Positions 1 to 64,000 of a stretch of 64,000 nt of DNA are shown here, one piece after another. A program made the position numbers and the translations under genes. Location of the stretch: contig CACYSG010000012.1 of assembly GCA_902776955.1 (NCBI GenBank), positions 33,886 to 97,885 on the forward strand, given 5' to 3'. This stretch comes from an uncultured Bacteroidales bacterium (lineage in GTDB: Bacteria > Bacteroidota > Bacteroidia > Bacteroidales > Muribaculaceae). Position 1 is the first letter of the stretch; the number at the start of each line of letters is the position of its first letter. The notes under the pieces were generated by a model. It was not told where the DNA came from. It saw only the letters and a program-made list of their open reading frames with translations, and made no database searches.

Positions 1-2
1 GA

Positions 3-3000
3 GAAGGTTCGTTCCAAGCGATTGTATCACGCCGTTGCTATATCGCTGCAGCATGGATGACTTTGTGTCCCGAGGTGCGAAAAAACGCAAAGAAGAATGC
101 TGAACTGGCCAAGACCTTATCTGCCAAGAATCCCCGTAACGAGCAATACAAAATCCTTGAACTGGTCACACGACTTGAACTAATCAGCTCATCTGAACCA
201 TTCGATGAGGACAAGCCCGAGAACTGGAAAGAATTATGGAACGTCATTAAAGAAGCTGCTCCTTTTTTGGAAAATGGACGATGTGATTCTCAAGAACTGA
301 TTGACTTGCGTTCATATATATTTAATTTGAGGCTCAGAAACACCTCCTATGAAGACTATGCTCTTGTTTATCTCATGGATAGTATCTTCCATGACGATTT
401 ACCTAAATCTGTATTCGATGATATTGAAGTGTTTCTTACTCAAACTTGGGAAGGAAGCAAACGACTCAGGGGGCAAGATGACTTTCAAACCTTGAATCTC
501 GAGTTTCAATTATTGTCGCTGCAAGTCCACTATCAGTTGGGAGATTATAACAAACTGCATGGACGCATCAACGAGATACAAAAGAAGATGGAGGCATATT
601 ATCCTGAAGGAGACCTGAATCCTGTTATCGCCGAACTTCTCAAGTGGGATTGCGACATCGTGTACGGGAAGAACATGTACGAACTCATGAGTCCAACTTC
701 TGTACTGCAAAAGATTGCAGACTTCAGCGGCGAGGAGAGTGAAACTTATCTCACACATCTGAGCCAAATCATGAACCAACAGCTTGCCGTCAATCCCGAT
801 AAAGCGGCCGCACTATGTAAAGAAATCCGTCAACTAGCTGAGAAGATGTACACCTCTAGCTCAGATGAATATGGATATATCATGATGAATATGTTCTATG
901 CGATGCAGGCTTTGTCAACCCAGAATCCACAGCTGCTCCAAGAATATATTTCAGACTTCAGTAAATACTACCGAGATCATCATCGGCCCACATGGCTATC
1001 TATCTCAATCGGTCGGAATTTTTCCAAAAATCTATCTGAAGTATTAAAACAATTCGATTTAGCGGATGAAATCTATGAAATATCATTTAACGACTTGAGT
1101 CAAATAGTCAATAAGAATTCTCCACTATACGCCTACTGCTCCTATGACAAGGCCCAAATTCAAGCCGGTTCCTCTGATCCTGCTATTCAACAAGCAGCCG
1201 AGCAGACATTTAAAGAGACATTGCACCTTTTCAAACAATGGCACATGGGGACGGCTCATATATGCTATTATTATTCGCAATTGCTCTTTTCTCATCATAA
1301 GTACCAAGAAGCCATTAAAGTTATACGTCAAGGAATATCCGATTGCATCCCCGGCAAAGAAGATATTTGGCGTTGCCACCTACAAATGTATCTTGCCAAT
1401 AATGGGCTTTATAATCCTTCCATGTCCATGAGCAAGAAACAAATTGATGAACTTTACCAGCAAGCCATTCCTGCATTCATGCAACAAACAAATCATGATG
1501 GAATTTTCCTTGACGGGTTTAGAATGATTGGTGATTATTATCGAGAGGACAAACGTTATAATGAAGCAGAAAAAATCTACCAACAAGGTATAGAATATGC
1601 TGAGCATAACCCAGTAAACGCTCAACGTCAAGAATACGTCCTGTTAATCAGCAACTTGAATAGCCTCTATATCTACTATATGCGGGATCTTGACAAAGCA
1701 GAGCAATTGATGGATGGAAAGATTGAAGCATTGCAGAACGATCCGTATTTTGATAGACATGATTTATTGCTTCAACTCATGTGGGACCGTTACTTCATGA
1801 TTAGCAGCAAAGCCGACATGATGTTGAGGATGAATGCCTTAATATCAATTCAACGTGAGATAGACCTGGTAATTCAACGCAGTGGGAATAATGAGTTTCT
1901 CTTCTATCAATACTACATGCCACTAGTCTCGGAGTTTATCTCTACTTTTGATTCATGGTCCTCATCCCAGAATGGACTCGCAAATGCTTCAGCAACAGAT
2001 GAAGCATCAAGGCTGGAAATTGATTTATACCGCAAAGCCTATTCTTATCAGCGAGAAACCTTCAAAAATCAAATACCGCCGATTCTGGCTTTTCTTGAGG
2101 AGAGTCTTATGAGAAATAATCCCGATTACCTGGATGATGTTTCAGCGATTCAACTCTATTCTACAATGAGCGACTACTACCTCACAATTGAAAACGACAC
2201 TGCCAAAGCTGATTACTATCTGCAAAAGCTCACTTTATCCAAAGAACCCTACAACCGGTTCATTGGATTATTTAGCCTTGCAAAACTGAGAACAAAACAG
2301 AGCAAATACACCGAAGCCGCTCAATTACTTGAGCAAGCAAAAAAAACATCATCACAGATTACTTACGGTTTGAACGGTATTGATAGCCAAATTGGATTTA
2401 ACTTATTGATGTTTTCCACCTATTATTTATGCGGGAAATATGAAGAAGCTATTCAGCCTGCTCGGGATCACTTCAAATTTCAACAACAAATAGTTCAACA
2501 AAACTTTGACCTGCTTACCCAAAGCGAACGCGAGCTATTTGTCAATGAAAAAGGAGGAGCAGGAAGTGACGGACTGCTATTGCTACTCCCCCATTTCCCA
2601 AAGCGTTTGTCTGGAGAATGTTATGATGCCCAATTAGCACAAAAAGGTTTATTATTGCGGGCCTCAGAGCGCATCAAGAGAGGTATCCAAGAGTCAAAGG
2701 ATACCGAACTTTTAGCCCAATTGGATACCTTGAACCGCATGAACATGAGATTAAAGTCCATGAACATGGGCAATAGTATAACAGATGGTTCTTGGCAATT
2801 TGAATCGGCTAGCTATAACCCTGAGTATATCAGTCTGAAAGAACAAATTGAGGCCTTGGAGAGGAGCATTAACCGCAGAGCCGCTAAATCCATCAGCGGC
2901 ATGAATACACCTAATTGGAAACAGCTCCAAAAGACGCTCCGCCAGGGTGAAGCGGCCATCGAATTTGTGGTTGAAGATTCTTACATCGGCGCACTCGTTC

Positions 3001-4124
3001 TATTGCCTACGGGCAATCCGCAATATGTCCCGTTAAACCAGGCTGAAAACCTGTGGCAAGAATTGAATGCCATTAGTCAAAAGACGGCACATCAGAGGGC
3101 TAACGCCCTGTATCGCGAAGATCGTTTCCATCTCTTTCAAAGGCTCTGGCAACCGATCGAGTCGCTTCTCCAAGACGTGAAAACGGTTTATTTCTCCCCG
3201 TCAGGATTCTTGAATGAACTGGCCTTTGCCGCATTCAAGTGCAATGACAAAGAGTATCTTTCAGATCGTTATGACTTGCACCAGATGCTATCCACTGGAG
3301 ACTTGATTGAACTCCGAAAAAGCTCATCTAACAACAAGCCTAAAAGTGCGACAATCCTTGGCGGCATCTACTACAGCAACAAGCATGAACAATTGGCCAA
3401 AGAATTAGCCCGAGCGAGTGAGCCTGTAGCCATCGAAGACGAGAGAGGTGCCGTTATTGACGAAGAAGAGACTTTCGGCTATCTCCCATTCTCTTATAAT
3501 GAGGTGAAAAAACTTAGCAAGCTATTCAGTGATAATCATCTGAGCATCAAACAAGGTATAGGATTTGAACCCACCGAAAAATTCTTGAGTGAGATAAGCG
3601 GCAACAGTTCCGAAGTCCTGCAACTATCAACACATGGATTCTTTGTAACCAGTAATGAGATTAGAACAAATAAATTCCTATCCCGTTTCCCCATGTCGAT
3701 GTATTCCAGCATGCAACGATGCGGACTTGCACTGGTTGACGCTAACAGCACTTGGGATGGGACCTTGGTTAAACCCGAAGATAATGACGGTATCATTACA
3801 GCCAACGAGGTGGCTTTGCTGGATTTAAGCACGACACGTCTCGCTGTATTGTCGGCATGTCAGACAGCAATTGGCGATTATAGCAATGAGGGTGTTTTCG
3901 GTATGCATCGAGGTTTCAAGCAAGCTGGCGTCAAAAGCATTCTTGCCACTATGTGGAACGTTAATGACAAGAGCACTGCTAGATTTATGGAATTGTTTTA
4001 TCAGCGATGGCTCTCTGGCACACCCATGCAGCAATCATTTACCGAGGCTGTCAAAGCGCTAAGAGAGGAGTATCCGTCTCCATATTATTGGGCTCCCTTC
4101 GTTTTGATGGACGCAGAAAACTAG
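3..4124 (+). CDS. TPR-rich CHAT-domain protein, 5' end outside window
   Basis: The reading frame is open to the left window edge: codons from position 3 read plausibly into the first Met at 57, so the true start probably lies upstream. From that Met there are 1355 residues. The first ~900 are helical tetratricopeptide-like repeats with recurring small/aromatic patterns. The last ~350 form a CHAT domain, a caspase-like cysteine peptidase fold, with the expected dyad: His1193 in LSTHGFF and Cys1268 in LSACQTAIG (numbered from 57). TPR-CHAT proteins are known as proteases triggered by binding partners, for example the Craspase subunit of type III-E CRISPR; many Bacteroidota copies are uncharacterised. 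The gene is clearly more AT-rich than the next genes, suggesting separate acquisition. No partner gene is visible downstream; any partner would be upstream of the window. Confidence 0.85.
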   Translation, partial: EGSFQAIVSRRCYIAAAWMTLCPEVRKNAKKNAELAKTLSAKNPRNEQYKILELVTRLELISSSEPFDEDKPENWKELWNVIKEAAPFLENGRCDSQELIDLRSYIFNLRLRNTSYEDYALVYLMDSIFHDDLPKSVFDDIEVFLTQTWEGSKRLRGQDDFQTLNLEFQLLSLQVHYQLGDYNKLHGRINEIQKKMEAYYPEGDLNPVIAELLKWDCDIVYGKNMYELMSPTSVLQKIADFSGEESETYLTHLSQIMNQQLAVNPDKAAALCKEIRQLAEKMYTSSSDEYGYIMMNMFYAMQALSTQNPQLLQEYISDFSKYYRDHHRPTWLSISIGRNFSKNLSEVLKQFDLADEIYEISFNDLSQIVNKNSPLYAYCSYDKAQIQAGSSDPAIQQAAEQTFKETLHLFKQWHMGTAHICYYYSQLLFSHHKYQEAIKVIRQGISDCIPGKEDIWRCHLQMYLANNGLYNPSMSMSKKQIDELYQQAIPAFMQQTNHDGIFLDGFRMIGDYYREDKRYNEAEKIYQQGIEYAEHNPVNAQRQEYVLLISNLNSLYIYYMRDLDKAEQLMDGKIEALQNDPYFDRHDLLLQLMWDRYFMISSKADMMLRMNALISIQREIDLVIQRSGNNEFLFYQYYMPLVSEFISTFDSWSSSQNGLANASATDEASRLEIDLYRKAYSYQRETFKNQIPPILAFLEESLMRNNPDYLDDVSAIQLYSTMSDYYLTIENDTAKADYYLQKLTLSKEPYNRFIGLFSLAKLRTKQSKYTEAAQLLEQAKKTSSQITYGLNGIDSQIGFNLLMFSTYYLCGKYEEAIQPARDHFKFQQQIVQQNFDLLTQSERELFVNEKGGAGSDGLLLLLPHFPKRLSGECYDAQLAQKGLLLRASERIKRGIQESKDTELLAQLDTLNRMNMRLKSMNMGNSITDGSWQFESASYNPEYISLKEQIEALERSINRRAAKSISGMNTPNWKQLQKTLRQGEAAIEFVVEDSYIGALVLLPTGNPQYVPLNQAENLWQELNAISQKTAHQRANALYREDRFHLFQRLWQPIESLLQDVKTVYFSPSGFLNELAFAAFKCNDKEYLSDRYDLHQMLSTGDLIELRKSSSNNKPKSATILGGIYYSNKHEQLAKELARASEPVAIEDERGAVIDEEETFGYLPFSYNEVKKLSKLFSDNHLSIKQGIGFEPTEKFLSEISGNSSEVLQLSTHGFFVTSNEIRTNKFLSRFPMSMYSSMQRCGLALVDANSTWDGTLVKPEDNDGIITANEVALLDLSTTRLAVLSACQTAIGDYSNEGVFGMHRGFKQAGVKSILATMWNVNDKSTARFMELFYQRWLSGTPMQQSFTEAVKALREEYPSPYYWAPFVLMDAEN

Positions 4125-4234
4125 CTGTTGAATAACTATCCAAATAATCACCGGGATGGGGGGTTAGAAAAGTGGGGAGAAATTTTGGTTATGTGTGTGA
4201 GTTGATGTAATTTTGCGGATTAAAACTTAAATTA

Positions 4235-4759
4235 ATGGACGCTCGCGAGAAAAAACAGATGCTGCTCGACTCAAGGTACCTGCGCATGACGCAGATCTGG
4301 GCCGAGAATTCGTATTGCCGCCGCCGCCAGGTGGGCGCGCTGCTGGTCAAGGACAAGATGATCATCAGCGACGGCTATAACGGCACGCCGTCGGGGTTTG
4401 AGAACGTGTGCGAGGAGGATGCCGACCACACGAAGCCCTATGTGCTTCATGCCGAGGCCAATGCGATCACCAAGGTGGCCCGCAGCAACAACAGCAGCGA
4501 TGGTGCGACGCTCTACATCACGACGTCGCCGTGCATGGAGTGCAGCAAGCTCATCATCCAGGCGGGCATCGCGCGCGTGGTGTTCGGCGAGTATTACCGC
4601 ATGCACGATGGCGTGGACCTGCTGTGCCGGGCCGGCATCGAGGTGGTCCACCTGTGGCACCATGACGGCGAGTACCATGCCGTGGCACTCACCAGCGACA
4701 ACAGCGAGTCCCACTATCAGGAGGTGGAGAAATCCATGAATGTGACAGCACCCAAATAA
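4235..4759 (+). CDS. dCMP deaminase / cytidine deaminase-family zinc enzyme
   Basis: This 174-residue protein of the deoxycytidylate deaminase family carries the zinc signature: H72-A-E74 (in LHAEANAI) and P-C100-M-E-C103 (in SPCMECSK). His72, Cys100 and Cys103 should bind Zn and Glu74 should shuttle the proton. The family converts dCMP to dUMP, feeding dTMP synthesis; the ComEB/late-competence deaminases have the same layout. The start ATG follows 110 bp of non-coding DNA after the CHAT gene. The S41 peptidase gene begins 28 bp after the stop, so the two may be co-transcribed. Base composition changes sharply here to GC-rich. Specificity for dCMP is inferred from length and motif spacing. 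Confidence 0.88.
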   Translation: MDAREKKQMLLDSRYLRMTQIWAENSYCRRRQVGALLVKDKMIISDGYNGTPSGFENVCEEDADHTKPYVLHAEANAITKVARSNNSSDGATLYITTSPCMECSKLIIQAGIARVVFGEYYRMHDGVDLLCRAGIEVVHLWHHDGEYHAVALTSDNSESHYQEVEKSMNVTAPK

Positions 4760-4787
4760 ATCAAATCGATACTCACTCTTGCAAGAC

Positions 4788-6482
4788 ATGAAACAGCAGC
4801 CCACACGTGATCCGATCTGGCTCCCCCTTGCTATATCCCTAGCAGTGGTGGTGGGCATGTTGATTGGTAAGCTGTTCTCGGCCAACACCTATGTGGCTGA
4901 TAATGACCGCAAGTTCAATGCCATCTTGAGCCTGATCAACCAGGACTATGTCGACACGACCAACCTGAAGGACCTGATCGAGATGAGCATCCCCGAGATA
5001 TTGAGTAACCTGGACCCGCACAGCTCTTACCTGACCGCTGAGGAGTTGAGAGCCACGAGCGAGACCGAGAACGGGTCGGTCTGCGACATCGGCATCCAGT
5101 TTGAGATGATCAACGATACCGTCGGGGTGATTGAAGTCATCCCTGGCGGCCCGAGTTCCAAGGTGGGCATCATGGCGGGTGACCGCATCATCTCGATCGA
5201 CGACACCACCGTGGTGGGCGACAAGGTCACCAAGGGTGCCGTGATCAAGCGCCTGCGGGGCGAGAAGGGCAGCAAGGTGAAGCTGGGCATCAAGCGGCAG
5301 ACCAGCCCCAAGACGCTCACCTTTACCGTGACGCGCGGCAACATCCCCGTCAACACGGTTGACGCCTTCTACATGCTCGACAAGAACACCGGCTACATCA
5401 AGGTGAACCAGTTCGGGCGCCACACCTATAATGAATTCATGTCGGCCATGGCGAGCCTCGAGAAGGAGGGTGCCAAGCGCTACATGATCGACCTGCGCGG
5501 CAACGGCGGCGGCTTTATGGAGATGGCCGTGTTGATGGCCAACGAGTTCCTGCCTGCCGACCAACTCATCGTCTTCACCAAGGGGCGCTACAAACGCGAC
5601 GAGCGTGAGCGCTGGAGTGACGGCAAGGGGCAGTACCAGGACGCCGAGGTCACGGTGCTCATCGACGAGTTCAGCGCCAGCGCCAGCGAGATCTTTGCCG
5701 GCGCGTTGCAGGACAACGACCGCGGCCTGATTGTGGGCTGCCGGTCCTACGGCAAGGGCCTGGTGCAGAAGGAGTTCATCCTGCCCGACAGCAGCGCCAT
5801 CCGCCTGACGACCGCCCGCTACTACACGCCTAGCGGACGCTGTATCCAGAAGGAGTACAGCATGGGCGGCACGGATGACTACAGCAACGAACTCGCCGAG
5901 CGCTTCAAGCGTGGCGAGATGGACTATAGCGACAGCATCAAGGTGGACAAGAGCCAGAAGTTCACCACGGCTCACGGCCGCACGGTATATGGCGGCGGAG
6001 GCATCGTGCCCGACATCTTTGTTCCGCGCGACACCAGCGTCATCAACAGGTACTACATCGACGTCGACAATGCCGGCCTGCTGCAGCGCTATGCCTTCAC
6101 CTACTGCAACAACAATCGCGCCACGCTCGAGAAAATGACCGATTACAAGCAGTTCCTGCGCATGGCGCCCACCGACGAAGCGCTGATCGAGGACTTTGCC
6201 GACTTTGCGTCCAAGGACGGCATCCCTCCCCGCTGGTATTACATCAACATGTCGCGTGACCTGATTGTCACCCGCCTGAAGGCGATGATTGCCCGCGACA
6301 TCTTCGGCAGCCAGGCCTATTATCCGATCCTGAACCGCAACGACAAGACCGTGCAACAGGCCCTCAAGGCGATGAATAAGCACAAAGCCGTGTTCCCCAT
6401 CACCGAGAGCCTCGATCCCAAGTCGATAGCCCAGCGTCCTCGCAACCTGCTGACCGAAATCAAACAACGCTGGCGCCTGTGA
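4788..6482 (+). CDS. S41-family C-terminal processing peptidase (copy 1)
   Basis: A 564-residue protease with an N-terminal hydrophobic anchor (residues ~10-30), a PDZ domain (~80-170) and the S41 catalytic domain. The Ser-Lys dyad is Ser298 (middle Ser of SASASE) and Lys323 in YGKGLVQ. Family members trim or degrade periplasmic proteins from their C-terminus, and the PDZ domain recognises the tail. The ATG at 4788 was chosen because its residues align with the N-terminus of copy 2 immediately downstream (TRxPxWxPLAI in both); an in-frame TTG nine bases upstream is less likely. The ~180-residue C-terminal extension after the dyad is shared with copy 2. Probably anchored in the inner membrane facing the periplasm. 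Confidence 0.92.
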   Translation: MKQQPTRDPIWLPLAISLAVVVGMLIGKLFSANTYVADNDRKFNAILSLINQDYVDTTNLKDLIEMSIPEILSNLDPHSSYLTAEELRATSETENGSVCDIGIQFEMINDTVGVIEVIPGGPSSKVGIMAGDRIISIDDTTVVGDKVTKGAVIKRLRGEKGSKVKLGIKRQTSPKTLTFTVTRGNIPVNTVDAFYMLDKNTGYIKVNQFGRHTYNEFMSAMASLEKEGAKRYMIDLRGNGGGFMEMAVLMANEFLPADQLIVFTKGRYKRDERERWSDGKGQYQDAEVTVLIDEFSASASEIFAGALQDNDRGLIVGCRSYGKGLVQKEFILPDSSAIRLTTARYYTPSGRCIQKEYSMGGTDDYSNELAERFKRGEMDYSDSIKVDKSQKFTTAHGRTVYGGGGIVPDIFVPRDTSVINRYYIDVDNAGLLQRYAFTYCNNNRATLEKMTDYKQFLRMAPTDEALIEDFADFASKDGIPPRWYYINMSRDLIVTRLKAMIARDIFGSQAYYPILNRNDKTVQQALKAMNKHKAVFPITESLDPKSIAQRPRNLLTEIKQRWRL

Positions 6483-6549
6483 CGAGGGCAGCATTATCAA
6501 CAACAAGACACATGAACTCAAGCCACCAGGCAACTCAATATAGAACGAA

Positions 6550-8169
6550 ATGACACCGAAGTCCACACGTCAACCCTTCTGGATACCCCTCGCCATAGCC
6601 GTGGCGGTGGCGGTGGGCATCTTCTTTGGCAGCCGTTTTACCAGCAGCCAGCCTGTTGCCGACAACGACCGCAAGTTGAACTCAATCCTCAACCTGATCG
6701 CCCAGGACTATGTCGACACGACCAACCTGAAGGACCTGATCGAGTTGAGCATCCCCGAGATATTGAGTAACCTGGACCCGCACACGGTCTACTTCTCCAG
6801 CGAGGAGTTAAAGGCCGCCACCGATGACCTGAACGGCTCGTTCAGCGGCATCGGCATCTCGTTTGTCATGGTCAACGACACCATCGGCGTGGTGGAAGTC
6901 ATCCCCGGCGGCCCCAGCGAGAAAGTGGGCCTGATGGCCGGTGACCGCATCATCACCATCGACGACTCGGTCGCCACCGGCGAGAAGATGACCAACGGCG
7001 CCGTGATGAAACGCCTGCGCGGCGAGAAAGGCAGCAAGGTGAAACTGGGCATTCAGCGGCAGAACTCCAAGAAATTGCTGACGTTCACCATCACCCGCGG
7101 CGACATCCCCGTCAACACGGTTGATGCCTACTACATGATCGACGACGTCACGGGCTACATCAAGATCAACCAGTTCGGGCGCCACACCTATGACGAGTTC
7201 ATCACCGCCATGGCCAGCCTGGCCGATGAAGGTGCCGAGCGTTACATGATCGACCTGCGCGGCAACGGCGGCGGCTTCATGGAGATGGCCGTGCTCATGG
7301 TCAACGAGTTCCTTCCCGCCGACCAGCTCATCGTCTTCACCAAGGGCCGCTACAAGCATGACGACAGCGAGGTGTGGAGCGACGGCAACGGCTCGTTCCA
7401 GCATGCCGAGGTGGCTGTGCTCATCGACGAGTTCAGCGCCAGTGCCAGCGAGATCTTTGCCGGTGCCTTGCAGGACAACGACCGCGGCCTGATTGTGGGC
7501 TGCCGTTCATTTGGTAAAGGACTGGTGCAGAAGGAATTTGTGCTGCCCGACAGCAGCGCCATCCGCCTGACGACCGCCCGTTACTACACGCCCAGCGGAC
7601 GTTGCATCCAGAAGGACTACAAGGAAGGACTGTTTGAATACGGCAAAGAGCTCTATGACCGCTATATCAACGGCGAACTCTACAGCCGCGACAGCATGAA
7701 GATTGACAAGAGCCAGATGTTCTCGACGTTGAACGGCCGCACCGTGTATGGCGGCGGTGGCATCGTGCCCGACATCTTTGTGGCCCGCGACACCAGCGGC
7801 GTGACCAGCTATTACATCGAGGCGGTCAACGCCGGCATGCTGCAGCGCTATGCGTTCAACTACTGCAACCAGCATCGCGCCACGCTCAACCAGATGGACG
7901 GTTATTCAGAATTCCTCCAGTCGGCCCCCAGCGATGAGGCGCTGGTAGGGGATTTTGCCGAGTATGCCGCCCGCTACGACATCACGCCGCGGTGGTACTA
8001 CATCAACCTGTCGCGCGACGTGATAGCGACCAACCTCAAGGCGCTGATCGCCCGTGACATCTTCGGCAACGCGGCCTTCTACCCCATCGTCAACCGCAAG
8101 GACAAGACCGTCCAGGAGGCCCTCAAGGCGCTGAACCAGCACCGTGCCGCCTACCCCATCACCGATTGA
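6550..8169 (+). CDS. S41-family C-terminal processing peptidase (copy 2)
   Basis: A 539-residue tandem paralogue of the preceding peptidase, 67 bp downstream on the same strand. It has the same anchor, PDZ domain and S41 domain, with the dyad at the same residue numbers (Ser298 and Lys323). Long stretches are identical at DNA level, for instance around the segment encoding YVDTTNLKDLIE, pointing to recent duplication or gene conversion. The two differ most in the anchor, in the segment after ARYYTPSGRC, and at the C-terminus, where copy 2 lacks the last ~25 residues. Separate substrate preference is possible but only inferred. Confidence 0.92.
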   Translation: MTPKSTRQPFWIPLAIAVAVAVGIFFGSRFTSSQPVADNDRKLNSILNLIAQDYVDTTNLKDLIELSIPEILSNLDPHTVYFSSEELKAATDDLNGSFSGIGISFVMVNDTIGVVEVIPGGPSEKVGLMAGDRIITIDDSVATGEKMTNGAVMKRLRGEKGSKVKLGIQRQNSKKLLTFTITRGDIPVNTVDAYYMIDDVTGYIKINQFGRHTYDEFITAMASLADEGAERYMIDLRGNGGGFMEMAVLMVNEFLPADQLIVFTKGRYKHDDSEVWSDGNGSFQHAEVAVLIDEFSASASEIFAGALQDNDRGLIVGCRSFGKGLVQKEFVLPDSSAIRLTTARYYTPSGRCIQKDYKEGLFEYGKELYDRYINGELYSRDSMKIDKSQMFSTLNGRTVYGGGGIVPDIFVARDTSGVTSYYIEAVNAGMLQRYAFNYCNQHRATLNQMDGYSEFLQSAPSDEALVGDFAEYAARYDITPRWYYINLSRDVIATNLKALIARDIFGNAAFYPIVNRKDKTVQEALKALNQHRAAYPITD

Positions 8170-8386
8170 TTCGTATCTATCAAAAACTACGAATTACGCT
8201 AATTAAACTAATTGGCATCCGCATACAATTACATCGAATTTCACGAATGCCAGAGGATAAAGGATAAACGCTGATTATAGCTTAAAAATCCTTCGCGTCT
8301 TGGCGTCTTGGCGTCTTGGCGTGAGGCCACAATGCGGATACCAAAATAATAGTCGCTTTTTTTGTATAAAAATAATAGTGTTACGG

Positions 8387-8444
8387 GGGGACGGTTCTTC
8401 AGTCCGAAAAATGCAGGCATTTTTCATCCAAAAGAACCGTCCCC
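8387..8444. repeat. Dispersed double-hairpin element, family R1, copy 1
   Basis: A perfect 13-bp outer inverted repeat (GGGGACGGTTCTT with its complement at 8432-8444) encloses a perfect 9-bp inner inverted repeat (GAAAAATGC, 2-nt loop, GCATTTTTC at 8406-8425). Other copies are at 12179, 32139 and 45631. The asymmetric joints (CAGTCC on one side, ATCC on the other) are conserved. Confidence 0.9.
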
Positions 8445-8675
8445 GGTCGCTAGCAGGTAGGGCCTCGCCTTGGCGAGGTCGCAATTCGCGAAATAAGGCT
8501 TAATTGAACGCGGATGCCAATTTGTATAATTCGCGTAATTCGTAGTTTTTTTACTCGCCTTGGCGTGGCCGCAATTCGCGAAATATGGCGTAATTGAACG
8601 CGGATGCCAATTTGTTTAATTCGCGTAATTCGTAGTTTATTTTTGACGGGTACTCATGAACTTTAATCAATAAAC

Positions 8676-8714
8676 GATCAAGACGAGGCAGAGGTCATCT
8701 GTCCCGTCTTGATC
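8676..8714 (-). terminator. Probable terminator of the 3D-domain gene
   Basis: The inverted repeat GATCAAGACG / CGTCTTGATC lies just downstream (minus strand) of the stop at 8744 and is followed there by a T-rich tail. The position fits a factor-independent terminator; the T-run is interrupted. Confidence 0.5.
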
Positions 8715-8743
8715 ATTTCTTGAGAGCCTGAGGCCCTTAGATA

Positions 8744-9130
8744 CTAGTCTTTTTTACGAATGGTGACCGAGCCGTTGCGGAAGTTGTACTTGTCACCACG
8801 AGGAGTGAGGAAATCGATGCGTTTGCGCAGCCGATTGGACATCTTGTCCTTAACCACCCACTCACCATTGAGGGATGGAGTCGTCTCACTCTCCACAATA
8901 ATCACATCGCCCAATTTGAACCCATGTTGTTTAAACATGTCCGGCGAAAGTGCGACCCATCGAATTTGATAGTTTTTCAACTTATCATAATTGATTCGGT
9001 CTCCGCTTGCTGTTACCCAACCAGCACCACCCTGTCCAGGGTGATATTTGGTGGCATGCAGTTTATAATCCTGCCCCACGGCAGACACAACAATCACTAC
9101 AGCAAGCGCTAAAAAAATTCGTCTTAGCAT
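8744..9130 (-). CDS. Small secreted 3D/double-psi beta-barrel-like protein
   Basis: A 128-residue protein with a signal peptide (hydrophobic residues ~4-18, then VGQ). The mature part has the look of a 3D/RlpA-type double-psi barrel: an early YHPGQGGAGW segment, a central RWVALSPDMF, a GDVIIVES strand and a late WVVKDKMS segment followed by IDF. Such domains occur in murein-active or cell-surface proteins; whether this one is catalytic cannot be told, and the classic three-Asp signature is only partly visible. It stands alone between two repeat-rich or AT-rich spacers, on the opposite strand to both neighbours. Confidence 0.72.
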   Translation of the reverse strand: MLRRIFLALAVVIVVSAVGQDYKLHATKYHPGQGGAGWVTASGDRINYDKLKNYQIRWVALSPDMFKQHGFKLGDVIIVESETTPSLNGEWVVKDKMSNRLRKRIDFLTPRGDKYNFRNGSVTIRKKD

Positions 9131-9714
9131 AAGTTGTCAGTAATTGGTTTGTCAATGCAAAGGTACATCATCCTTTTGAATTGACCAAATTTTTAGGCCA
9201 TAAAGTGACTCGGCGCACCCAGGGAAATCAAAGCTAACCGTCTGTTTCACAGCAACTTGCTAATCGACTGAAACAAGTTGCACAACTATCATATATCGGG
9301 GGAACCACACAAGGCGGGAGCGCTTTATGGAAAACCATAAGCAAAATTAAGACAAATAGCTAATTATCAATAATTTACAACCAAACAACCTATCTAATTG
9401 GGCAAAAAAGTCATTCAGAACGATGATTGAACACAAATGACCATAAATTATCCCCAAAAAACACATACCGAACACTTATGGACTCCTCTCGAGCGCTCCT
9501 GATAACAGAATCTCACATCTTGCCCTATACAATATGGTAAAAACACATATAATTATAATAATTAGCTGTATATATTGCATGTAATTAATAAAATTTTACT
9601 ATATTTGTGCGTATCATATGATTAACCTTATTTTTCTTGCATTTTAAAGCTTTTGACAAGTACGGAACTAGATTTTTGCATTTTCTTTTTTTATTAACAT
9701 TAAAATATTAACTT
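9131..9714. other. AT-rich intergenic region between divergent genes
   Basis: No coding potential seen. The left part should contain the promoter of the minus-strand 3D-domain gene, and the last ~140 bases are very AT-rich and carry the promoter and leader of the cohesin-like gene. I see no tRNA, riboswitch or repeat element here. Confidence 0.6.
9574..9607 (+). promoter_or_regulatory. Bacteroidota-type promoter of the cohesin-like gene
   Basis: TATATTTG at 9600-9607 matches the TAnnTTTG -7 box, with ATTG 22 bp upstream as a weak -33 element. The leader to the ATG at 9715 would be about 100 nt. Confidence 0.45.
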
Positions 9715-11984
9715 ATGAAGAAATTACTTTTTCTAATGCTGATAGCTATGCTGTCTTCAATGACAGTACAAGCTATGGACTCCGAAAATGGAGGAGTTAC
9801 AAGTGGCTCCAGAGCTCTCGGATACTTCACCATGCCGGAGCTTCAAGTCGAGCCCGGTGAGACTGTAGTAGTGCCCATTTCCTTCACTTGTGAGGATCCC
9901 GTCCGTGCACTTGGCGTCTACACCACCGTTCCCGATGGCTTTGAGGTCATCAGCGTTGAGCCCACCGACAGGGCCATCGCACAATTCCAGTACGCCACGC
10001 CCGCTGGGCAGTGCAACATGGCCTTCTATGACATCTATAATCAATTGGCCCTTGCAGGCACTGAAGGCGTTGTCGTCAACATCACGCTCAAAGCTGCCGA
10101 AAACTTGTCAGGTGATTACACCTATACCATCAACAGGAGCGATTACGGCATTGTAGGCACTAGCGATTCTTATTATCCCGAGAATGTATCCACCACGATT
10201 CATGTAGGCGGTACTCCCTCCATCGGTGCCCTCGGCGTGTTCTCGATGCCCTCGCTTCAGGTCGAGGCCGGTGACACGTTCGTTCTTCCCGTTTCGTTCA
10301 ACTGTGAGAACTCTGTTTACTCGCTCGCATTCGGTGTGGCCATCCCCACGGGATTTGAGGTCGTCAGCGTTCAGAAGGCCGACAGGGTGACCGGTACTTT
10401 CCAGTACGCAACCCCCGCTGGGGCCGTCAACGTGGCCATCTATGACATCAACGGTGCGAGTGCCATCAACGGCAACGAAGGCCCGGTGATCAACATCACC
10501 CTGAAGGCTACCGAAAACCTGTCAGGCGATTACACGTTCACCGTCAATGACGGCAATCCCTCGGCGTATTCACGATGCCCGAACTTCAGGTCGAGGCCGG
10601 TGACACGTTCGTTCTTCCCGTTTCGTTCAACTGTGAGAACTCTGTTTACTCGCTCGCCTTCGGCGTAGCCATTCCCGAGGGATTTGAGGTCGTCAGCGTT
10701 GAGAAGGCCGACAGGGTGACCGGTACATTCCAGTACGCAACCCCCGCTGGAGCCGTCAACGTGGCCATCTATGACCTCAACGGTGCAAGTGCCATCAACG
10801 GCAACGAAGGCCCGGTGATCAACATCACCCTGAAGGCTACCGAAAACCTGTCTGGTGATTACACATTCACCGTCAGCGAGGGCAACTACGGTATTGTAGG
10901 CCTCGTAGGCAATCCCCAGTATCCCCAGGATGCATCCACCACGGTACACGTCAACGCTACTCCCTCCATCGGTGCCCTGGGCGTATTCACGATGCCCGAG
11001 CTTCAGGTCGAGGCTGGCGACACGTTCGTTCTTCCCGTTTCGTTCAACTGTGAGAACTCTGTTTACTCGCTCGCTTTCGCCGTAGACATTCCCGAGGGAT
11101 TTGAGATCGTCAGCGTTCAGAAGGCCGACAGAGTGACCGGTACATACGGGTCAGGTACCCCTGAGGGCACCAACACCGTTAACGTGATCATCTATAACCT
11201 CGATGCCGAAAGCGCTATCGATGGTCATGACGGCCCGGTGGTCAACATCACCTTGAAGGCTACCGAAAACCTGTCGGGTGATTACACAGTCATCCTCAGG
11301 GACGGCAATTACGGCGCCGTCGGCTTCGTAGGCAATCCCCAGTATCCCGAGAACGTGTCCACCACGATACATGTCAACGCCGCTACTCCCACCCCCGGCG
11401 CCCTCGGATACTTCACCATGCCTGAGCTTCAGGTCGAGCCCGGTCAGACTGTAGTAGTGCCCATTTCCTTCACCTGTGAGGATCCCGTCCGTGCACTCGG
11501 CGTCTTCACCACTGTTCCCGAGGGCTTTGAGGTCATCAGCGTTGAGCCCACCGAAAGGGCCATCGCACAATTCCAGTACGCCACGCCCGCCGGGCAGTGC
11601 AACATGGCCTTCTATGACATCTATAATCAAAGGGTTCTTGCAGGCACCGACGGCGTTATCGTCAACATCACGCTCAAGGCTGCCGAAAACCTGTCAGGCG
11701 ATTACACCTACACCATCAACAGGAGCGATTACGGCATTGTAGGCAATCTTGAAGAAGTCCTGTATCCCGAGAGTGTATCCACCACGATACATATTGTTTC
11801 GCCCCAGGGTGACGTGAATGGTGACAACCAGGTGAATGTCTCGGACGTAACCCTCTTGGTGAACTATCTGGTGAATGAAGACTCGCCCGAGGATATGCCC
11901 GCATCTGCCGATGTAAATAGGGACAGCACTGTAAACGTAAGCGACGTGACCACTCTGGTCAACATACTGCTCAACCGCAGATAA
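9715..11984 (+). pseudogene. Secreted five-module cohesin-like protein with C-terminal dockerin, frameshifted
   Basis: A signal peptide (MKKLLFLMLIAMLSSMTVQA) starts a row of five ~110-135-residue modules with a cohesin-like pattern: VEAGDTFVLPVSF, then GFEVVSVE, then PVINITLKA. Modules 1 and 5 are one subtype (EDPVRALGV); 2, 3 and 4 are another (ENSVYSLAF). The C-terminus (~11810-11981) is a type I dockerin of two calcium-binding repeats, DVNGDNQVNVSDV and DVNRDSTVNVSDV. The frame breaks near 10558: module 2 loses its final linker (about 88 bp compared with module 3) and the reading frame jumps, so the first part (9715-10668) ends early. The rest (10575-11984) has no signal peptide or start region of its own. 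The break could be real, a recombination product of near-identical repeats, or an assembly error. Confidence 0.82.
10228..11390 (+). repeat. Near-identical DNA repeats encoding modules 2, 3 and 4
   Basis: The segment encoding VEAGDTFVLPVSFNCENSV occurs three times with almost the same bases, near 10262, 10589 and 11005. The spacing is about 327 bp between the first two and about 416 bp between the next two; the shorter spacing corresponds to the ~88 bp missing at the frameshift. Confidence 0.88.
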
Positions 11985-12011
11985 CACATCTGTTAGGCGT
12001 TTACCCTAAAC

Positions 12012-12050
12012 AAGAGGTGCCGCATCGTCACTGGTGCGGCACTTCTTTTA
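12012..12050 (+). terminator. Terminator of the cohesin-like/dockerin gene
   Basis: The stem AAGAGGTGCCGCA / TGCGGCACTTCTT (one mismatch) is followed directly by TTTTAT, 27 bp after the stop codon. A good factor-independent terminator. Confidence 0.85.
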
Positions 12051-12082
12051 TATTCATTCGATGCACATTGAATCGCACTTCG

Positions 12083-12148
12083 CGCGAGAACCTTTAGCTC
12101 GGCGAAGCCAAATCAAAAAAATATTAGGAACGAAATAGAAGTTGGCCC
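12083..12148 (+). repeat. Dispersed repeat family R3, copy 1
   Basis: The block beginning CGCGAGAACCTTTAGCTCGG and ending near GAAGTTGGCCC recurs inverted at 30815-30877 and direct at 31863-31930. It contains a short palindrome, GAGAACCTTTAGCTC-like, but no reading frame. Confidence 0.85.
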
Positions 12149-12178
12149 TACTAGCTACTCTAGGTTGCAAGGTTACGG

Positions 12179-12236
12179 GGGGACGGTTCTTCAGTCCGAA
12201 AAATGCAAGCATTTTTCATCCAGAAGAGCCGTCCCC
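12179..12236. repeat. Family R1 hairpin element, copy 2
   Basis: Same design as copy 1: GGGGACGGTTCTT against AAGAGCCGTCCCC (one A-to-G change, still able to pair as G-U in RNA) around GAAAAATGC-AA-GCATTTTTC. Confidence 0.9.
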
Positions 12237-12248
12237 AATCGCTAGCGG

Positions 12249-12369
12249 GTAGGGCCTCGCCTTGGCGTGGCCGCAATTCGTGAAATCTGGTTTAATTGAA
12301 CGCGGAGCCAATTTGCTTAATTTGCGAAATTCGTAGTTTATTTTCGGCCACGCCAAGGCGAGGCCCTAC
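12249..12369. repeat. MITE-like element with 24-bp perfect inverted ends
   Basis: GTAGGGCCTCGCCTTGGC... at 12249-12272 is exactly complementary to 12346-12369. The 73 bp between them hold the AT-rich block (GCAATTCG... to AATTCGTAGTTTA) also seen at 8.5-8.6 kb. A longer element with the same ends lies at 32220-32624. Confidence 0.85.
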
Positions 12370-12470
12370 ATCCTGCGAATTCTCCACTGATGCGTTTTTC
12401 CTGACAATAATAATTCAGTTTGCACAAATTTTGCGTCTCTACAGGATGAAAGAATTGAATGACGGGGCGA

Positions 12471-13256
12471 TCAGAAGGAGTAGTCGAGGATCTGGTCGTT
12501 GAAGTGGATGTCGCGGTTCTCAAACAGGCGGTTCATGGCGCCGGCGGCGACCAGTTCACGGGTGGTGCCGGTGAGGACCTGTCGGTCGGTGGTGATGAGC
12601 CACAGTTCGTCGGCGAGCATGAGCGACTGGGAGATGTCGTGGCTGGAGAGGAGGACGGCCTTGCCGCGGTCGTGGGCCAGCGTCTGCAGCAGGCGCATCG
12701 TCTCGATGCGGCTGGCCACGTCGAGGAAGGCAGTGGGCTCGTCAAGGATGATGATGGGCGTCTGCTGGGCCAGTGCGCGGGCAATCATGGCCTTCTGGCG
12801 CTCGCCGTCGCTCAACGAGGACATGTACTCATTGGCCTTGCCGATGATACCCGCATCCTCCATCGACTGGCGCACGATTGCACGATCCTCGTCATCAAGG
12901 CGTCCCAGGAAGCCCGTGTGGGGTTGCCGTCCCAGGCCCACCAACTCGGTCACCGTGAGCGCCCCCGCCTGTACTCGCTCGGTCGATACCAGCCCGATGA
13001 GGCGGGAACGGTCCTTCTGGCTCATCTCCAACAGGTTCTTGCCGTTCACCTCGATGGTGCCCGCCAGGGGCCGCTCGTCGCAGGTCAGCGCCCGCAACAG
13101 CGTGGATTTTCCGGCTCCGTTCTGCCCGAGCAGCGCCACGAGTTTTCCGCTCTCGAGCGATAGATTCAGGTTGTTGAGCAGGGTCACCTGCTGCTTGCCG
13201 TTACGGTACCCGACGGCGAGGTCATGAGTCGTGAATATAGCGTTAGTGTTGTTCAT
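12471..13256 (-). CDS. ABC importer ATP-binding protein (iron-complex/cobalamin type)
   Basis: A 261-residue FecE/BtuD-type ATPase. The Walker A motif is GQNGAGKST (44-52), the signature is LSDGERQ (148-154) and Walker B is IIILDEPTAF (168-177); the switch His is in LLSSHDIS. It powers import of a metal chelate through the permease encoded just upstream. Its start codon overlaps the permease stop (TGATG), implying translational coupling. Last gene of a seven-gene run. The actual ligand (siderophore, haem, cobalamin) cannot be told from the sequence. Confidence 0.93.
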   Translation of the reverse strand: MNNTNAIFTTHDLAVGYRNGKQQVTLLNNLNLSLESGKLVALLGQNGAGKSTLLRALTCDERPLAGTIEVNGKNLLEMSQKDRSRLIGLVSTERVQAGALTVTELVGLGRQPHTGFLGRLDDEDRAIVRQSMEDAGIIGKANEYMSSLSDGERQKAMIARALAQQTPIIILDEPTAFLDVASRIETMRLLQTLAHDRGKAVLLSSHDISQSLMLADELWLITTDRQVLTGTTRELVAAGAMNRLFENRDIHFNDQILDYSF

Positions 13257-14290
13257 CAGTTGAAATATTGAATGCGACGGCGGTTAAGGATGATATACAG
13301 GATGATGGGCACGCCGATGACAGGCGTGATGGCATTGATGGGGATAATGCCGTGAGGGCTGCTCACGCTAGCCAGGGTACACAACAGGGCAATGTCGGCC
13401 CCGGCGAGTATCGTGGCAGGCACGAGACGGCTGTGGTTGCTCGTTCCCAGCGACATGCGGGCGATGTGGGGCACCACCAGGCCGATGAAGCCGATGGGGC
13501 CGCAGAAGGCCGTGACAACAGCCGTCAGCACGCCGGTGATGAGCAGCAGGATATTGCGGGTCATCGACACGTTAATGCCCAGATTGCGGGCATAGCGCGC
13601 TCCCAGCAGCAGGGCATTCAGCGGCTTGACCATGAGCGCCGCCCCGACGAGGGCAACGATGATGATTCCGGCATAGACAGGCATCTGGTCCACACTGACG
13701 CCCGAGAAGTTGCCGAAACCCCATGCCACATAGTTGTGGACCCCTTCTTCGGTGGCCACCGAGTTGAGCAGCTGCACCACACTCGAGGTGAGGTAGCTGA
13801 CGAGGATACCGATGATGAGCAGCATCGTGTTGCTGCGCACGATGGCCGAGAAAGCGATGAGTATGGCCAGCACCACTCCCGCTCCCATGAGGGCACCGAG
13901 CAGGATGGCCATGTAACTGCCCACGCTCTCGCCGAACAGGCCGCCCAGCGTGCCACCCATCGCCAGAATCACGATGGCAACACCCAGTCCCGCACCCGAG
14001 GAAACGCCCAGTATCGAGGGGCCTGCCAGCGGGTTGTTGAACGTCGTCTGCAGCAGCAGACCCGAAATCGACAGCGCGGCACCCGCCAGGGCCGCCGTAG
14101 CAATCATGGGAATGCGTGACTGCAGGATGATGATGTCCCATGCCTTGTTGCCGCTGCCCTTGCCCGATAGGATGTCAACAATGCCCGACGCGGGGATGTC
14201 CACCGAGCCGAACACGAGGCAAGCCACCGCCAGCAGCACCAGCAGCAGCGTGAGCGCCACGAGCGTGACGGCATAGCGGCGATATGTCAT
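13256..14290 (-). CDS. FecCD-family ABC transporter permease
   Basis: About 344 residues with roughly ten hydrophobic segments. The FecCD-family hallmarks GLLLQTTFNNPLAGPSILG and GPIGFIGLVVPHIAR are present, the latter being the segment that touches the ATPase. I chose the ATG at 14290 (MTYRRYAV...) because it begins the first membrane helix and sits 7 bp after the binding-protein stop. The frame extends 49 codons further upstream, but that part is only an out-of-frame reading of the binding-protein gene. Forms the inner-membrane channel of the importer. Confidence 0.93.
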   Translation of the reverse strand: MTYRRYAVTLVALTLLLVLLAVACLVFGSVDIPASGIVDILSGKGSGNKAWDIIILQSRIPMIATAALAGAALSISGLLLQTTFNNPLAGPSILGVSSGAGLGVAIVILAMGGTLGGLFGESVGSYMAILLGALMGAGVVLAILIAFSAIVRSNTMLLIIGILVSYLTSSVVQLLNSVATEEGVHNYVAWGFGNFSGVSVDQMPVYAGIIIVALVGAALMVKPLNALLLGARYARNLGINVSMTRNILLLITGVLTAVVTAFCGPIGFIGLVVPHIARMSLGTSNHSRLVPATILAGADIALLCTLASVSSPHGIIPINAITPVIGVPIILYIILNRRRIQYFN

Positions 14291-14297
14291 CGGAGTG

Positions 14298-15431
14298 TCA
14301 GTCAATGTGATGATACATCTGGTTAGTGAAGTCGGGGAACAGCTCGGGGTGCAGGATGGCGGCGAACTCGCGCAGCAGCACCTCGGGATGGAACGGGATG
14401 CGGTCAAAGAAGCGGGTCTTGTCGGTGTCGCACACATAGACGCGCTTGTTCTTGAAAGCGGCCATCTCCTTGTTCAGGTCATAGGCTCCCTGCAGGTCCT
14501 TGAGGGAAGTGATGTTGGTCCACTTGATGAACCAGTAGTCGGCGTCCTGGGCCACGGCAAGCACCTGATTGAAGTCCAGCGCCAGCGAACCCGTATTGGG
14601 GTCATCGGCCCAGAGGTAGCGTCCACCGGCATCGGTCAGGATGCGGGCCATGTAGCTCTGTCCTCCCGGCACGTTCCAAATGCCGCTGATGACCATCTCG
14701 GTGACGACCGTGGGATGAGTCTCGGCTCCGGCTGCCTTCTGTTTCAAGTCGTTATAGGCGTTGACGACAGCTTTATACAGACTGTCGGCCTCATCGCGTT
14801 TACCCACCAGCTCGCCATAGAATTTCATCCACTCGGCCCTGCCAAGCGGGTCATATTCCAGGTAATCGGCGCACTCGATGATGGGGATGTCCATCTTGGC
14901 GATTTGTCCGTAGCTCGCATCCTGGTAGGGAGAGAGCAGGATGGCGTCGGGCTGCATGTCGATGACACGTTCCACGGTGGGGTTCATCGAGTTGCCGCAG
15001 TCGGCGATGGTGCCGGCATTGATGCCCGCCACGAGCGTTGAGTCGATAAAATATTGCTTATCCACTACCCCCTTGACGACATCCAGGCAGCCCAACTCGC
15101 TCAAGAGGCTCGTGTGGACCGACGAATAGACCAGCGCGTTGCCGATGGGCGTGCGCACCACCGTTCCCTCGGGCAGGTCGGCAGGCAAGTCCTTGTCGCG
15201 GGGCACCAGCACATAGCGGTGAAGCACCCCACCCTTCCACGGGTCGCCCACGGTGACTACGGTATAGTCGGGCGTGCGTTGCATCGACAACAGCTTGGCG
15301 GCGGTAATCACCGAATCGCGGGCATCCAGAGCGTTATCGGCATTGCGGCCGTTCCTGAAACAGGAGGCCAGCAGCAGCAAGGCTGCAACAGAAAAGAGGG
15401 TCAGCAGGTATCTTTTGTCACTCATAATCAT
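14298..15431 (-). CDS. Periplasmic binding lipoprotein of the iron-complex ABC importer
   Basis: 377 residues with a lipoprotein signal (LLLLASC, Cys24) and a type III periplasmic-binding fold of the FecB/BtuF kind: an early YTVVTVGDPW segment, VVRTPIGNALVYSS in lobe 1, ERVIDMQPDAILLSPY, and a late VYVCDTDKTRFFDRIPFHPE segment. It should capture the chelate and deliver it to the FecCD permease. The start could be the first Met or the third residue (15425). It follows a small secreted-protein gene by 15 bp. Confidence 0.9.
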   Translation of the reverse strand: MIMSDKRYLLTLFSVAALLLLASCFRNGRNADNALDARDSVITAAKLLSMQRTPDYTVVTVGDPWKGGVLHRYVLVPRDKDLPADLPEGTVVRTPIGNALVYSSVHTSLLSELGCLDVVKGVVDKQYFIDSTLVAGINAGTIADCGNSMNPTVERVIDMQPDAILLSPYQDASYGQIAKMDIPIIECADYLEYDPLGRAEWMKFYGELVGKRDEADSLYKAVVNAYNDLKQKAAGAETHPTVVTEMVISGIWNVPGGQSYMARILTDAGGRYLWADDPNTGSLALDFNQVLAVAQDADYWFIKWTNITSLKDLQGAYDLNKEMAAFKNKRVYVCDTDKTRFFDRIPFHPEVLLREFAAILHPELFPDFTNQMYHHID

Positions 15432-15446
15432 TGATTCTCAGGCGGT

Positions 15447-16121
15447 TCAATCGGTATTCCATTCACCTTCATCCACCAGGTCAAGGATGTCTGGCCGCAA
15501 GACATCAGTCGAGGCGCGATCGATGAACTTGAGGAAATAATCGATGATGATATCAGGTTTTTTGTTGTATTTCATGCCCTCGTAGCGCATCTGCAGGTCG
15601 GGATAATCCTCGAGCAGGCCTCTCAGCACCTTTTGGTCGACCTCGAGCACCTTGCGGTTCTGGAAGTCCAGATAGTAGTAAAAGACATCATAGCCTTCAT
15701 AAGGATAGATATAGAAAACGAGCAGATAGGCCACCTTCTCGTTAAAGAACAAGGTCAAATAGCCCTGTTTAGTCAGGGTACCCAGGTTAAACTTATCTTT
15801 CAGATAGCGGGTATTGATGTACCAGATGCTGTCTCCCAACGCGGCGGCCATGTACTTATCATTAACGAAGTGGGCCAAGCTATCATCTTCCAGATGAAAA
15901 TGAATCTCGTCGGGCTCAGGCGGCAGGTCATCGGGAAAGTCATAGATGCTCGCAGGAGTGTTCATCAACATCTGCTCCCACGTCTCGAAAAAATAGATGG
16001 TATCCCTATGCTCGGCCTCTTGTGCCGTCACGCTTTGGGAAAAAGCCACCGCAACGATAAGGAGCGCAATATATCGTAAAATGAACTTCATGTGCTGTTT
16101 TTCTTTCTTTTGGTTGTTCAT
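15447..16121 (-). CDS. Secreted protein of unknown function (paralogue A)
   Basis: 224 residues; the signal peptide most naturally begins at the internal Met at 16091 (MKFILRYIALLIVAVAFS, then SVTAQ), so that ATG is a good alternative start. It is a paralogue of the gene just upstream: both have the order DTIYF-x-TWEQM near the N-terminus, ALGDSIW(Y/L)INT, FNEKVA, then DFQNRKVL, LLEDY, LQMRYEGMK and DR(A) near the end. I do not recognise the family. Position between maf and the chelate importer suggests only shared transcription. Shared features point to a periplasmic or surface role. Confidence 0.8.
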   Translation of the reverse strand: MNNQKKEKQHMKFILRYIALLIVAVAFSQSVTAQEAEHRDTIYFFETWEQMLMNTPASIYDFPDDLPPEPDEIHFHLEDDSLAHFVNDKYMAAALGDSIWYINTRYLKDKFNLGTLTKQGYLTLFFNEKVAYLLVFYIYPYEGYDVFYYYLDFQNRKVLEVDQKVLRGLLEDYPDLQMRYEGMKYNKKPDIIIDYFLKFIDRASTDVLRPDILDLVDEGEWNTD

Positions 16122-16124
16122 CGA

Positions 16125-16772
16125 TTACTGGTCAACCAGTTCTAGGATGGTAGGCCGCATAAAATCCTGGGTGGCACGGTCAACGTACTTGAAGAAGTAA
16201 TCCTCGATGATGTGGCGCTTCTTGTAGTCCTTCATGCCCTCGTAACGCATCTGCAAGTCGTGATAATCCTCGAGCAGGGCGCTCAGCACAGCGGGAGTGA
16301 CCTTGAGGACCTTGCGGTTCTGGAAATCGATATAAAAGTAATCGCCCTCAGGGTAATAATCCTCGCTGGGACCAAACAGGATGTCCTTGACACTCATTGC
16401 GGCATCCGACACCACAAAGGCCACTTTCTCGTTGAAGTACAGCGGGACGAAATCACTCAGTTTCTTGGCATCGCCGCCGAAGTTCTGACGCAGATAGTGA
16501 GTATTGATGAGCCAAATGCTGTCACCCAATGTTGCGGCAACGACTCTTTCCGAGATTCGGCTATCGTCGGTAGTGATAACGACATCATAGGGGGTAATCG
16601 TCTCGATCCACGGATCGACGAGGGCAATCACCGGTTCCTCGTTGAACATCTGTTCCCATGTGTTGTAGAAATAGATGGTGTCGTGAGGCATCTCACTGGT
16701 GATAGCCACGGCCTGAATTGACGTCATCGCCAGGACCATCAGCACGATCATATTACGCATCCGGTTTTTCAT
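16125..16772 (-). CDS. Secreted protein of unknown function (paralogue B)
   Basis: 215 residues with a signal peptide (MKNRMRNMIVLMVLAMTSIQ). It is a paralogue of the next gene, with its stop 3 bp before the first possible start of that gene. Conserved blocks include FYNTWEQM, ATLGDSIWLINTHYLRQNF, DFQNRKVLKV and LQMRYEGMKDYKK. No catalytic or metal-binding motif is obvious. A tandem duplication inside an otherwise housekeeping operon. Confidence 0.8.
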   Translation of the reverse strand: MKNRMRNMIVLMVLAMTSIQAVAITSEMPHDTIYFYNTWEQMFNEEPVIALVDPWIETITPYDVVITTDDSRISERVVAATLGDSIWLINTHYLRQNFGGDAKKLSDFVPLYFNEKVAFVVSDAAMSVKDILFGPSEDYYPEGDYFYIDFQNRKVLKVTPAVLSALLEDYHDLQMRYEGMKDYKKRHIIEDYFFKYVDRATQDFMRPTILELVDQ

Positions 16773-16785
16773 TTCATTATAGCGT

Positions 16786-17361
16786 TTAGAATGTTTTCAA
16801 CAACTGATAGAGCTTGCGGGTGGGCAGCCCCATCACATTATAAAAATCACCGTTAATTCCCTGAATGCCGATGTTGCCTATCCACTCCTGGATGCCGTAG
16901 GCACCGGCCTTGTCCAGCGGGCGGTAATGGCTGATGTAGTAGTCAATCTCGTCGTCGGTGAGTTCGGCGAAGTGGACGATGCTCGTGTCGGCAAACGACT
17001 CGGTGCGGTCGCGGGTGGTCACACACACGCCGCTGATGACCCTGTGGGCACGGCCCGAGAGGGCGCGCAGCATGCGGTGGGCGTCGGCCTCGCCGACGGG
17101 TTTGCCCAGCACGGCCTCGTCAAGGACGACGACAGTGTCGGCGGTGATGAGCAGTTCGTTGGGCTTGAGGGGATGCCCCTCGGCCTTGATGCGGGCGAGA
17201 TAGACGGGGATATCCTCGACAGGCAAGCTGGCGGGATAGGTCTCGTCGATACCCTTGATGGCCTCGACACGGAAGGTCACGCCCATGTCGTTTAGCAGTT
17301 CGCGACGGCGGGGGGAGTTACTCCCCAGCACCACATCATATTTATCGAGATTATTGAGCAT
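16786..17361 (-). CDS. maf: Maf-type nucleotide pyrophosphatase
   Basis: 191 residues. Maf/YhdE signatures: LGSNSPRRRELL near the N-terminus, ITADTVVVLD in the middle and DKAGAYGIQEW towards the end. The family hydrolyses non-canonical or modified nucleoside triphosphates (dTTP/UTP-type pyrophosphatase), acting in nucleotide-pool hygiene. It follows the DUF2520 gene by 17 bp. From memory, in many Bacteroides genomes a KDO-8-P phosphatase gene lies between these two; here there is none. Confidence 0.93.
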   Translation of the reverse strand: MLNNLDKYDVVLGSNSPRRRELLNDMGVTFRVEAIKGIDETYPASLPVEDIPVYLARIKAEGHPLKPNELLITADTVVVLDEAVLGKPVGEADAHRMLRALSGRAHRVISGVCVTTRDRTESFADTSIVHFAELTDDEIDYYISHYRPLDKAGAYGIQEWIGNIGIQGINGDFYNVMGLPTRKLYQLLKTF

Positions 17362-17378
17362 TGTGATGATGATAGTCG

Positions 17379-18143
17379 TTAGTTTTTTGTGCGGTGGATG
17401 ATGGAGTCGGTCAACAGGCGGTAAACATCGCGCTTGTCGCCGTCGAGCATCGCTAGGTGGCGCTCGATGACCTGACGGTCGTGGCGCACGGCGGGCCCGG
17501 TCTGGGACTGGGCGGGCGCGAGGTGGTCCAGTTTCTCAACCGTGGTGCGGATGAGCGGCAACATCGCGTCAAACGACAGTCCGGCATCGTCAAGCACCTC
17601 GCTGGCCAGCGTCCACATGTGGTTGGCGAAGTTGCACGAGAACACCGAGGCGATGTGCAGCTGGAGCCGCTGGGCGCTATCGACCGCGGTGACGTGGCGC
17701 GAGAGCAACGAGCCCAGTTCCAACACGTCGCGCAAAGCGGCATCGTCAGAGCCCTCGGCAAAGAAATGGACCTCGTCGAGAGGCACGACCATCTCGCGGG
17801 AGAACGACTGCATGGGCCACAACACGCCATAACGGGCACGGTGCCCCTCGAACAGGCTGGCGGGCTTGCTCCCCGAGACGTGAATCCACAACGCGCCGTT
17901 GTCGGGCACCGCAGCGATGACGCCGGCGATGGCATCGTCGCTCACGGCAATGATATAGGCGTCGGCATCGGGGACGAGCGCGCCCAGGTCATCGACGGCG
18001 TCGGGACAGCCGACGGCATCGGCGAGCAAACGGGCATGAGCCAGGCGGCGGCTATAGATTTGCGCCACCTCGCAACGTGCGGCCATACCATGCGCCAGGC
18101 TGGTCGCCACATTACCGGAACCAATGATTACCACGCGTCTCAT
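17379..18143 (-). CDS. Rossmann-like and DUF2520 domain protein
   Basis: 254 residues. An N-terminal NAD(P)-type Rossmann fold (VVIIGSGNVATSLAHGM, residues ~4-20) is followed by the DUF2520 helical half (around HFFAEGSDDAAL and ASVFSCNFANHMW). It resembles pyrroline-5-carboxylate reductase or 6-phosphogluconate dehydrogenase in layout; the substrate is unknown. First gene of the seven-gene minus-strand run. The promoter box ends 8 bp before the ATG. Confidence 0.87.
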   Translation of the reverse strand: MRRVVIIGSGNVATSLAHGMAARCEVAQIYSRRLAHARLLADAVGCPDAVDDLGALVPDADAYIIAVSDDAIAGVIAAVPDNGALWIHVSGSKPASLFEGHRARYGVLWPMQSFSREMVVPLDEVHFFAEGSDDAALRDVLELGSLLSRHVTAVDSAQRLQLHIASVFSCNFANHMWTLASEVLDDAGLSFDAMLPLIRTTVEKLDHLAPAQSQTGPAVRHDRQVIERHLAMLDGDKRDVYRLLTDSIIHRTKN

Positions 18144-18151
18144 TTGTCATG

Positions 18152-18182
18152 CAAAATTACACTATAGACATGACATAGGCAA
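18152..18182 (-). promoter_or_regulatory. Promoter of the DUF2520-maf-ABC importer run
   Basis: On the minus strand TAATTTTG (18159-18152) is preceded by TTG (18182-18180) at 20 bp. Transcription should start within a few bases of the ATG at 18143, giving a nearly leaderless mRNA. Confidence 0.6.
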
Positions 18183-18233
18183 GAAAGTTTAACGTTTTGC
18201 TAATTCGCCGCTACAGTTTCAGAGAAAAAATAC

Positions 18234-18241
18234 TACCTTTG
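18234..18241 (+). promoter_or_regulatory. -7 box of msrA
   Basis: TACCTTTG matches TAnnTTTG. No clear -33 element is seen. The leader would be about 22 nt and contains a purine-rich GAGAGAAG ahead of the ATG. Confidence 0.5.
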
Positions 18242-18268
18242 TAACTGACAAAAACAACGAGAGAAGTT

Positions 18269-18772
18269 ATGAAGGAGATTTATTTTGCCGGAGGATGCTT
18301 TTGGGGTACCGAGCATTACTTCAAGATGGTGAACGGTGTCGTTGAAACCCAGGTGGGTTACGCCAACGGCCACACCGAGAATCCGACTTATCAGGACGTG
18401 TGCACCGACAAAACGGGCTTTGCCGAGACGGTTCATATCGTGTATGACCCCGAGGTCATATCGCTGGAATTCCTCACCGAGATGTACTTCAAGGCCATCG
18501 ACCCGACGAGCGTCAACCAGCAGGGCCACGACAAGGGCACACAGTACCGCACGGGCATCTACTATACCGACGAACAGGACGTGCCGACGCTCCAGGCGGT
18601 GTATAACCGCGTGCAGGCCGAGGTGAAGCTCAGGCTGGCCGTGGAGTTGCTGCCGCTGAAGAATTTCTACAAAGCCGAGGACTACCATCAGGACTATCTC
18701 GACAAGAACCCCGACGGCTACTGCCACCTGCCGCTGGAACTGTTTGAGATGGCCAAGCGCGCCAATCGATAA
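18269..18772 (+). CDS. msrA: Peptide methionine-S-sulfoxide reductase MsrA
   Basis: 167 residues. Catalytic Cys10 lies in the GGCFWGTEHYF motif at the very N-terminus, followed by GYANGHTENPTYQDVC and the late YHQDYLDKNPDGYC segment, all standard for MsrA. It reduces Met-S-sulfoxide in damaged proteins. There is no signal peptide and no fused MsrB domain, so it is a cytoplasmic single-domain form. The carboxypeptidase gene follows after 8 bp. Confidence 0.95.
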   Translation: MKEIYFAGGCFWGTEHYFKMVNGVVETQVGYANGHTENPTYQDVCTDKTGFAETVHIVYDPEVISLEFLTEMYFKAIDPTSVNQQGHDKGTQYRTGIYYTDEQDVPTLQAVYNRVQAEVKLRLAVELLPLKNFYKAEDYHQDYLDKNPDGYCHLPLELFEMAKRANR

Positions 18773-18780
18773 GCCATAAC

Positions 18781-19734
18781 ATGACAAAGGAGAAAGCCAC
18801 ACGCCTTTTCCGGCTATGGGGTGACCGTGACAACCTGTGGATGACGGTTCCCGTGACCGTTGCGGCGCTGTTTGTCCTGCTGGTGCTGGTCAAGAGTTGC
18901 CAGGGAATCATCTATTACCATAGCGACGAGTGCAAGATTTATCGTCTGGGCTACCCCATTGAGCAGGCCCGCACGTTCACCACGGTGTTACCCGAGCAGC
19001 AGACTCATGCGTTCATCGCCAACGGCGAACACGACACGATCGCCTATCCGCTGTTGAGCGAGCGCTACTTCATCGCCAGGAACTTTAACCGCTACCTCGC
19101 CTATCACAAGGGCGACACGACGGGCATCCCGCTCGACATCGTCGTCGCCATGGTCAACATCGGGCGCGACCTGGATGCGGTGCCCTGCGACACCACTAAG
19201 GGCCAACTGATGCTGGTCAACGGCCGCCACTACCTAGACGAGAATTACAAGCCCGAGAATCTGACGACGTTCAGCAGGGACTACTGCTATGAGGACCAGA
19301 AGGCACAGAGCATCGTTGTTGACGCCTTCCTGGCGATGCAACAGGCGTGCAAGGAGCAGACCGATGCCCAGCTGATGGTCAACTCGGCCTACCGCTCCTA
19401 TCAAGACCAAATCGGGACTTACAGCCGCAACCCCAAAGGATATGCCGCCCGAGCAGGAAGCAGTGAGCACCAGACGGGTTTAGCCCTCGACATCACGTCG
19501 CGGCAGCATCCCATGAGGTGGCCTTTTGACAAATCGGAGGAGGGCGTGTGGATGCGGGAGAACTGCCATCTGTACGGCTTCATCCTGCGTTACCCCGAGA
19601 GGCAGTCACACATCTTCGGCTTCGCCTACGAGCCGTGGCACCTGCGCTACGTGGGCAAGGAGGCAGCCAAGCGCATCCACGACGAGGACATCACCTTTGA
19701 CGAGTACTACGCCTATTATTTAGATAAGAGATAG
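18781..19734 (+). CDS. VanY-type D-alanyl-D-alanine carboxypeptidase (M15B)
   Basis: 317 residues with one N-terminal membrane segment (~21-40) and a C-terminal VanY domain. Zinc/catalytic residues: His230 and Asp237 in SEHQTGLALD, Glu284 and His287 in EPWHLRYVG. It should trim the terminal D-Ala from peptidoglycan stem peptides in the periplasm. A helix-rich N-terminal region of ~150 residues separates anchor and domain. Likely co-transcribed with msrA. Confidence 0.92.
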   Translation: MTKEKATRLFRLWGDRDNLWMTVPVTVAALFVLLVLVKSCQGIIYYHSDECKIYRLGYPIEQARTFTTVLPEQQTHAFIANGEHDTIAYPLLSERYFIARNFNRYLAYHKGDTTGIPLDIVVAMVNIGRDLDAVPCDTTKGQLMLVNGRHYLDENYKPENLTTFSRDYCYEDQKAQSIVVDAFLAMQQACKEQTDAQLMVNSAYRSYQDQIGTYSRNPKGYAARAGSSEHQTGLALDITSRQHPMRWPFDKSEEGVWMRENCHLYGFILRYPERQSHIFGFAYEPWHLRYVGKEAAKRIHDEDITFDEYYAYYLDKR

Positions 19735-19736
19735 TA

Positions 19737-19769
19737 CCTATAGTTACTATAGTTACTATAGATACTATA
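19737..19769. repeat. Phased 9-bp repeat with palindromic CTATAG core
   Basis: Units of TATAGTTAC/TATAGATAC repeat 3-4 times at a 9-bp period in the 30-bp gap between two convergent genes. The same core and period occur at 25145-25197. Confidence 0.85.
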
Positions 19770-20799
19770 GCAGGAGGGCTTGATAGCGGGGGGTACTTTC
19801 TATCTTGAAGTTGCCGCGCAGGGAGTGACGGCTGCCCATGGCGGCGGTGACCATGCCCATGGTCATGCGCAGGTTGACCTCGACACAGGGATTCAAGGCG
19901 ATTCTGCCGTTTTTGTCCCAATAGAGCATCATGTCGATGCCCACGGGGCCGTCGTAGTGCGGGGCAATCAAGTCACCGATAACCATTAACACTTGACCTA
20001 TCACCGGGTCAAGGTCGGGATACAGGTCCAGTAGGAACTCGTGCAGTTCTTCCATCGGGGCTACCCTACCCGTCCCGAACTGGCTGTGGAAGTCGCTGTC
20101 AAAGACCGAATAACCCATAAACATCGTACTTCCGTCACGGCACGCGCACTCGATGGCGAAATCCTGGATTCTGTCCAGCCCCACCTCGCACAATAATGAG
20201 CCTTGACGATGCAAGGCGCCCTCAATCCAGCGGGGCACATGGTTGTCGCCCGTCGGGTCGATGACGCGGTAGATGCCCTTGCCGCTGCCCGACCACGGCA
20301 TCTTGAGGTAGCAACCGGGATGGGACACAGCAAACGCCATCACATCATCATAGTTATCCAGTTCCACGGGACAGGGCGAAAACGCCTCTCCCAACGCCTG
20401 ATGCATGGCAATGCTCGTGCGGCGGTGCGACAAGCGACGTACCCAGTCCAACTGTTCATCGGTAGGCAGATAGTCGGGAGAAACGCCCGTTTGCAGTAAC
20501 TGGTGCCTCAGCGTGGCGTCCCAGCCCCAGGGGTGAATGCGGCAATCGCCGAGATCGGCGATTCGGCTGATGGGGACGGGCGTTATATCGAGGTGATGGT
20601 CTTGGAGCCAGCGGCGGTCCTCATCGATCGGGGCTTCGTCGGGGACAGCAATATAGGAGCCTGCCGGCGCCACCCAGGCGGGCAGCAACCGCAGGTCATG
20701 ACGAAACTGGCGTGCAAAAGGCGGTGCGGTGTAGTTGTGAGCCCCATGCGCCAGCGCCAGGTCATGCTCGGGATTGAAAAGATAGACCGATACCATCAT
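19765..20799 (-). CDS. ATP-grasp-like protein of unknown substrate
   Basis: 344 residues, no signal peptide. The start has a distinctive VYLFNPEHDLALAHG segment. A glycine-rich KMPWSGSGKG (166-175) resembles the ATP-grasp nucleotide loop, and EVNLRMTMG (307-315) resembles the metal-binding Glu/Asn motif at the end of that fold. I infer an ATP-dependent carboxylate-amine ligase-like enzyme, cytoplasmic, substrate unknown. A possible -7 box TACTTTTG (minus strand, 20835-20828) precedes it. It is convergent with the VanY gene. Confidence 0.75.
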   Translation of the reverse strand: MMVSVYLFNPEHDLALAHGAHNYTAPPFARQFRHDLRLLPAWVAPAGSYIAVPDEAPIDEDRRWLQDHHLDITPVPISRIADLGDCRIHPWGWDATLRHQLLQTGVSPDYLPTDEQLDWVRRLSHRRTSIAMHQALGEAFSPCPVELDNYDDVMAFAVSHPGCYLKMPWSGSGKGIYRVIDPTGDNHVPRWIEGALHRQGSLLCEVGLDRIQDFAIECACRDGSTMFMGYSVFDSDFHSQFGTGRVAPMEELHEFLLDLYPDLDPVIGQVLMVIGDLIAPHYDGPVGIDMMLYWDKNGRIALNPCVEVNLRMTMGMVTAAMGSRHSLRGNFKIESTPRYQALLL

Positions 20800-20907
20800 T
20801 CTAACGCGTTTTTGCTTTAATTCATGGCAAAAGTAGTATAAACTGTAAAAAGATTAGACACAGTTCTGTACAATTATTAGACAATCGCAGTTTTTGAAGC
20901 CAAAAAA

Positions 20908-20940
20908 TTTGTGCCCATGGCAACTCAATCAGTAATTTTG
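20908..20940 (+). promoter_or_regulatory. Promoter of the secreted S41-like gene
   Basis: TTTG (20908-20911), 21 bp spacer, TAATTTTG (20933-20940). The leader to the ATG is ~30 nt. Confidence 0.65.
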
Positions 20941-20976
20941 CTACCAACAAAAAACAACCACTAAAACGATAAAATT

Positions 20977-22617
20977 ATGAAAACTGTTACATTCTTTACT
21001 CGAGCAACCTGGCTCAGCGTGCTCATCACCGTACTGGCCTTCAACAGCGCCAACGCACAAATTCCCACCGATTCCATCGTCGCCGACTTCAACGAGTTTG
21101 TCAGGCTGATGGAAGAGACCCATCCCGACCCCTACACCAACTACGGCGGTCGAGTATTTTTCCGTAAAGCTGCGATGGAAACCCGCAAAGGCCTCATCGA
21201 TGACAAGGTGACCGACGCCAATGAACTGGCCAAGCGCATCAATGCCTTTCTGGTCCCGTTGCATGACGGCCACACCTGGATGCAGACCGCTGACAACAGC
21301 AACATGATGACCAAGAAGGCCGCTCCAATACGTTTCAAGGCCATCAACGACGGAGTCATTGTCGAAGCCATCATGTCGGAATACAAAGAACTCATCGGCA
21401 GCAAACTTATTTCCATCGAGAATATTTCAGTCAAGGATATTTGTGATGGTTTGGCGCAGCATTACCCGTCAGAAAACGAAATCGGACGAGTCTCCAACAT
21501 CTGCCAGGACCGTGGTTTCATGGTTGACCTGGGTAAAGTCATACCCAATATGCCCAATGACTCCATGACCTATCAGCTTCAGACGCCCGAAGGCAAGCAG
21601 ATCAATTTAACCTTGCCGCTCGTTGGCCTGATGCAGATCAAGGAAATGTCGTTCAGCAGACCTGAACACTCCAACTTATTCCCAGAAAAGAACCTCGCCT
21701 ATTCATTTGTGGATGAAAAGAAGGACATCATGTACTTCCGCTCGCAATCAATCATGGACCATGATGCACTCAAGTATATGTACGATAACGGCTGGGATTA
21801 TAAGTGGAAGCTGCAGAATATGTACCGTCATATGGTCGGTGGCGATATGCCTGCCAACCCCGTTGAAGCCATTGAACAGATTCCGTCGTTCAGCGGAGAA
21901 TTTGAAAAGATGTTGCAGGAAATGAAGAAAAACAAGAGCAAGAACCTGATTATCGACCTGCGTGGCAACGACGGCGGTTTCACCCCCATAACGCTTGCAA
22001 CCCTCTACCAGATGTGGGGAGATCAGTTCCTGAAGGACCAGAGTAACTGGGGAACCATCGATGCCCGGTTGATTTCGCCGCTGTTATTGAAGAAATACAA
22101 TGCAACGCTCGAGGATTTCAATGCTGAAAGCAACACCGACTACCAGCTTGGTGACTATGCATTTGAAGATGACGAGACAGCACCAGGCGAAATCACCGAG
22201 GAGGTGCGCAATCGTTTTATTTCCAACTGCATGAGCAGCGTGAAGGACAAACTCACGGCACAGAAAGGGAAACCCGTTTACACACCTGAACACATCTACG
22301 TGTTGACCGACCCTGGCACATTCAGCGCCGCTTTCCATTACACTTTCTTCCTTTCCAAGATGGGTGCTAAAGTAGTGGGTGTTACGTGCAGTCAGGCTCC
22401 CAACACTTACATGGAAGTGACGCAGTTCACTTTACCCCGCACCAAACTAAACGGTTCCTTCTCAAACTCTTTGCAACTTTTCCTCCCCATCGACGACCCG
22501 CGCGCCAAGGATTTCTATCCCGACCTGATGCCGACCTACGAGGACTTCAAGCGCTACAACTTTGACGACAACGCCATCCCGATGTACCTGCTGGACATCA
22601 TCAACGGCCAGAAGTAA
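20977..22617 (+). CDS. Secreted S41-family peptidase-like protein
   Basis: 546 residues with a signal peptide ending near NSANAQ. It has the S41 core: NLIIDLRGNDGG, then YVLTDPGTFSAAFHYTF with the presumed nucleophile Ser in TFSAA. The N-terminal part (DFNEFVRLMEETHPDPYTN) is typical of interphotoreceptor-retinoid-binding-type S41 members in Bacteroidota. No PDZ domain is evident, unlike the two peptidases at 4.8-8.2 kb, so it is a different subfamily. Peptidase activity is inferred from the family; a Lys partner is not obvious by eye. Confidence 0.82.
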   Translation: MKTVTFFTRATWLSVLITVLAFNSANAQIPTDSIVADFNEFVRLMEETHPDPYTNYGGRVFFRKAAMETRKGLIDDKVTDANELAKRINAFLVPLHDGHTWMQTADNSNMMTKKAAPIRFKAINDGVIVEAIMSEYKELIGSKLISIENISVKDICDGLAQHYPSENEIGRVSNICQDRGFMVDLGKVIPNMPNDSMTYQLQTPEGKQINLTLPLVGLMQIKEMSFSRPEHSNLFPEKNLAYSFVDEKKDIMYFRSQSIMDHDALKYMYDNGWDYKWKLQNMYRHMVGGDMPANPVEAIEQIPSFSGEFEKMLQEMKKNKSKNLIIDLRGNDGGFTPITLATLYQMWGDQFLKDQSNWGTIDARLISPLLLKKYNATLEDFNAESNTDYQLGDYAFEDDETAPGEITEEVRNRFISNCMSSVKDKLTAQKGKPVYTPEHIYVLTDPGTFSAAFHYTFFLSKMGAKVVGVTCSQAPNTYMEVTQFTLPRTKLNGSFSNSLQLFLPIDDPRAKDFYPDLMPTYEDFKRYNFDDNAIPMYLLDIINGQK

Positions 22618-22641
22618 ACCTCAACAACCGGGTACAAAAAC

Positions 22642-22712
22642 AACTGAATCATCTGAAAAGTCTGAGCCTCACGGCAAAAACTCAGATTCTTCAGATGATT
22701 CAGTTGTTCTGT
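22642..22712. terminator. Bidirectional terminator between convergent genes
   Basis: A long inverted repeat (AACTGAATCATCTGAA... against ...TTCAGATGATTCAGTT, with an inner TCTGAG/CTCAGA) lies between the S41-like stop and the GH2 stop. It could end transcription from both sides. Confidence 0.75.
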
Positions 22713-22717
22713 ATTAT

Positions 22718-25126
22718 TTACTTGACGGTGATGTTGACGCTGGATTTCAGGCCCGTGGCGGGGTCCTTGACGGTGAGGGTCATCACGCCGGGGGTTTTAC
22801 CGGCTTGGCAGACGACTACCAGCTGGCCGTGGAAGAGGCTCATGCGGGGCTGGGTGAAGGGCTCCAGCGAGGTAGCATCGCCGTTGCAGGCGGCCTTGTA
22901 GGTACCCGCGCCAGTGACGCTGAATTCAAGCCTGTTGGCGGCGTCGGGGCACAGGGTGCCGTTCTTGTCGACGAGGCTCACGGTGATATAGGCCAGGTCG
23001 TTGCCGTCGGCGGCGATGGTCTTGCGCTCGGGCTCGAGCAGCAGGCGCTTGGGTTTGCCGGCGGTGCGGACAATCTTCTGCCCTGCCTTGTTGCCGTTCT
23101 CGTCATAGACGACCACCTTGAGTTCGCCGGGCTGATAAACGACGTCGCGCCAGCGCAGGCGGTAACGGTCCAGGCGAGTGGTATCATTCTTGGTGATGCG
23201 GCCCTGGCTCTTGCCGTTGACAAAGAGCTCGGCGCTGGGATAGTCGGTATAGCAATAGACGGGGGTCACCTTGCCCTTGCGGTCGGGCCACGTCCAGTGC
23301 GGCAGCAGGTGGATGGTGTGCTCCTGCTTGTTCCAGTGGCTGCGGTACAGGTAGTAGCGGTCCTTGGGCAGTCCAGCGAGGTCGCAGATGCCGAAGTAGC
23401 TGCTGCGCGAGGGCCAGTATTCGTCATAGGGGGTCGGTTCGCCCAGGTAGTCGTAACCTGTCCACACGAACTCGCCCACCGTCCAGTCGAAGTCGTCCTG
23501 CATCTTCCAGTCATCGTCGGGCACGTTGCTCCACCAGCAATACTCCACGTCATAGCCCGAGCACTGGCCATCGGGCCAGGCCTTGTTGGTGGCCACGGTG
23601 TCGGGGAAATAGTAGTGGCCGCGGGTGCTGACGGTCGATGCCGTCTCGCTGCCCAGGATGAAGCCCTGGGGTAGGCGCTCAATCATCTCCTCATACTTGT
23701 GCAAGCGGTAATTATAGCCGGGCACGTCGGCCACCTGGGCAAAGCCACAGTAGATGGCGCCGTCGGCCTGGTCCATGCCGCAGGTCACCATGCGCGAGGG
23801 GTCATACTGGTGGCACAGGGCGATGAGGTCCTTGTAGCGCTTCACGCCCTCGGGTTTCCACTGCTCGGGAATCTCGTTACCCACGCTCCACAGGATGATG
23901 CTGGGATGGTTGCGGTGGTTGAGCACGAGGTTGCGGATGTCCTGCTGCCACCACTCGTCCCAATAGCTGCCGTAGCCGTTGCGCACCTTGGGCTCCTTCC
24001 AACCGTCGAAACTCTCGGCCATGACCATCATACCCAGGCTGTCGCAGATTTCCATCTGCATCGTCGAGGGCATGTTGTGGCTGGTGCGGATGGCATCGGC
24101 ACCCATGGCCTTCATCATCTCGATCTGGCGGATGAGCGCCGTCTTGTTGATGGCAGCGCCCAGCGGGCCGAGGTCATGGTGCAGACACACGCCCTTGATG
24201 CTGCGACGAATGCCGTTGAGCTGGAAACCACCCTCCTTGCTGAAGGAGACGGTGCGGATGCCGAACTTGGTGCTCTGGCGATCCACCTCAATGCCCTTGT
24301 GACGCAATGTGGCGGTGACAGTATAGAGATAAGGACTCTCGGGAGACCACAACGAGGGTGCATACACCTCCATCCTTGTAGCAAAACGGCCTATGCCGTC
24401 GGGGCGGGTTTTGGCACCACCTACCTTTACTCCACGAGCATCGCTAAGCGTTATCTCAAGTTCAAAGTCATTGTCAAGAACAGTGGCGCCATCCAATTGG
24501 TGCTCCACTTGAAGGTTGGCCTTTTCCCCCTCGATAGTGAGCGTACGGACGTACAAGCCCCACGGTTCCAGGGCATTCTGCTCGCGCGTCATCACCAGTT
24601 TGACAGGGCGGTAGATGCCGCCGCCGGGATACCAGCGGTTGCTCTCCTCCTTGTTCTCGAGGCGCACTTCCAGCGTGTTGGAAGAGCCATCGGTATTCAT
24701 GTAGGGGGTCACATCGACGATGAAGGCATTGTAACCATAGGCCCAATGCCCTGCAAGTTTGCCATTGACATAGACATAGGGGTCGGCCATAGCGCCGTCA
24801 AATATGAGTTTCGCATTGCCGTAGCCTTGAGGCACGGTAAACGTGGTCTTGTAGTAACCCTTGCCAATCCAGGGCAGCGCGCCCGAGCGGCCTGATTTCT
24901 CGGTGGCGACATTCTCGCCGTTCTCCTTGATGGCAACCACCTGCAGGTCCCATTTCTTGTCAAACGGGCCGCTGATGGCCCAATCGTGAGGCACAGTGAC
25001 CTCTTGCCACTGCTTGTTGTCGCGCGAGAATTGCCAGCCCTCGCTCAATGTCACCTCGCGGTGACTCTGTGCTGTCGCTGTCATGGCAAGCAATGCCGCT
25101 GCCAAGAGGATAAACGCTTTTTTCAT
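22718..25126 (-). CDS. Glycoside hydrolase family 2 (beta-galactosidase-like), secreted
   Basis: 802 residues from the ATG at 25126, which starts a normal signal peptide (MKKAFILLAAALLAMTATAQ). The open frame runs 24 codons further upstream only because it reads through a 9-bp repeat (TIATIATIA...), so that extension is rejected. Domains: sugar-binding jelly roll (~25-185), Ig-like (~190-300), TIM barrel with acid/base Glu418 (SVGNEIP) and nucleophile Glu494 (GSETAS), then C-terminal Ig-like/DUF4982-type domains. A periplasmic exo-glycosidase, most likely beta-galactosidase; the exact linkage is not readable. No SusCD pair adjoins it. Confidence 0.92.
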   Translation of the reverse strand: MKKAFILLAAALLAMTATAQSHREVTLSEGWQFSRDNKQWQEVTVPHDWAISGPFDKKWDLQVVAIKENGENVATEKSGRSGALPWIGKGYYKTTFTVPQGYGNAKLIFDGAMADPYVYVNGKLAGHWAYGYNAFIVDVTPYMNTDGSSNTLEVRLENKEESNRWYPGGGIYRPVKLVMTREQNALEPWGLYVRTLTIEGEKANLQVEHQLDGATVLDNDFELEITLSDARGVKVGGAKTRPDGIGRFATRMEVYAPSLWSPESPYLYTVTATLRHKGIEVDRQSTKFGIRTVSFSKEGGFQLNGIRRSIKGVCLHHDLGPLGAAINKTALIRQIEMMKAMGADAIRTSHNMPSTMQMEICDSLGMMVMAESFDGWKEPKVRNGYGSYWDEWWQQDIRNLVLNHRNHPSIILWSVGNEIPEQWKPEGVKRYKDLIALCHQYDPSRMVTCGMDQADGAIYCGFAQVADVPGYNYRLHKYEEMIERLPQGFILGSETASTVSTRGHYYFPDTVATNKAWPDGQCSGYDVEYCWWSNVPDDDWKMQDDFDWTVGEFVWTGYDYLGEPTPYDEYWPSRSSYFGICDLAGLPKDRYYLYRSHWNKQEHTIHLLPHWTWPDRKGKVTPVYCYTDYPSAELFVNGKSQGRITKNDTTRLDRYRLRWRDVVYQPGELKVVVYDENGNKAGQKIVRTAGKPKRLLLEPERKTIAADGNDLAYITVSLVDKNGTLCPDAANRLEFSVTGAGTYKAACNGDATSLEPFTQPRMSLFHGQLVVVCQAGKTPGVMTLTVKDPATGLKSSVNITVK

Positions 25127-25144
25127 AACTGCAGTAAAATTCTT

Positions 25145-25197
25145 TATAGTGACTATAGTAGCTATAGTGGCTATAGTAGCTATAGTGGCTATAGTCA
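25145..25197. repeat. Phased 9-bp CTATAGTNN array in the GH2 leader
   Basis: About six 9-bp units alternating TATAGTAGC and TATAGTGGC lie between the EngB stop (minus strand, 25206) and the GH2 start. Each unit contains the CTATAG palindrome. Same family as 19737-19769. Confidence 0.88.
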
Positions 25198-25205
25198 TTG
25201 GTTGG

Positions 25206-25814
25206 TTATTGGTTGGTTTTCAGTTGCTTGTTGATGGTGTCGATGTAACCGAGCACCTCGTCACGGCCACGGGCGTCCTCGCTCGAGGTCATGAACACGG
25301 GCGGAAGCTCCTCCCAGGTCTTGAGCAGCTCCTTCTTGTAGTCCTCGACGGCGGCAGGCCCGGCGACCTTGCCGAGCTTGTCCATCTTGGTGAACACGAT
25401 GGAGAAGGGCACGCCGTTCTCGCCCAGCCACTGCATGAACTCGAGGTCAATCTTCTGCGGCTTGATGCGGCTGTCGACGAGGACAAACAGGTTGGTCATC
25501 TGCTCACGGCCCAGGACATAGCCCTGAATCATGCGCCAGAGTTTATCGCGGTCTTCCTTGCTGCGCTTGGCATAGCCATAGCCGGGCAGGTCGACGATAT
25601 ACCACTCGCCGTTGATGAGGAAATGGTTGATAAGCATCGTTTTGCCCGGGGTGGCGCTGGTTTTGGCCAGGGCCTTGCGTCCCGTAAGCATGTTGATGAG
25701 CGACGACTTGCCCACATTGCTGCGCCCGATAAAGGCATACTCGGGCAACTTAGAATCGGGGCACTTGCGGTAGTCGCTGTTGCTGATGGTGAATTCTGCT
25801 GACTTGATGATCAT
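25206..25814 (-). CDS. engB: Ribosome biogenesis GTPase EngB (YihA/YsxC)
   Basis: 202 residues. P-loop GRSNVGKS (30-37), G3 motif DLPGYGYAK and G4 TKMDKLGK are those of EngB, which helps assemble the large ribosomal subunit. I chose the ATG at 25814 (MIIKSAEF...), where EngB homologues begin; the 20 extra upstream codons come from spacer containing TCTAGA repeats. The downstream GH2 gene follows on the same strand across the CTATAG array. Confidence 0.95.
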
Positions 25815-25841
25815 AATATTATCAGTTTTTGTTCCAGATGC

Positions 25842-25865
25842 TCTAGAAAATCTAGATGATCTAGA
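25842..25865. repeat. Three TCTAGA palindromes at exact 9-bp spacing
   Basis: TCTAGA occurs at 25842, 25851 and 25860. The array overlaps the stop codon of the minus-strand TIGR04076-type gene (25861). It matches the CTATAG arrays in period but not in core. Confidence 0.85.
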
Positions 25866-26187
25866 GGGTTTCAAGATAGAACGAGACGGGCCTGAAGCCG
25901 TCGTTGCAGGAAATCATGGCCGAGTGGGGATTCTGCATCCAGCCGTCGTAGAAGTTGCCCTCGCCACGGGCCAGGGCCTCGACAAAGGTCCGCATCGACT
26001 CCCACGCGCTCTCGCACAAGCCCTCGGGGCGCTTGCCGTCGATCGAGATAAATGACTGCCCCACACTGATGTCGCACGCGTGCTCGATGGGGTTCTCATA
26101 CCGCTCCATCAGGTCGCGATAGACGGTTTGCCGCATCGCCGTGATGCGCACTGGCTTTAAGCCGCTACTGCCTTGATTATCGTTCAT
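25861..26187 (-). CDS. TIGR04076-family small protein
   Basis: 108 residues from the ATG at 26187. The pattern [20 protein letters not shown], then [14 protein letters not shown], then [13 protein letters not shown] matches TIGR04076 family proteins (a small, widespread family of unknown function with conserved Cys residues). The longer frame (to 26223) is disfavoured because it would cross the promoter. Two conserved cysteines, one in GLCESAW and one in SCNDG, might bind a metal or act in redox chemistry; that is inference. Confidence 0.75.
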
Positions 26188-26192
26188 GTGTG

Positions 26193-26224
26193 CAAAGTTA
26201 CAACAAATCCCCCGAAATCGCAAA
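26193..26224 (-). promoter_or_regulatory. Strong promoter abutting the TIGR04076-type gene start
   Basis: On the minus strand: TTTG (26224-26221), 20 bp, TAACTTTG (26200-26193). The box ends 5 bp before the ATG at 26187, so the mRNA is probably leaderless. Confidence 0.7.
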
Positions 26225-26308
26225 AAATGCGAAGTCGGGGGGGAAATTGATGCCGTAAAGAAAATGAGTTATCTTCAATTCGCCGGAAAACTCTCTCAGG
26301 CGATGAAA

Positions 26309-28117
26309 TCAATGCGTCAGGATATAGTCGATCAAGGCGTTAACGTGGGTCACATTGAAATCACCGACTTCCCTGATAATTAAGTCAAAAAGATCGTCTA
26401 AGTCAGCAATGCTCACCTCGCCATCGCCATTCATGTCATATCGGAAAACATACTCATGCTCACGTTGCATGAACTTGTAATCCTTGTAAGCACCCGGGAA
26501 GCCAAAGCGAACCACGGCCTCGCGATAATGCACACCATGGGGCAGGGGCTTGGCAACGACAGCGGCATTAACGTGATAGTTAAACTCGCCGTCCTCTCCG
26601 CCATCGGTAAGTTCGATGCTCAGCCAGTCAGGGACGTTACCACCGTTGCAGGTGAGGGTCCATCCATCGTCGGCGCTCTCAACCCAAGAGAAGAACTCGA
26701 TGCCGCTGGTGATAAACGGTTCCACATCCCCATCATCCTGGAAGACCTGTCCCATCACGCCACCCTGTTCGGGGAAGGTGTACTCGCCACGCTCCTGGTT
26801 ATAGTAAAAGGTCAAGAACGGGTTATCGATGTCCAGGAAAATGGATAAACCGGTCTTCATCTCACCATTGACGAAGAAATTGTTCAGACCAACCCATTCA
26901 TACTTACCGCTGAAGGTGTCGTCCTCGTTGTACAGACCATGCTTGAGGTAAGCCAGTTCACCGAAACCTTCGTCTTCATGAAAATTGGTGAAAATCATGG
27001 CGGTGAAGTTCTTCAGGTTCTCCATACCGGGACCATTGTAGCCATCGATAGCGACAAGTATGTCACTGTCAATAACGGGGTTGCACTCTATCTCCAGGCC
27101 ATCTTCCTCGCCATAGATGGTGAAGATGATTAAATCATCGGTCTCGGGAGTCAGTGTAGCACGGCCGTAGGCAATGAGTTCACCGGGCTCTTCGGGCAGG
27201 ACAGCCACGCCATCCTCTTTATAGGGGGGGATACCATCGGCTAGCTTGTAAATCTTGCAGGTCAGGTCAACCGTGCCGAGCACCTCGATTTGGGCAGCGT
27301 CGAGAACGACACGCTTGAGCACATAGGGATGGGTAGGTTTCTCAAAGGCCTGGGCAATGCCGTCGATGCACATATTGCGGACAACGCCGGTCTGGGCGTT
27401 GGTTACAGAGCCGCCGTTCTTGCCGAACCAGTAACCGCTCTGGTTGGTACCATAGGGGTCCATACCGCCATAGTAGGTCATTGGAGTAGCGCCAAAGTCA
27501 TCATATTTCCAGCCTAAAGTCTTGGACGATACCAGAATTGCGCCGCCCTCGTCGATGTCGCTGAACATAGCGGCAGCACTGGGGGCAGACATGATGCTTG
27601 CCGAATACGAATCGCCTGCACCCAGAATGTATTCATACCACTTGTCACCGTCTATTACATTCAGTATGGGAAACGAGTAAAGCCCGTAGCCATAGGTATA
27701 GTCCACCACCTTACCCACGAGAGTCTCCCATGAGTCTTGACCGTCGAAGTCCCACTCATAAATGGTACTGGGAGTCTCAGCATCATAGATAGCCGCGAAC
27801 GTGTAGGGCGCATATGGTTTGCTGGCATAGTAGGGAGCGAAAGCGATACCGCCGAATGAACCGTCAGGGTCCATAAACAGAGAACCGGGATACATGCCGG
27901 CGGGACGGTTGTAATAAGCCTCGGGAGTGTAGGTCAAGCTGAGAGCCTTTGCCACGGGAGCGCCGGGCGTGCGCATCTGCGCGGTTTCCTGCTTGGGAGC
28001 GGGCATCTCACGGGTTTCGGGACGCGCGACATTGGGCGAAGCCGAAACCTTGAGCTGAGCACTGGCCGAAGGTGCCATGAGTGCAGCAGCCACTAAAAAT
28101 AATAATACTTTTTCCAT
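26309..28117 (-). CDS. Large secreted protein with dockerin-like tail (island paralogue 1)
   Basis: 602 residues: a signal peptide (MEKVLLFLVAAALMAPSASAQ), then a Pro/Ala-rich linker, then a ~350-residue body starting YYNRPAGMYPGSLFM. A BACON/Ig-like domain follows (~455-545: WTLTCNGGNVPDWLSIEL ... REAVVRFGFPG). The C-terminus is dockerin-like: the first calcium repeat MNGDGEVSIADL is intact, but the second (DFNVTHVNALIDYILTH) has lost its calcium-binding residues. Two close paralogues follow at 28514 and 32829. Function unknown; probably exported and either surface-attached through the tail or released. A promoter with TATATTTG lies at 28166-28159 on the minus strand. Confidence 0.85.
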   Translation of the reverse strand: MEKVLLFLVAAALMAPSASAQLKVSASPNVARPETREMPAPKQETAQMRTPGAPVAKALSLTYTPEAYYNRPAGMYPGSLFMDPDGSFGGIAFAPYYASKPYAPYTFAAIYDAETPSTIYEWDFDGQDSWETLVGKVVDYTYGYGLYSFPILNVIDGDKWYEYILGAGDSYSASIMSAPSAAAMFSDIDEGGAILVSSKTLGWKYDDFGATPMTYYGGMDPYGTNQSGYWFGKNGGSVTNAQTGVVRNMCIDGIAQAFEKPTHPYVLKRVVLDAAQIEVLGTVDLTCKIYKLADGIPPYKEDGVAVLPEEPGELIAYGRATLTPETDDLIIFTIYGEEDGLEIECNPVIDSDILVAIDGYNGPGMENLKNFTAMIFTNFHEDEGFGELAYLKHGLYNEDDTFSGKYEWVGLNNFFVNGEMKTGLSIFLDIDNPFLTFYYNQERGEYTFPEQGGVMGQVFQDDGDVEPFITSGIEFFSWVESADDGWTLTCNGGNVPDWLSIELTDGGEDGEFNYHVNAAVVAKPLPHGVHYREAVVRFGFPGAYKDYKFMQREHEYVFRYDMNGDGEVSIADLDDLFDLIIREVGDFNVTHVNALIDYILTH

Positions 28118-28513
28118 AACAATACTTCTTAAAATACAATCATTAATACTTTAATCTGCAAATATAACAAATCTTTCACAAAATAGCAATTTTTTGTCCA
28201 AAAAACAACATCGCCCACAAAAATAATGGTACACGATGCAGCAATAAACGCCCTGTAGGGCCTCGCCTATACTCAGGGCTGCCAAACCCTGCGGGGCTAA
28301 TGCGAATTTCACGATTTTTTTTTAGCCATCTGCGACTTGTAGAGACGCAAAATTTTGCGTCTCCCATCGGTAGAAATTACTATTATTCTACCCTTGAGAC
28401 GCAAGATTTTGCGTCTCTACAGGACGGCGTGGCCGTACAGTGCGGATGCCGGAATAATACTTATCGGCTTTGCGGGTTGGCGTGAGGGCCGGATGCCCTG
28501 ACAGATTAAATGA
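28118..28513. other. Spacer between paralogues: promoter and repeats
   Basis: The left part holds the minus-strand promoter of the preceding gene (TTG 28189-28187, 20 bp, TATATTTG 28166-28159). From ~28240 a repeat block (ending near 28340) matches 30490-30590, and two 22-bp perfect palindromes made of GAGACGCAAAA and its complement follow (28342-28363, 28396-28417, the latter with one change). No gene is seen. Confidence 0.75.
28342..28417. repeat. Two collapsed R2 palindromes
   Basis: 28342-28363 is a perfect 22-bp palindrome built from the two ends of the R2 element; 28396-28417 is a second copy with one A-to-G change. Another collapsed copy is at 30594-30615. Confidence 0.9.
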
Positions 28514-30370
28514 TTAATGCGTCAGGATGTAGTCAATCAGGGCATTGATGTCGGCGATGTTCACCTCGCCGTCACCGTTCACGTCACCGTCAAGGCCCTC
28601 GTCACCAATCAGGATCATGTCGATGGTAGTGTTCACGTCACCAACGTTTACCTCACGGTCACCGTTTACATCGTAGGGATTATCGACTTTTTTACCCTGC
28701 ATGAACTTGTAATCCAGATATGTACCGGGGTAGCTAAAGCGAACCACAGCCTCACGATAACGCACACCTCGTGGCAGGGGCTCGGCAACAACCTTGGCAT
28801 TAACGTGATTGTTGAACTCGCCGTCCTCTTCACCGTCAGTGAGCTCGATGTTCAACCAGTCAGGGACGTCACCACCGTTGCAGGTGAGGGTCCAACCATC
28901 GTCGGCGCTCCCAATCCAAGAGAAGAACTCGATGCTCTCGGTAATCAGCTGCTGCTGGCCATCATCATAGAGGACTTTCCTCATCAGACCACCCTCGTTG
29001 GGGAAGGTGTACTCACCATCCTCGATATCGAAATCGAACTTCAGGAACGGATTATCGATATCGAGCAGGATGGAGAAACCGGTCATCATCTCACCACTGG
29101 TGAAGAAGTTGTTCAGACCAGCCCATATATAGTCACCGCTGAAGGTGCCGTCGTCGTTGTTCAGACCATACTTGAGGTAAGCCAGCTCACCGAAACCCTC
29201 GTCGTGGTTGGTATCGGTACTGATCAGAGCCGAGAAGCTCTTCAGGTTCTCCATGCCGGGATCGTTGTAACCGTCGATGACAACGAGCATGTCGTAGTCA
29301 ATGGTGGGAGTATACTCAACCTCAAGGCCATCGTGCTCATCATAGAGGGTAAAGATGATGTACTCGTCGGTTTCAGGGGTCAGCGTAGCGCGACCGGCTG
29401 CTACGAGCTCACCGGGCACCTCGGGCAGAGCAACCTCGCCACCGCGAATGTAAGCGGGAATGCCGCCGTCCATCTTGTAGATTTTACAGGTCATATCCAC
29501 CTGGTCAAGCACCTCGATCTCGGTAGCGTCGAGAACGACACGCTTGAGCCCATAGGGATGGCTGGGCTTCTCAAAAGCCTGGGCAATACCGTCGATGCGC
29601 AACGTGCGCTTGGCACCGGTCTCGGCGTTGGTAACGGTACCGCCGTTCTTACCGAACCAGAAACCGCTCTCGTTGTTACCATAGGGGTCCATACCGCTGT
29701 AGTAGGTGAAGGGAGTATCATGGTCATTCTGGAAACCGCCCCAGCAGAAGTTCTTGGACGAAACCAAGATAGCACCGCCCTCGTCGATGTCGCTGAATAG
29801 ATAGGCAGCGTTGGGGGCAGACATGATGTGTGACGGAAACTTCCTTCCCTGGTAGTTACCCTGCATGAAGTATTCGTACCACTTGTCACCGTCCATTACC
29901 TGCACTACGGGAAACAAGTAAAGTCCCAAACCATAAGAAATAAAAATTGAGTCATCTGGGAGCATTGGATAAACATTGCCATTATCATCAGAACCATCAT
30001 TGTAAATCCACTCATAAATGGTACTGGAAGTCTCATTATAGATGGCCTTGAACTTGTAGTACACAAAAGGCTTGGTAGCAAAATAGGGAGCGAAAGCCAT
30101 ACCGCTCGGCGAGCCGTCAGGCTCCATAAACAGAGAACCGGGATACATGCCAGCGGGACGGTTGTAATAAACCTCATGATATTCAACCCGCTTGGGTGCC
30201 TTAGCCACGGGAGTGCCGGGCGTGCGCATCTGCGCAACTTCTAGCTTGGGAGCAGGAATAGCATGAGTCTCGGGACGAGTAACCTTCTGCGGTGCAGAAA
30301 CCTTGAGCTGAGCACTGGCCAAAGTAGCCATCAATGCAGCAGCCACAAAAAATAATAATACTTTTTCCAT
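28514..30370 (-). CDS. Large secreted protein with dockerin-like tail (island paralogue 2)
   Basis: 618 residues from the ATG at 30370, where the signal peptide begins (MEKVLLFFVAAALMATLASAQ); the frame extends 42 codons upstream through promoter and repeat DNA and is not used. Same layout as its neighbours: linker, YYNRPAGMYPGSLFM body, BACON/Ig-like domain, and an intact two-repeat dockerin-like C-terminus (DVNGDREVNVGDV and DVNGDGEVNIADI, ending LIDYILTH). The closest relative is the 32829 gene; for example SSKNFCWGGFQND is shared by both but absent from paralogue 1. Function unknown. Confidence 0.86.
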   Translation of the reverse strand: MEKVLLFFVAAALMATLASAQLKVSAPQKVTRPETHAIPAPKLEVAQMRTPGTPVAKAPKRVEYHEVYYNRPAGMYPGSLFMEPDGSPSGMAFAPYFATKPFVYYKFKAIYNETSSTIYEWIYNDGSDDNGNVYPMLPDDSIFISYGLGLYLFPVVQVMDGDKWYEYFMQGNYQGRKFPSHIMSAPNAAYLFSDIDEGGAILVSSKNFCWGGFQNDHDTPFTYYSGMDPYGNNESGFWFGKNGGTVTNAETGAKRTLRIDGIAQAFEKPSHPYGLKRVVLDATEIEVLDQVDMTCKIYKMDGGIPAYIRGGEVALPEVPGELVAAGRATLTPETDEYIIFTLYDEHDGLEVEYTPTIDYDMLVVIDGYNDPGMENLKSFSALISTDTNHDEGFGELAYLKYGLNNDDGTFSGDYIWAGLNNFFTSGEMMTGFSILLDIDNPFLKFDFDIEDGEYTFPNEGGLMRKVLYDDGQQQLITESIEFFSWIGSADDGWTLTCNGGDVPDWLNIELTDGEEDGEFNNHVNAKVVAEPLPRGVRYREAVVRFSYPGTYLDYKFMQGKKVDNPYDVNGDREVNVGDVNTTIDMILIGDEGLDGDVNGDGEVNIADINALIDYILTH

Positions 30371-30646
30371 AACAAAACTTTTTAAAAATGACAAATAATA
30401 CTTTAGACTGCAAAAATAATAAATATTTTTACAATATAGAGGTTTTTGTCCCAAAAAATCACATTCAGCCACAAAAAATGGCACACGACGCAGCAATAAA
30501 CGCCCTGTTGGGCCTCGCCTATACTCAGGGTTGCAAAACCCTGCGGGGCTAATGCGAATTACACAAATTTTATTTAGCCATCTGCGACCTGTAGAGACGC
30601 AAAATTTTGCGTCTCAAGGGCAGCAAATTGTAATGTCTAACGCTTG

Positions 30647-30733
30647 GAGACGCAAGATTTTGGATAAATTTGGCGGCACTTCAACCATTGATGCAAGCAT
30701 CATGGTATTCAGTTTGCACAAATTTTGCGTCTC
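30647..30733 (+). repeat. 87-bp R2 element, plus orientation
   Basis: The ends are inverted copies of GAGACGCAAAATTTTG (with minor changes) and the middle contains the small palindrome GATGCAAGCATC. A reverse-complement copy of the same length is at 32009-32095. Confidence 0.92.
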
Positions 30734-30814
30734 TACAGACCAGAACATTGAGCATCAGCACTTTTTGTGTAATTCGTCTAATTGGCGTAATTTGCATTGA
30801 AAAAACAATGGGAT

Positions 30815-30877
30815 AACTTCTATATCGTTCCTAATATTGTTTTGATTTGGCTTCGCCGAAGCTAAAGGTTCTCGCGC
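30815..30877 (-). repeat. R3 repeat, inverted copy
   Basis: Reverse complement of the block at 12083-12148; contains GATTTGGCTTCGCCGAAGC. It faces the direct copy at 31863-31930 across the lipoprotein gene. Confidence 0.88.
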
Positions 30878-30995
30878 GCAGCGCGATCATCATAAGAGAG
30901 ATTAGTTTTTCAACGACCTCTTGATCGTGTCCCCAGTAGTCATCCGCTGTAGCTCAATAACAGCGAGATGCAGAAAGAAATATGAGCTGCGATTA

Positions 30996-31027
30996 TTTGT
31001 CATTTTTGGTAATTACCATTATCTTTG
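30996..31027 (+). promoter_or_regulatory. Promoter of the island lipoprotein gene
   Basis: TTTG (30996-30999), 20 bp, TATCTTTG (31020-31027); leader ~36 nt. Confidence 0.65.
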
Positions 31028-31068
31028 CAACTCAGAACACTTTTTAAACCCATTAATCCATTACAGCG

Positions 31069-31785
31069 ATGAAAAAGACATTAATAGGAATGGCGATGTG
31101 CGCCTTGGCACTTGCCGGGTGTGGAAACGATGACATAATCTTTGACGAGCCTGAACCTGAAATCATTACCGCCGAGAACGACCCCGCTCTCGAGAAACTC
31201 GCAAGGAATGTTGGTTTCTATTGTATCAGATATGGGGAACTCGCACGTTGGGAATTTGCCTACCGTGCAGCGGGGCAGTACTGCATCTTCCCCATGACCG
31301 AGGCGAGGGCACAGCAACTTGAACAGCTCGACCAACAAGAGGGGGCACCGCTGAGGAGAGCCAATGATTTCTATGACCTTAAAATTTCTGAAATCTTTAG
31401 TACTTTTGCAACTCCGGTTTTGGTTAACGATTTCTATGTCGTTACCGGCAGCCGTGACTTCATCACCAGCGATGACTATGTGAGCGACATGTATTTTTTC
31501 TCGTACTACAGCTATTACGACTATACCAAACCTGCATTTTTTGTGGTTGACCCACGCATCGTTGTTTGCGTTCCAGACCCCAAGACCAAAGATACAATCC
31601 TAAAAGACTACCGCGGGAAACTCACTGAATCAACCCGTGTAGAACAAGGAATGAGTTTGAATGGGGGATATCGGTATGAGTTTGACTGCACGCTTAAGAC
31701 GTCGGAAGAGGTAATGAACCTGGCGGACAAAATCTACAGGCGTGATGACGTGACATGGGCCGAGGCCGGTTGCTATAAGCAATAA
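31069..31785 (+). CDS. Lipoprotein of unknown function inside nested inverted repeats
   Basis: 238 residues with a clear lipoprotein signal (MKKTLIGMAMCALALAGC, Cys18) followed by an acidic stretch DDIIFDEPEPEI. The rest shows no family I recognise: mixed alpha/beta, a Tyr-rich segment (FFSYYSYYDYTKPAFFV) and a late DVTWAEAGCYKQ end. It has its own promoter and is the only plus-strand gene between 22.6 and 43.0 kb. It is bracketed by R2-R3 on the left and inverted R3-R2 on the right. Membrane-anchored; role unknown. Confidence 0.8.
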   Translation: MKKTLIGMAMCALALAGCGNDDIIFDEPEPEIITAENDPALEKLARNVGFYCIRYGELARWEFAYRAAGQYCIFPMTEARAQQLEQLDQQEGAPLRRANDFYDLKISEIFSTFATPVLVNDFYVVTGSRDFITSDDYVSDMYFFSYYSYYDYTKPAFFVVDPRIVVCVPDPKTKDTILKDYRGKLTESTRVEQGMSLNGGYRYEFDCTLKTSEEVMNLADKIYRRDDVTWAEAGCYKQ

Positions 31786-31862
31786 TAAATCCGACGTAAG
31801 TATATGTGAGACCCGTAGAGGGTGTGTCATAATAACGTCGTTGGTTATTAATCGGCCTTACG

Positions 31863-31930
31863 GCCGAGAACCTTTAGCTCGGCGAAGCCAAATCAATAAA
31901 AATTATTGGCAATGATATAGATACTGGCCC
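31863..31930 (+). repeat. R3 repeat, direct copy 2
   Basis: Shares CGAGAACCTTTAGCTCGGCG and the following AAGCCAAATCAA with 12083-12148; inverted relative to 30815-30877. Confidence 0.85.
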
Positions 31931-32008
31931 AGCCTATACTCAGGGCGGCAAAACCCTGTGGGGCTGATGCGAATTTCACGAATAATTTTTAGCCATCTGC
32001 GACTTGTA

Positions 32009-32095
32009 GAGACGCAAAATTTGAGCAAACTGAATACCATGATGCTTGCATCAATGGTTGAAGTGCCGCCATATTTATCCAAAATTTTGCGTCTC
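32009..32095 (-). repeat. 87-bp R2 element, minus orientation
   Basis: Reverse complement of 30647-30733, same length, with only a few substitutions (for example TTGAGCAAACTG here against CAGTTTGCACAA there). Confidence 0.92.
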
Positions 32096-32138
32096 AAGTC
32101 TAGATCAATTAATTTTCTAATATTTTGTGGGGTAACGG

Positions 32139-32189
32139 GGGGACTCCTGTCCGAAAAATGCAGGCATTTTTCATCCAGGAGCCGTCCCC
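32139..32189. repeat. Family R1 hairpin element, copy 3
   Basis: Core GAAAAATGC-AG-GCATTTTTC is unchanged. The outer arms are shortened: GGGGAC-TCCT against AGGAGCCGTCCCC, so the left arm has lost GG, but its tip TCCT still pairs with AGGA. Confidence 0.85.
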
Positions 32190-32219
32190 GGTCGCTGTGG
32201 TCGCCCCGGTCGCTGGCGG

Positions 32220-32624
32220 GTAGGGCCTCGCCTTGGCGTGGCCGCAATGAGGCAAGCAAAACAGAGAGGAGGTGCATCATTGGGACGGGTCTTTGTGATG
32301 GCACTTTTGGGGTGGTAACAGCATCGGGGGAGGTGCATCATTGGGACGGGTCTTTGTGATGGCGTCGCTTTGCTTTGGCCATCAAAAGAACGCGTCCCAG
32401 CTGATGGCACCCGTGCTGCCCTAGAGTGCGGATGCCCCCCCCTAAACTCTAACCTCTAAACTCTAAACTGCGGGCGCCAGGCCGCATATTTGCGGATGCC
32501 CCCCTCTAAACTCTAACCCCTAAACTCTAAACTGCGGGCGCCAGGCCGCATATTTGCGGATGCCAATTTGTTTAATTGGCGAAATTCGTAGTTTATTATC
32601 GGCCACGCCAAGGCGAGGCCCTAC
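32220..32624. repeat. 405-bp element with 24-bp inverted ends and internal tandem repeats
   Basis: The ends (32220-32243 and 32601-32624) are the same 24-bp inverted pair as at 12249-12369. Inside are an identical 35-bp repeat at 32268-32302 and 32329-32363 (61-bp period) and two 64-bp units (32428-32491, 32492-32555) rich in CTAAACTCTAA. No open frame of note. Confidence 0.82.
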
Positions 32625-32828
32625 ATCCTGCGGATTCTCCTCTGATGCGTTTTACCGGATAGCCTATAATTGATTTTCTAATATTTTGTGGGTACGGGAA
32701 AGGGGGGTGACAGATAAAACGAGACGGGAAGCCTTCTATCAGGCGTCCCGTCTCTACAGGTAATAGATGATATGTTAAGAAACTGTAATAATTTTCAGTT
32801 TGTTAGATACCTCTATCGGGTGATAACA

Positions 32829-34685
32829 TTAATGCGTCAGGATGTAGTCAATCAGGGCATTGATGTCGGCGATGTTCACCTCACCGTCACGGTTCACGTC
32901 ACCCCTAGGACTCTCGTCGCCAGAGAGGATCATGTCGATGGTGGTGTTCACGTCACCAATGTTCACCTCGCCGTCACCGTTTACATCGAAGGGATTGTCG
33001 GGCTCCTCACCCTGAGTGAACTTGTAATCCAAGTAAGCACCGGGGAACTCGAAGCGAACTACGGCCTCACGATAAGGAACACCTGCGGGCAGGGGCTCGG
33101 CAACAACCTTGGCGTTAACCTCGTTGTTGAACTCGCCGTCCTCCTCACCGTCGGTGAGCTCGATGCTCAGCCAGTCGGGAACGTCGTCACCGTTGCAGGT
33201 GAGGGTCCAACCCTCGTCAACGCTGGGAACCCAAGCGAAGAACTCGATGCTCTCGGTAATCAACTGCTGCTGGCCATCATCATAGAGGACTTTCCTCATC
33301 AGACCACCCTCATCGGGGAACTTGTACTCACCATCCTCAATCGAGTAGCCGAAGGTCAGGAACGGGTTCTCGATATCGAGCAGGATGGAGAAACCGGTCA
33401 TCATCGCACCACTGGTGAAGAAGTTGTTCAGACCAGCCCATACATAGTCACCGCTGAAGGTGCCGTCGTCGTTGTTCAGACCATACTTGAGGTAAGCCAG
33501 CTCACCGAAGCCCTCGTCGTGCTGAGTATCGGAGCTGATCATAGCCGAGAAGTTCTTCAGGTTCTCCATGCCCTCGTCGTTGTAACCGTCGATGACAACG
33601 AGAATGTCGTCTTCGATGGTGGGGGTAAACTCAACCTCAAGGCCATCCTCCTCATCATAGATGGTGAAGACGATGTACTCGTCGGTCTCGGGGGTCAGCG
33701 TAGCGCGACCGGTAGCAATGAGCTCACCGGGCTCTTCGGGCAGAGCAACCTCATCATCGGGAATGTAAGCGGGAATACCACCGTCGATCTTGTAGATCTT
33801 ACAGGTCATGTCCACCTGGTCAATAACCTCGATATCGGTAGCGTCGAGAACGACACGCTTGAGCAGATAGGGATGGCTGGGCTTCTCAAAAGCCTGGGCA
33901 ATACCGTCGATGCGCAGCGTGCGCTTGGCACCGGTCTCGGAGTTGGTAACGGTACCACCGTTCTTACCGAACCAGAAACCGCTCTCGTTGTTACCGTAGG
34001 GGTCGATACCGCTGTAGTAGGTGAAGGGCACATCTTGGTCGTTCTGGAAACCGCCCCAACAGAAGTTCTTGGACGAAACCAGGACAGCACCACCCTCTTC
34101 GACGTCGCTGAACATAGCAGCAGCACTGGGGGCAGCCATAATGTTTGACGCATACTTTTTGCCCTGGTAGTTACCCTGCAAGAAGTAATCATACCACTTG
34201 TCACCGTCCATTACATTCAGTACGGGAACCGAGTCAAGCTCGTAGCCATAGGTATACTCTACTACCTTACCCTCGAGGGTCTCCCATGCGTCTTGACCGT
34301 TACCTGCATAGTACTGGAAGTCCCACTCATAAACGGTGTTGGGAGTTTCAGCATCATAGATAGCCTCGAACGTGTAGGGCACGTAAGGCTTGGTGGCAAA
34401 ATAGGGAGCGAAAGCGATACCGCTCGACGAGCCGTCGGGCTCCATGAACATCGAGCCGGGATACATACCGGCGGGACGGTTGTAATATGCATCGTGATAT
34501 TCAACCTTCTTGGGACCCTTTACCACGGGAGCACCAGGGGTGCGCATCTGTGCAACTTCAAGCTTGGGAGCAGGAATAGCACGAGTCTCGGGACGAGCAA
34601 CCTTCTGGGGAGCCGATACCTTGAGCTGAGCACTGGCCGAAGTCACCATGAGTGCAGCAGCAGCTAAAAGTAAAACCTTTTTCAT
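32829..34685 (-). CDS. Large secreted protein with dockerin-like tail (island paralogue 3)
   Basis: 618 residues; signal peptide MKKVLLLAAAALMVTSASAQ. Same order as paralogues 1 and 2: Pro/Ala linker with APKLEVAQMRTPGAP, YYNRPAGMYPGSMFM body, BACON/Ig-like domain (WTLTCNGDDVPDWLSIEL), and a dockerin-like tail with two intact repeats (DVNGDGEVNIGDV and DVNRDGEVNIADI). Its upstream DNA differs from that of the other two, so it was duplicated separately from the repeat-flanked pair. Function unknown. Confidence 0.87.
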   Translation of the reverse strand: MKKVLLLAAAALMVTSASAQLKVSAPQKVARPETRAIPAPKLEVAQMRTPGAPVVKGPKKVEYHDAYYNRPAGMYPGSMFMEPDGSSSGIAFAPYFATKPYVPYTFEAIYDAETPNTVYEWDFQYYAGNGQDAWETLEGKVVEYTYGYELDSVPVLNVMDGDKWYDYFLQGNYQGKKYASNIMAAPSAAAMFSDVEEGGAVLVSSKNFCWGGFQNDQDVPFTYYSGIDPYGNNESGFWFGKNGGTVTNSETGAKRTLRIDGIAQAFEKPSHPYLLKRVVLDATDIEVIDQVDMTCKIYKIDGGIPAYIPDDEVALPEEPGELIATGRATLTPETDEYIVFTIYDEEDGLEVEFTPTIEDDILVVIDGYNDEGMENLKNFSAMISSDTQHDEGFGELAYLKYGLNNDDGTFSGDYVWAGLNNFFTSGAMMTGFSILLDIENPFLTFGYSIEDGEYKFPDEGGLMRKVLYDDGQQQLITESIEFFAWVPSVDEGWTLTCNGDDVPDWLSIELTDGEEDGEFNNEVNAKVVAEPLPAGVPYREAVVRFEFPGAYLDYKFTQGEEPDNPFDVNGDGEVNIGDVNTTIDMILSGDESPRGDVNRDGEVNIADINALIDYILTH

Positions 34686-34758
34686 AAAAAAACGTTTGAA
34701 TTAAGTTTTGGTTAATAAATATTGATTAATCTTTTTTCGTTTCAATCAAAATAACGGA

Positions 34759-34801
34759 ACGGCCAGGGTTGTCAAGCCATCGGCACGCATGCCCTGGCCG
34801 T
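34759..34801 (-). terminator. Terminator of the SusCD operon
   Basis: ACGGCCAGGG / CCCTGGCCGT is a 10-bp perfect stem about 20 bp past the DUF4302 stop on the minus strand, followed there by a T-rich tail (CCGTTATTTTGATT). Confidence 0.7.
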
Positions 34802-34821
34802 CCGGTATAGGTCATCTCATC

Positions 34822-36147
34822 TTACTGGATGTTCCAGATGATATAGTTGTTGCCTTGCTCCATCTTCATGTTCACGGGAGCGAGCAACGAGTTGGCGCTC
34901 AGGTTGAAAGTACCGGCCAGCGCATCGGCAAAGGCGCGCATCGACGGAACCTTAGTAGCATAGAGCTCACCAGCCTGGTCACCCTCGCCCACGGTCATCT
35001 TGACCTGGGTATCGCCCTGGGGCTCAAGGGTCACGTAGTAAGTGGGATTGATCTTGGTAGCACCCTTCTTAACGTTGAACGTCACAGCAAACGACGACTT
35101 GGCAGCCACGTAGGCAAGCTGGATATAGACGAGCGTTGACTTGTTATAGGCCGTCAACTCGCTGGCGATCTGAGGCAGGAAGCCGGCATAGACGCCGCCA
35201 ATGTTGGTCAGGTCGGCACGCCAAGTGAGCCTTGAGTTAGAGATGATGGAACTCAACGGGTCGGCGGTCATGGTCGTCTCGTTGTCGTCGCGGCACAGCA
35301 GCGAGCCATCGGGCTGACGGATGAAGTTCTTGATCGTGTAACCGTCGAGGGTCACAGGATTCATGAACGACAGACCGTCATGAGTGATGATCACGTTGTA
35401 GGTCTCGGAGGTGGAGATTTCGTCAGCGCCCTCACGGAAGACCTTCAGGATGCTCGTAGCACCGTCCTTAACGATCCAGCGCACGCCATTCGGCAGGTTG
35501 ATGTAAACCTGAGGAATCTTGGCATTGAAGAAGGAGTCGGCCATAGCGATTACCTCGCCCATGTAAACCTCATCGTCAACATTGGGGCTAACGCGGGTCA
35601 TGATCATGTCGATGCCATACTTCTTGCCGGTGATATAGAGCGTATCGTTGGAATACTTCATCAGGTCGAACTCATAGTCACCCTCGTGGCCGTAACCGGT
35701 CTCGTCATCGGCCTCGGTATCGGTGCTGGGGATGTCCTCGGGATCAGCGAACAGGTGGAAGTACTTGTTGAAGCTGTTGAACGAGAGCACGGGTCCGTTG
35801 TCGGTGATTACATCCCACAACGAGGTCTCGCTGCCATAACCGATGGCACCGAAGTTCTTGCCCTGGAGCAAGCCAATCCACTGGTTCTCGCCCGAGATGG
35901 TAACCGAACCGTTCTTGTCGAACGTCATCAAGTAGATGTAACCAGGCTCGTCGGCATTGGCATAATACTCCATCTGCCACTTGCCGCCCTTGTCGGTGAG
36001 GATGTCGATGTACTCGGCTTTCTTGTTGTCGAGACGTGCGATGGCATCCTCGTCAAAGATCTCGTCAATCTCGTTCTTGCAGGAACTCAGCATGAGCGAA
36101 GATAACGCGACGAGCGATAAAAGCGATATATTTAAGAACTTTTTCAT
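34822..36147 (-). CDS. DUF4302-type lipoprotein
   Basis: 441 residues with a lipoprotein signal (LSSLMLSSC, Cys23). The early mature segment (RLDNKKAEYIDILTDKGGKWQMEYY) and the FDKNGSVTISGEN block are typical of DUF4302 proteins, which sit at the end of SusCD loci in Bacteroidota. Likely a surface lipoprotein that helps capture the substrate. Last gene of the operon, 32 bp after the metallohydrolase. Confidence 0.8.
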   Translation of the reverse strand: MKKFLNISLLSLVALSSLMLSSCKNEIDEIFDEDAIARLDNKKAEYIDILTDKGGKWQMEYYANADEPGYIYLMTFDKNGSVTISGENQWIGLLQGKNFGAIGYGSETSLWDVITDNGPVLSFNSFNKYFHLFADPEDIPSTDTEADDETGYGHEGDYEFDLMKYSNDTLYITGKKYGIDMIMTRVSPNVDDEVYMGEVIAMADSFFNAKIPQVYINLPNGVRWIVKDGATSILKVFREGADEISTSETYNVIITHDGLSFMNPVTLDGYTIKNFIRQPDGSLLCRDDNETTMTADPLSSIISNSRLTWRADLTNIGGVYAGFLPQIASELTAYNKSTLVYIQLAYVAAKSSFAVTFNVKKGATKINPTYYVTLEPQGDTQVKMTVGEGDQAGELYATKVPSMRAFADALAGTFNLSANSLLAPVNMKMEQGNNYIIWNIQ

Positions 36148-36179
36148 TTTCTTTTCATCGTGATTTACTGGTGAAACAT

Positions 36180-37325
36180 TTATTGATTATAGCCACCGGT
36201 GACCATCTTGCGCAGGTTAGCGATATCGTAGTCGGCCTGGCGGGTCTGGACCTCGTTGCGGAGTTCGTCCAGATCGACATTCCAAGCGTCCTTGAGCCAG
36301 CTGCGTGCAATCTGTACCTTGTGCAGGATAGCTTCGGCGCCATCGATACCATCCTTATCCTCTACGTCATAGACCACAATGCGGTTGCCCTCGGGGTCGG
36401 TGAAGTTGCGCCAGTACTTGTGTACGGTGCCATCCTCATCGGTCACGGTGAACACGTCACGGTCATAGATATAGGTGGGTTCGTTGGTCACGTCGTTGTT
36501 CTTGTAGTAATAGTAGCTGAAGAACTCGCTGGTCACATCGTCCTCATCTCCCGAGGTCCAGCCACGGCTGGCCATGTCGAGGATGCGGTTCCACTGTGCA
36601 TCGGTCTTAACGATATAGTTGGCGATGGTCTCGGCAAAGTCCTCACGGAACTCACTCGAAGCATAGGTCGTCACAAATCCGAGCGAAGCCACCTGACCCT
36701 CGCTGCGGTCCTGCCAGTTGTTGCTGTCATAGTGACCGATCGAGATGGTGTTGAACTCGTTGGGATAGGTCTTGGTCTGGTGGAGGATGTGAGCGAACTC
36801 GTGGTGCATCGTCTTGAAGTAGTACTCGTTCATCATGTCAGGATTGTTGATGAACATGTTCATGGCGTTAACCTTGAACAGCGATACCTTGATACCACCC
36901 TCGGCAAGACCGACGATCTCGGTACCCGAAGTCGGGTTATAGGCGGGAGAGCCGACGAGCAGGATGATGCGGGGACCATAGCTCTTGAGGAACTCCTTGC
37001 CAGCAATCTTGTCATACACGTCGAACCACAGGTACTTGCACAGTACAGCCAGGTCGATTGAGTTCTCGTAGGTGGCGGGCACCAGGTTATAGTTCATGTT
37101 GGTGCTGATGTCCGGCATCTTGTACAGGAACGTCAGGTTGTACTTCTTGAGATAATTCTCCAGCAGGAACGTGTCGAGCTGATAGGTGTAGGACGTGGGG
37201 TCGAGCGTCTCATCAACATCAGGGAAGATGGTCGGTCCCAGCTTTTCCTCACCGCACGAGGAGAGCGACATGGCCGCTACTGCCACGAGCAATAATGCTG
37301 AAATATAATATTTGATCTTTTTCAT
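36180..37325 (-). CDS. SusCD-associated zinc metallohydrolase lipoprotein (TIGR04549 type)
   Basis: 381 residues from the ATG at 37325 (six bases earlier is a possible alternative). Lipoprotein signal LSSC with Cys24; zincin motif HEFAH at 175-179 (MHHEFAHILHQTK). The family is known as substrate import-associated zinc metallohydrolase lipoproteins that travel with SusCD pairs. The motif predicts a metallopeptidase-like enzyme, probably on the cell surface, processing the substrate before uptake. Lies 15-21 bp after susD-like. Confidence 0.87.
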   Translation of the reverse strand: MKKIKYYISALLLVAVAAMSLSSCGEEKLGPTIFPDVDETLDPTSYTYQLDTFLLENYLKKYNLTFLYKMPDISTNMNYNLVPATYENSIDLAVLCKYLWFDVYDKIAGKEFLKSYGPRIILLVGSPAYNPTSGTEIVGLAEGGIKVSLFKVNAMNMFINNPDMMNEYYFKTMHHEFAHILHQTKTYPNEFNTISIGHYDSNNWQDRSEGQVASLGFVTTYASSEFREDFAETIANYIVKTDAQWNRILDMASRGWTSGDEDDVTSEFFSYYYYKNNDVTNEPTYIYDRDVFTVTDEDGTVHKYWRNFTDPEGNRIVVYDVEDKDGIDGAEAILHKVQIARSWLKDAWNVDLDELRNEVQTRQADYDIANLRKMVTGGYNQ

Positions 37326-37346
37326 AGTCATTTAATGTGATGAGAG

Positions 37347-39113
37347 TTAATTGGAAACGCGAACATTCTCACTGCTCGAAATAGCGACATAGCTATTCTC
37401 GGCCTTAGTAGTCGTACGGGGGTTAGGAGTCAGACCTGCGCCGATAACCTCGTCGGGAATCTGGATGGCGTAGCGCGGGTCAAGAACCTCGAGGGTGTAA
37501 ACGTCGCTGATACCCATAGTGTGCTTGATCGAGAAACCGAAGCGCTTGATGTCGAACCAGCGGTTACCCATGTGAACCTGCTGGATGCGGCGGAAGTGCT
37601 GTACGCACTGCATGTAGGGCTCGATCTCGTTGGTCATGTGGTACTTCTCGCTCGGGCAAACCTCGTCGATGTTGAACTTCATCACGATGTTGTAACCGGG
37701 GTCGCTACGGTCGGGGTCGCTGTAGTAGCTGTAGAACTGCAGGATCTGGTCCTTGGTCAGCGGCACCATGTTGTAGTTGCGGGACTCGTCCTCGGAGATG
37801 TGCTCCTGGTTCCAGATGTACAGGTCGTCGAAGGCTGCATCGATGTTGCCCAGGAACAGGTTGGCCTCGGCACGCATGAGCAGGGTCTCCTCGGTGGTGA
37901 ACTCGGCACGGATCTCGTGGCAATAGCCGATGCCCGAAATCTTGTCGGTGTACTCAAACTGCTCGAAGCAGTTGCCGGCGAAGTAGGCACCGTACTCCTG
38001 GCCACCTGCGCTACCGCAGACGCCATTGAAGCAAGGCATCATCGCAAATTTCTCCTTGGTCTTGGAGTTCTGGTACTGGCAACGGCGCCAAGACGGACCG
38101 GGGCCCTGGATCGTGCCGCGCTTAGCGTCACGGTTGCAGGTGAAGCGGTAGCCCAGGAAGCGGCGCCACCAGGTGCTGTAGTTGGTGAACAGCTGGAAGT
38201 TGCAGGGACGGTCGATGCTGGTGAAGTAGCGGCCGATGTCACTGATGTAGTAGAAGTCGTCCTGCCACCAGCCGTCGTTGAGCATGGTGCTGGGATCATT
38301 ACCCTTGAAAGCGGCCGTAGCATATTGTACCACCTTCTCATAGTCGCGCTTCATCAGGTAGAAGCGGGCGGCAAAGGAGTTGGACGAGGCCACGTTGAAG
38401 TGGTTCTTGGGCACCTTGTAGTATTCGTCGGTGATATACTTCAGACCCAGCTGAAGGTCTTCCTCGATATGGTTGTAGGTCTCCTCAAGGGTACCACGGT
38501 CATACTTCGGGTCGAGCTCCTTCTCGGGAAGGGTGGTATAAGGAATACCGGGCAGCGTAGCGCTGATGGTGGCACCACGATAGGGCATACAGAAGATCTG
38601 GGCCAGGATGAAGTGGTGATAGGCACGAATCATGTAGGCCTCACCCTTGATGGCGTCCATACGAGCCTGCTGCTCGGGGGTAATGGGCTCACCCTCGATC
38701 ATACCGGTAGCTTCAAACTCGTCGGTCTTCTCGAGAACGGCGTTGGCAACGGCGATAGCGCCGTAGCAAGCGTTCCAGATGCCCGAAGGCGTATCACTGT
38801 TGGAGATGTCGAGGTCGACATCCTGCCAAGCATAAACCTGCTCGTCGGCCTGGCTGTAGAAGCCCAGGTGGTAGCGCACACCCTCGGAACCAGCCATGTT
38901 GCTGGGGGAGTTGTTGTCAATCACGTTGTCGCTGGACAACTCACCGACGAGGGCATAGTTAGCATCCATGTAACCTGTGACGAGCAGCTGCTGCAGCTGG
39001 TCAAGGTTCACCAGATAGACGCGGGTATCGGGAACTGTGTCAAGGAAGTCCTTGCAAGAGCTCAAACCGATCAGCGCCACTGCGATAAATAAAATTTTAT
39101 ATCGTAATTTCAT
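37347..39113 (-). CDS. RagB/SusD-family substrate-binding lipoprotein
   Basis: 588 residues from the ATG at 39113 (MKLRYKILFIAVALIGLSSC, Cys20); ten extra upstream codons are open but not needed. The body has SusD features: CKDFLDTVPD after the lipobox, TPR-like helices with GEAYMIRAYHHFILAQIF, and a C-terminal DIKRFGFSI segment. It caps the SusC channel at the cell surface and binds the ligand. Ligand unknown. Starts 37 bp after the SusC stop. Confidence 0.93.
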   Translation of the reverse strand: MKLRYKILFIAVALIGLSSCKDFLDTVPDTRVYLVNLDQLQQLLVTGYMDANYALVGELSSDNVIDNNSPSNMAGSEGVRYHLGFYSQADEQVYAWQDVDLDISNSDTPSGIWNACYGAIAVANAVLEKTDEFEATGMIEGEPITPEQQARMDAIKGEAYMIRAYHHFILAQIFCMPYRGATISATLPGIPYTTLPEKELDPKYDRGTLEETYNHIEEDLQLGLKYITDEYYKVPKNHFNVASSNSFAARFYLMKRDYEKVVQYATAAFKGNDPSTMLNDGWWQDDFYYISDIGRYFTSIDRPCNFQLFTNYSTWWRRFLGYRFTCNRDAKRGTIQGPGPSWRRCQYQNSKTKEKFAMMPCFNGVCGSAGGQEYGAYFAGNCFEQFEYTDKISGIGYCHEIRAEFTTEETLLMRAEANLFLGNIDAAFDDLYIWNQEHISEDESRNYNMVPLTKDQILQFYSYYSDPDRSDPGYNIVMKFNIDEVCPSEKYHMTNEIEPYMQCVQHFRRIQQVHMGNRWFDIKRFGFSIKHTMGISDVYTLEVLDPRYAIQIPDEVIGAGLTPNPRTTTKAENSYVAISSSENVRVSN

Positions 39114-39150
39114 AATCTTTATATTATATATAATGTGTAACAACTATCGA

Positions 39151-42100
39151 TTACATACCCAGACGCAAGGTGAGGGTGAACTGCTTGGGGTTGGGCGAAG
39201 CCACACCACCGCTGTTGAAGAACTCAGGATCCTGGCCGTTGAGCTTCTTGTCGGCGTAAAGCAGGCAGATGTTGGTTGCCGCAAACTTGATAGAAGCGGT
39301 GTTCAGGCGCAGGTGAGAGATCACCGACTTGGGCACGTCGTAGGTGAGCGAAACCTCCTTGAGGCGGATGAAGTCACCGTTGGCGATGCGGGCAGTGCTG
39401 TAATTGTAGGCGTTGTAAGCCATGCTCAAGTAGTTGTTGGAGTAAACCTGACGACGCGAAGCGATGGCAGGAATGTCGGTGAGAGCCTCGTCACCGGGCA
39501 GAGCCCAGCGGTTCTTGAAGTCCTTGGTGAAGGAGGTCAGGTCGCTGTAACCAGCACCGAAGACGGGATCCAGACGCAGCTTGTTGCCGAAGGAGTAGGT
39601 CATGAAGACGTTCAGGTGGAATCCCTTGAAGTCAAACATGTTACCGAAACCGCCAGTGTAGGGAGGATCAACCGGGCCCTCATACTTGAGGAAGTCCAGA
39701 GCCTCGTGCTCCTGGAAGTTCACACCCACGTTAGAGATGCTACCGGTCTCGTCATAAACGAGGGGCAGACCGTGGCTGTCAAGACCAGCGAAGGGGATCG
39801 AGAAGATGGCACGGTGGGGATAGCCCTCGAGGGGGAAGCCACTACCGGTCACCAGGTCGATGACGCGCGAGCGGGATTGCAGCTTGGAAATCTCGGTCAC
39901 GGCATAGGAGAAGGTAAGGTCGGTGCTCCATCCGAAGCCGCCGGCACGCTTGGGCTCGATGTTGCGTGAAGAGATGGTGAACTCGACACCATGTGACTTC
40001 ATCTCGGCCACGTTACCATACTTGGAAGTGATACCACCGACACCCTGGGTGCGGATCAGACCAATCAGGTCATAGTTGTTACGGAAGTACCAGTCGAAGA
40101 CGATGTTGATGCGGTTCCACAGGAAACCGAGGTCAACACCGAGGTCGAACTCGTGCTTTTTCTCATAGGTGAGCTCGCTGTTGCCCAGACCTGCCAGATA
40201 CAGACCGGTCTCATAGGCATCGGTCTCCTGGCGCCAGGGACGGGTGGGATAATAGAGGGCCTCGGCATTGGCATAGCCCGAGGGGCCGCTCTCACCGGTC
40301 AGCGAGTAGCTCAGACGCAGCTTAGCGTAGGAAAGGGTACCCTTCTGGTAGAGACCCATGTTCTGGAAGAACGGCTCGTCATAGACGTTCCATGCAGCCG
40401 AGATGTTCCAGGTGGGGAGCCAACGGCTCTGTTCGGTCTTACCCATGAGGTTAGAACCCTCATAGCGAACGGTTCCGTTCAAGACGTAACGGCCGAGGAG
40501 TGCGTAGTTGGCGTTGGCAAAGTAAGCCATGTTGCGGCGATGGGTGTTACCCACGCTGTAGTAAGCGCCATTCTCTTCCTGCATCTGCTTGAAGAGCTTG
40601 TAGTTGAGTGCGGGCAGGTTACCGTTGTCATACACGACGCCCCATGCCTCGAACGACTGGTAGAAACGGTCAACACGGCTTGCCTCCATACCGGCGAACA
40701 CGTTGAACACGTGTCTGCCCTCGGCAAACTCCTTATAATACTGTCCAGTTGCACGGAAGTCGAAGGTCTTCAGGCTGTTCTTCGAGAAGAAGAGCATACC
40801 TCCCTCCTCCATAACGCTCTCGGGCAATGCGTTGGGCACGTCGATATCGGTATAGAGGTAGGTGTTGGACGAACGGATGATTGCGTTCTCGGGGATGATA
40901 CCAGCGCGGTAGGCGTTGGCCTGGTTACTGTTCTCGAGCACGTAGTGGTTCTGCTCGGAGTTCACAGTACGCATCGAACCCAGCAGGTTGAACTCCAGCG
41001 ACTGGTCCTGCTTGATAATGGGCTTGATGTTGAGCTCACCCTGGAACTTCAAGTCGGTCACCTCGACGTCGATGTAGTTGGACTGCAGCTCATCAAAGAT
41101 GTTGAAGCTGGTGTAGTTGCGGATATAACGCCTGTTGGGGTCAAGGGTGCGTGCAGTGTTCAACGCGAAGCTGTAGGGGTTGATATCAAAGTCACGCTTT
41201 ACCTCACCGTAAACGACGTCGACATTCTGGCTCAGGGTACCGGGAGCCTTCTGGTCACGGTAGCTGTTGCTGTTCAGAATCTTGATCTTGATCTTGTCGG
41301 TCAAGTTGTAGATAGCGTTGGCGTTAAAGGTGTAGCGCTCAACGCGGCTGCTCTTGTACCATCCCGGGTCGGCCATTACCGACATCGAGGTGTAGAAGGA
41401 GCCCTTGTCAGTACCACCCGACACGCTGACGGCGTGGTTCTGCATGATGTTGTTGTTGAACAACAGGCCAAACCAGTCGGTGTTGCGAAGCTCGGCTTCA
41501 CGCAGGTACTGGTTGCGAGCGTTCTGGGTGTTGGGCAAGCCATAACCGGTAGCGGGATCGTAGGTGTCCATCAGGGTGTACATCTGACCGTAGATACCCG
41601 AGGTGGTGCTGTTGACCAGGTTGGCATACTCGAGCCATCCCTTCTGCTCCATCTCGCGCAAGATACTCATCTGCTCCTGAGAGTTGCAGATGTTGAAGTC
41701 GCGGTAGTTGGGTTTCAAGCGGTAGGTGAACTCACCCGTGTAGTTAATCGAGGTCGAACCCTTGCGACCCGTCTTGGTGGTGATAACGATCACACCAGCG
41801 TTAGCCTTAGCACCGTAGATTGAGGTGGCTGAACCATCCTTCAGAACCTGGAAGCTCTCGATATCGTCGGCGTTCAGACCGGCGACAGCCGATGCGATCA
41901 GCGTGGTAGCGTCACCCGACGAGAGGTCGTCGGCGCTGATGTCCACGTTGTCCTCCAGGATCACACCATCAACGACCCACAGGGGCTTGGAGCTACCGTA
42001 GATTGAGGTAGCACCGCGCACGCGGATCTTGGGTGCCGTACCAAAGGTACCCGACACGTTCTGCACCTGTACACCCGAGACGCGGCCCTCAAGACCACGG

Positions 42101-42501
42101 CTGACGTCAGCCACACCCGAGAGTTTTGTCTTCTCGGCGTCGACGCTCTGGGTTGCACCGGTAAAGAGTCGTTTATCCACCTTCTGGTAACCAGTGACAA
42201 CGACTTCGCCAAGTACCTCACCCTTAGGCTTCAAGACAATCTTCATGCCAGCCGAAGCGGCAACGATGGCGTCTTCATAGCCTACATAGGTGACTTTAAT
42301 CTTTGTGCCTGCAGGCACATTCAAAGTGAAATGACCGTCAAAGTCGGTAGCGACGCCGTTCTTAGGATTGCTCTGCTGAACGACCGATGCTCCGATGACC
42401 GGTTCGTTGTTCTCGTCTAACACAGTACCACTGACCTGGGCCGTAACACCAAGCGTGGCAAGTGCCATGACAAGGAACAAGAGTAAATGTTTAAGACTCA
42501 T
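39151..42501 (-). CDS. SusC/RagA-family TonB-dependent transporter
   Basis: 1116 residues: signal peptide (MSLKHLLLFLVMALATLGVTAQ), carboxypeptidase-regulatory-like domain (~23-95, VSGTVLDENNEPVIGASV), a TonB-box-like EVVVTGYQ near 100, a plug domain (GLEGRVSGVQVQN ... IRVRGATSIYGSSKPLWVVDG ... TSIYGAKANAGVIVITTKTG), then a long beta-barrel ending in FTLTLRLGM. The length is normal for the family. It imports the ligand across the outer membrane with SusD. First gene of a four-gene operon that contains no glycoside hydrolase. Confidence 0.96.
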   Translation of the reverse strand: MSLKHLLLFLVMALATLGVTAQVSGTVLDENNEPVIGASVVQQSNPKNGVATDFDGHFTLNVPAGTKIKVTYVGYEDAIVAASAGMKIVLKPKGEVLGEVVVTGYQKVDKRLFTGATQSVDAEKTKLSGVADVSRGLEGRVSGVQVQNVSGTFGTAPKIRVRGATSIYGSSKPLWVVDGVILEDNVDISADDLSSGDATTLIASAVAGLNADDIESFQVLKDGSATSIYGAKANAGVIVITTKTGRKGSTSINYTGEFTYRLKPNYRDFNICNSQEQMSILREMEQKGWLEYANLVNSTTSGIYGQMYTLMDTYDPATGYGLPNTQNARNQYLREAELRNTDWFGLLFNNNIMQNHAVSVSGGTDKGSFYTSMSVMADPGWYKSSRVERYTFNANAIYNLTDKIKIKILNSNSYRDQKAPGTLSQNVDVVYGEVKRDFDINPYSFALNTARTLDPNRRYIRNYTSFNIFDELQSNYIDVEVTDLKFQGELNIKPIIKQDQSLEFNLLGSMRTVNSEQNHYVLENSNQANAYRAGIIPENAIIRSSNTYLYTDIDVPNALPESVMEEGGMLFFSKNSLKTFDFRATGQYYKEFAEGRHVFNVFAGMEASRVDRFYQSFEAWGVVYDNGNLPALNYKLFKQMQEENGAYYSVGNTHRRNMAYFANANYALLGRYVLNGTVRYEGSNLMGKTEQSRWLPTWNISAAWNVYDEPFFQNMGLYQKGTLSYAKLRLSYSLTGESGPSGYANAEALYYPTRPWRQETDAYETGLYLAGLGNSELTYEKKHEFDLGVDLGFLWNRINIVFDWYFRNNYDLIGLIRTQGVGGITSKYGNVAEMKSHGVEFTISSRNIEPKRAGGFGWSTDLTFSYAVTEISKLQSRSRVIDLVTGSGFPLEGYPHRAIFSIPFAGLDSHGLPLVYDETGSISNVGVNFQEHEALDFLKYEGPVDPPYTGGFGNMFDFKGFHLNVFMTYSFGNKLRLDPVFGAGYSDLTSFTKDFKNRWALPGDEALTDIPAIASRRQVYSNNYLSMAYNAYNYSTARIANGDFIRLKEVSLTYDVPKSVISHLRLNTASIKFAATNICLLYADKKLNGQDPEFFNSGGVASPNPKQFTLTLRLGM

Positions 42502-42723
42502 AAATTTTAGTTTAATTGATTAATTGTTATTGGTTTTAATAGTTTACTTCGCTTGTGTTTACCCATCTTGTACTCAATTTTAGGCCTCAAAACGCAAAAC
42601 CTCCACAGGCATGAAACGGCATTAATCCCAAGCCTGGGTCGAATCCATACACAATCCCTACAACAGATTGATTATCTACAGTTTCTTGTTTCTTAACTTC
42701 ACATCTTCATAAAGATAGGCTCG

Positions 42724-42731
42724 CAAAGTTA
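42724..42731 (-). promoter_or_regulatory. -7 box of the SusCD operon
   Basis: TAACTTTG on the minus strand, ~220 bp upstream of the SusC start. No sigma/anti-sigma or hybrid two-component regulator gene lies nearby. Confidence 0.45.
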
Positions 42732-42994
42732 ATATTAATTTTTAATAAATAATGTATTTATGTCAAAAACTTTTCATTTTTTTTGTCACAATGCCACGTT
42801 CAAAATGCCAAAACGCTGATTTATAACATTTTAACTATTAAAAAACGTCAAAATCAGCCTAAAATACTGATTATCAGTGATTTAATGCAAAAATTGCGCT
42901 AATCGGCGAAAACTTACCGATTTCAGCAGGGTAAAATATCGGCTGGAAAGAGGATTTTTAGCCCGTACTGGCCCATTTATTCGGCGAAAGGCAG

Positions 42995-43002
42995 TAACTT
43001 TG
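42995..43002 (+). promoter_or_regulatory. -7 box of the pseudouridine synthase gene
   Basis: TAACTTTG, followed by GCACAG; the ATG lies 34 bp downstream. Confidence 0.5.
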
Positions 43003-43036
43003 CACAGCCCGCCTCCAAAAGGGCGGCGCCATCGAT

Positions 43037-43705
43037 ATGGAAATCGTATATGAAGACAACCACATCATCATCGTCAACAAGAGCGCCGGCGAGCTCGTGC
43101 AGGGCGACCGCACGGGTGACCCCACCCTCATCGACACGGTGAAAGCCTGGATCAAGGAGAAATATGACAAACCCGGGAACGTGTTCCTGGGCGTGACGCA
43201 CCGCATCGACCGCCCGACCTGCGGTCTGGTGGTGATGGCCAAGACCAGCAAGGGGCTGACGAGGATGAACGAGCTCTTCCGCAAGGGGGAGGTCCACAAG
43301 ACCTACTGGGCCGTGGTCGGCAACCAGCCGCCCAAGCAGGAAGACACGCTCACCCACTACCTCAAGAGCGTGGAAAGCAATAACAAGACCCACGTGAGCA
43401 TCGTGCCGCGCGAGGGACACCAGAAGGCGGTGCTCAACTACCGCGTCATCGCCGCCAGCCAGCGCTACTGGCTGCTCGAGGTGGACCTGATCACCGGCCG
43501 CAAGCACCAGATCAGGGCCCAGCTGTCGGCCATCGGCTGCCCCATCAAGGGCGACCTCAAGTATGGCGCCCCGCGCAGCAACCCCGACGGCGGCATCTCG
43601 CTGCAGGCCCACCGCATCCGCTTCACCCACCCCGTCAGCGGCAAGGAAATCGACATCACCGCCCCGCTGCCCGACGACTTCCGCCGCCTGGGCTTTGACA
43701 TGTGA
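43037..43705 (+). CDS. RluA-family pseudouridine synthase, short form
   Basis: 222 residues. The catalytic Asp58 is in HRIDRPTCGLVVMAKTS and the family's LLEVDLITGRKHQIRAQLS block follows. There is no N-terminal S4 domain, as in short RluA-like enzymes. It isomerises specific uridines in rRNA or tRNA; the target site is unknown. The promoter of the downstream fumarase lies partly in its 3' end. Confidence 0.93.
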   Translation: MEIVYEDNHIIIVNKSAGELVQGDRTGDPTLIDTVKAWIKEKYDKPGNVFLGVTHRIDRPTCGLVVMAKTSKGLTRMNELFRKGEVHKTYWAVVGNQPPKQEDTLTHYLKSVESNNKTHVSIVPREGHQKAVLNYRVIAASQRYWLLEVDLITGRKHQIRAQLSAIGCPIKGDLKYGAPRSNPDGGISLQAHRIRFTHPVSGKEIDITAPLPDDFRRLGFDM

Positions 43706-43724
43706 GGAAAAAAAGTTATCTTTG
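43694..43724 (+). promoter_or_regulatory. Fumarase promoter overlapping the previous gene
   Basis: TTTG (43694-43697, inside the pseudouridine synthase gene), 19 bp, TATCTTTG (43717-43724). Leader ~42 nt. Confidence 0.65.
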
Positions 43725-43771
43725 CGGCATTGAAATCAACTATTAACAAATAATTTTATCAAATCAAGCTT

Positions 43772-45397
43772 ATGGCAAACAACCCTGAATTCCGCTATGC
43801 GCCCATGTTCCAGTTGGGCAAAGATGACACCGAATACTACAAGCTCACCAGCGACTACGTGTCGGTGGGCGAGTTTGAAGGCAAGCCCATCCTCAAGATT
43901 GAGCCCGAGGCACTGACGATGCTTGCCCAGCAGGCCTTCCGCGACGTGAACTTCCTGCTGCGCCGCTCCCACAACGAGCAGGTCGCCAAGATCCTGCGCG
44001 ACCCCGAGGCCAGCGACAACGACAAGTATGTGGCCCTGACGTTCCTGCGCAACGCCGAGGTGGCCGCCAAGGGCCAGCTGCCCCTGTGCCAGGACACCGG
44101 CACGGCCATCATCCACGGTGAGAAGGGCCAGCAGGTGTGGACCGGCTTCTGTGATGAGGAAGCCCTGGCTCGCGGCGTGTACAACACCTACACCCAGGAG
44201 AACCTGCGCTACTCGCAGAACGCCCCCCTGAGCATGTATGAGGAGGTGAACACCCGTTGCAACCTGCCCGCCCAGATCGACCTGGAGTGCACCGAGGGCA
44301 TGGAGTACCACTTCCTGTGCGTTACCAAGGGTGGCGGCAGCGCCAACAAGACCTACCTGTACCAGATGACCAAGGCCGTCCTCAATCCCGGCACACTGGT
44401 TCCCTTCCTCGTTGACAAGATGCGCACCCTGGGCACGGCAGCCTGCCCGCCCTACCACATCGCCTTTGTCATCGGCGGCACCAGTGCCGAGAAGAACCTG
44501 CTCACCGTCAAGCTGGCCTCGACCCACTACTATGACAACCTGCCCACCACCGGCGACGAGACCGGCCGCGCCTTCCGTGACGTCGAGCTCGAGAAACAAG
44601 TGCTCGAGGAGGCCTACAAGATCGGCCTGGGCGCCCAGTTCGGCGGTAAATACATGGCCCACGACGTGCGCATCGTGCGCCTGCCGCGCCACGGTGCCTC
44701 CTGCCCCATCGGCCTGGGCGTGAGCTGCAGTGCCGACCGCAACATCAAGGCCAAGATCAACAAGGACGGCGTGTGGATCGAGAAACTCGACGACAAGCCC
44801 ACCGAGCTGATTCCCGAGGAGCTGCGTCAGGCCGGCGAGGGCGACGGCATCAAGATCGACCTGGACCGTCCCATGAGCGAGACGCTCGCCATCCTCGACA
44901 AGTATCCCGTATCGACCCGCCTGTCGCTGAGCGGAACCATCATTGTGGGCCGCGACATCGCCCACGCCAAGTGGAAAGAGCGCTATGACCGCGGTGAGGG
45001 CATCCCCCAGTACATCAAGGATCACCCCGTGCTGTATGCCGGTCCCGCCAAGACGCCCAAGGGCATGCCCTGCGGCTCGATGGGCCCGACGACGGCCAAC
45101 CGCATGGACCCCTATGTTGACCTGTTCCAGAGCCTGGGCGGCAGCATGGTGATGATTGCCAAGGGCAACCGCAGCCAGGAGGTGACCGACGCCTGCAAGA
45201 AGCACGGCGGCTTCTACCTGGGCAGCATTGGCGGCCCCGCTGCCATACTCTCGCAGGAGAGCATCAAGAGCATCGAGTGCATCGAGTATCCCGAGCTGGG
45301 CATGGAGGCCGTTTGGAAAATCCGCGTCGTGGACTTCCCCGCCTTCATCCTCGTGGATAACAAGGGCAACGACTTCTTCAAGAAGATCGGCCTGTAA
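43772..45397 (+). CDS. Class I (iron-sulfur) fumarate hydratase
   Basis: 541 residues, the length of two-domain class I fumarases. Cys106 in PLCQDTGTA is an expected [4Fe-4S] ligand; further family blocks are [31 protein letters not shown], and a C-terminal [19 protein letters not shown] segment of the beta (swivel) domain. It interconverts fumarate and malate, in gut Bacteroidales mainly in the reductive direction of the succinate pathway. Cytoplasmic, single gene with its own promoter and terminator. Confidence 0.96.
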
Positions 45398-45430
45398 GCG
45401 ACGCCGCGAACCCACTGATTAATAACAACT

Positions 45431-45466
45431 TCCGCTGCCGGTTTTCCCACCAGCAGCGGATTTTTC
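45431..45466 (+). terminator. Fumarase terminator
   Basis: TCCGCTGC / GCAGCGGA stem (45431-45438, 45453-45460) followed by TTTTTC. Confidence 0.85.
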
Positions 45467-45477
45467 ATTTCGTTTGA

Positions 45478-45585
45478 ACCCTGCGGGGCCAATGCGAATT
45501 TCACCCTAACTTTGGTGACCCTGCGGGGCCAATGCGAATTTCACCCTAACTTTGGTGACCCTGCGGGGCTAATGCGAATTTCACG
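45478..45585 (+). repeat. 40-bp tandem repeat, 2.7 copies
   Basis: Units begin ACCCTGCGGGGC and end TAACTTTGGTG at 45478, 45518 and 45558 (partial). The first part of the unit also occurs singly at ~28286, ~30536 and ~31953. Confidence 0.9.
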
Positions 45586-45600
45586 AATTTAACTAATATG

Positions 45601-45690
45601 GTGCTCGCATTTTTCATCCAGCAAGACTCGAGGGGACGGTTCTGCAGTCCGAAAAATGCTCGCATTTTTCATCCAGCAGAACCGTCCCCT
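45601..45690. repeat. Family R1 hairpin, copy 4, with a half copy beside it
   Basis: 45631-45690 has 15-bp perfect outer arms (AGGGGACGGTTCTGC and complement) around GAAAAATGC-TC-GCATTTTTC. 45601-45627 is a right-half copy. The stem tip here is TCTGC/GCAGA against TCTT/AAGA in copy 1, changed on both sides. Confidence 0.92.
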
Positions 45691-45833
45691 TGGCGATCGT
45701 TGTTTCAAGCGGATGCCTAAAAAACTTGGTGGATTGGGGGCTTTGTGTGGGGTAAATGGCAGGGAAAAGGGGGCTAAACACTACTGTTTTCAGTAAAAAT
45801 ATGTTAAAAAACACATTTTTTGGGCCTAGACTA

Positions 45834-45863
45834 TTGCCATGTCAAGAAAATATACTACTTTTG
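45834..45863 (+). promoter_or_regulatory. tRNA-fMet promoter
   Basis: TTG (45834-45836), 19 bp, TACTTTTG (45856-45863), 11 bp before the tRNA. Confidence 0.6.
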
Positions 45864-45874
45864 CACTCGCAAAT

Positions 45875-45946
45875 TGCGGGATGGAGCAGTGGCAGCTCGT
45901 TGGGCTCATAACCCAAAGGTCGTCAGTTCGAGTCTGGCTCCCGCTA
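45875..45946 (+). tRNA. Initiator tRNA-fMet (CAU)
   Basis: The cloverleaf folds fully: acceptor GCGGGA/TCCCGC, D stem GAGC/GCTC, anticodon arm TTGGG-CTCATAA-CCCAA, T arm around TTCGAGT. Initiator marks are the unpaired 1:72 position (T and T) and the three G-C pairs next to the anticodon loop. The CCA end is not encoded. 72 nt. Confidence 0.93.
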
Positions 45947-45953
45947 CTAACCG

Positions 45954-45985
45954 AAGAGGTCAAGCATGATGCTTGGCCTCTTTTT
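45954..45985 (+). terminator. Terminator of the tRNA unit
   Basis: AAGAGGTCAAGCAT / ATGCTTGGCCTCTT stem (one mismatch) followed by a T tract. Confidence 0.85.
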
Positions 45986-46027
45986 CTTATGTGTTTTGGA
46001 TGTTTTTTGACGTTTTTTGTCATCGTG

Positions 46028-46059
46028 TTTGCACGCATGAGAAATATTGCGTAAATTTG
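46028..46059 (+). promoter_or_regulatory. Promoter of the glycosyltransferase gene
   Basis: TTTG (46028-46031), 20 bp, TAAATTTG (46052-46059), 27 bp before the chosen ATG at 46087; this supports that start over longer frames. Confidence 0.65.
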
Positions 46060-46086
46060 CTAGACCAATCAACCAAACACGACAAG

Positions 46087-47268
46087 ATGAAAAAGATAGC
46101 AGTACTTTTTGAGGGTGACATCAACAGGCGGCTGGGCGTGTTCAATGCGGTGATCAACCGCGTGAAGCACCTTCAGCAGGTGGCCGACTACAAGATTGAC
46201 GTGTATATGCTACAGGTCTATGATGGTTGGCTGATGCGCCGATTCAGGCATACCAAGAAGGTGGATTTCCGCCCCGACGAGATCACCGCCGACGGGGTGA
46301 AGATCCACATCACCTGGTTCAGGCGCCGCTGGCTCGACGCCATCATGCACCGCCTGTTCCACAAGCCACCGCGCCTGTTTCTCAAGCGGCTTCACAAGCT
46401 AGGCTGGGAGATGCGCGGTCACGACCTGGTGAGCGCCCACGACCGCATCATGGGCCACGTGGCAGTGTTTGCCGGCAAGAAGCTGCATATCCCCAGTTTC
46501 ATCACCTGGCATGGTGCGAGCATCTATACCGACCCACCCCGCGACCCGATGATCAAGGAGCTGACTATCAAGCTACTGCACAAAGCCACCTGCAACTTCT
46601 TCGTCAGCCAGGGACTGCTCGACAAGGCCCATGCCGAGCTCACCGACGGCTTCCCCGCCGAGGTGCTGCTCAACGGCGCCAGTGCACAGTTCCACCGCTA
46701 CGATGAGGGCCGCCGCGCCCAACTGCGTGAAAAATACGGCGTCACCGACGACGCCAAGGTCGTCGCCTTTGTCGGCCGCTTTGAGCCGGTCAAGAACGTC
46801 ACCCTGCTGCCCGAAATCTACAAGGAGATCGAGCGCAAGCACGGCCACCGACTGACGTTCTGGGCCATCGGCGACGGTGTGCAACTCGACGAGACGCGCA
46901 GGCTGATGGCAGCCAAGGGCGTGAAGTGCACCTTCACCGGCAAGGTGCCTCCCGAGGAGATCCCCGACATGCTCAACTGCGTTGACCTGCTCGTGCTGCC
47001 CAGCAGTCTCGAGGGACTTCCGCTCGTGGTCATCGAGGCGCTGTCCTGTGGCGCCCATGTCGTCGCCACCAATGTCATCGGCACCGCCGAGGCCGTCGGC
47101 CGCGCTAACGCCATCGACCTGGGAGACGCCTTTGTGGACCGTTTCACGACCCGTGCGGCAGAGCTCCTCGCCGGCGGCATCGACCAGCAATTACCGCCCG
47201 AAGTGAGCTGGACAGCGACCGCCATCAAGGAAAATCGGATATATCACAGTTACTTGGACAAAATCTAA
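46087..47268 (+). CDS. Glycosyltransferase family 4-type enzyme
   Basis: 393 residues, GT-B fold. The N-terminal half contains SFITWHGASIYTDPP; the C-terminal half has the donor-binding region with VVAFVGRFEPVKN, then CTFTGKVPPEEIPDML and the E-x7-E type segment PSSLEGLPLVVIEALSCG. It transfers a sugar from a nucleotide donor; acceptor unknown, likely an envelope glycan. The start is the ATG after the promoter; the frame upstream of it crosses the tRNA terminator. Confidence 0.9.
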   Translation: MKKIAVLFEGDINRRLGVFNAVINRVKHLQQVADYKIDVYMLQVYDGWLMRRFRHTKKVDFRPDEITADGVKIHITWFRRRWLDAIMHRLFHKPPRLFLKRLHKLGWEMRGHDLVSAHDRIMGHVAVFAGKKLHIPSFITWHGASIYTDPPRDPMIKELTIKLLHKATCNFFVSQGLLDKAHAELTDGFPAEVLLNGASAQFHRYDEGRRAQLREKYGVTDDAKVVAFVGRFEPVKNVTLLPEIYKEIERKHGHRLTFWAIGDGVQLDETRRLMAAKGVKCTFTGKVPPEEIPDMLNCVDLLVLPSSLEGLPLVVIEALSCGAHVVATNVIGTAEAVGRANAIDLGDAFVDRFTTRAAELLAGGIDQQLPPEVSWTATAIKENRIYHSYLDKI

Positions 47269-47430
47269 TTGATTCACAGATTATTCTAATATCATCCTTC
47301 AAGTAAAAATTTATATAAAAACATAGCAGTTGCACTTTTATTGACGATTTGTAATTTTACTATCGCTATCATCTGATAATCATTGTGAATAAATCGTAAC
47401 ATTAAAGTGATTGTTTAATTAGTCAAAAAT

Positions 47431-49893
47431 ATGCCTACTTTTGCCGAAACATTGCTGCCTCTTGCCCTACCCGGCACCTATACTTACCGTGTTCCTGACG
47501 GGTTGCGGCTGTCCATCGGCATGCGTGTTTTGGTACCCTTCGGCCGCAAGAAAATCTTCACGGCGATTGTCACCTCGCTGCACGACAAGGAGCCCCGGGG
47601 ATATGACGTGAAGGAGATTTTAGGCACCCTTGACGACAAGCCCATCCTGCGTCATCCTCAGCTGGAATTCTGGCAATGGATAGCCGACTACTACCTCTGC
47701 TCGATGGGCGAGGTCTATAAGGCCGCCGTGCCGTCGGGGCTGAAGGTCGAGAGCGAGACCACCATCAGCGTCAACCCCGACTTCGAGGAAAGTCAGCCCG
47801 GGCAACTGACCGACCGCGAACGTGTCATCCTGGACTTCACGGCGCAACGCGGACGCGTCCAGATTGCCGAGATCGCCAAGGCAACGGGCTTCAAAACCGT
47901 GGAGCGCAGCGTGAGCCACCTGCTGGACATGGACGCGCTGCACGTGAGTGAGCGAGTCATCGACAATTACCGCCCCAAGACCGAGCCATGCGTCCGCCTG
48001 ACTGTTTCCCGCACCGACGAACAGGCTCTGCACCAGTACTTTGACCAACTCAAGCGTGCGCCCAAGCAGGAAGCCCTGCTGCTGGCCTACCTGGATTTGT
48101 CCCGCTGGCTGCAGAAAGGCGAAGTGCGCGAGGTGAGCAAGGAAAACCTGCTCAAGCGCGCCGGCGTCAGCGCAGCCGTGTTGCACGAGGCGGTGAAACG
48201 CGGCATGTTTGAGATCTATAAAAAGGAAATCAACCGTTTTGCCGAGTTGGGCAGCGTGCTTGAGGAGCCGCCCGTGTTGAGCGACGAGCAACAGCGCGCC
48301 TACACCGAGATTCACCAGTCGATGCGCGAGCACGCCATCACCCTGCTGCACGGTGTGACCAGCAGCGGCAAGACGTCAGTGTATATGCACCTGATCAACA
48401 ATGCCTTGCAACTTGGCAAGCAGGTGCTCTACCTCGTGCCCGAGATCGCACTGACGACCCAGCTGACAAGGCGCCTGCGCCGCGTGTTCGGCGACCGGCT
48501 GCTGATATATCACTCACGCTTCAGCGACAACGAGCGCGTGGACATCTGGAAACGGCTGCTCGACAGCCGCGAGCCCTGCGTAGTCATCGGCGTGCGCTCG
48601 TCGGTGTTCCTCCCCTACTCCAACCTGGGCCTGGTTATCGTCGACGAGGAGCACGACAGCAGCTACAAGCAGCAGGACCCCGCCCCACGCTACAACGGCC
48701 GTAATGCGGCACTGGTGCTCGCCCAGATGCACGGCGCCAAGACCGTACTGGGCTCGGCAACGCCCGCCATCGAGGTCTATCACCTCGCTCTCGAGGGGAA
48801 ATACGGGCTGGTGAAACTGCTCACGCGCTACGGCGACATCCAGATGCCCAAGGTCAAGGTCATCGACACGATTGCCGCCCGCAAACGTCGCGAAATGAGC
48901 GGCCTGTTCAGCAACGAGCTCATCGCCGACTGCCGCCAGGCGCTCAAGAACGGCGAGCAGGTCATCCTGTTCCAGAACCGCCGCGGCTACTCGCCGATGG
49001 TGCGCTGCAAGGAATGCGGCTGGGTGCCCAAGTGCGAGAACTGCGACGTGTCGCTCACCTTCCATAAGCACAACCACAGCCTCGTGTGCCACTACTGCGG
49101 CTACACCATCCCGCTGCCCGACTTGTGTCCCGCCTGCCAACTGCCTGGCATCGAAATCGTTGGCTACGGCACCGAGCGCATCGAGGATGATATCGACGCC
49201 GTCTTCCCGGGCGAGAAAATCTCCCGTATGGACCTGGACACGACCAGGAGCAAGAACAGCTATGACCGCATCATCGACGAGTTCTCGCAACAACGCACCA
49301 ACATCCTGGTGGGGACACAGATGGTGACCAAGGGGCTGGACTTTGACGCAGTGAGCATCGTGGGCATCCTCAATGCCGACACGATGATCAATTTCCCCGA
49401 CTTCCGCAGCCACGAGCGGGCCTTCGACATGCTGGAGCAGGTGTCGGGCCGCGCCGGCCGTGCCCACAAGCAGGGTCAGGTCATCATCCAGACCAGCCAG
49501 CCCGAGCACGACGTGATCAAGTTTGTCCAGGCCCACGACTACGAGGGATTCTATCAACATGAACTCGCTGACCGGCAGCAGTTTGGCTACCCGCCATTCA
49601 CCAAGGTCATCAACATCTACCTCAAGCACCGCGAGGACGTCGTCGTGGGTGAGTTGGCCGTGCGTTACAGCGGCCTGCTGCGGCAGGTGTTCGGCTATCG
49701 GGTGCTCGGGCCGATGGCACCGTTCGTCGCCAGGGTACAGAACCTGTTTATCCGCCAGATCACCCTAAAAATGGAGACCGCCGCCTCGATGAGAAAGGTC
49801 AAGGCCATCCTGCGCAACCTGTACGAGCAGATGATCGCCGCCGACGCCCGCATGAAGTCCGTCAAGCTCTACTACGACGTCGACCCCGTGTAA
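47431..49893 (+). CDS. priA: Primosomal helicase PriA
   Basis: 820 residues. The N-terminal DNA-binding domain begins FAETLLPLALPGTYTYRVP; the helicase core has Walker A GVTSSGKTS (Lys314) and DEEH at 405-408. A zinc-binding insertion of eight Cys follows (CKECGWVPKCENC ... CHYCG ... CPAC), then motif V/VI with QVSGRAGRAHKQG. PriA restarts stalled replication forks. A TACTTTTG promoter-like match just inside the gene was ignored because the residues upstream belong to the conserved N-terminus. Confidence 0.97.
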   Translation: MPTFAETLLPLALPGTYTYRVPDGLRLSIGMRVLVPFGRKKIFTAIVTSLHDKEPRGYDVKEILGTLDDKPILRHPQLEFWQWIADYYLCSMGEVYKAAVPSGLKVESETTISVNPDFEESQPGQLTDRERVILDFTAQRGRVQIAEIAKATGFKTVERSVSHLLDMDALHVSERVIDNYRPKTEPCVRLTVSRTDEQALHQYFDQLKRAPKQEALLLAYLDLSRWLQKGEVREVSKENLLKRAGVSAAVLHEAVKRGMFEIYKKEINRFAELGSVLEEPPVLSDEQQRAYTEIHQSMREHAITLLHGVTSSGKTSVYMHLINNALQLGKQVLYLVPEIALTTQLTRRLRRVFGDRLLIYHSRFSDNERVDIWKRLLDSREPCVVIGVRSSVFLPYSNLGLVIVDEEHDSSYKQQDPAPRYNGRNAALVLAQMHGAKTVLGSATPAIEVYHLALEGKYGLVKLLTRYGDIQMPKVKVIDTIAARKRREMSGLFSNELIADCRQALKNGEQVILFQNRRGYSPMVRCKECGWVPKCENCDVSLTFHKHNHSLVCHYCGYTIPLPDLCPACQLPGIEIVGYGTERIEDDIDAVFPGEKISRMDLDTTRSKNSYDRIIDEFSQQRTNILVGTQMVTKGLDFDAVSIVGILNADTMINFPDFRSHERAFDMLEQVSGRAGRAHKQGQVIIQTSQPEHDVIKFVQAHDYEGFYQHELADRQQFGYPPFTKVINIYLKHREDVVVGELAVRYSGLLRQVFGYRVLGPMAPFVARVQNLFIRQITLKMETAASMRKVKAILRNLYEQMIAADARMKSVKLYYDVDPV

Positions 49894-49903
49894 GGCCCCA
49901 TGT

Positions 49904-49922
49904 TCCGAGCCAGAGGCTCGGA
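49904..49922. terminator. Weak hairpin after priA
   Basis: TCCGAGCC / GGCTCGGA with a 3-nt loop 10 bp after the stop; no T tract, so termination is uncertain. Confidence 0.35.
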
Positions 49923-50042
49923 TTACAAGACAAGACAACAGAGCCCGATACCACATCGTCATCAAGTGTGGCAAAACCCTTTCTTGACCGTGTCAAAACG
50001 AAAAAAGAAGGGGGAATGATGGTATATTTGATTTTTTTGGAG

Positions 50043-50050
50043 TAATTTTG
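50043..50050 (+). promoter_or_regulatory. -7 box of folD
   Basis: TAATTTTG 49 bp before the ATG. A second match, TATATTTG, lies at 50023-50030; which one is used cannot be told. Confidence 0.45.
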
Positions 50051-50099
50051 TAGCTTGATTTCAAGAGGTAAATTGTAAATAATTGATAATTAGACGATA

Positions 50100-50975
50100 A
50101 TGAAGATTATAGACGGAAAAGCAACCGCTGCGGCCATCAAGGAAGAGATTAAGGCCGAAGTGGACCAAATGATAGCTGCGGGCATGAAGCGCCCCCACCT
50201 GGCTGCCGTGCTGGTAGGCCATGATGGCGGTTCAGAGGCCTATGTGAAGAACAAGGTGATTGCCTGTGAGAAGTGCGGCTTCAAGTCGTCACTCATCCGT
50301 ATGGACGAGGACACGACCGAGGAGCAGCTCTTGGATTGCATCAAGAAGCTGAACGAGGATGACGATGTCGACGGCTTCATCGTGCAACTGCCGTTGCCCA
50401 AGCACATCGACGAGCAGCATGTGATCAATACCATCGACTACCGCAAGGACGTGGACGGCATCCACCCGATGAACGCTGGCCGCATGGCGCTGGGTCTTCC
50501 CTGCTTTATCTCGGCAACGCCGCTGGGTATCATCACCCTACTCAAGCGTTACAATATCCCGACGTCGGGTAAGAAATGCGTGGTGCTGGGCCGCAGTAAC
50601 ATCGTTGGCAAGCCCATGGCACAACTCATGCTCCAGAAGGAACACGGCGACGCCACGGTGACCGTGTGCCACAGCCATTCGGCAACCCTGAAGGACGAGT
50701 GCCGCCAGGCCGACATCATCATCGCTGCCATCGGCCGTCCCAACTTCGTGACCGCCGACATGGTCAAGGAAGGCGCCATCGTCATCGACGTGGGCACGAC
50801 GCGCGTTGAGGATCCCGAGAGCAAGACGGGTTACCGCCTGAACGGAGACGTGAAATTTGACGAGGTGGCTCCCAAGTGCGAGTACATCACCCCCGTCCCC
50901 GGCGGCGTAGGCCCGATGACCATCTGCTCGCTGATGAAAAACACACTCACTGCTGCGCTTAAGCAGCAGCAGTGA
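50100..50975 (+). CDS. folD: Bifunctional methylenetetrahydrofolate dehydrogenase/cyclohydrolase
   Basis: 291 residues. FolD signatures: [14 protein letters not shown] with the catalytic Lys region, [12 protein letters not shown], and the dinucleotide-binding [17 protein letters not shown] followed by [10 protein letters not shown]. It interconverts methylene- and formyl-tetrahydrofolate for one-carbon metabolism in the cytoplasm. The stop is followed immediately by the AGAGATA array. Confidence 0.97.
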
Positions 50976-51008
50976 GAGATAAGAGATAAGAGATAAAAGA
51001 TAAGAGAT
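50974..51008 (+). repeat. AGAGATA heptamer array, left side
   Basis: About five imperfect 7-bp units (one with AAAGATA) fill the gap between folD and the small gene at 51013. The longer array at 51414-51514 is in inverted orientation. Confidence 0.9.
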
Positions 51009-51012
51009 ATAG

Positions 51013-51372
51013 ATGGCTGAGAGTTTGACATTAGAAAAGAGCAAAGATTTTGCCATTCGAATCATTAAACTCTATAAATACTTGTGTGATGAGAAACACG
51101 AGTACATCTTGTCAAAGCAACTCATGAGATCTGGCACCGCTATCGGGGCCAACCTCACGGAGGCATTATACGGCTTTAGCCGCAAAGACTTTCTGGCCAA
51201 GACATCTATCTCGCTAAAAGAGTGCGCCGAGACCAGATATTGGCTAGAATTACTTCACAAGGCCGATTATCTCTCTGATAGCGAATATGACAGCATCTAT
51301 GACGACTGCGCTGAGTTGATAAAGCTCTTGTCTAGCACAATCATCACAACACGACAAAACGGTACCGAATAA
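51013..51372 (+). CDS. Four-helix-bundle protein (S23 / 23S rRNA IVP family)
   Basis: 119 residues, helical. It has the family pattern: KDFAIRIIKLYKYL, SKQLMRSGTAIGANLTEAL, DFLAKTSISLKECAETRYWL and a late EYDSIYDDCAELIKLLSS. This family is known as proteins encoded in intervening sequences of 23S rRNA and as the relatives of Avd in diversity-generating retroelements, but many are stand-alone genes of unknown role. Here there is no rRNA, reverse transcriptase or variable repeat nearby. The gene is more AT-rich than folD and lies exactly between inverted heptamer arrays, with its own terminator. Confidence 0.9.
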   Translation: MAESLTLEKSKDFAIRIIKLYKYLCDEKHEYILSKQLMRSGTAIGANLTEALYGFSRKDFLAKTSISLKECAETRYWLELLHKADYLSDSEYDSIYDDCAELIKLLSSTIITTRQNGTE

Positions 51373-51385
51373 CAACTATCAAGAA

Positions 51386-51416
51386 GGGGCTTCAAAGCAT
51401 TTGGAGCCCCTCTTTT
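51386..51416 (+). terminator. Terminator of the four-helix-bundle gene
   Basis: GGGGCTTCAAA / TTTGGAGCCCC (one wobble pair) followed by TCTTTT. Confidence 0.85.
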
Positions 51417-51514
51417 ATCTCTTATCTCTTATCTCTTATCTCTTATCTCTTATCTCTTATCTCTTATCTCTTATCTCTTATCTCTTATCTCTTATCTCTT
51501 ATCTCTTATCTCTT
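51414..51514 (-). repeat. Long heptamer array (about 14 copies) ending in the PBP gene
   Basis: Unit ATCTCTT on the plus strand (AGAGATA type on the minus strand). The minus-strand PBP gene ends inside it: its last residues IRDKR and the stop codon are read from the repeat. Confidence 0.93.
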
Positions 51515-53966
51515 CGAAGAGTCCTTCGGTGGCGTCGTCGTTGCCGCCGCCGTCGCCGCCTCCGCCGCCGTCATCGCCGCCACCGCCGCCGTGCCAGCCA
51601 CCGCCGCCACCGCCGTAGTAGCCGGACAGCTCGTCGCCACAGGCGTTGAAGCCTTTGGGGAATTCAAACTTGGTGCTCTGCTTATAGGGCAACGACTTGT
51701 CATCGTAAATCCATTTCATGAAGTAACCCAGGATAGGCAAGGCAGCCTCGGCACCCTGACCCATGGCCATGCTGTTGAAGTGGATGTAGCGTTCCTCGCC
51801 ACCGACCCAAACGCCGGTCACCAGTTCGGGCGTGAAGCCCATGAACCAACCGTCGCTGTGGAAGTTGGTGGTACCGGTCTTACCGCCCATCTCGGCCGTG
51901 ATGCCGTAGGCGTAGCGCAACCTTGCGCCCGTACCGCCGTCAACGACCTCGGTGAGCATCGAGAGCATCTTCAGGTAGGTGTCCTCGCTCATGATCTCGG
52001 TCTGGTTGCCGGTGAACTCGGCGAGCACATTACCGCGGTTGTCGGTGATGCGCGACACATAAACCGGCTCGACACGCATGCCACCGTTGGCAAAGGCCGA
52101 ATAGGCAGCCACCATCTCACGCAGGGTGATCTCGCAGGCGCCCAGGCTCAATGCCGGCACGGGGTCGAGATAACTCGTGATACCGAAGCTGTGCATCCAC
52201 TTGGCAAGCTCGTCGGGCGTCATGGTATAGTAGCCGTTGCGCTCAATCCAGTTCTCACGCGTACCGCGCATGAAACCAGCCGAAATCCAGTTCTTGGAGT
52301 ACTTCAAGGCGTTGCGCAGGTCCATTCCGCCACCGCTACCCTCGTTCTGGGGGTTGTACACCTCATTGTTCCAGATGATGTTGGGGGGACCGCCGGGACG
52401 CGTCGAGCACGGGGTGAGACCGCCGAACTCGATAGCCTGGGAGTAAACAAAGGGTTTTACGGTCGAACCAATCTGGCGACGACCCGTCGAAACCATGTCA
52501 TACTTGAAGAAGCGGAAGTTCGGGCCGCCCACATAGGCCTTGACAAAGCCCGTGACGGGATCCATCGACATCATGGCGCAGCGCAAGAACGACTTGGTGT
52601 ACAGCAGCGAGTCGAGCGGGGACATCTGCGCGTCAAAGCCACCCTCGTAGTTGAACAGGTGCATCTGGACGGGCTTCTTGAAGTTGTCCATGATTTCGGC
52701 ATCGCTCATGCCGCTCTCCTTGAGCACGCGGTAACGCTCGCTGTGGCGAATGGCGGCGTTGATGAGCGCCTGCTTGCCGGCGCTGGAGAGCTCGTTCTTG
52801 TTGTTGGTGTAAGGATTCTTGGTGCCTCCACGCTCGCGCAGGAACGCGGGCTGGAGGGTCTTGCTCATGTGCTTGTGCACCGCCTTCTCGGCATAATCCT
52901 GCATGCGGGAGTCGATGGTGGTGTAGATCTTCAAGCCGTCGGTGTAGATGTCATAGTGTGAGCCGTCGGGCTTGGTGTTCTTGTTACACCAGCCGTACAG
53001 CGGGTTCACGGCCCATGCCACCGAGTCGTCGATAAACGCCTGCTGGTTCCACGAGGGATAGTCGCTGCGCTTGGGCTTCTTGGCCGACATCACGCGGCGA
53101 AGTTCCTCACGGAAGTAAGGTGCCGGTCCATCGTTGTGGTCAAGTTTCTGGAACTTGATCTCCAGGGGCAGTGCCTGCAGCTGCTGGCACTCGGCCTGGC
53201 TCAGGTATCCGGCCTTGACCATCTGCTCAAACACCACGTTGCGGCGTTGACGCGTGCGCTCGTTGTGACGCACGGGATTGTAGTAGGACGGGTTCTTGCA
53301 CATGCCCACCAGTGTGGCGGCCTCCTGGATGTTCAGGTCCTTAGGCTCCTTGTCAAAATAGACGCGGCTTGCCATCTTGATACCCACGGCATTGTTGAGA
53401 AAATCAAACTGGTTGAAGTACATCTTGATGATCTCGTCCTTGGTGTAATAGCGCTCGAGCTTGACGGCAATGACCCACTCGACCGGCTTCTTCAAGGCGC
53501 GTTCAAAGATGTTGTGGGATTCGGGCGAATACAGCTGCTTGGCCAGCTGCTGGGTGATGGTACTGCCACCACCGGCGCTTTTCTGTCCCATGATGATGCG
53601 CTTGATGATGGCACGGCCGATGGCCTTGACATCGATGCCCGAGTGCTCGTCAAATCGTGCGTCCTCGGTGGCAATCAGCGCGTCGGTCAGGTGGGGCGAC
53701 ATCTCGTCAAAGTCCACATAGATGCGGTTGCTGCGGCTGCGGTAATAGCGGCCCATTTCCACACCATCGGCACTGTAGATGGTCGATGCGAACTTGTCGG
53801 TGGGGTTCTTCAGCTGGTCGATGGGCGGCATGTAACCGATCACACCATTGTAGATCAGCACAAACAGCAACACCAACAAAGCCACGAAGATGCCAAAGCC
53901 CGTCCACATCTTGCGGGCGATGCTACGGCTCTTGTTTTTTCGTTTTCCAGTAGTCTTTTCGCTCAT
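51492..53966 (-). CDS. Class A penicillin-binding protein (PBP1A type)
   Basis: 824 residues: basic cytoplasmic tail, membrane segment (~20-41), GT51 glycosyltransferase with Glu101 in ATEDARFDEHSG and GGGSTITQQLAKQL, then the transpeptidase with Ser501-Thr-Val-Lys504, SKN and Lys696-Thr-Gly. It polymerises and cross-links peptidoglycan on the periplasmic side. After the catalytic domain comes a low-complexity Gly/Asp tail (about 40 residues, e.g. GGGGGGWHGGGGGDDGG), and the last residues come from the heptamer array, so the C-terminus seems to have been replaced by repeat DNA. Confidence 0.96.
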   Translation of the reverse strand: MSEKTTGKRKNKSRSIARKMWTGFGIFVALLVLLFVLIYNGVIGYMPPIDQLKNPTDKFASTIYSADGVEMGRYYRSRSNRIYVDFDEMSPHLTDALIATEDARFDEHSGIDVKAIGRAIIKRIIMGQKSAGGGSTITQQLAKQLYSPESHNIFERALKKPVEWVIAVKLERYYTKDEIIKMYFNQFDFLNNAVGIKMASRVYFDKEPKDLNIQEAATLVGMCKNPSYYNPVRHNERTRQRRNVVFEQMVKAGYLSQAECQQLQALPLEIKFQKLDHNDGPAPYFREELRRVMSAKKPKRSDYPSWNQQAFIDDSVAWAVNPLYGWCNKNTKPDGSHYDIYTDGLKIYTTIDSRMQDYAEKAVHKHMSKTLQPAFLRERGGTKNPYTNNKNELSSAGKQALINAAIRHSERYRVLKESGMSDAEIMDNFKKPVQMHLFNYEGGFDAQMSPLDSLLYTKSFLRCAMMSMDPVTGFVKAYVGGPNFRFFKYDMVSTGRRQIGSTVKPFVYSQAIEFGGLTPCSTRPGGPPNIIWNNEVYNPQNEGSGGGMDLRNALKYSKNWISAGFMRGTRENWIERNGYYTMTPDELAKWMHSFGITSYLDPVPALSLGACEITLREMVAAYSAFANGGMRVEPVYVSRITDNRGNVLAEFTGNQTEIMSEDTYLKMLSMLTEVVDGGTGARLRYAYGITAEMGGKTGTTNFHSDGWFMGFTPELVTGVWVGGEERYIHFNSMAMGQGAEAALPILGYFMKWIYDDKSLPYKQSTKFEFPKGFNACGDELSGYYGGGGGGWHGGGGGDDGGGGGDGGGNDDATEGLFEEIRDKR

Positions 53967-54107
53967 ATTTTAGGTTTTGATATTTACTTTAACAAATTGG
54001 TATATAGCCCGTTGGGGTTTCCCGACGAGCCAAAACGTCCTTTTACAATCTGCAAATATAATAAATAGTTTTCAGTTGAAAGTTGTCATGGATAACTTTT
54101 TTAGTAT

Positions 54108-54115
54108 TACTTTTG
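54108..54115 (+). promoter_or_regulatory. -7 box abutting the DMT transporter start
   Basis: TACTTTTG ends 5 bp before the ATG at 54121; TTG at 54083-54085 is a possible -33. This decides the start and predicts a leaderless mRNA. Confidence 0.5.
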
Positions 54116-54120
54116 CATTC

Positions 54121-55047
54121 ATGCAATACATCGGTGAACTGATTTCGATAGGTGTTGCCTTCTCGTGGACGGCAACGGCGCTACTCAGCGAGTTTGGCAG
54201 CAAGCGTATGGGCAACCTGACGCTCAACGTGTCACGCATGGCCATCACGCTCATCTTCTCGGGCATCCTGTTCTGGGCGATGGGCGGCAGTCCGCTACCC
54301 GCCGGTGCCAGCACCGAGGCTTACCTGTGGATGATGCTGTCGGGAGTGGTGGGGTATGTCATCGGCGACTACTGCCTGTTCCAGTGCTATATCATCATCG
54401 GCTCGAAGTTCGGCCAACTGTTCATGACCCTGGCGCCCATCACCGCCGCCATCATGGCCTGGTTCACGCTGGGTCAGGAAATCCGTCCGACGGCCATCCT
54501 GGCCATGATTGTCACGCTGTCGGGCATCGCCATCAGCGTGCTGGGACGCGGCGACCACCACAAGTTGTCGCTGAAGCTGCCGCTGGCCGGTGTACTGTTC
54601 GCCATCGGTGCCGCCGTATGTCAGGGTGTGGGTCTGGTACTGAGCAAGATAGGCATGAACCACTATGAGGCGTCGCTCACGAGCGAGATGCCGGGCTGGC
54701 TGCTGCCGTTCCATGCCAATTTCTTCCGCTGCGTGGCGGGAGTGATAGGTTTCATGATCCTGATGGCGTTTAAGGAAGGCTTCAAGCCGCTGGTTGACGG
54801 CGTTCGCGACCGCGAGGGCATGACGACCGCCGTGCTGACAACCATCTTCGGTCCTTTCGTCGGCGTGGGCGCGTCGTTGCTCGCCGTGCAATATACCGCA
54901 GCCGGCATCGCCAGCACGCTGATGGCGCTGACGCCCATTATCATTATCCTGCCCGCCTACTGGATTTTCAAGCAACCCATCACCGCCAAGAGCATCCTGG
55001 GCGCCTTTATCTCGGTGATCGGCGTGTCGCTCTTCTTCCTGCTGTAA
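54121..55047 (+). CDS. EamA/DMT-superfamily transporter
   Basis: 308 residues from the ATG at 54121 (MQYIGELISIGVAFSWTATA), ten hydrophobic segments in two EamA repeats (end of repeat 2: TLMALTPIIIILPAYWIFK). The longer frame (from 53977) is disfavoured because it would start upstream of the promoter. An inner-membrane exporter or importer of small metabolites; substrate not predictable. Convergent with the YARHG gene, 11 bp apart. Confidence 0.88.
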   Translation: MQYIGELISIGVAFSWTATALLSEFGSKRMGNLTLNVSRMAITLIFSGILFWAMGGSPLPAGASTEAYLWMMLSGVVGYVIGDYCLFQCYIIIGSKFGQLFMTLAPITAAIMAWFTLGQEIRPTAILAMIVTLSGIAISVLGRGDHHKLSLKLPLAGVLFAIGAAVCQGVGLVLSKIGMNHYEASLTSEMPGWLLPFHANFFRCVAGVIGFMILMAFKEGFKPLVDGVRDREGMTTAVLTTIFGPFVGVGASLLAVQYTAAGIASTLMALTPIIIILPAYWIFKQPITAKSILGAFISVIGVSLFFLL

Positions 55048-55058
55048 TCGCGGGGACG

Positions 55059-56243
55059 TTACCGTGTTGATTCCACGTACTTGATGAGTTTGTAGTTGAA
55101 GCGCTCCACGTCGGTGAGACGAATGGGAGCGTTGCCCGACTTGCGCTTGTACCACGGCTGAGCGTCAAAGTAGCGTTGGGTGGCAGGATCCTTGAACGTG
55201 TCGCCATAGCGGGCATAGATCTCGCCACGCATCAGCGTGAGAACCTCTTTGGGAAAGAGCCGCAATAAGGTCTCGTTTAACGGCACTACCGAAGCAATCG
55301 CCCATTTGCCGTCAAGGCCCTCGAAGGGGGTCTGCACTTTGGTCAGCATGACCTTGTCCCCCTCGTTGCCGATCCTGGGTTCATGGCTCACAAATTTCTC
55401 ATCATGGCTGATAACCACCTGCAGTCCATCGACTGTGGGGGTGATATTCCACTCCATGGATCCCATGATGGCTGCGGCCCCGCCTCCACCGGGCATTTTG
55501 CCCCAATTGGGACTGCTGGGATCGCCCTTGCTCGGTCTCCCATTGCCATAGAGGATGTCCATCGACTTAAAGTCCTGGCTGATGTGATAGCTGTCGAAGA
55601 AACCCGGGTCTTTATCATACTTGTAACCCGTGTAGAACGGCATTTTGGGACCAAACACCGCACACGCGCTGTCAGGGGCCTGGTAGTTGCCCATCATGAT
55701 CAACTGGACAAGGTCGGTCCACTCGTAATTACGTTCTTGCTGCTGCGTGAGACGGTAAAGCACCATAACGGGCTCACCCTGAGCATTCCGTCCCACAAGA
55801 ACTATGTTTGCGCCCACCTGCTCGACCGTGACTTTCACGCCGGGTTTATCAGCCACCGAGACCACGCGGCCCTGCACCTTGAGTGGCGATATCTCGATGA
55901 TGTCATTACTTCTATTATAGGTGCTGCTGAAGGCCTCAAAAACGACTTCCTTCTCCTGCGGGTCATAGTTCGACAAATAGGTGTCAATGCCATTGGTCCA
56001 AATCAGCAGGCTGTCCTCGTCGAGCAAGTAGCGGTCTATTGACAGCACCTTGCTGTTCTCATGCCGATGGGCCATCGCCGAAGCGATCACATCGGTAAAG
56101 TGGTCGGAGGCTTCCCTATAGTCACCGTTGTAGGGGCGAGTATAATTCTCGTGACGAAGCTGGGCCTGTACAGGCATGACACTTACCGTCATCAATGCCG
56201 CCATCACGATGATGACAATGGCTAAAGTTGGTTTCTTCATCAT
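55059..56243 (-). CDS. Secreted protein with C-terminal YARHG-type domain
   Basis: 394 residues; signal peptide MMKKPTLAIVIIVMAALMTVS...VQAQ. The last ~75 residues match the YARHG domain (EIYARYG, then YFDAQPWYK, then RFNYKLIKY), a small domain of unknown role in extracellular proteins; here the His is replaced by Tyr. The middle part (~30-310) is unassigned and contains a Gly-rich MPGGGGAAAIMGS stretch. Function unknown. Confidence 0.8.
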   Translation of the reverse strand: MMKKPTLAIVIIVMAALMTVSVMPVQAQLRHENYTRPYNGDYREASDHFTDVIASAMAHRHENSKVLSIDRYLLDEDSLLIWTNGIDTYLSNYDPQEKEVVFEAFSSTYNRSNDIIEISPLKVQGRVVSVADKPGVKVTVEQVGANIVLVGRNAQGEPVMVLYRLTQQQERNYEWTDLVQLIMMGNYQAPDSACAVFGPKMPFYTGYKYDKDPGFFDSYHISQDFKSMDILYGNGRPSKGDPSSPNWGKMPGGGGAAAIMGSMEWNITPTVDGLQVVISHDEKFVSHEPRIGNEGDKVMLTKVQTPFEGLDGKWAIASVVPLNETLLRLFPKEVLTLMRGEIYARYGDTFKDPATQRYFDAQPWYKRKSGNAPIRLTDVERFNYKLIKYVESTR

Positions 56244-56445
56244 GACATTTTACCCTGGAGTTTGTGTCGGGCACAACTGTTTATAAAGGATAAGTCTTTA
56301 CACGCTTTTCAAGTCACTAAAACTCATTCATGCCTGTAAGGGCCGTGAATCAGTGCCGGGAAGCCCTTATCGGATCCCCGTGATGCCGCAAAAATAATAA
56401 AAAAGTTAAATAATCCCGGATTTGGGATGGAGAAAACGCTCGCGA

Positions 56446-56464
56446 CAGGATCAGTTCCTGTCAT
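56446..56464 (-). terminator. Hairpin after threonine synthase
   Basis: GACAGGA / TCCTGTC stem with a 5-nt loop, 3 bp past the stop on the minus strand, followed after a few bases by TTTT. Confidence 0.5.
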
Positions 56465-56466
56465 TT

Positions 56467-57774
56467 TCAGTTATTGCTCAGCAGCATGCGCTTGAAGGCG
56501 GTAAAGCCATTGGGCATTTTCTCGACATGGAGGCTGCCGCCCAGGAAACGTGAAATCTGGGCAGGCATGGGCACGTGTTGCTGGATGATGCCTTCCATGA
56601 GCGACTGCAGTTTGGCCGGATGAGCGGTAGCCAGCGTGACACCCGTCTCCCCGCTGGCCAAGTCCTCGCCCATGGCACGATAGGCCACTGCAGAGTGCGG
56701 GTCAAGCAGGTAGCCCTCGTCACGATAGGTCTCCAAGATCGTCTCAACAATCTGATTGTCATCGTAGCTGTAGGCGTGGATGTTGCGGCAGATGTTCTCA
56801 TGGTCGCCCAGCAACTCGACGATGCGTCCGAAGTTATTGGGACAGCCGGCATCTAGGGCGGGCGCGATACTGTACTGAGTGGGTTTGGGAGTGAAAACGC
56901 CCGTCTTGACGTAGTTATAGAAAATGTTGTTCTGGTTCTCGACGCTGATGAAGCGCTTGACGGGCAGACCCATCTTCTGTGCCATCAGGCCGCTGGCGAG
57001 GTTACCCAGGTTGGAACACGGGACCGCGAACACCAGTTTGCCCACTTTTTCCCGTGCCCGAGCCAGTTGAGCGTATGCCCAGAAGTAGTACACCATCTGG
57101 GGAATGATGCGCGCATAGTTGATTGACATGGCGCTGGTCAGGCGCATCGACTCGTTGAGTTCGGTGTCCATGAAAGCCTCCTCGACCAGCGACTTGCAGT
57201 CGTCAAACGTGCCGTTGACCTCGATGGCGGTCACATTGCCGCCCAGGGTGGCGAACTGGGCCTTCTGGATCTTGCCGACCGCGCCGCGCGGGAAGAGCAC
57301 ATAGACATTCACTCCCGGCATGAGCCAGAAGCTGTTGGCTACCGCGCTGCCCGTGTCACCGCTGGTGGGCACGAGCACATTGAGGGTGCGCCACTCGGGG
57401 TGCCTGGTGCGGTAGTAGTTGAGCAACCTGGCCATGAAACGCGTGCCCACATCCTTGAAGGCCATCGTGGGCCCGTGGAATAGTTCGAGCACATAGTTGC
57501 CGGCGGCAGTCTCGACAAGCGGGATGTTGAAGCTGAAGGCATCAAACACGATATCGTGCAGCACGTCGGCAGGGACATCACCACCCAGGGCAAACGAGGC
57601 GATGGCATAGGCCATCTCCTGGAGTGTCATCCCCGTCATGTTGATGAAGAAAGCCTTGGGCAGACGCGGCATTGTCACGGGCATATACAGCCCGCCGTCG
57701 GGAGCCAGCCCACGGATGACGGCCTGCTCCAGTGTCGCGGTGTGTTGATGGTTATTAGTACTATAGTAGTTCAT
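56467..57774 (-). CDS. thrC: Threonine synthase
   Basis: 435 residues. PLP-binding Lys107 in FHGPTMAFKDVGTRF; other blocks are RGLAPDGGLYMPV at the N-terminus and VPTSGDTGSAVANSF. It turns O-phosphohomoserine into threonine. It begins 3 bp after the aspartate kinase stop, so the two share an mRNA. In many Bacteroidota thrC follows a fused aspartate kinase-homoserine dehydrogenase; the homoserine dehydrogenase part is missing here. Confidence 0.95.
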   Translation of the reverse strand: MNYYSTNNHQHTATLEQAVIRGLAPDGGLYMPVTMPRLPKAFFINMTGMTLQEMAYAIASFALGGDVPADVLHDIVFDAFSFNIPLVETAAGNYVLELFHGPTMAFKDVGTRFMARLLNYYRTRHPEWRTLNVLVPTSGDTGSAVANSFWLMPGVNVYVLFPRGAVGKIQKAQFATLGGNVTAIEVNGTFDDCKSLVEEAFMDTELNESMRLTSAMSINYARIIPQMVYYFWAYAQLARAREKVGKLVFAVPCSNLGNLASGLMAQKMGLPVKRFISVENQNNIFYNYVKTGVFTPKPTQYSIAPALDAGCPNNFGRIVELLGDHENICRNIHAYSYDDNQIVETILETYRDEGYLLDPHSAVAYRAMGEDLASGETGVTLATAHPAKLQSLMEGIIQQHVPMPAQISRFLGGSLHVEKMPNGFTAFKRMLLSNN

Positions 57775-57777
57775 TCC

Positions 57778-58668
57778 TCAGTCAACAATCACGGTTCCGG
57801 GAGCAGCAGGATTAAAGGTGTTCTTGACCCAAACGGGGATGTGCTTTATCGCCACCGGAGCGATGGTGGGCGGATAGATGACCTTGGCGCCGGCATCGCA
57901 CATCTCCTGGGCTTGGGCATAGGTCATCTGCGGGATGACGGTCGCGTCGGGATGGGTGCGCGGGTCGGCTGTCATGAAACCGTCCACGTCGGTCCAAATC
58001 TCCAGTGACTCGGCATCCAGCAACGAAGCCAGAATCGCGGCGGTGTAGTCACTGCCGCCACGGCCCAGGTTCGTCACGTCGCCCGACTTGGTATCACGCG
58101 AGATAAATCCTTGAGCGACATGGACGCCGTCGGCCAGCGAGGCATATTCCGTCTTGACCAACCGCCCGGTCTCCTCCCAGTCGAGGATGCGGCCGTGGCC
58201 GTCGGGCACCGTGCGCATGCAGTTGAGAGAAAGGTGGGGCACACCGTCCTCGAACATCCCCGTCACTATCGCCGACGAGAGGATCTCGCCGTGTGCCACG
58301 ATGGCGTCACACACGCGCTCGATCTCGTCCACCGGCATGCGGGGATTGGTGGCCAGGGCCAGGTAATAGGGCTTGAGGCTCTCGTCGATAAAGCGGTCGA
58401 TGGTCGCATGCACCTGGTCGCGCATCGACTCGACGACAACGCCGTCGATGGCCTCGTGGTGACGCGCCCGTGCCGCCTCGAGCGTGTCGAGGCACGAGAT
58501 GTCACGTTGCTGAGCCTGCTCGCACATCGCCAGCAGCTGATTGGTAAAACCACCCATTGCCGACACCACGACCAGCACGGGCCGGGCCTCGGCATTGACT
58601 ATATCCCTCAGGTTGCGCAGACTTTCGACCGAGCCGACCGAAGTTCCGCCAAATTTCATCACTTTCAT
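57778..58668 (-). CDS. Aspartate kinase, catalytic domain only
   Basis: 296 residues. The kinase motifs are complete: KFGGTSVGS at the N-terminus, VSAMGGFTNQLL, the substrate-binding GHGRILDWEE region, and LGRGGSDYTAAILA plus EIWTDVDGFMTADPR. It ends at VKNTFNPAAPGTVIVD, exactly where other aspartate kinases enter their two ACT domains. The usual allosteric (Lys/Thr) sites and any homoserine dehydrogenase are therefore absent. It phosphorylates aspartate for Lys/Thr/Met synthesis. There is no sign of decay, and the thrC gene follows by 3 bp. Confidence 0.9.
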   Translation of the reverse strand: MKVMKFGGTSVGSVESLRNLRDIVNAEARPVLVVVSAMGGFTNQLLAMCEQAQQRDISCLDTLEAARARHHEAIDGVVVESMRDQVHATIDRFIDESLKPYYLALATNPRMPVDEIERVCDAIVAHGEILSSAIVTGMFEDGVPHLSLNCMRTVPDGHGRILDWEETGRLVKTEYASLADGVHVAQGFISRDTKSGDVTNLGRGGSDYTAAILASLLDAESLEIWTDVDGFMTADPRTHPDATVIPQMTYAQAQEMCDAGAKVIYPPTIAPVAIKHIPVWVKNTFNPAAPGTVIVD

Positions 58669-58803
58669 CGCTATCGGTATTATTTCTTCTTATATATAAC
58701 GTAAAAAAGCGCTATTTATTGGACACGCGCGCAAATAATGCGCCACGAACCTCATCAAGCCCTATTTTTTTGGTGAAAAGCAGGGAAATCAAGCATTTTT
58801 TAC

Positions 58804-58811
58804 TATTTTTG
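58804..58811 (+). promoter_or_regulatory. -7 box abutting the YqgE start
   Basis: TATTTTTG ends 4 bp before the ATG at 58816; the -33 element is not clear. Confidence 0.45.
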
Positions 58812-58815
58812 CAAC

Positions 58816-59421
58816 ATGAACGACTGGGACCATGACATCTTTCATCTCAACGACGAGCAGCCGCTGCCGCAACGCGGCTCGCTGCTTGTGGCCAAGCCGA
58901 CGGTGGGCGACTTCTTCTTCAAGCGCTCACTGATCCTGATTGTGGACCCCGACGAGGGCGAGGGAGCGATGGGTGTGGTGGTCAACCACTACATGGGCTA
59001 CAACCTGCGCGACATCATGCCCGACATCGAGACCGTCGAGGAGATACCGCTGTTCCTGGGAGGCCCCGTCGGCACCCAAATGCTGTTCTACCTGCACACG
59101 CTGGGTCCGGACGTCATCCCCGAGTCGATTGACGTGGGCGACGGCGTCTACTTCGGCGGCAACTTTGATGCCGTCAGGCGCTACGTCGAGTTGGGTGGGC
59201 CCGTCGAAGGACGCATCAAGTTCATCGTGGGCTACAGCGGCTGGGCCAAAGACCAGATTGCCAGCGAGATCGAGCGCCATGACTGGGCCGTGCTCAACGA
59301 CTGCGGGCGCGGGCTGCTCATGGACGACGGCGACGACGACCAGTGGCGCAAGGCGGTGTCCCGCTTCGGCGACCGGTACCGCATGTGGCTCAACCTGCCC
59401 AACGACCCGACCAACAATTAA
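58816..59421 (+). CDS. YqgE/AlgH-family protein
   Basis: 201 residues. Family features: QRGSLLVAKPTVGDFFF, a RSLILIVDPDEGEGAMGVVVN strand-turn, LGGPVGTQMLFYLHT and FIVGYSGWAKDQIASEIERHDW. Cytoplasmic, function not settled; AlgH affects alginate production in Pseudomonas. The start directly follows a -7 box. Confidence 0.93.
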   Translation: MNDWDHDIFHLNDEQPLPQRGSLLVAKPTVGDFFFKRSLILIVDPDEGEGAMGVVVNHYMGYNLRDIMPDIETVEEIPLFLGGPVGTQMLFYLHTLGPDVIPESIDVGDGVYFGGNFDAVRRYVELGGPVEGRIKFIVGYSGWAKDQIASEIERHDWAVLNDCGRGLLMDDGDDDQWRKAVSRFGDRYRMWLNLPNDPTNN

Positions 59422-59464
59422 CGAATCAAACATCCACTGAGAGATATATATTTCCAATCATATC

Positions 59465-60298
59465 ATGAGCATTGTCATCGGTATTGACGTGGGCATCAGT
59501 TCCACCAAGATTATAGGCATCGAGAGCGGCAAGCGCATCAGGAGCTCCATGGACAGCACGGCCAGCGACCCGCTGACGGCTGCTTATGGCGCCATCGGCA
59601 AATTCATTCACAAAAACGACCTTACCGTCAACGATGTCGAGCATATCATGGCCACCGGAGTGGGTGCCAAACGCCTCAAGACACCCATCCTCGACATCCC
59701 GACGACCCCCGTCGATGAATTCCTCGCCAACGGACGCGGGGCACGCTTTGACACGGGACTGGACCACATGGTGGTCGTGTCGATGGGAACCGGCACGTCG
59801 ATGGTGCGCGTTGACGGCGACAACATCAGGCACATCGGCGGCCTGGGCATGGGTGGAGGAACATTAAAAGGACTCGCCCATCTGTTGCTCAACACCAGCG
59901 ACATAGCCACCGTTGCAGCGCTGGCCGAGGACGGAGAAACCGACAAGGTGAACCTGAAAATCGAGGACGTGTGCGACGCCGATATCGTGAACCTGACGGG
60001 CGACGCCACAGCATCGCTGTTCGCCAAGGCCTCTCAAAACAACTTGACAGACAACGACTTGGCCGCCGGCCTCATTCACATGGTGCTGGAGACCATCGGT
60101 GCCAGTGCCGTGTTGTCCCAAATCGACAGCGGCGTCAAGGACTTTGTGCTCATCGGCAATATTGCCCGGTTGCCCCAGTGCCGAGAAGTTTTTCCCGCCC
60201 TGGAGCGCCTGTACGACGTGAACTTCCACATTCCCCAGTACGCCAATTACTGCACCGCGCTGGGCGCCGCACTGAGCTACAGATACGAAAACGAATAA
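59465..60298 (+). CDS. coaW: Type II pantothenate kinase
   Basis: 277 residues, actin/ASKHA fold. Phosphate-1 loop IGIDVGISSTKIIG, a central VVSMGTGTSMVRVDG and the GGLGMGGGTLKGLAHLL motif are typical of type II (CoaW/eukaryote-like) pantothenate kinases. It begins coenzyme A synthesis. The glycosyltransferase gene starts 23 bp later. Confidence 0.9.
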   Translation: MSIVIGIDVGISSTKIIGIESGKRIRSSMDSTASDPLTAAYGAIGKFIHKNDLTVNDVEHIMATGVGAKRLKTPILDIPTTPVDEFLANGRGARFDTGLDHMVVVSMGTGTSMVRVDGDNIRHIGGLGMGGGTLKGLAHLLLNTSDIATVAALAEDGETDKVNLKIEDVCDADIVNLTGDATASLFAKASQNNLTDNDLAAGLIHMVLETIGASAVLSQIDSGVKDFVLIGNIARLPQCREVFPALERLYDVNFHIPQYANYCTALGAALSYRYENE

Positions 60299-60321
60299 CC
60301 TCCCGTTAAGATATAGAGAGT

Positions 60322-61452
60322 ATGATGGATATGGAACTGACAGTCGTTATCGTGAACTACCGCGTGAAGTACCTGCTGGAGCAGACGCTGCGCTCGGTCG
60401 AGCAAGCCATGCAGGGCATGACGGGCGAGATTATCGTCGTCGATAACCTGTCGGGCGACGACAGCATCGCCTTCTCCCGCGAGCGCCACCCCCAGGTCAC
60501 CTATATCGAGAACCAGGAGAATGTGGGATTTGCCCGCGCCAACAACCAGGCCATCATGCAAGCCCGCGGCGAGTTCACCCTCATCCTCAACCCTGACACC
60601 ATCATCACGCCGCAATGCCTTCAAGAGGGTATCGCCTGGATGCGTTCCCATCCCAAGTGCGGCGCCATCGGAGCCCGCATGATGGACGCCAACGGTGTCT
60701 TCCTGCCCGAGAGCAAACGCTCGTTCCCCACCCCGTGGGTATCGTTCTGCAAGATTTTCGGGCTGTCCAAACTGTTTCCCCGCTCGCCATGGTTCGCCAA
60801 GTACCACCTGCGCTACCTGAGCGACCTGGAGCCTCAGTGCATCGACATCCTGTCCGGAGCCTATATGCTGTGCCGCACCGCCGTGTTGCAGCAGTTGAGG
60901 GGCTTTGACGAGGACTTCTTCATGTACGGTGAGGACATCGACCTGAGCTACCGCATCGTCAAGGCGGGCTACGAGAACTGGTTCCTCCCCACGCCCATGG
61001 TCCACTACAAGGGCGAGAGCACCCACAAGGACTCGATGCGCTATGTGAGGGTGTTCTATGACGCGATGCTCATCTTCTACCGCAAGCACTTCCCGCGCTT
61101 CAACGTCATCTTCTATCCCGTCGTCAAGCTGGGCGTGGTCATCAGGGCCGGCATGGCGATGGCCCGACGGCTCGTCAAGCGCCTGTTGCCGAGCCACGCC
61201 GGCGCCCCGAGCGAGGCCTGGCCGTGGGTCATCATCAGCGACAAGGCCGACGAGGTGGCCCAGCGTGCGGGCATCAGCGACTTCACCGACAAATTGCCGG
61301 CTACCGGCAAGCACAATGTGCTCATCGACGACGGCTGCCACACCTGTGCCCAGGTGGTGCAATACATCCGTGAACACAGCGACAAAGACCGGTTTGCGTT
61401 TCACATATTTGCCGACCGCCACGGCATCGTCATATCCCCCAAGATGTCATGA
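60322..61452 (+). CDS. Family 2 glycosyltransferase
   Basis: 376 residues. GT-A fold: VVIVNYRVKYLLEQTLRSV, nucleotide-binding IIVVDNLSGD, LNPDT (metal-binding Asp) and the rhamnosyltransferase-like FDEDFFMYGEDIDLSYRI block. The tail (~265-376) looks like an added Rossmann-like or thioredoxin-like segment (VIISDKADEVAQRAG ... FHIFADRHGIVISPKM) rather than membrane. Likely builds an envelope polysaccharide. Its stop overlaps the next start (ATGTCATGA). Confidence 0.9.
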   Translation: MMDMELTVVIVNYRVKYLLEQTLRSVEQAMQGMTGEIIVVDNLSGDDSIAFSRERHPQVTYIENQENVGFARANNQAIMQARGEFTLILNPDTIITPQCLQEGIAWMRSHPKCGAIGARMMDANGVFLPESKRSFPTPWVSFCKIFGLSKLFPRSPWFAKYHLRYLSDLEPQCIDILSGAYMLCRTAVLQQLRGFDEDFFMYGEDIDLSYRIVKAGYENWFLPTPMVHYKGESTHKDSMRYVRVFYDAMLIFYRKHFPRFNVIFYPVVKLGVVIRAGMAMARRLVKRLLPSHAGAPSEAWPWVIISDKADEVAQRAGISDFTDKLPATGKHNVLIDDGCHTCAQVVQYIREHSDKDRFAFHIFADRHGIVISPKMS

Positions 61453-61973
61453 AGCGATTGTTGAGCAATGAAACGGTGACCCTGCGAGCCCTCGAGCCCA
61501 CCGACCTCGACACGCTCTACCGCTGGGAGAACGACACCACCCTGTGGGCCGTGAGCGACACCGTTGCCCCCTACTCGCGCGAGGCGTTGTGGCACTACCT
61601 GCAGGAGTACACCGGCGACATCTATGCCCAGCGGCAACTGCGGCTGATGGTTACCCTGACCAGCGACGGCAGTCCTGTGGGCACCGTCGATTTCTTCAAT
61701 TTCGACCCCCTGAACAACCGTGCCGAGATGGGGCTGTTTATCGCTGCCGAGCACCGCGGCAAGGGGCTGGGACGGCAGGCGCTGGACCTGCTCACGGCCT
61801 ATGCCCGCGACCACATCGGGCTGCGGCAGCTCTATGTCTTCATCGGCCTTGACAACGAGGCGTGCCTCGACCTGTTCGCGTCCTACGGCTACCGCCAGGT
61901 GGGCGTGCTGAAATCGTGGGTGAAACGCGGCAGGGACTATCACGACGTTGCCCTGCTACAAATGATCCTGTGA
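61449..61973 (+). CDS. GNAT-family N-acetyltransferase
   Basis: 174 residues, RimJ/RimL-like GNAT: an early LRALEPTDLDTLYRWEN, the acetyl-CoA loop EHRGKGLGRQAL, and a late LDNEACLDLFASYGYRQVG. It overlaps the glycosyltransferase by 4 bp and is followed after 4 bp by the acyltransferase gene, so a role in sugar acetylation is possible but only inferred. Confidence 0.88.
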   Translation: MKRLLSNETVTLRALEPTDLDTLYRWENDTTLWAVSDTVAPYSREALWHYLQEYTGDIYAQRQLRLMVTLTSDGSPVGTVDFFNFDPLNNRAEMGLFIAAEHRGKGLGRQALDLLTAYARDHIGLRQLYVFIGLDNEACLDLFASYGYRQVGVLKSWVKRGRDYHDVALLQMIL

Positions 61974-61977
61974 CGCT

Positions 61978-62958
61978 ATGGCACGAGACAACCGATTAGA
62001 CACCCTGAAGGGAATCCTCATCATCCTGGTCATCCTGGGTCACGTCATCCAGGGCATCGAGAGGCACAACTACAACGTCATCAACCATGGTGTCATGGGC
62101 CTGATCTACATCTTCCACATGCCCCTGTTTACCCTCATCTCGGGGTACTTGACCAATTCGCCTGACAACGAGCCGTCCCGTGTGACCTGGCGCAGGATTC
62201 TGGACACGACGATTACCCTGATTATCTTCCAACTGCTCAGTTACCTGTGGATTATCGTCGACGGCGGCGATGTGAGGTTTGCGTTGACGATCAAGTCGGT
62301 GCCATTTGGCATCCTGTGGTACCTGATGAGCCTTATCTACTGGCGCATCATGCTGTGGTGCACCCCGCGGGCACTGCTCAACAAGCCCTACCTGTATCTG
62401 CTTATCGCTCTGGTGATTTCGGTCCTCAGCGGCTTCACCGGGTGGGGCAACCCCCTGGCGCTGCAACGCACCCTCAACTTCTACATCTTCTTCCTGATTG
62501 GATTCTATCACAAGCAAGGCATGATCGACGCACGATGGTGGAACAACAACCGCCTGCATGCCGCATTGATGATTGTGCTCTTGGCCGTCATCTTCTTTTT
62601 CTACCCCAACTGCGGCCGCGTGATGAACGGCGCCGAGGAGTATGGCCTGAGAGACGTCCCCGAGAAGTTGATTGTGCTGGCCTGCTCCATCTCCATCTCG
62701 GTGTTCCTGTTCAATACCGTCAGGGACAACAAGTGGCTGCGGGTTATCGGCCGTGACAGCATGTTCTACTACCTCTACCACATCTTCATCGTCAACTCGG
62801 TGCTGTGCCACATCGTCAAGACCTATCACTGGCCCACCGCGTTCCCCTTCGTGCTGCTTTACACAACGGTGGTCGTGCTGGTGCTGGTGCTGCTCAGCAA
62901 GGTCACCTTCCTCAAGTGGCTCACCCACCCCACCCGTCCGCTATTTAAACGCCAATGA
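61978..62958 (+). CDS. Acyltransferase 3-family membrane protein
   Basis: 326 residues, about ten membrane segments. The start RLDTLKGILIILVILGHVIQG holds the conserved His of the family, with FHMPLFTLISGYL after it. Similar to fucose/glycan O-acetylases that modify surface polysaccharides at the inner membrane. Last gene of the GT2-GNAT-acyltransferase group; a terminator follows. Confidence 0.88.
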   Translation: MARDNRLDTLKGILIILVILGHVIQGIERHNYNVINHGVMGLIYIFHMPLFTLISGYLTNSPDNEPSRVTWRRILDTTITLIIFQLLSYLWIIVDGGDVRFALTIKSVPFGILWYLMSLIYWRIMLWCTPRALLNKPYLYLLIALVISVLSGFTGWGNPLALQRTLNFYIFFLIGFYHKQGMIDARWWNNNRLHAALMIVLLAVIFFFYPNCGRVMNGAEEYGLRDVPEKLIVLACSISISVFLFNTVRDNKWLRVIGRDSMFYYLYHIFIVNSVLCHIVKTYHWPTAFPFVLLYTTVVVLVLVLLSKVTFLKWLTHPTRPLFKRQ

Positions 62959-62962
62959 AAAA

Positions 62963-62998
62963 ATCGAGGGAACCTGCTCGGTGAGAGGCTCCCTCGAT
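62963..62998. terminator. Terminator between convergent genes
   Basis: ATCGAGGGA / TCCCTCGAT with an 18-nt loop, 4 bp after the acyltransferase stop, with A/T-rich flanks on both sides. Confidence 0.7.
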
Positions 62999-63028
62999 AA
63001 ATTTACTAACTTTTTTACACGATGATCT

Positions 63029-63508
63029 TTATAACTTCGATAACGTTTGCTCGTCGGGGTCAACGGCAATAATCTTGCCTTGTCCGTCAAGCAGGAACGA
63101 GTGATATCCCTCGTCGAGACGCCATCCCTTGATGATACCTTCCTGGGCGTCGACCGTGGCGGTGAATTGGGCCGAACGGTCGAGGTTATCGAGCACGACG
63201 ATGTTGTTAAACACGCTCTCGCTGCGGTCCAGGTTGACCGACACGTGGACATAGGACGCGCCGTCCTGACGCGAGAGACGGTCGTAGTGCATGTTGTCCA
63301 GCCTGGACTGCACATCAACCGATGTCCAGAAGGTCACCAAAACATTCTCTCCACGATGCTGCTGCAGGGGAGACAGACCATTGTTATTGTCCAGAACCAG
63401 CGAGGGGGCTTTAAAGCCGATGCGGCTGTCGGCGGGCGCCGTATAATAGGCGGAGGTCAACAGCAGCAGTAATCCTGAGATGGCAATCGTCAATAATGTC
63501 TTATTCAT
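63029..63508 (-). CDS. Secreted thioredoxin-like protein lacking the CxxC motif
   Basis: 159 residues; N-terminal signal/anchor (MNKTLLTIAISGLLLLLTSAYY). The fold order of TlpA/AhpC-TSA proteins is present (IGFKAPSLVLDN, then ENVLVTFWTS, then YHSFLLDGQGKIIAVDP), but the active site reads TFWTSVDVQSR with no cysteine at all. It may be a binding or scaffold relative rather than a redox enzyme. Periplasmic or membrane-anchored. Its leader is ~120 nt and GC-rich. Confidence 0.75.
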   Translation of the reverse strand: MNKTLLTIAISGLLLLLTSAYYTAPADSRIGFKAPSLVLDNNNGLSPLQQHRGENVLVTFWTSVDVQSRLDNMHYDRLSRQDGASYVHVSVNLDRSESVFNNIVVLDNLDRSAQFTATVDAQEGIIKGWRLDEGYHSFLLDGQGKIIAVDPDEQTLSKL

Positions 63509-64000
63509 TCATTCTTGGTTTTGTTTCACAATAAGTTAAGGTGTTCTGCCGAGGGGTTGACACCTGCCCGGGAGGCACCTCTTGCCGCAAGCGGCAACCC
63601 CGCCCAAGTCTGTAACAGATGTGGTAAGGGTCTGCAAAATTAATCAAAAAAAGTTATTAACAAGTGTTTTTGACACAAATTTGTGCATTTTCACATTAAT
63701 CAACGGTGAGTGCGACGCTATTCAGCCGTTTGCCCCCACGCTAAGGGCGCAAAGTAATTTCCGCCATTAAAGCAGAGAAGTGATGGTAATTACACTTGTG
63801 AGAACCCGTTGGCCGAATCAAAGCAACATCGTTTTTAACGCTGCTAATTCTCAGCAGAAAGGTGCCCCTATGGGGTGGAAGCGGCGACAAGATGCCATGC
63901 GTGCGAGTGGCACCCGGAGGGTGGCCTCTGAGTAACCGGTGGTACCTGCCTGCGGAACGAGCGAAGCGAGTGCAGCAGCAGGCACCACCGGTGAGCTAGC
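63509..64000. other. Right-edge intergenic region with foldable GC-rich end
   Basis: 63540-63610 is a GC-rich, self-complementary leader of the thioredoxin-like gene (promoter box TAATTTTG on the minus strand at 63642-63635). 63650-63840 is AT-rich and shows nothing I recognise. 63841-64000 is GC-rich and holds a long hairpin (63937-63996, CCGGTGGTACCTGC against GCAGGCACCACCGG). It may be an RNA or the edge of a repeat; no gene is supported. Confidence 0.5.

Follow-up and report, generated by a model that had tools for sequence, protein, structure and literature searches.

The window analysed here, a stretch of 64,000 nucleotides from an uncultured gut bacterium of the Bacteroidales (Muribaculaceae), carries at positions 9715-11984 an array of cohesin-like modules that closes with a dockerin, covered by two ORFs in different frames, both on the plus strand (Table 1). 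Pfam Cohesin (PF00963; cut-off 24.1) scores 54.5 bits on the first ORF. Within 10551-11984, an open frame, it reaches 79.1 bits and Dockerin_1 (PF00404; cut-off 22.9) 44.7 bits; no CBM was seen on the array in the Pfam scan. Five tandem cohesin-like modules and a C-terminal type I dockerin, as given in a preliminary description of this DNA, are confirmed, both kinds of module scoring far over the cut-offs. That description also placed them in one exported protein, and here it did not hold: the span is 2270 bases, which is not divisible by three, and the signal peptide, recognised by eye, lies on the first ORF only. With its frame broken, the gene as assembled lacks the uninterrupted reading frame of an exported multi-cohesin scaffoldin, and the observation as a whole is confirmed in part.

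Table 1. Features of the array gene, of the dockerin-tailed paralogues in the window and of the sister array. Positions are those of the window unless a genome and contig are given.
Feature	Position	Strand	Remarks
ORF 1	9715..10668	+	317 aa: signal peptide, then cohesin module 1 and a truncated module 2, with out-of-frame residues last
ORF 2	10575..11984	+	469 aa: cohesin modules 3-5 and dockerin, without signal peptide; frame open from 10551
Probable signal peptide, ~20 residues	9715..9774	+	by eye
Cohesin module 1	9814..10209	+	88% identity to module 5
Cohesin module 2, without its last strands	10228..10548	+	93% identity to module 3 across 107 common codons
Frame break, border of modules 2 and 3	10546..10560	+	~85-88 bp absent
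Cohesin module 3	10557..10952	+	repeat comparison
Cohesin module 4	10974..11384	+	predicted structure (10956-11387), mean pLDDT 92.6
Cohesin module 5	11400..11801	+	repeat comparison
Type I dockerin, two F-hands, class A motif	11808..11981	+	predicted structure (11793-11981), mean pLDDT 91.5
Third paralogue, degenerate dockerin tail	26309..28117	-	by eye: one F-hand kept, second degenerate
Protein with class B dockerin tail	28514..30496	-	Dockerin_1 25.1 bits
Paralogue of the 28514 protein, class B dockerin tail	32829..34685	-	Dockerin_1 32.3 bits
Sister array in G277 (L242)	G277:C7:125470-127350		four cohesins and dockerin, one frame, 628 codons

The modules start at 9817, 10231, 10560, 10977 and 11403, giving a pitch of 414, 329, 417 and 426 bp; dN between modules is below dS in all ten pairs (ratio ~0.2-0.54). 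The short pitch at the border of modules 2 and 3 indicates that module 2 has lost its end and that the frame shifts there. Upstream of the start, at ~108 bp, lies a match to TANNTTTG, which we take to be a Bacteroides-type promoter motif; with 13 matches in 18 kb against 10.6 expected, we do not count it as evidence. A scan of named genomes with P0002, in a collection that may omit near kin, and a scan of plasmids each returned no relative. Among 101 genomes of the genus, modules of this array subclass score above 200 bits only in the source genome (G000) and in G277, a sister species, with a next best score of 56.5. The G277 array adjoins the same ABC transporter gene as the window array. Its signal peptide is out of frame, with 56 bases to the first module motif compared with 105 in the window, and its break lies at another point.

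These two breaks may have arisen in assembly, where repeats are nearly identical, so that the real gene would be intact and perhaps longer by further modules. The high identity between modules 1 and 5 and between modules 2 and 3 favours such an account, as does the draft state of both genomes: the source assembly comprises 3.23 Mb in 123 contigs at 89.7% completeness, that of G277 ~60 contigs. The breaks differ in place, yet both fall at the 5' edge of a module. Against this, the sequence words around the window join have repeat copies in the array of no more than 9-10 bp, and a simple k-mer collapse is therefore less likely. We retain assembly error as a candidate cause of the break between modules 2 and 3, and rate the account as a whole at a little short of an even chance.

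Comparison of the modelled window module 4 with solved structures gave cohesins as the best matches, and the model is a cohesin-type beta-sandwich. The alternatives of an Ig or a CBM fold, either of which the preliminary description had named as an outcome that would speak against its reading, were dropped on this comparison. phmmer found no match at E 10 for module 4 among solved sequences, so the evidence for its fold is structural and profile-based; among solved sequences, the cohesin module profile matched the cohesin entries of C. perfringens NagJ best (E ~0.001). The array dockerin is modelled as two helices, with dockerin entries as its top structural matches, and its two F-hands with helices identify it as a type I dockerin that is predicted to bind calcium.

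The window modules depart from the rest of the family at their putative binding face. In the non-window cohesin modules, strand 3 carries Q in 96/98 and D or E in 94/98, shares that lean high as the loci of this alignment (A6) were picked by patterns including AFQTD-like words. In the 59 non-window rows of profile A1, which were selected otherwise than by the AFQTD pattern, Q was found by eye in 56 and D/E in 50. At these positions all five window modules show first A or G, then A, Y, G or F; the Q/D pair is absent in each, and N32 and R76, otherwise conserved, are missing too. Judged by where the VIA range ends and by the alignment with NagJ, in which only the D of the pair is kept, the strand-3 Q/D would correspond to Asn37 and Asp39 of the C. 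thermocellum cohesin, residues described as contacting the dockerin Ser/Thr motif. Membership in the cohesin domain PF00963 does not demand this polar contact pair. The preliminary description had read the gene as a scaffold in layout, and several cohesins followed by a dockerin are indeed there; with its frame broken and these near-universal residues missing, a scaffold role for the window gene looks weaker than it first appeared.

Such losses could mean that the window array is a decaying gene, stripped of contact residues and reading frame and no longer working, and the G277 assembly, out of frame at a different point, fits that view. Selection points the other way. Three module comparisons between the window and G277 gave dN of 0.12-0.19 and dS of 0.78-0.85 (ratio ~0.15-0.22); for the dockerin, dN was 0.35 and dS 0.76. 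Modules 3-5 and the dockerin still share an open frame. The G277 modules lack the Q/D pair too, so this residue change is probably older than either break. We consider decay unlikely, and the array has apparently been maintained by purifying selection, as far as these substitution ratios indicate.

Three further secreted proteins with dockerin-like tails had been noted in the window. Pfam recognises the tails at 28514 and 32829; the protein at 26309 has no Pfam match at E 0.01. All three belong to a run of minus-strand genes (26309-42501) in which the dockerin-tail paralogues come after SusC-like, SusD-like, Peptidase_Mx1 and DUF4302 genes, an arrangement that suggests a shared uptake locus.

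The survey of the source genome proposed in the preliminary description found both modules in number: 154 dockerin matches (PF00404, E 0.1) and 17 cohesin matches with profile A1. The 82 stretches that surround 150 of the 154 dockerin matches hold 163 dockerin ORFs, as counted by a profile that was itself made from those matches; in 140/163 the dockerin ends at most 15 residues from the C-terminal end. Dockerin-ending ORFs without a cohesin number 136, and 121 of the 127 whose 5' end is uncut have an export signal by a crude, home-made rule (116 resemble SPI; the lipobox-like pattern of the other 5 may be spurious). A pattern search recognised two F-hands in 149/163 dockerins. Defining class A hands by T/S at position 11 without N at 14, and class B by A/G at 11 with N at 14, both hands are class A in 84 of these and class B in 29, none mixes A and B, and in 36 one hand or both fit neither class. 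The array's own dockerin reads NVSDVT; the two confirmed window clients, with NIGDVN, NVGDVN and NIADIN, belong to the other class.

Domains of the dockerin-bearing clients were scanned in 132 of 135 prepared proteins (69 of a first list, 63/66 of a second). Families were ranked at E 0.001 as the best 25 of 51 in the first list and the best 25 of 43 in the second; those further down have at most two members in the first and at most one in the second. LRR_5 occurs in 36 of the 132, Peptidase_C10 in 17 (with a Spi inhibitor in 16), DUF285 in 9, alpha-amylase in 6 and CBM26 in 5; M6 occurs in 7/69 of the first list, and CotH in 7, S8 in 3 and GH53 in 1 of the 63 in the second. LRRs, peptidases of the C10 and M6 families, CotH and amylases are the domains most often recognised on dockerin proteins. 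The 132 clients are not mainly plant cell wall degraders, and since no cellulase family is among the best 25 of either list this does not have the appearance of a cellulose system. Judging by their domains, the dockerins probably dock adhesins, proteases and starch enzymes together. Six loci of the source genome carry dockerins followed by a domain ending in RVxRGGxW...GLRLAL (C1:124208-125530, C18:77045-79813, C21:32146-34113, and on C43, C65 and C3; loci L047, L076, L079, L169, L170 and L163). We take this ending to mark formylglycine-generating-enzyme or C-type-lectin folds, and it is possible that these are variable proteins.

Cohesins are fewer. PF00963 gave six matches in the source genome; those of A1 lie on contigs C12 (the window array), C19, C35, C31, C65, C37 and C67, the last weak and partial. 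Counting cohesins by Pfam only was abandoned, as it misses many modules (PF00963 finds them in 21/37 genomes of the genus, A1 in 37/37). Cohesin proteins fall into three kinds. Receptors, in the source genome mostly with BspA-type LRR and sometimes Big_2 domains, continue as Coh-Doc-Coh or Doc-Coh and end in a short C-terminal tail. Adaptors of ~210-245 aa consist of a signal peptide, one cohesin and one dockerin, and adjoin a receptor in 25/55 named loci by eye. Arrays in G010, G011 and G030 hold six cohesins and a dockerin in one open frame of 918-921 aa, and G039, of another family, encodes eight- and five-cohesin proteins as neighbours. In the G011 six-cohesin protein no Pfam Cohesin was found at E 0.1; the genome search does score PF00963 in that frame, and the remaining modules are supported by the iterated profile. 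A quick tree built on 63 modules keeps most types together, and the four window modules included form a clade (SH-aLRT 100).

These proteins might simply touch one another in pairs, as the C. perfringens glycoside hydrolases do, with no scaffold hierarchy. The NagJ matches, the many proteins with one cohesin and one dockerin, and the small number of cohesins beside so many dockerins would all suit that arrangement. The six-cohesin arrays in single open frames and the eight- and five-cohesin proteins of G039 argue against it, and we consider it a doubtful account of the system.

All 37 genomes searched in the genus (of 101) have both modules, with 29 to at least 87 dockerins and 2-17 cohesins each; the cohesin counts lean high, as A1 was chosen from the matches of a profile iterated on the same genomes. 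Across 197 Bacteroidales genomes, cohesins were found in 12/14 with five or more dockerins, a threshold set afterwards, compared with 17/183 others; the dockerin counts at the top of this survey are at least 31. Within the genus, cohesin matches and first-look dockerin candidates correlate at 0.60 (partial for genome size 0.25, permutation p 0.07), which mostly reflects genome size, and we do not use this correlation as support. By title, the 55 named receptor-region loci are all from Bacteroidales MAGs, many from the gut of goat, sheep, water buffalo, yak and roe deer; genome names with RUG presumably denote the rumen. A different receptor for the dockerin tail, with no more than an incidental link to cohesins, seems improbable: two dockerin-rich Bacteroidales genomes without a cohesin by A1 (G139 with 13 dockerins, G151 with 17), the few cohesins per genome and two dockerin classes with unassigned partners speak for it, against the co-occurrence of the two modules across the order and the conserved strand-3 pair.

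The cohesin proteins of some relatives are likely to be anchored by type IX secretion (T9SS). The source genome encodes a nearly full-length SprA (2629 bits) and has nine TIGR04183 matches at E 0.01. Among receptor tails, 10/23 match TIGR04183 at E 0.5 and, scanned singly, 3/10 exceed the cut-off, as does the five-cohesin protein of G039 (31.8 bits). Of the five receptors scanned in the source genome none matches at E 0.1 (0/5), and three of them end in a YFNxAGQ tail that aligns to other receptor tails at 93.6% probability, with a comparison set picked by our own pattern. YFNxAGQ occurs at 37 places in this genome (two weak), as against the nine TIGR04183 matches, and is thus a general C-terminal tail, possibly a sorting tail missed by the curated models. 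Sequence evidence therefore makes T9SS anchoring of cohesin proteins likely in some relatives, and we infer the same for the source genome.

Taken together, these observations are best explained by a cohesin-dockerin assembly system run by this Bacteroidales genus, a Gram-negative lineage; from the sequences and models at hand we give this reading as a whole a probability of roughly 0.62. Clients exported by Sec, many of them LRR proteins, peptidases or starch enzymes, end in a symmetric dockerin of calcium-binding type, which would plug into the cohesins of a few carriers, namely receptors and the small adaptors often beside them. The receptors would hold the complex at the cell surface via T9SS sorting tails. 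Cohesin arrays ending in a dockerin are candidate scaffolds, and the window gene is one of them: it represents a subclass particular to its lineage whose binding face is altered, apparently selected in two species and out of frame in both assemblies. We count against this reading the missing Q/D pair and broken frame of the window array, the displaced signal peptide of G277, the low cohesin numbers (five matches even in the one-contig genome G237), the cohesin-free G139 and G151, the loss of most of the within-genus correlation on correcting for genome size, the Pfam-negative scan of the G011 array and the lack of TIGR04183 on the five receptors scanned in the source genome. The suggestion that these proteins form another kind of surface assembly system gains support from the genome and order surveys, the surface location being an inference. 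The system would be larger than the window gene, and the interpretation drawn from that gene, which these data support in part, points at something real.

More speculatively, the dockerin could act as an export ticket, with ~140 Sec-exported dockerin-ending proteins that lack a sorting tail binding a few tailed cohesin receptors in the periplasm and crossing the outer membrane as T9SS passengers. We give this small odds; were it true, the cohesin-dockerin pair would gain a new use, helping a Gram-negative cell to secrete proteins and to display them at its surface.

To our knowledge, the Bacteroidales are a group without known cellulosomes. Some rumen cohesin-dockerin pairs were reportedly tested by Bensoussan in 2017. 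Our search of open-licence papers, as represented by the passages it returned, found no Bacteroidales cohesin-dockerin system described. In such passages, dockerins are reported from rumen Bacteroidetes with an undefined role (PMC7480376), and together with cohesins in certain Bacteroidetes (PMC6071333); jointly with PMC5742341 these excerpts cover rumen Bacteroidetes dockerins and cohesins in metagenomes and dockerin-peptidase fusions in a rumen consortium. The genome of PMC5831590 is there said to have neither module, in line with other Bacteroidetes. An excerpt of PMC12997984 (2026) calls the two modules in Bacteroidetes surprising, states that descriptions of cellulosome systems are confined to Firmicutes, assigns to Bacteroidetes 78 of the 4333 MAGs that have both modules and calls for further investigation. 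The passages in question from PMC7480376, PMC6071333 and PMC5742341 do not mention pairing across whole genomes, receptor and adaptor genes side by side, or tails that resemble sorting domains. For the question raised in the PMC12997984 excerpt, named parts, gene pairs and residues are now at hand for a direct test.

Of the known systems, the Limousia mucinolysome, as outlined in that excerpt, likewise puts a cohesin-dockerin complex to a non-cellulose purpose, in a Gram-positive host. The C. perfringens NagJ-NagH pairs share the nearest solved cohesin sequences and a use outside cellulose degradation, whereas here one genome has more than 150 dockerin matches and multi-cohesin arrays occur. 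With the clostridial and ruminococcal cellulosomes the present system has in common the cohesin fold, the symmetric type I dockerin, cohesin arrays with a C-terminal dockerin and clients with C-terminal dockerins. It differs from them in its Gram-negative host, in client domains that, among those recognised, are most often LRRs, peptidases, CotH and amylases, in a window array without a CBM, in cohesins far fewer than dockerins, and in the T9SS-like sorting tails on some relatives' cohesin proteins.
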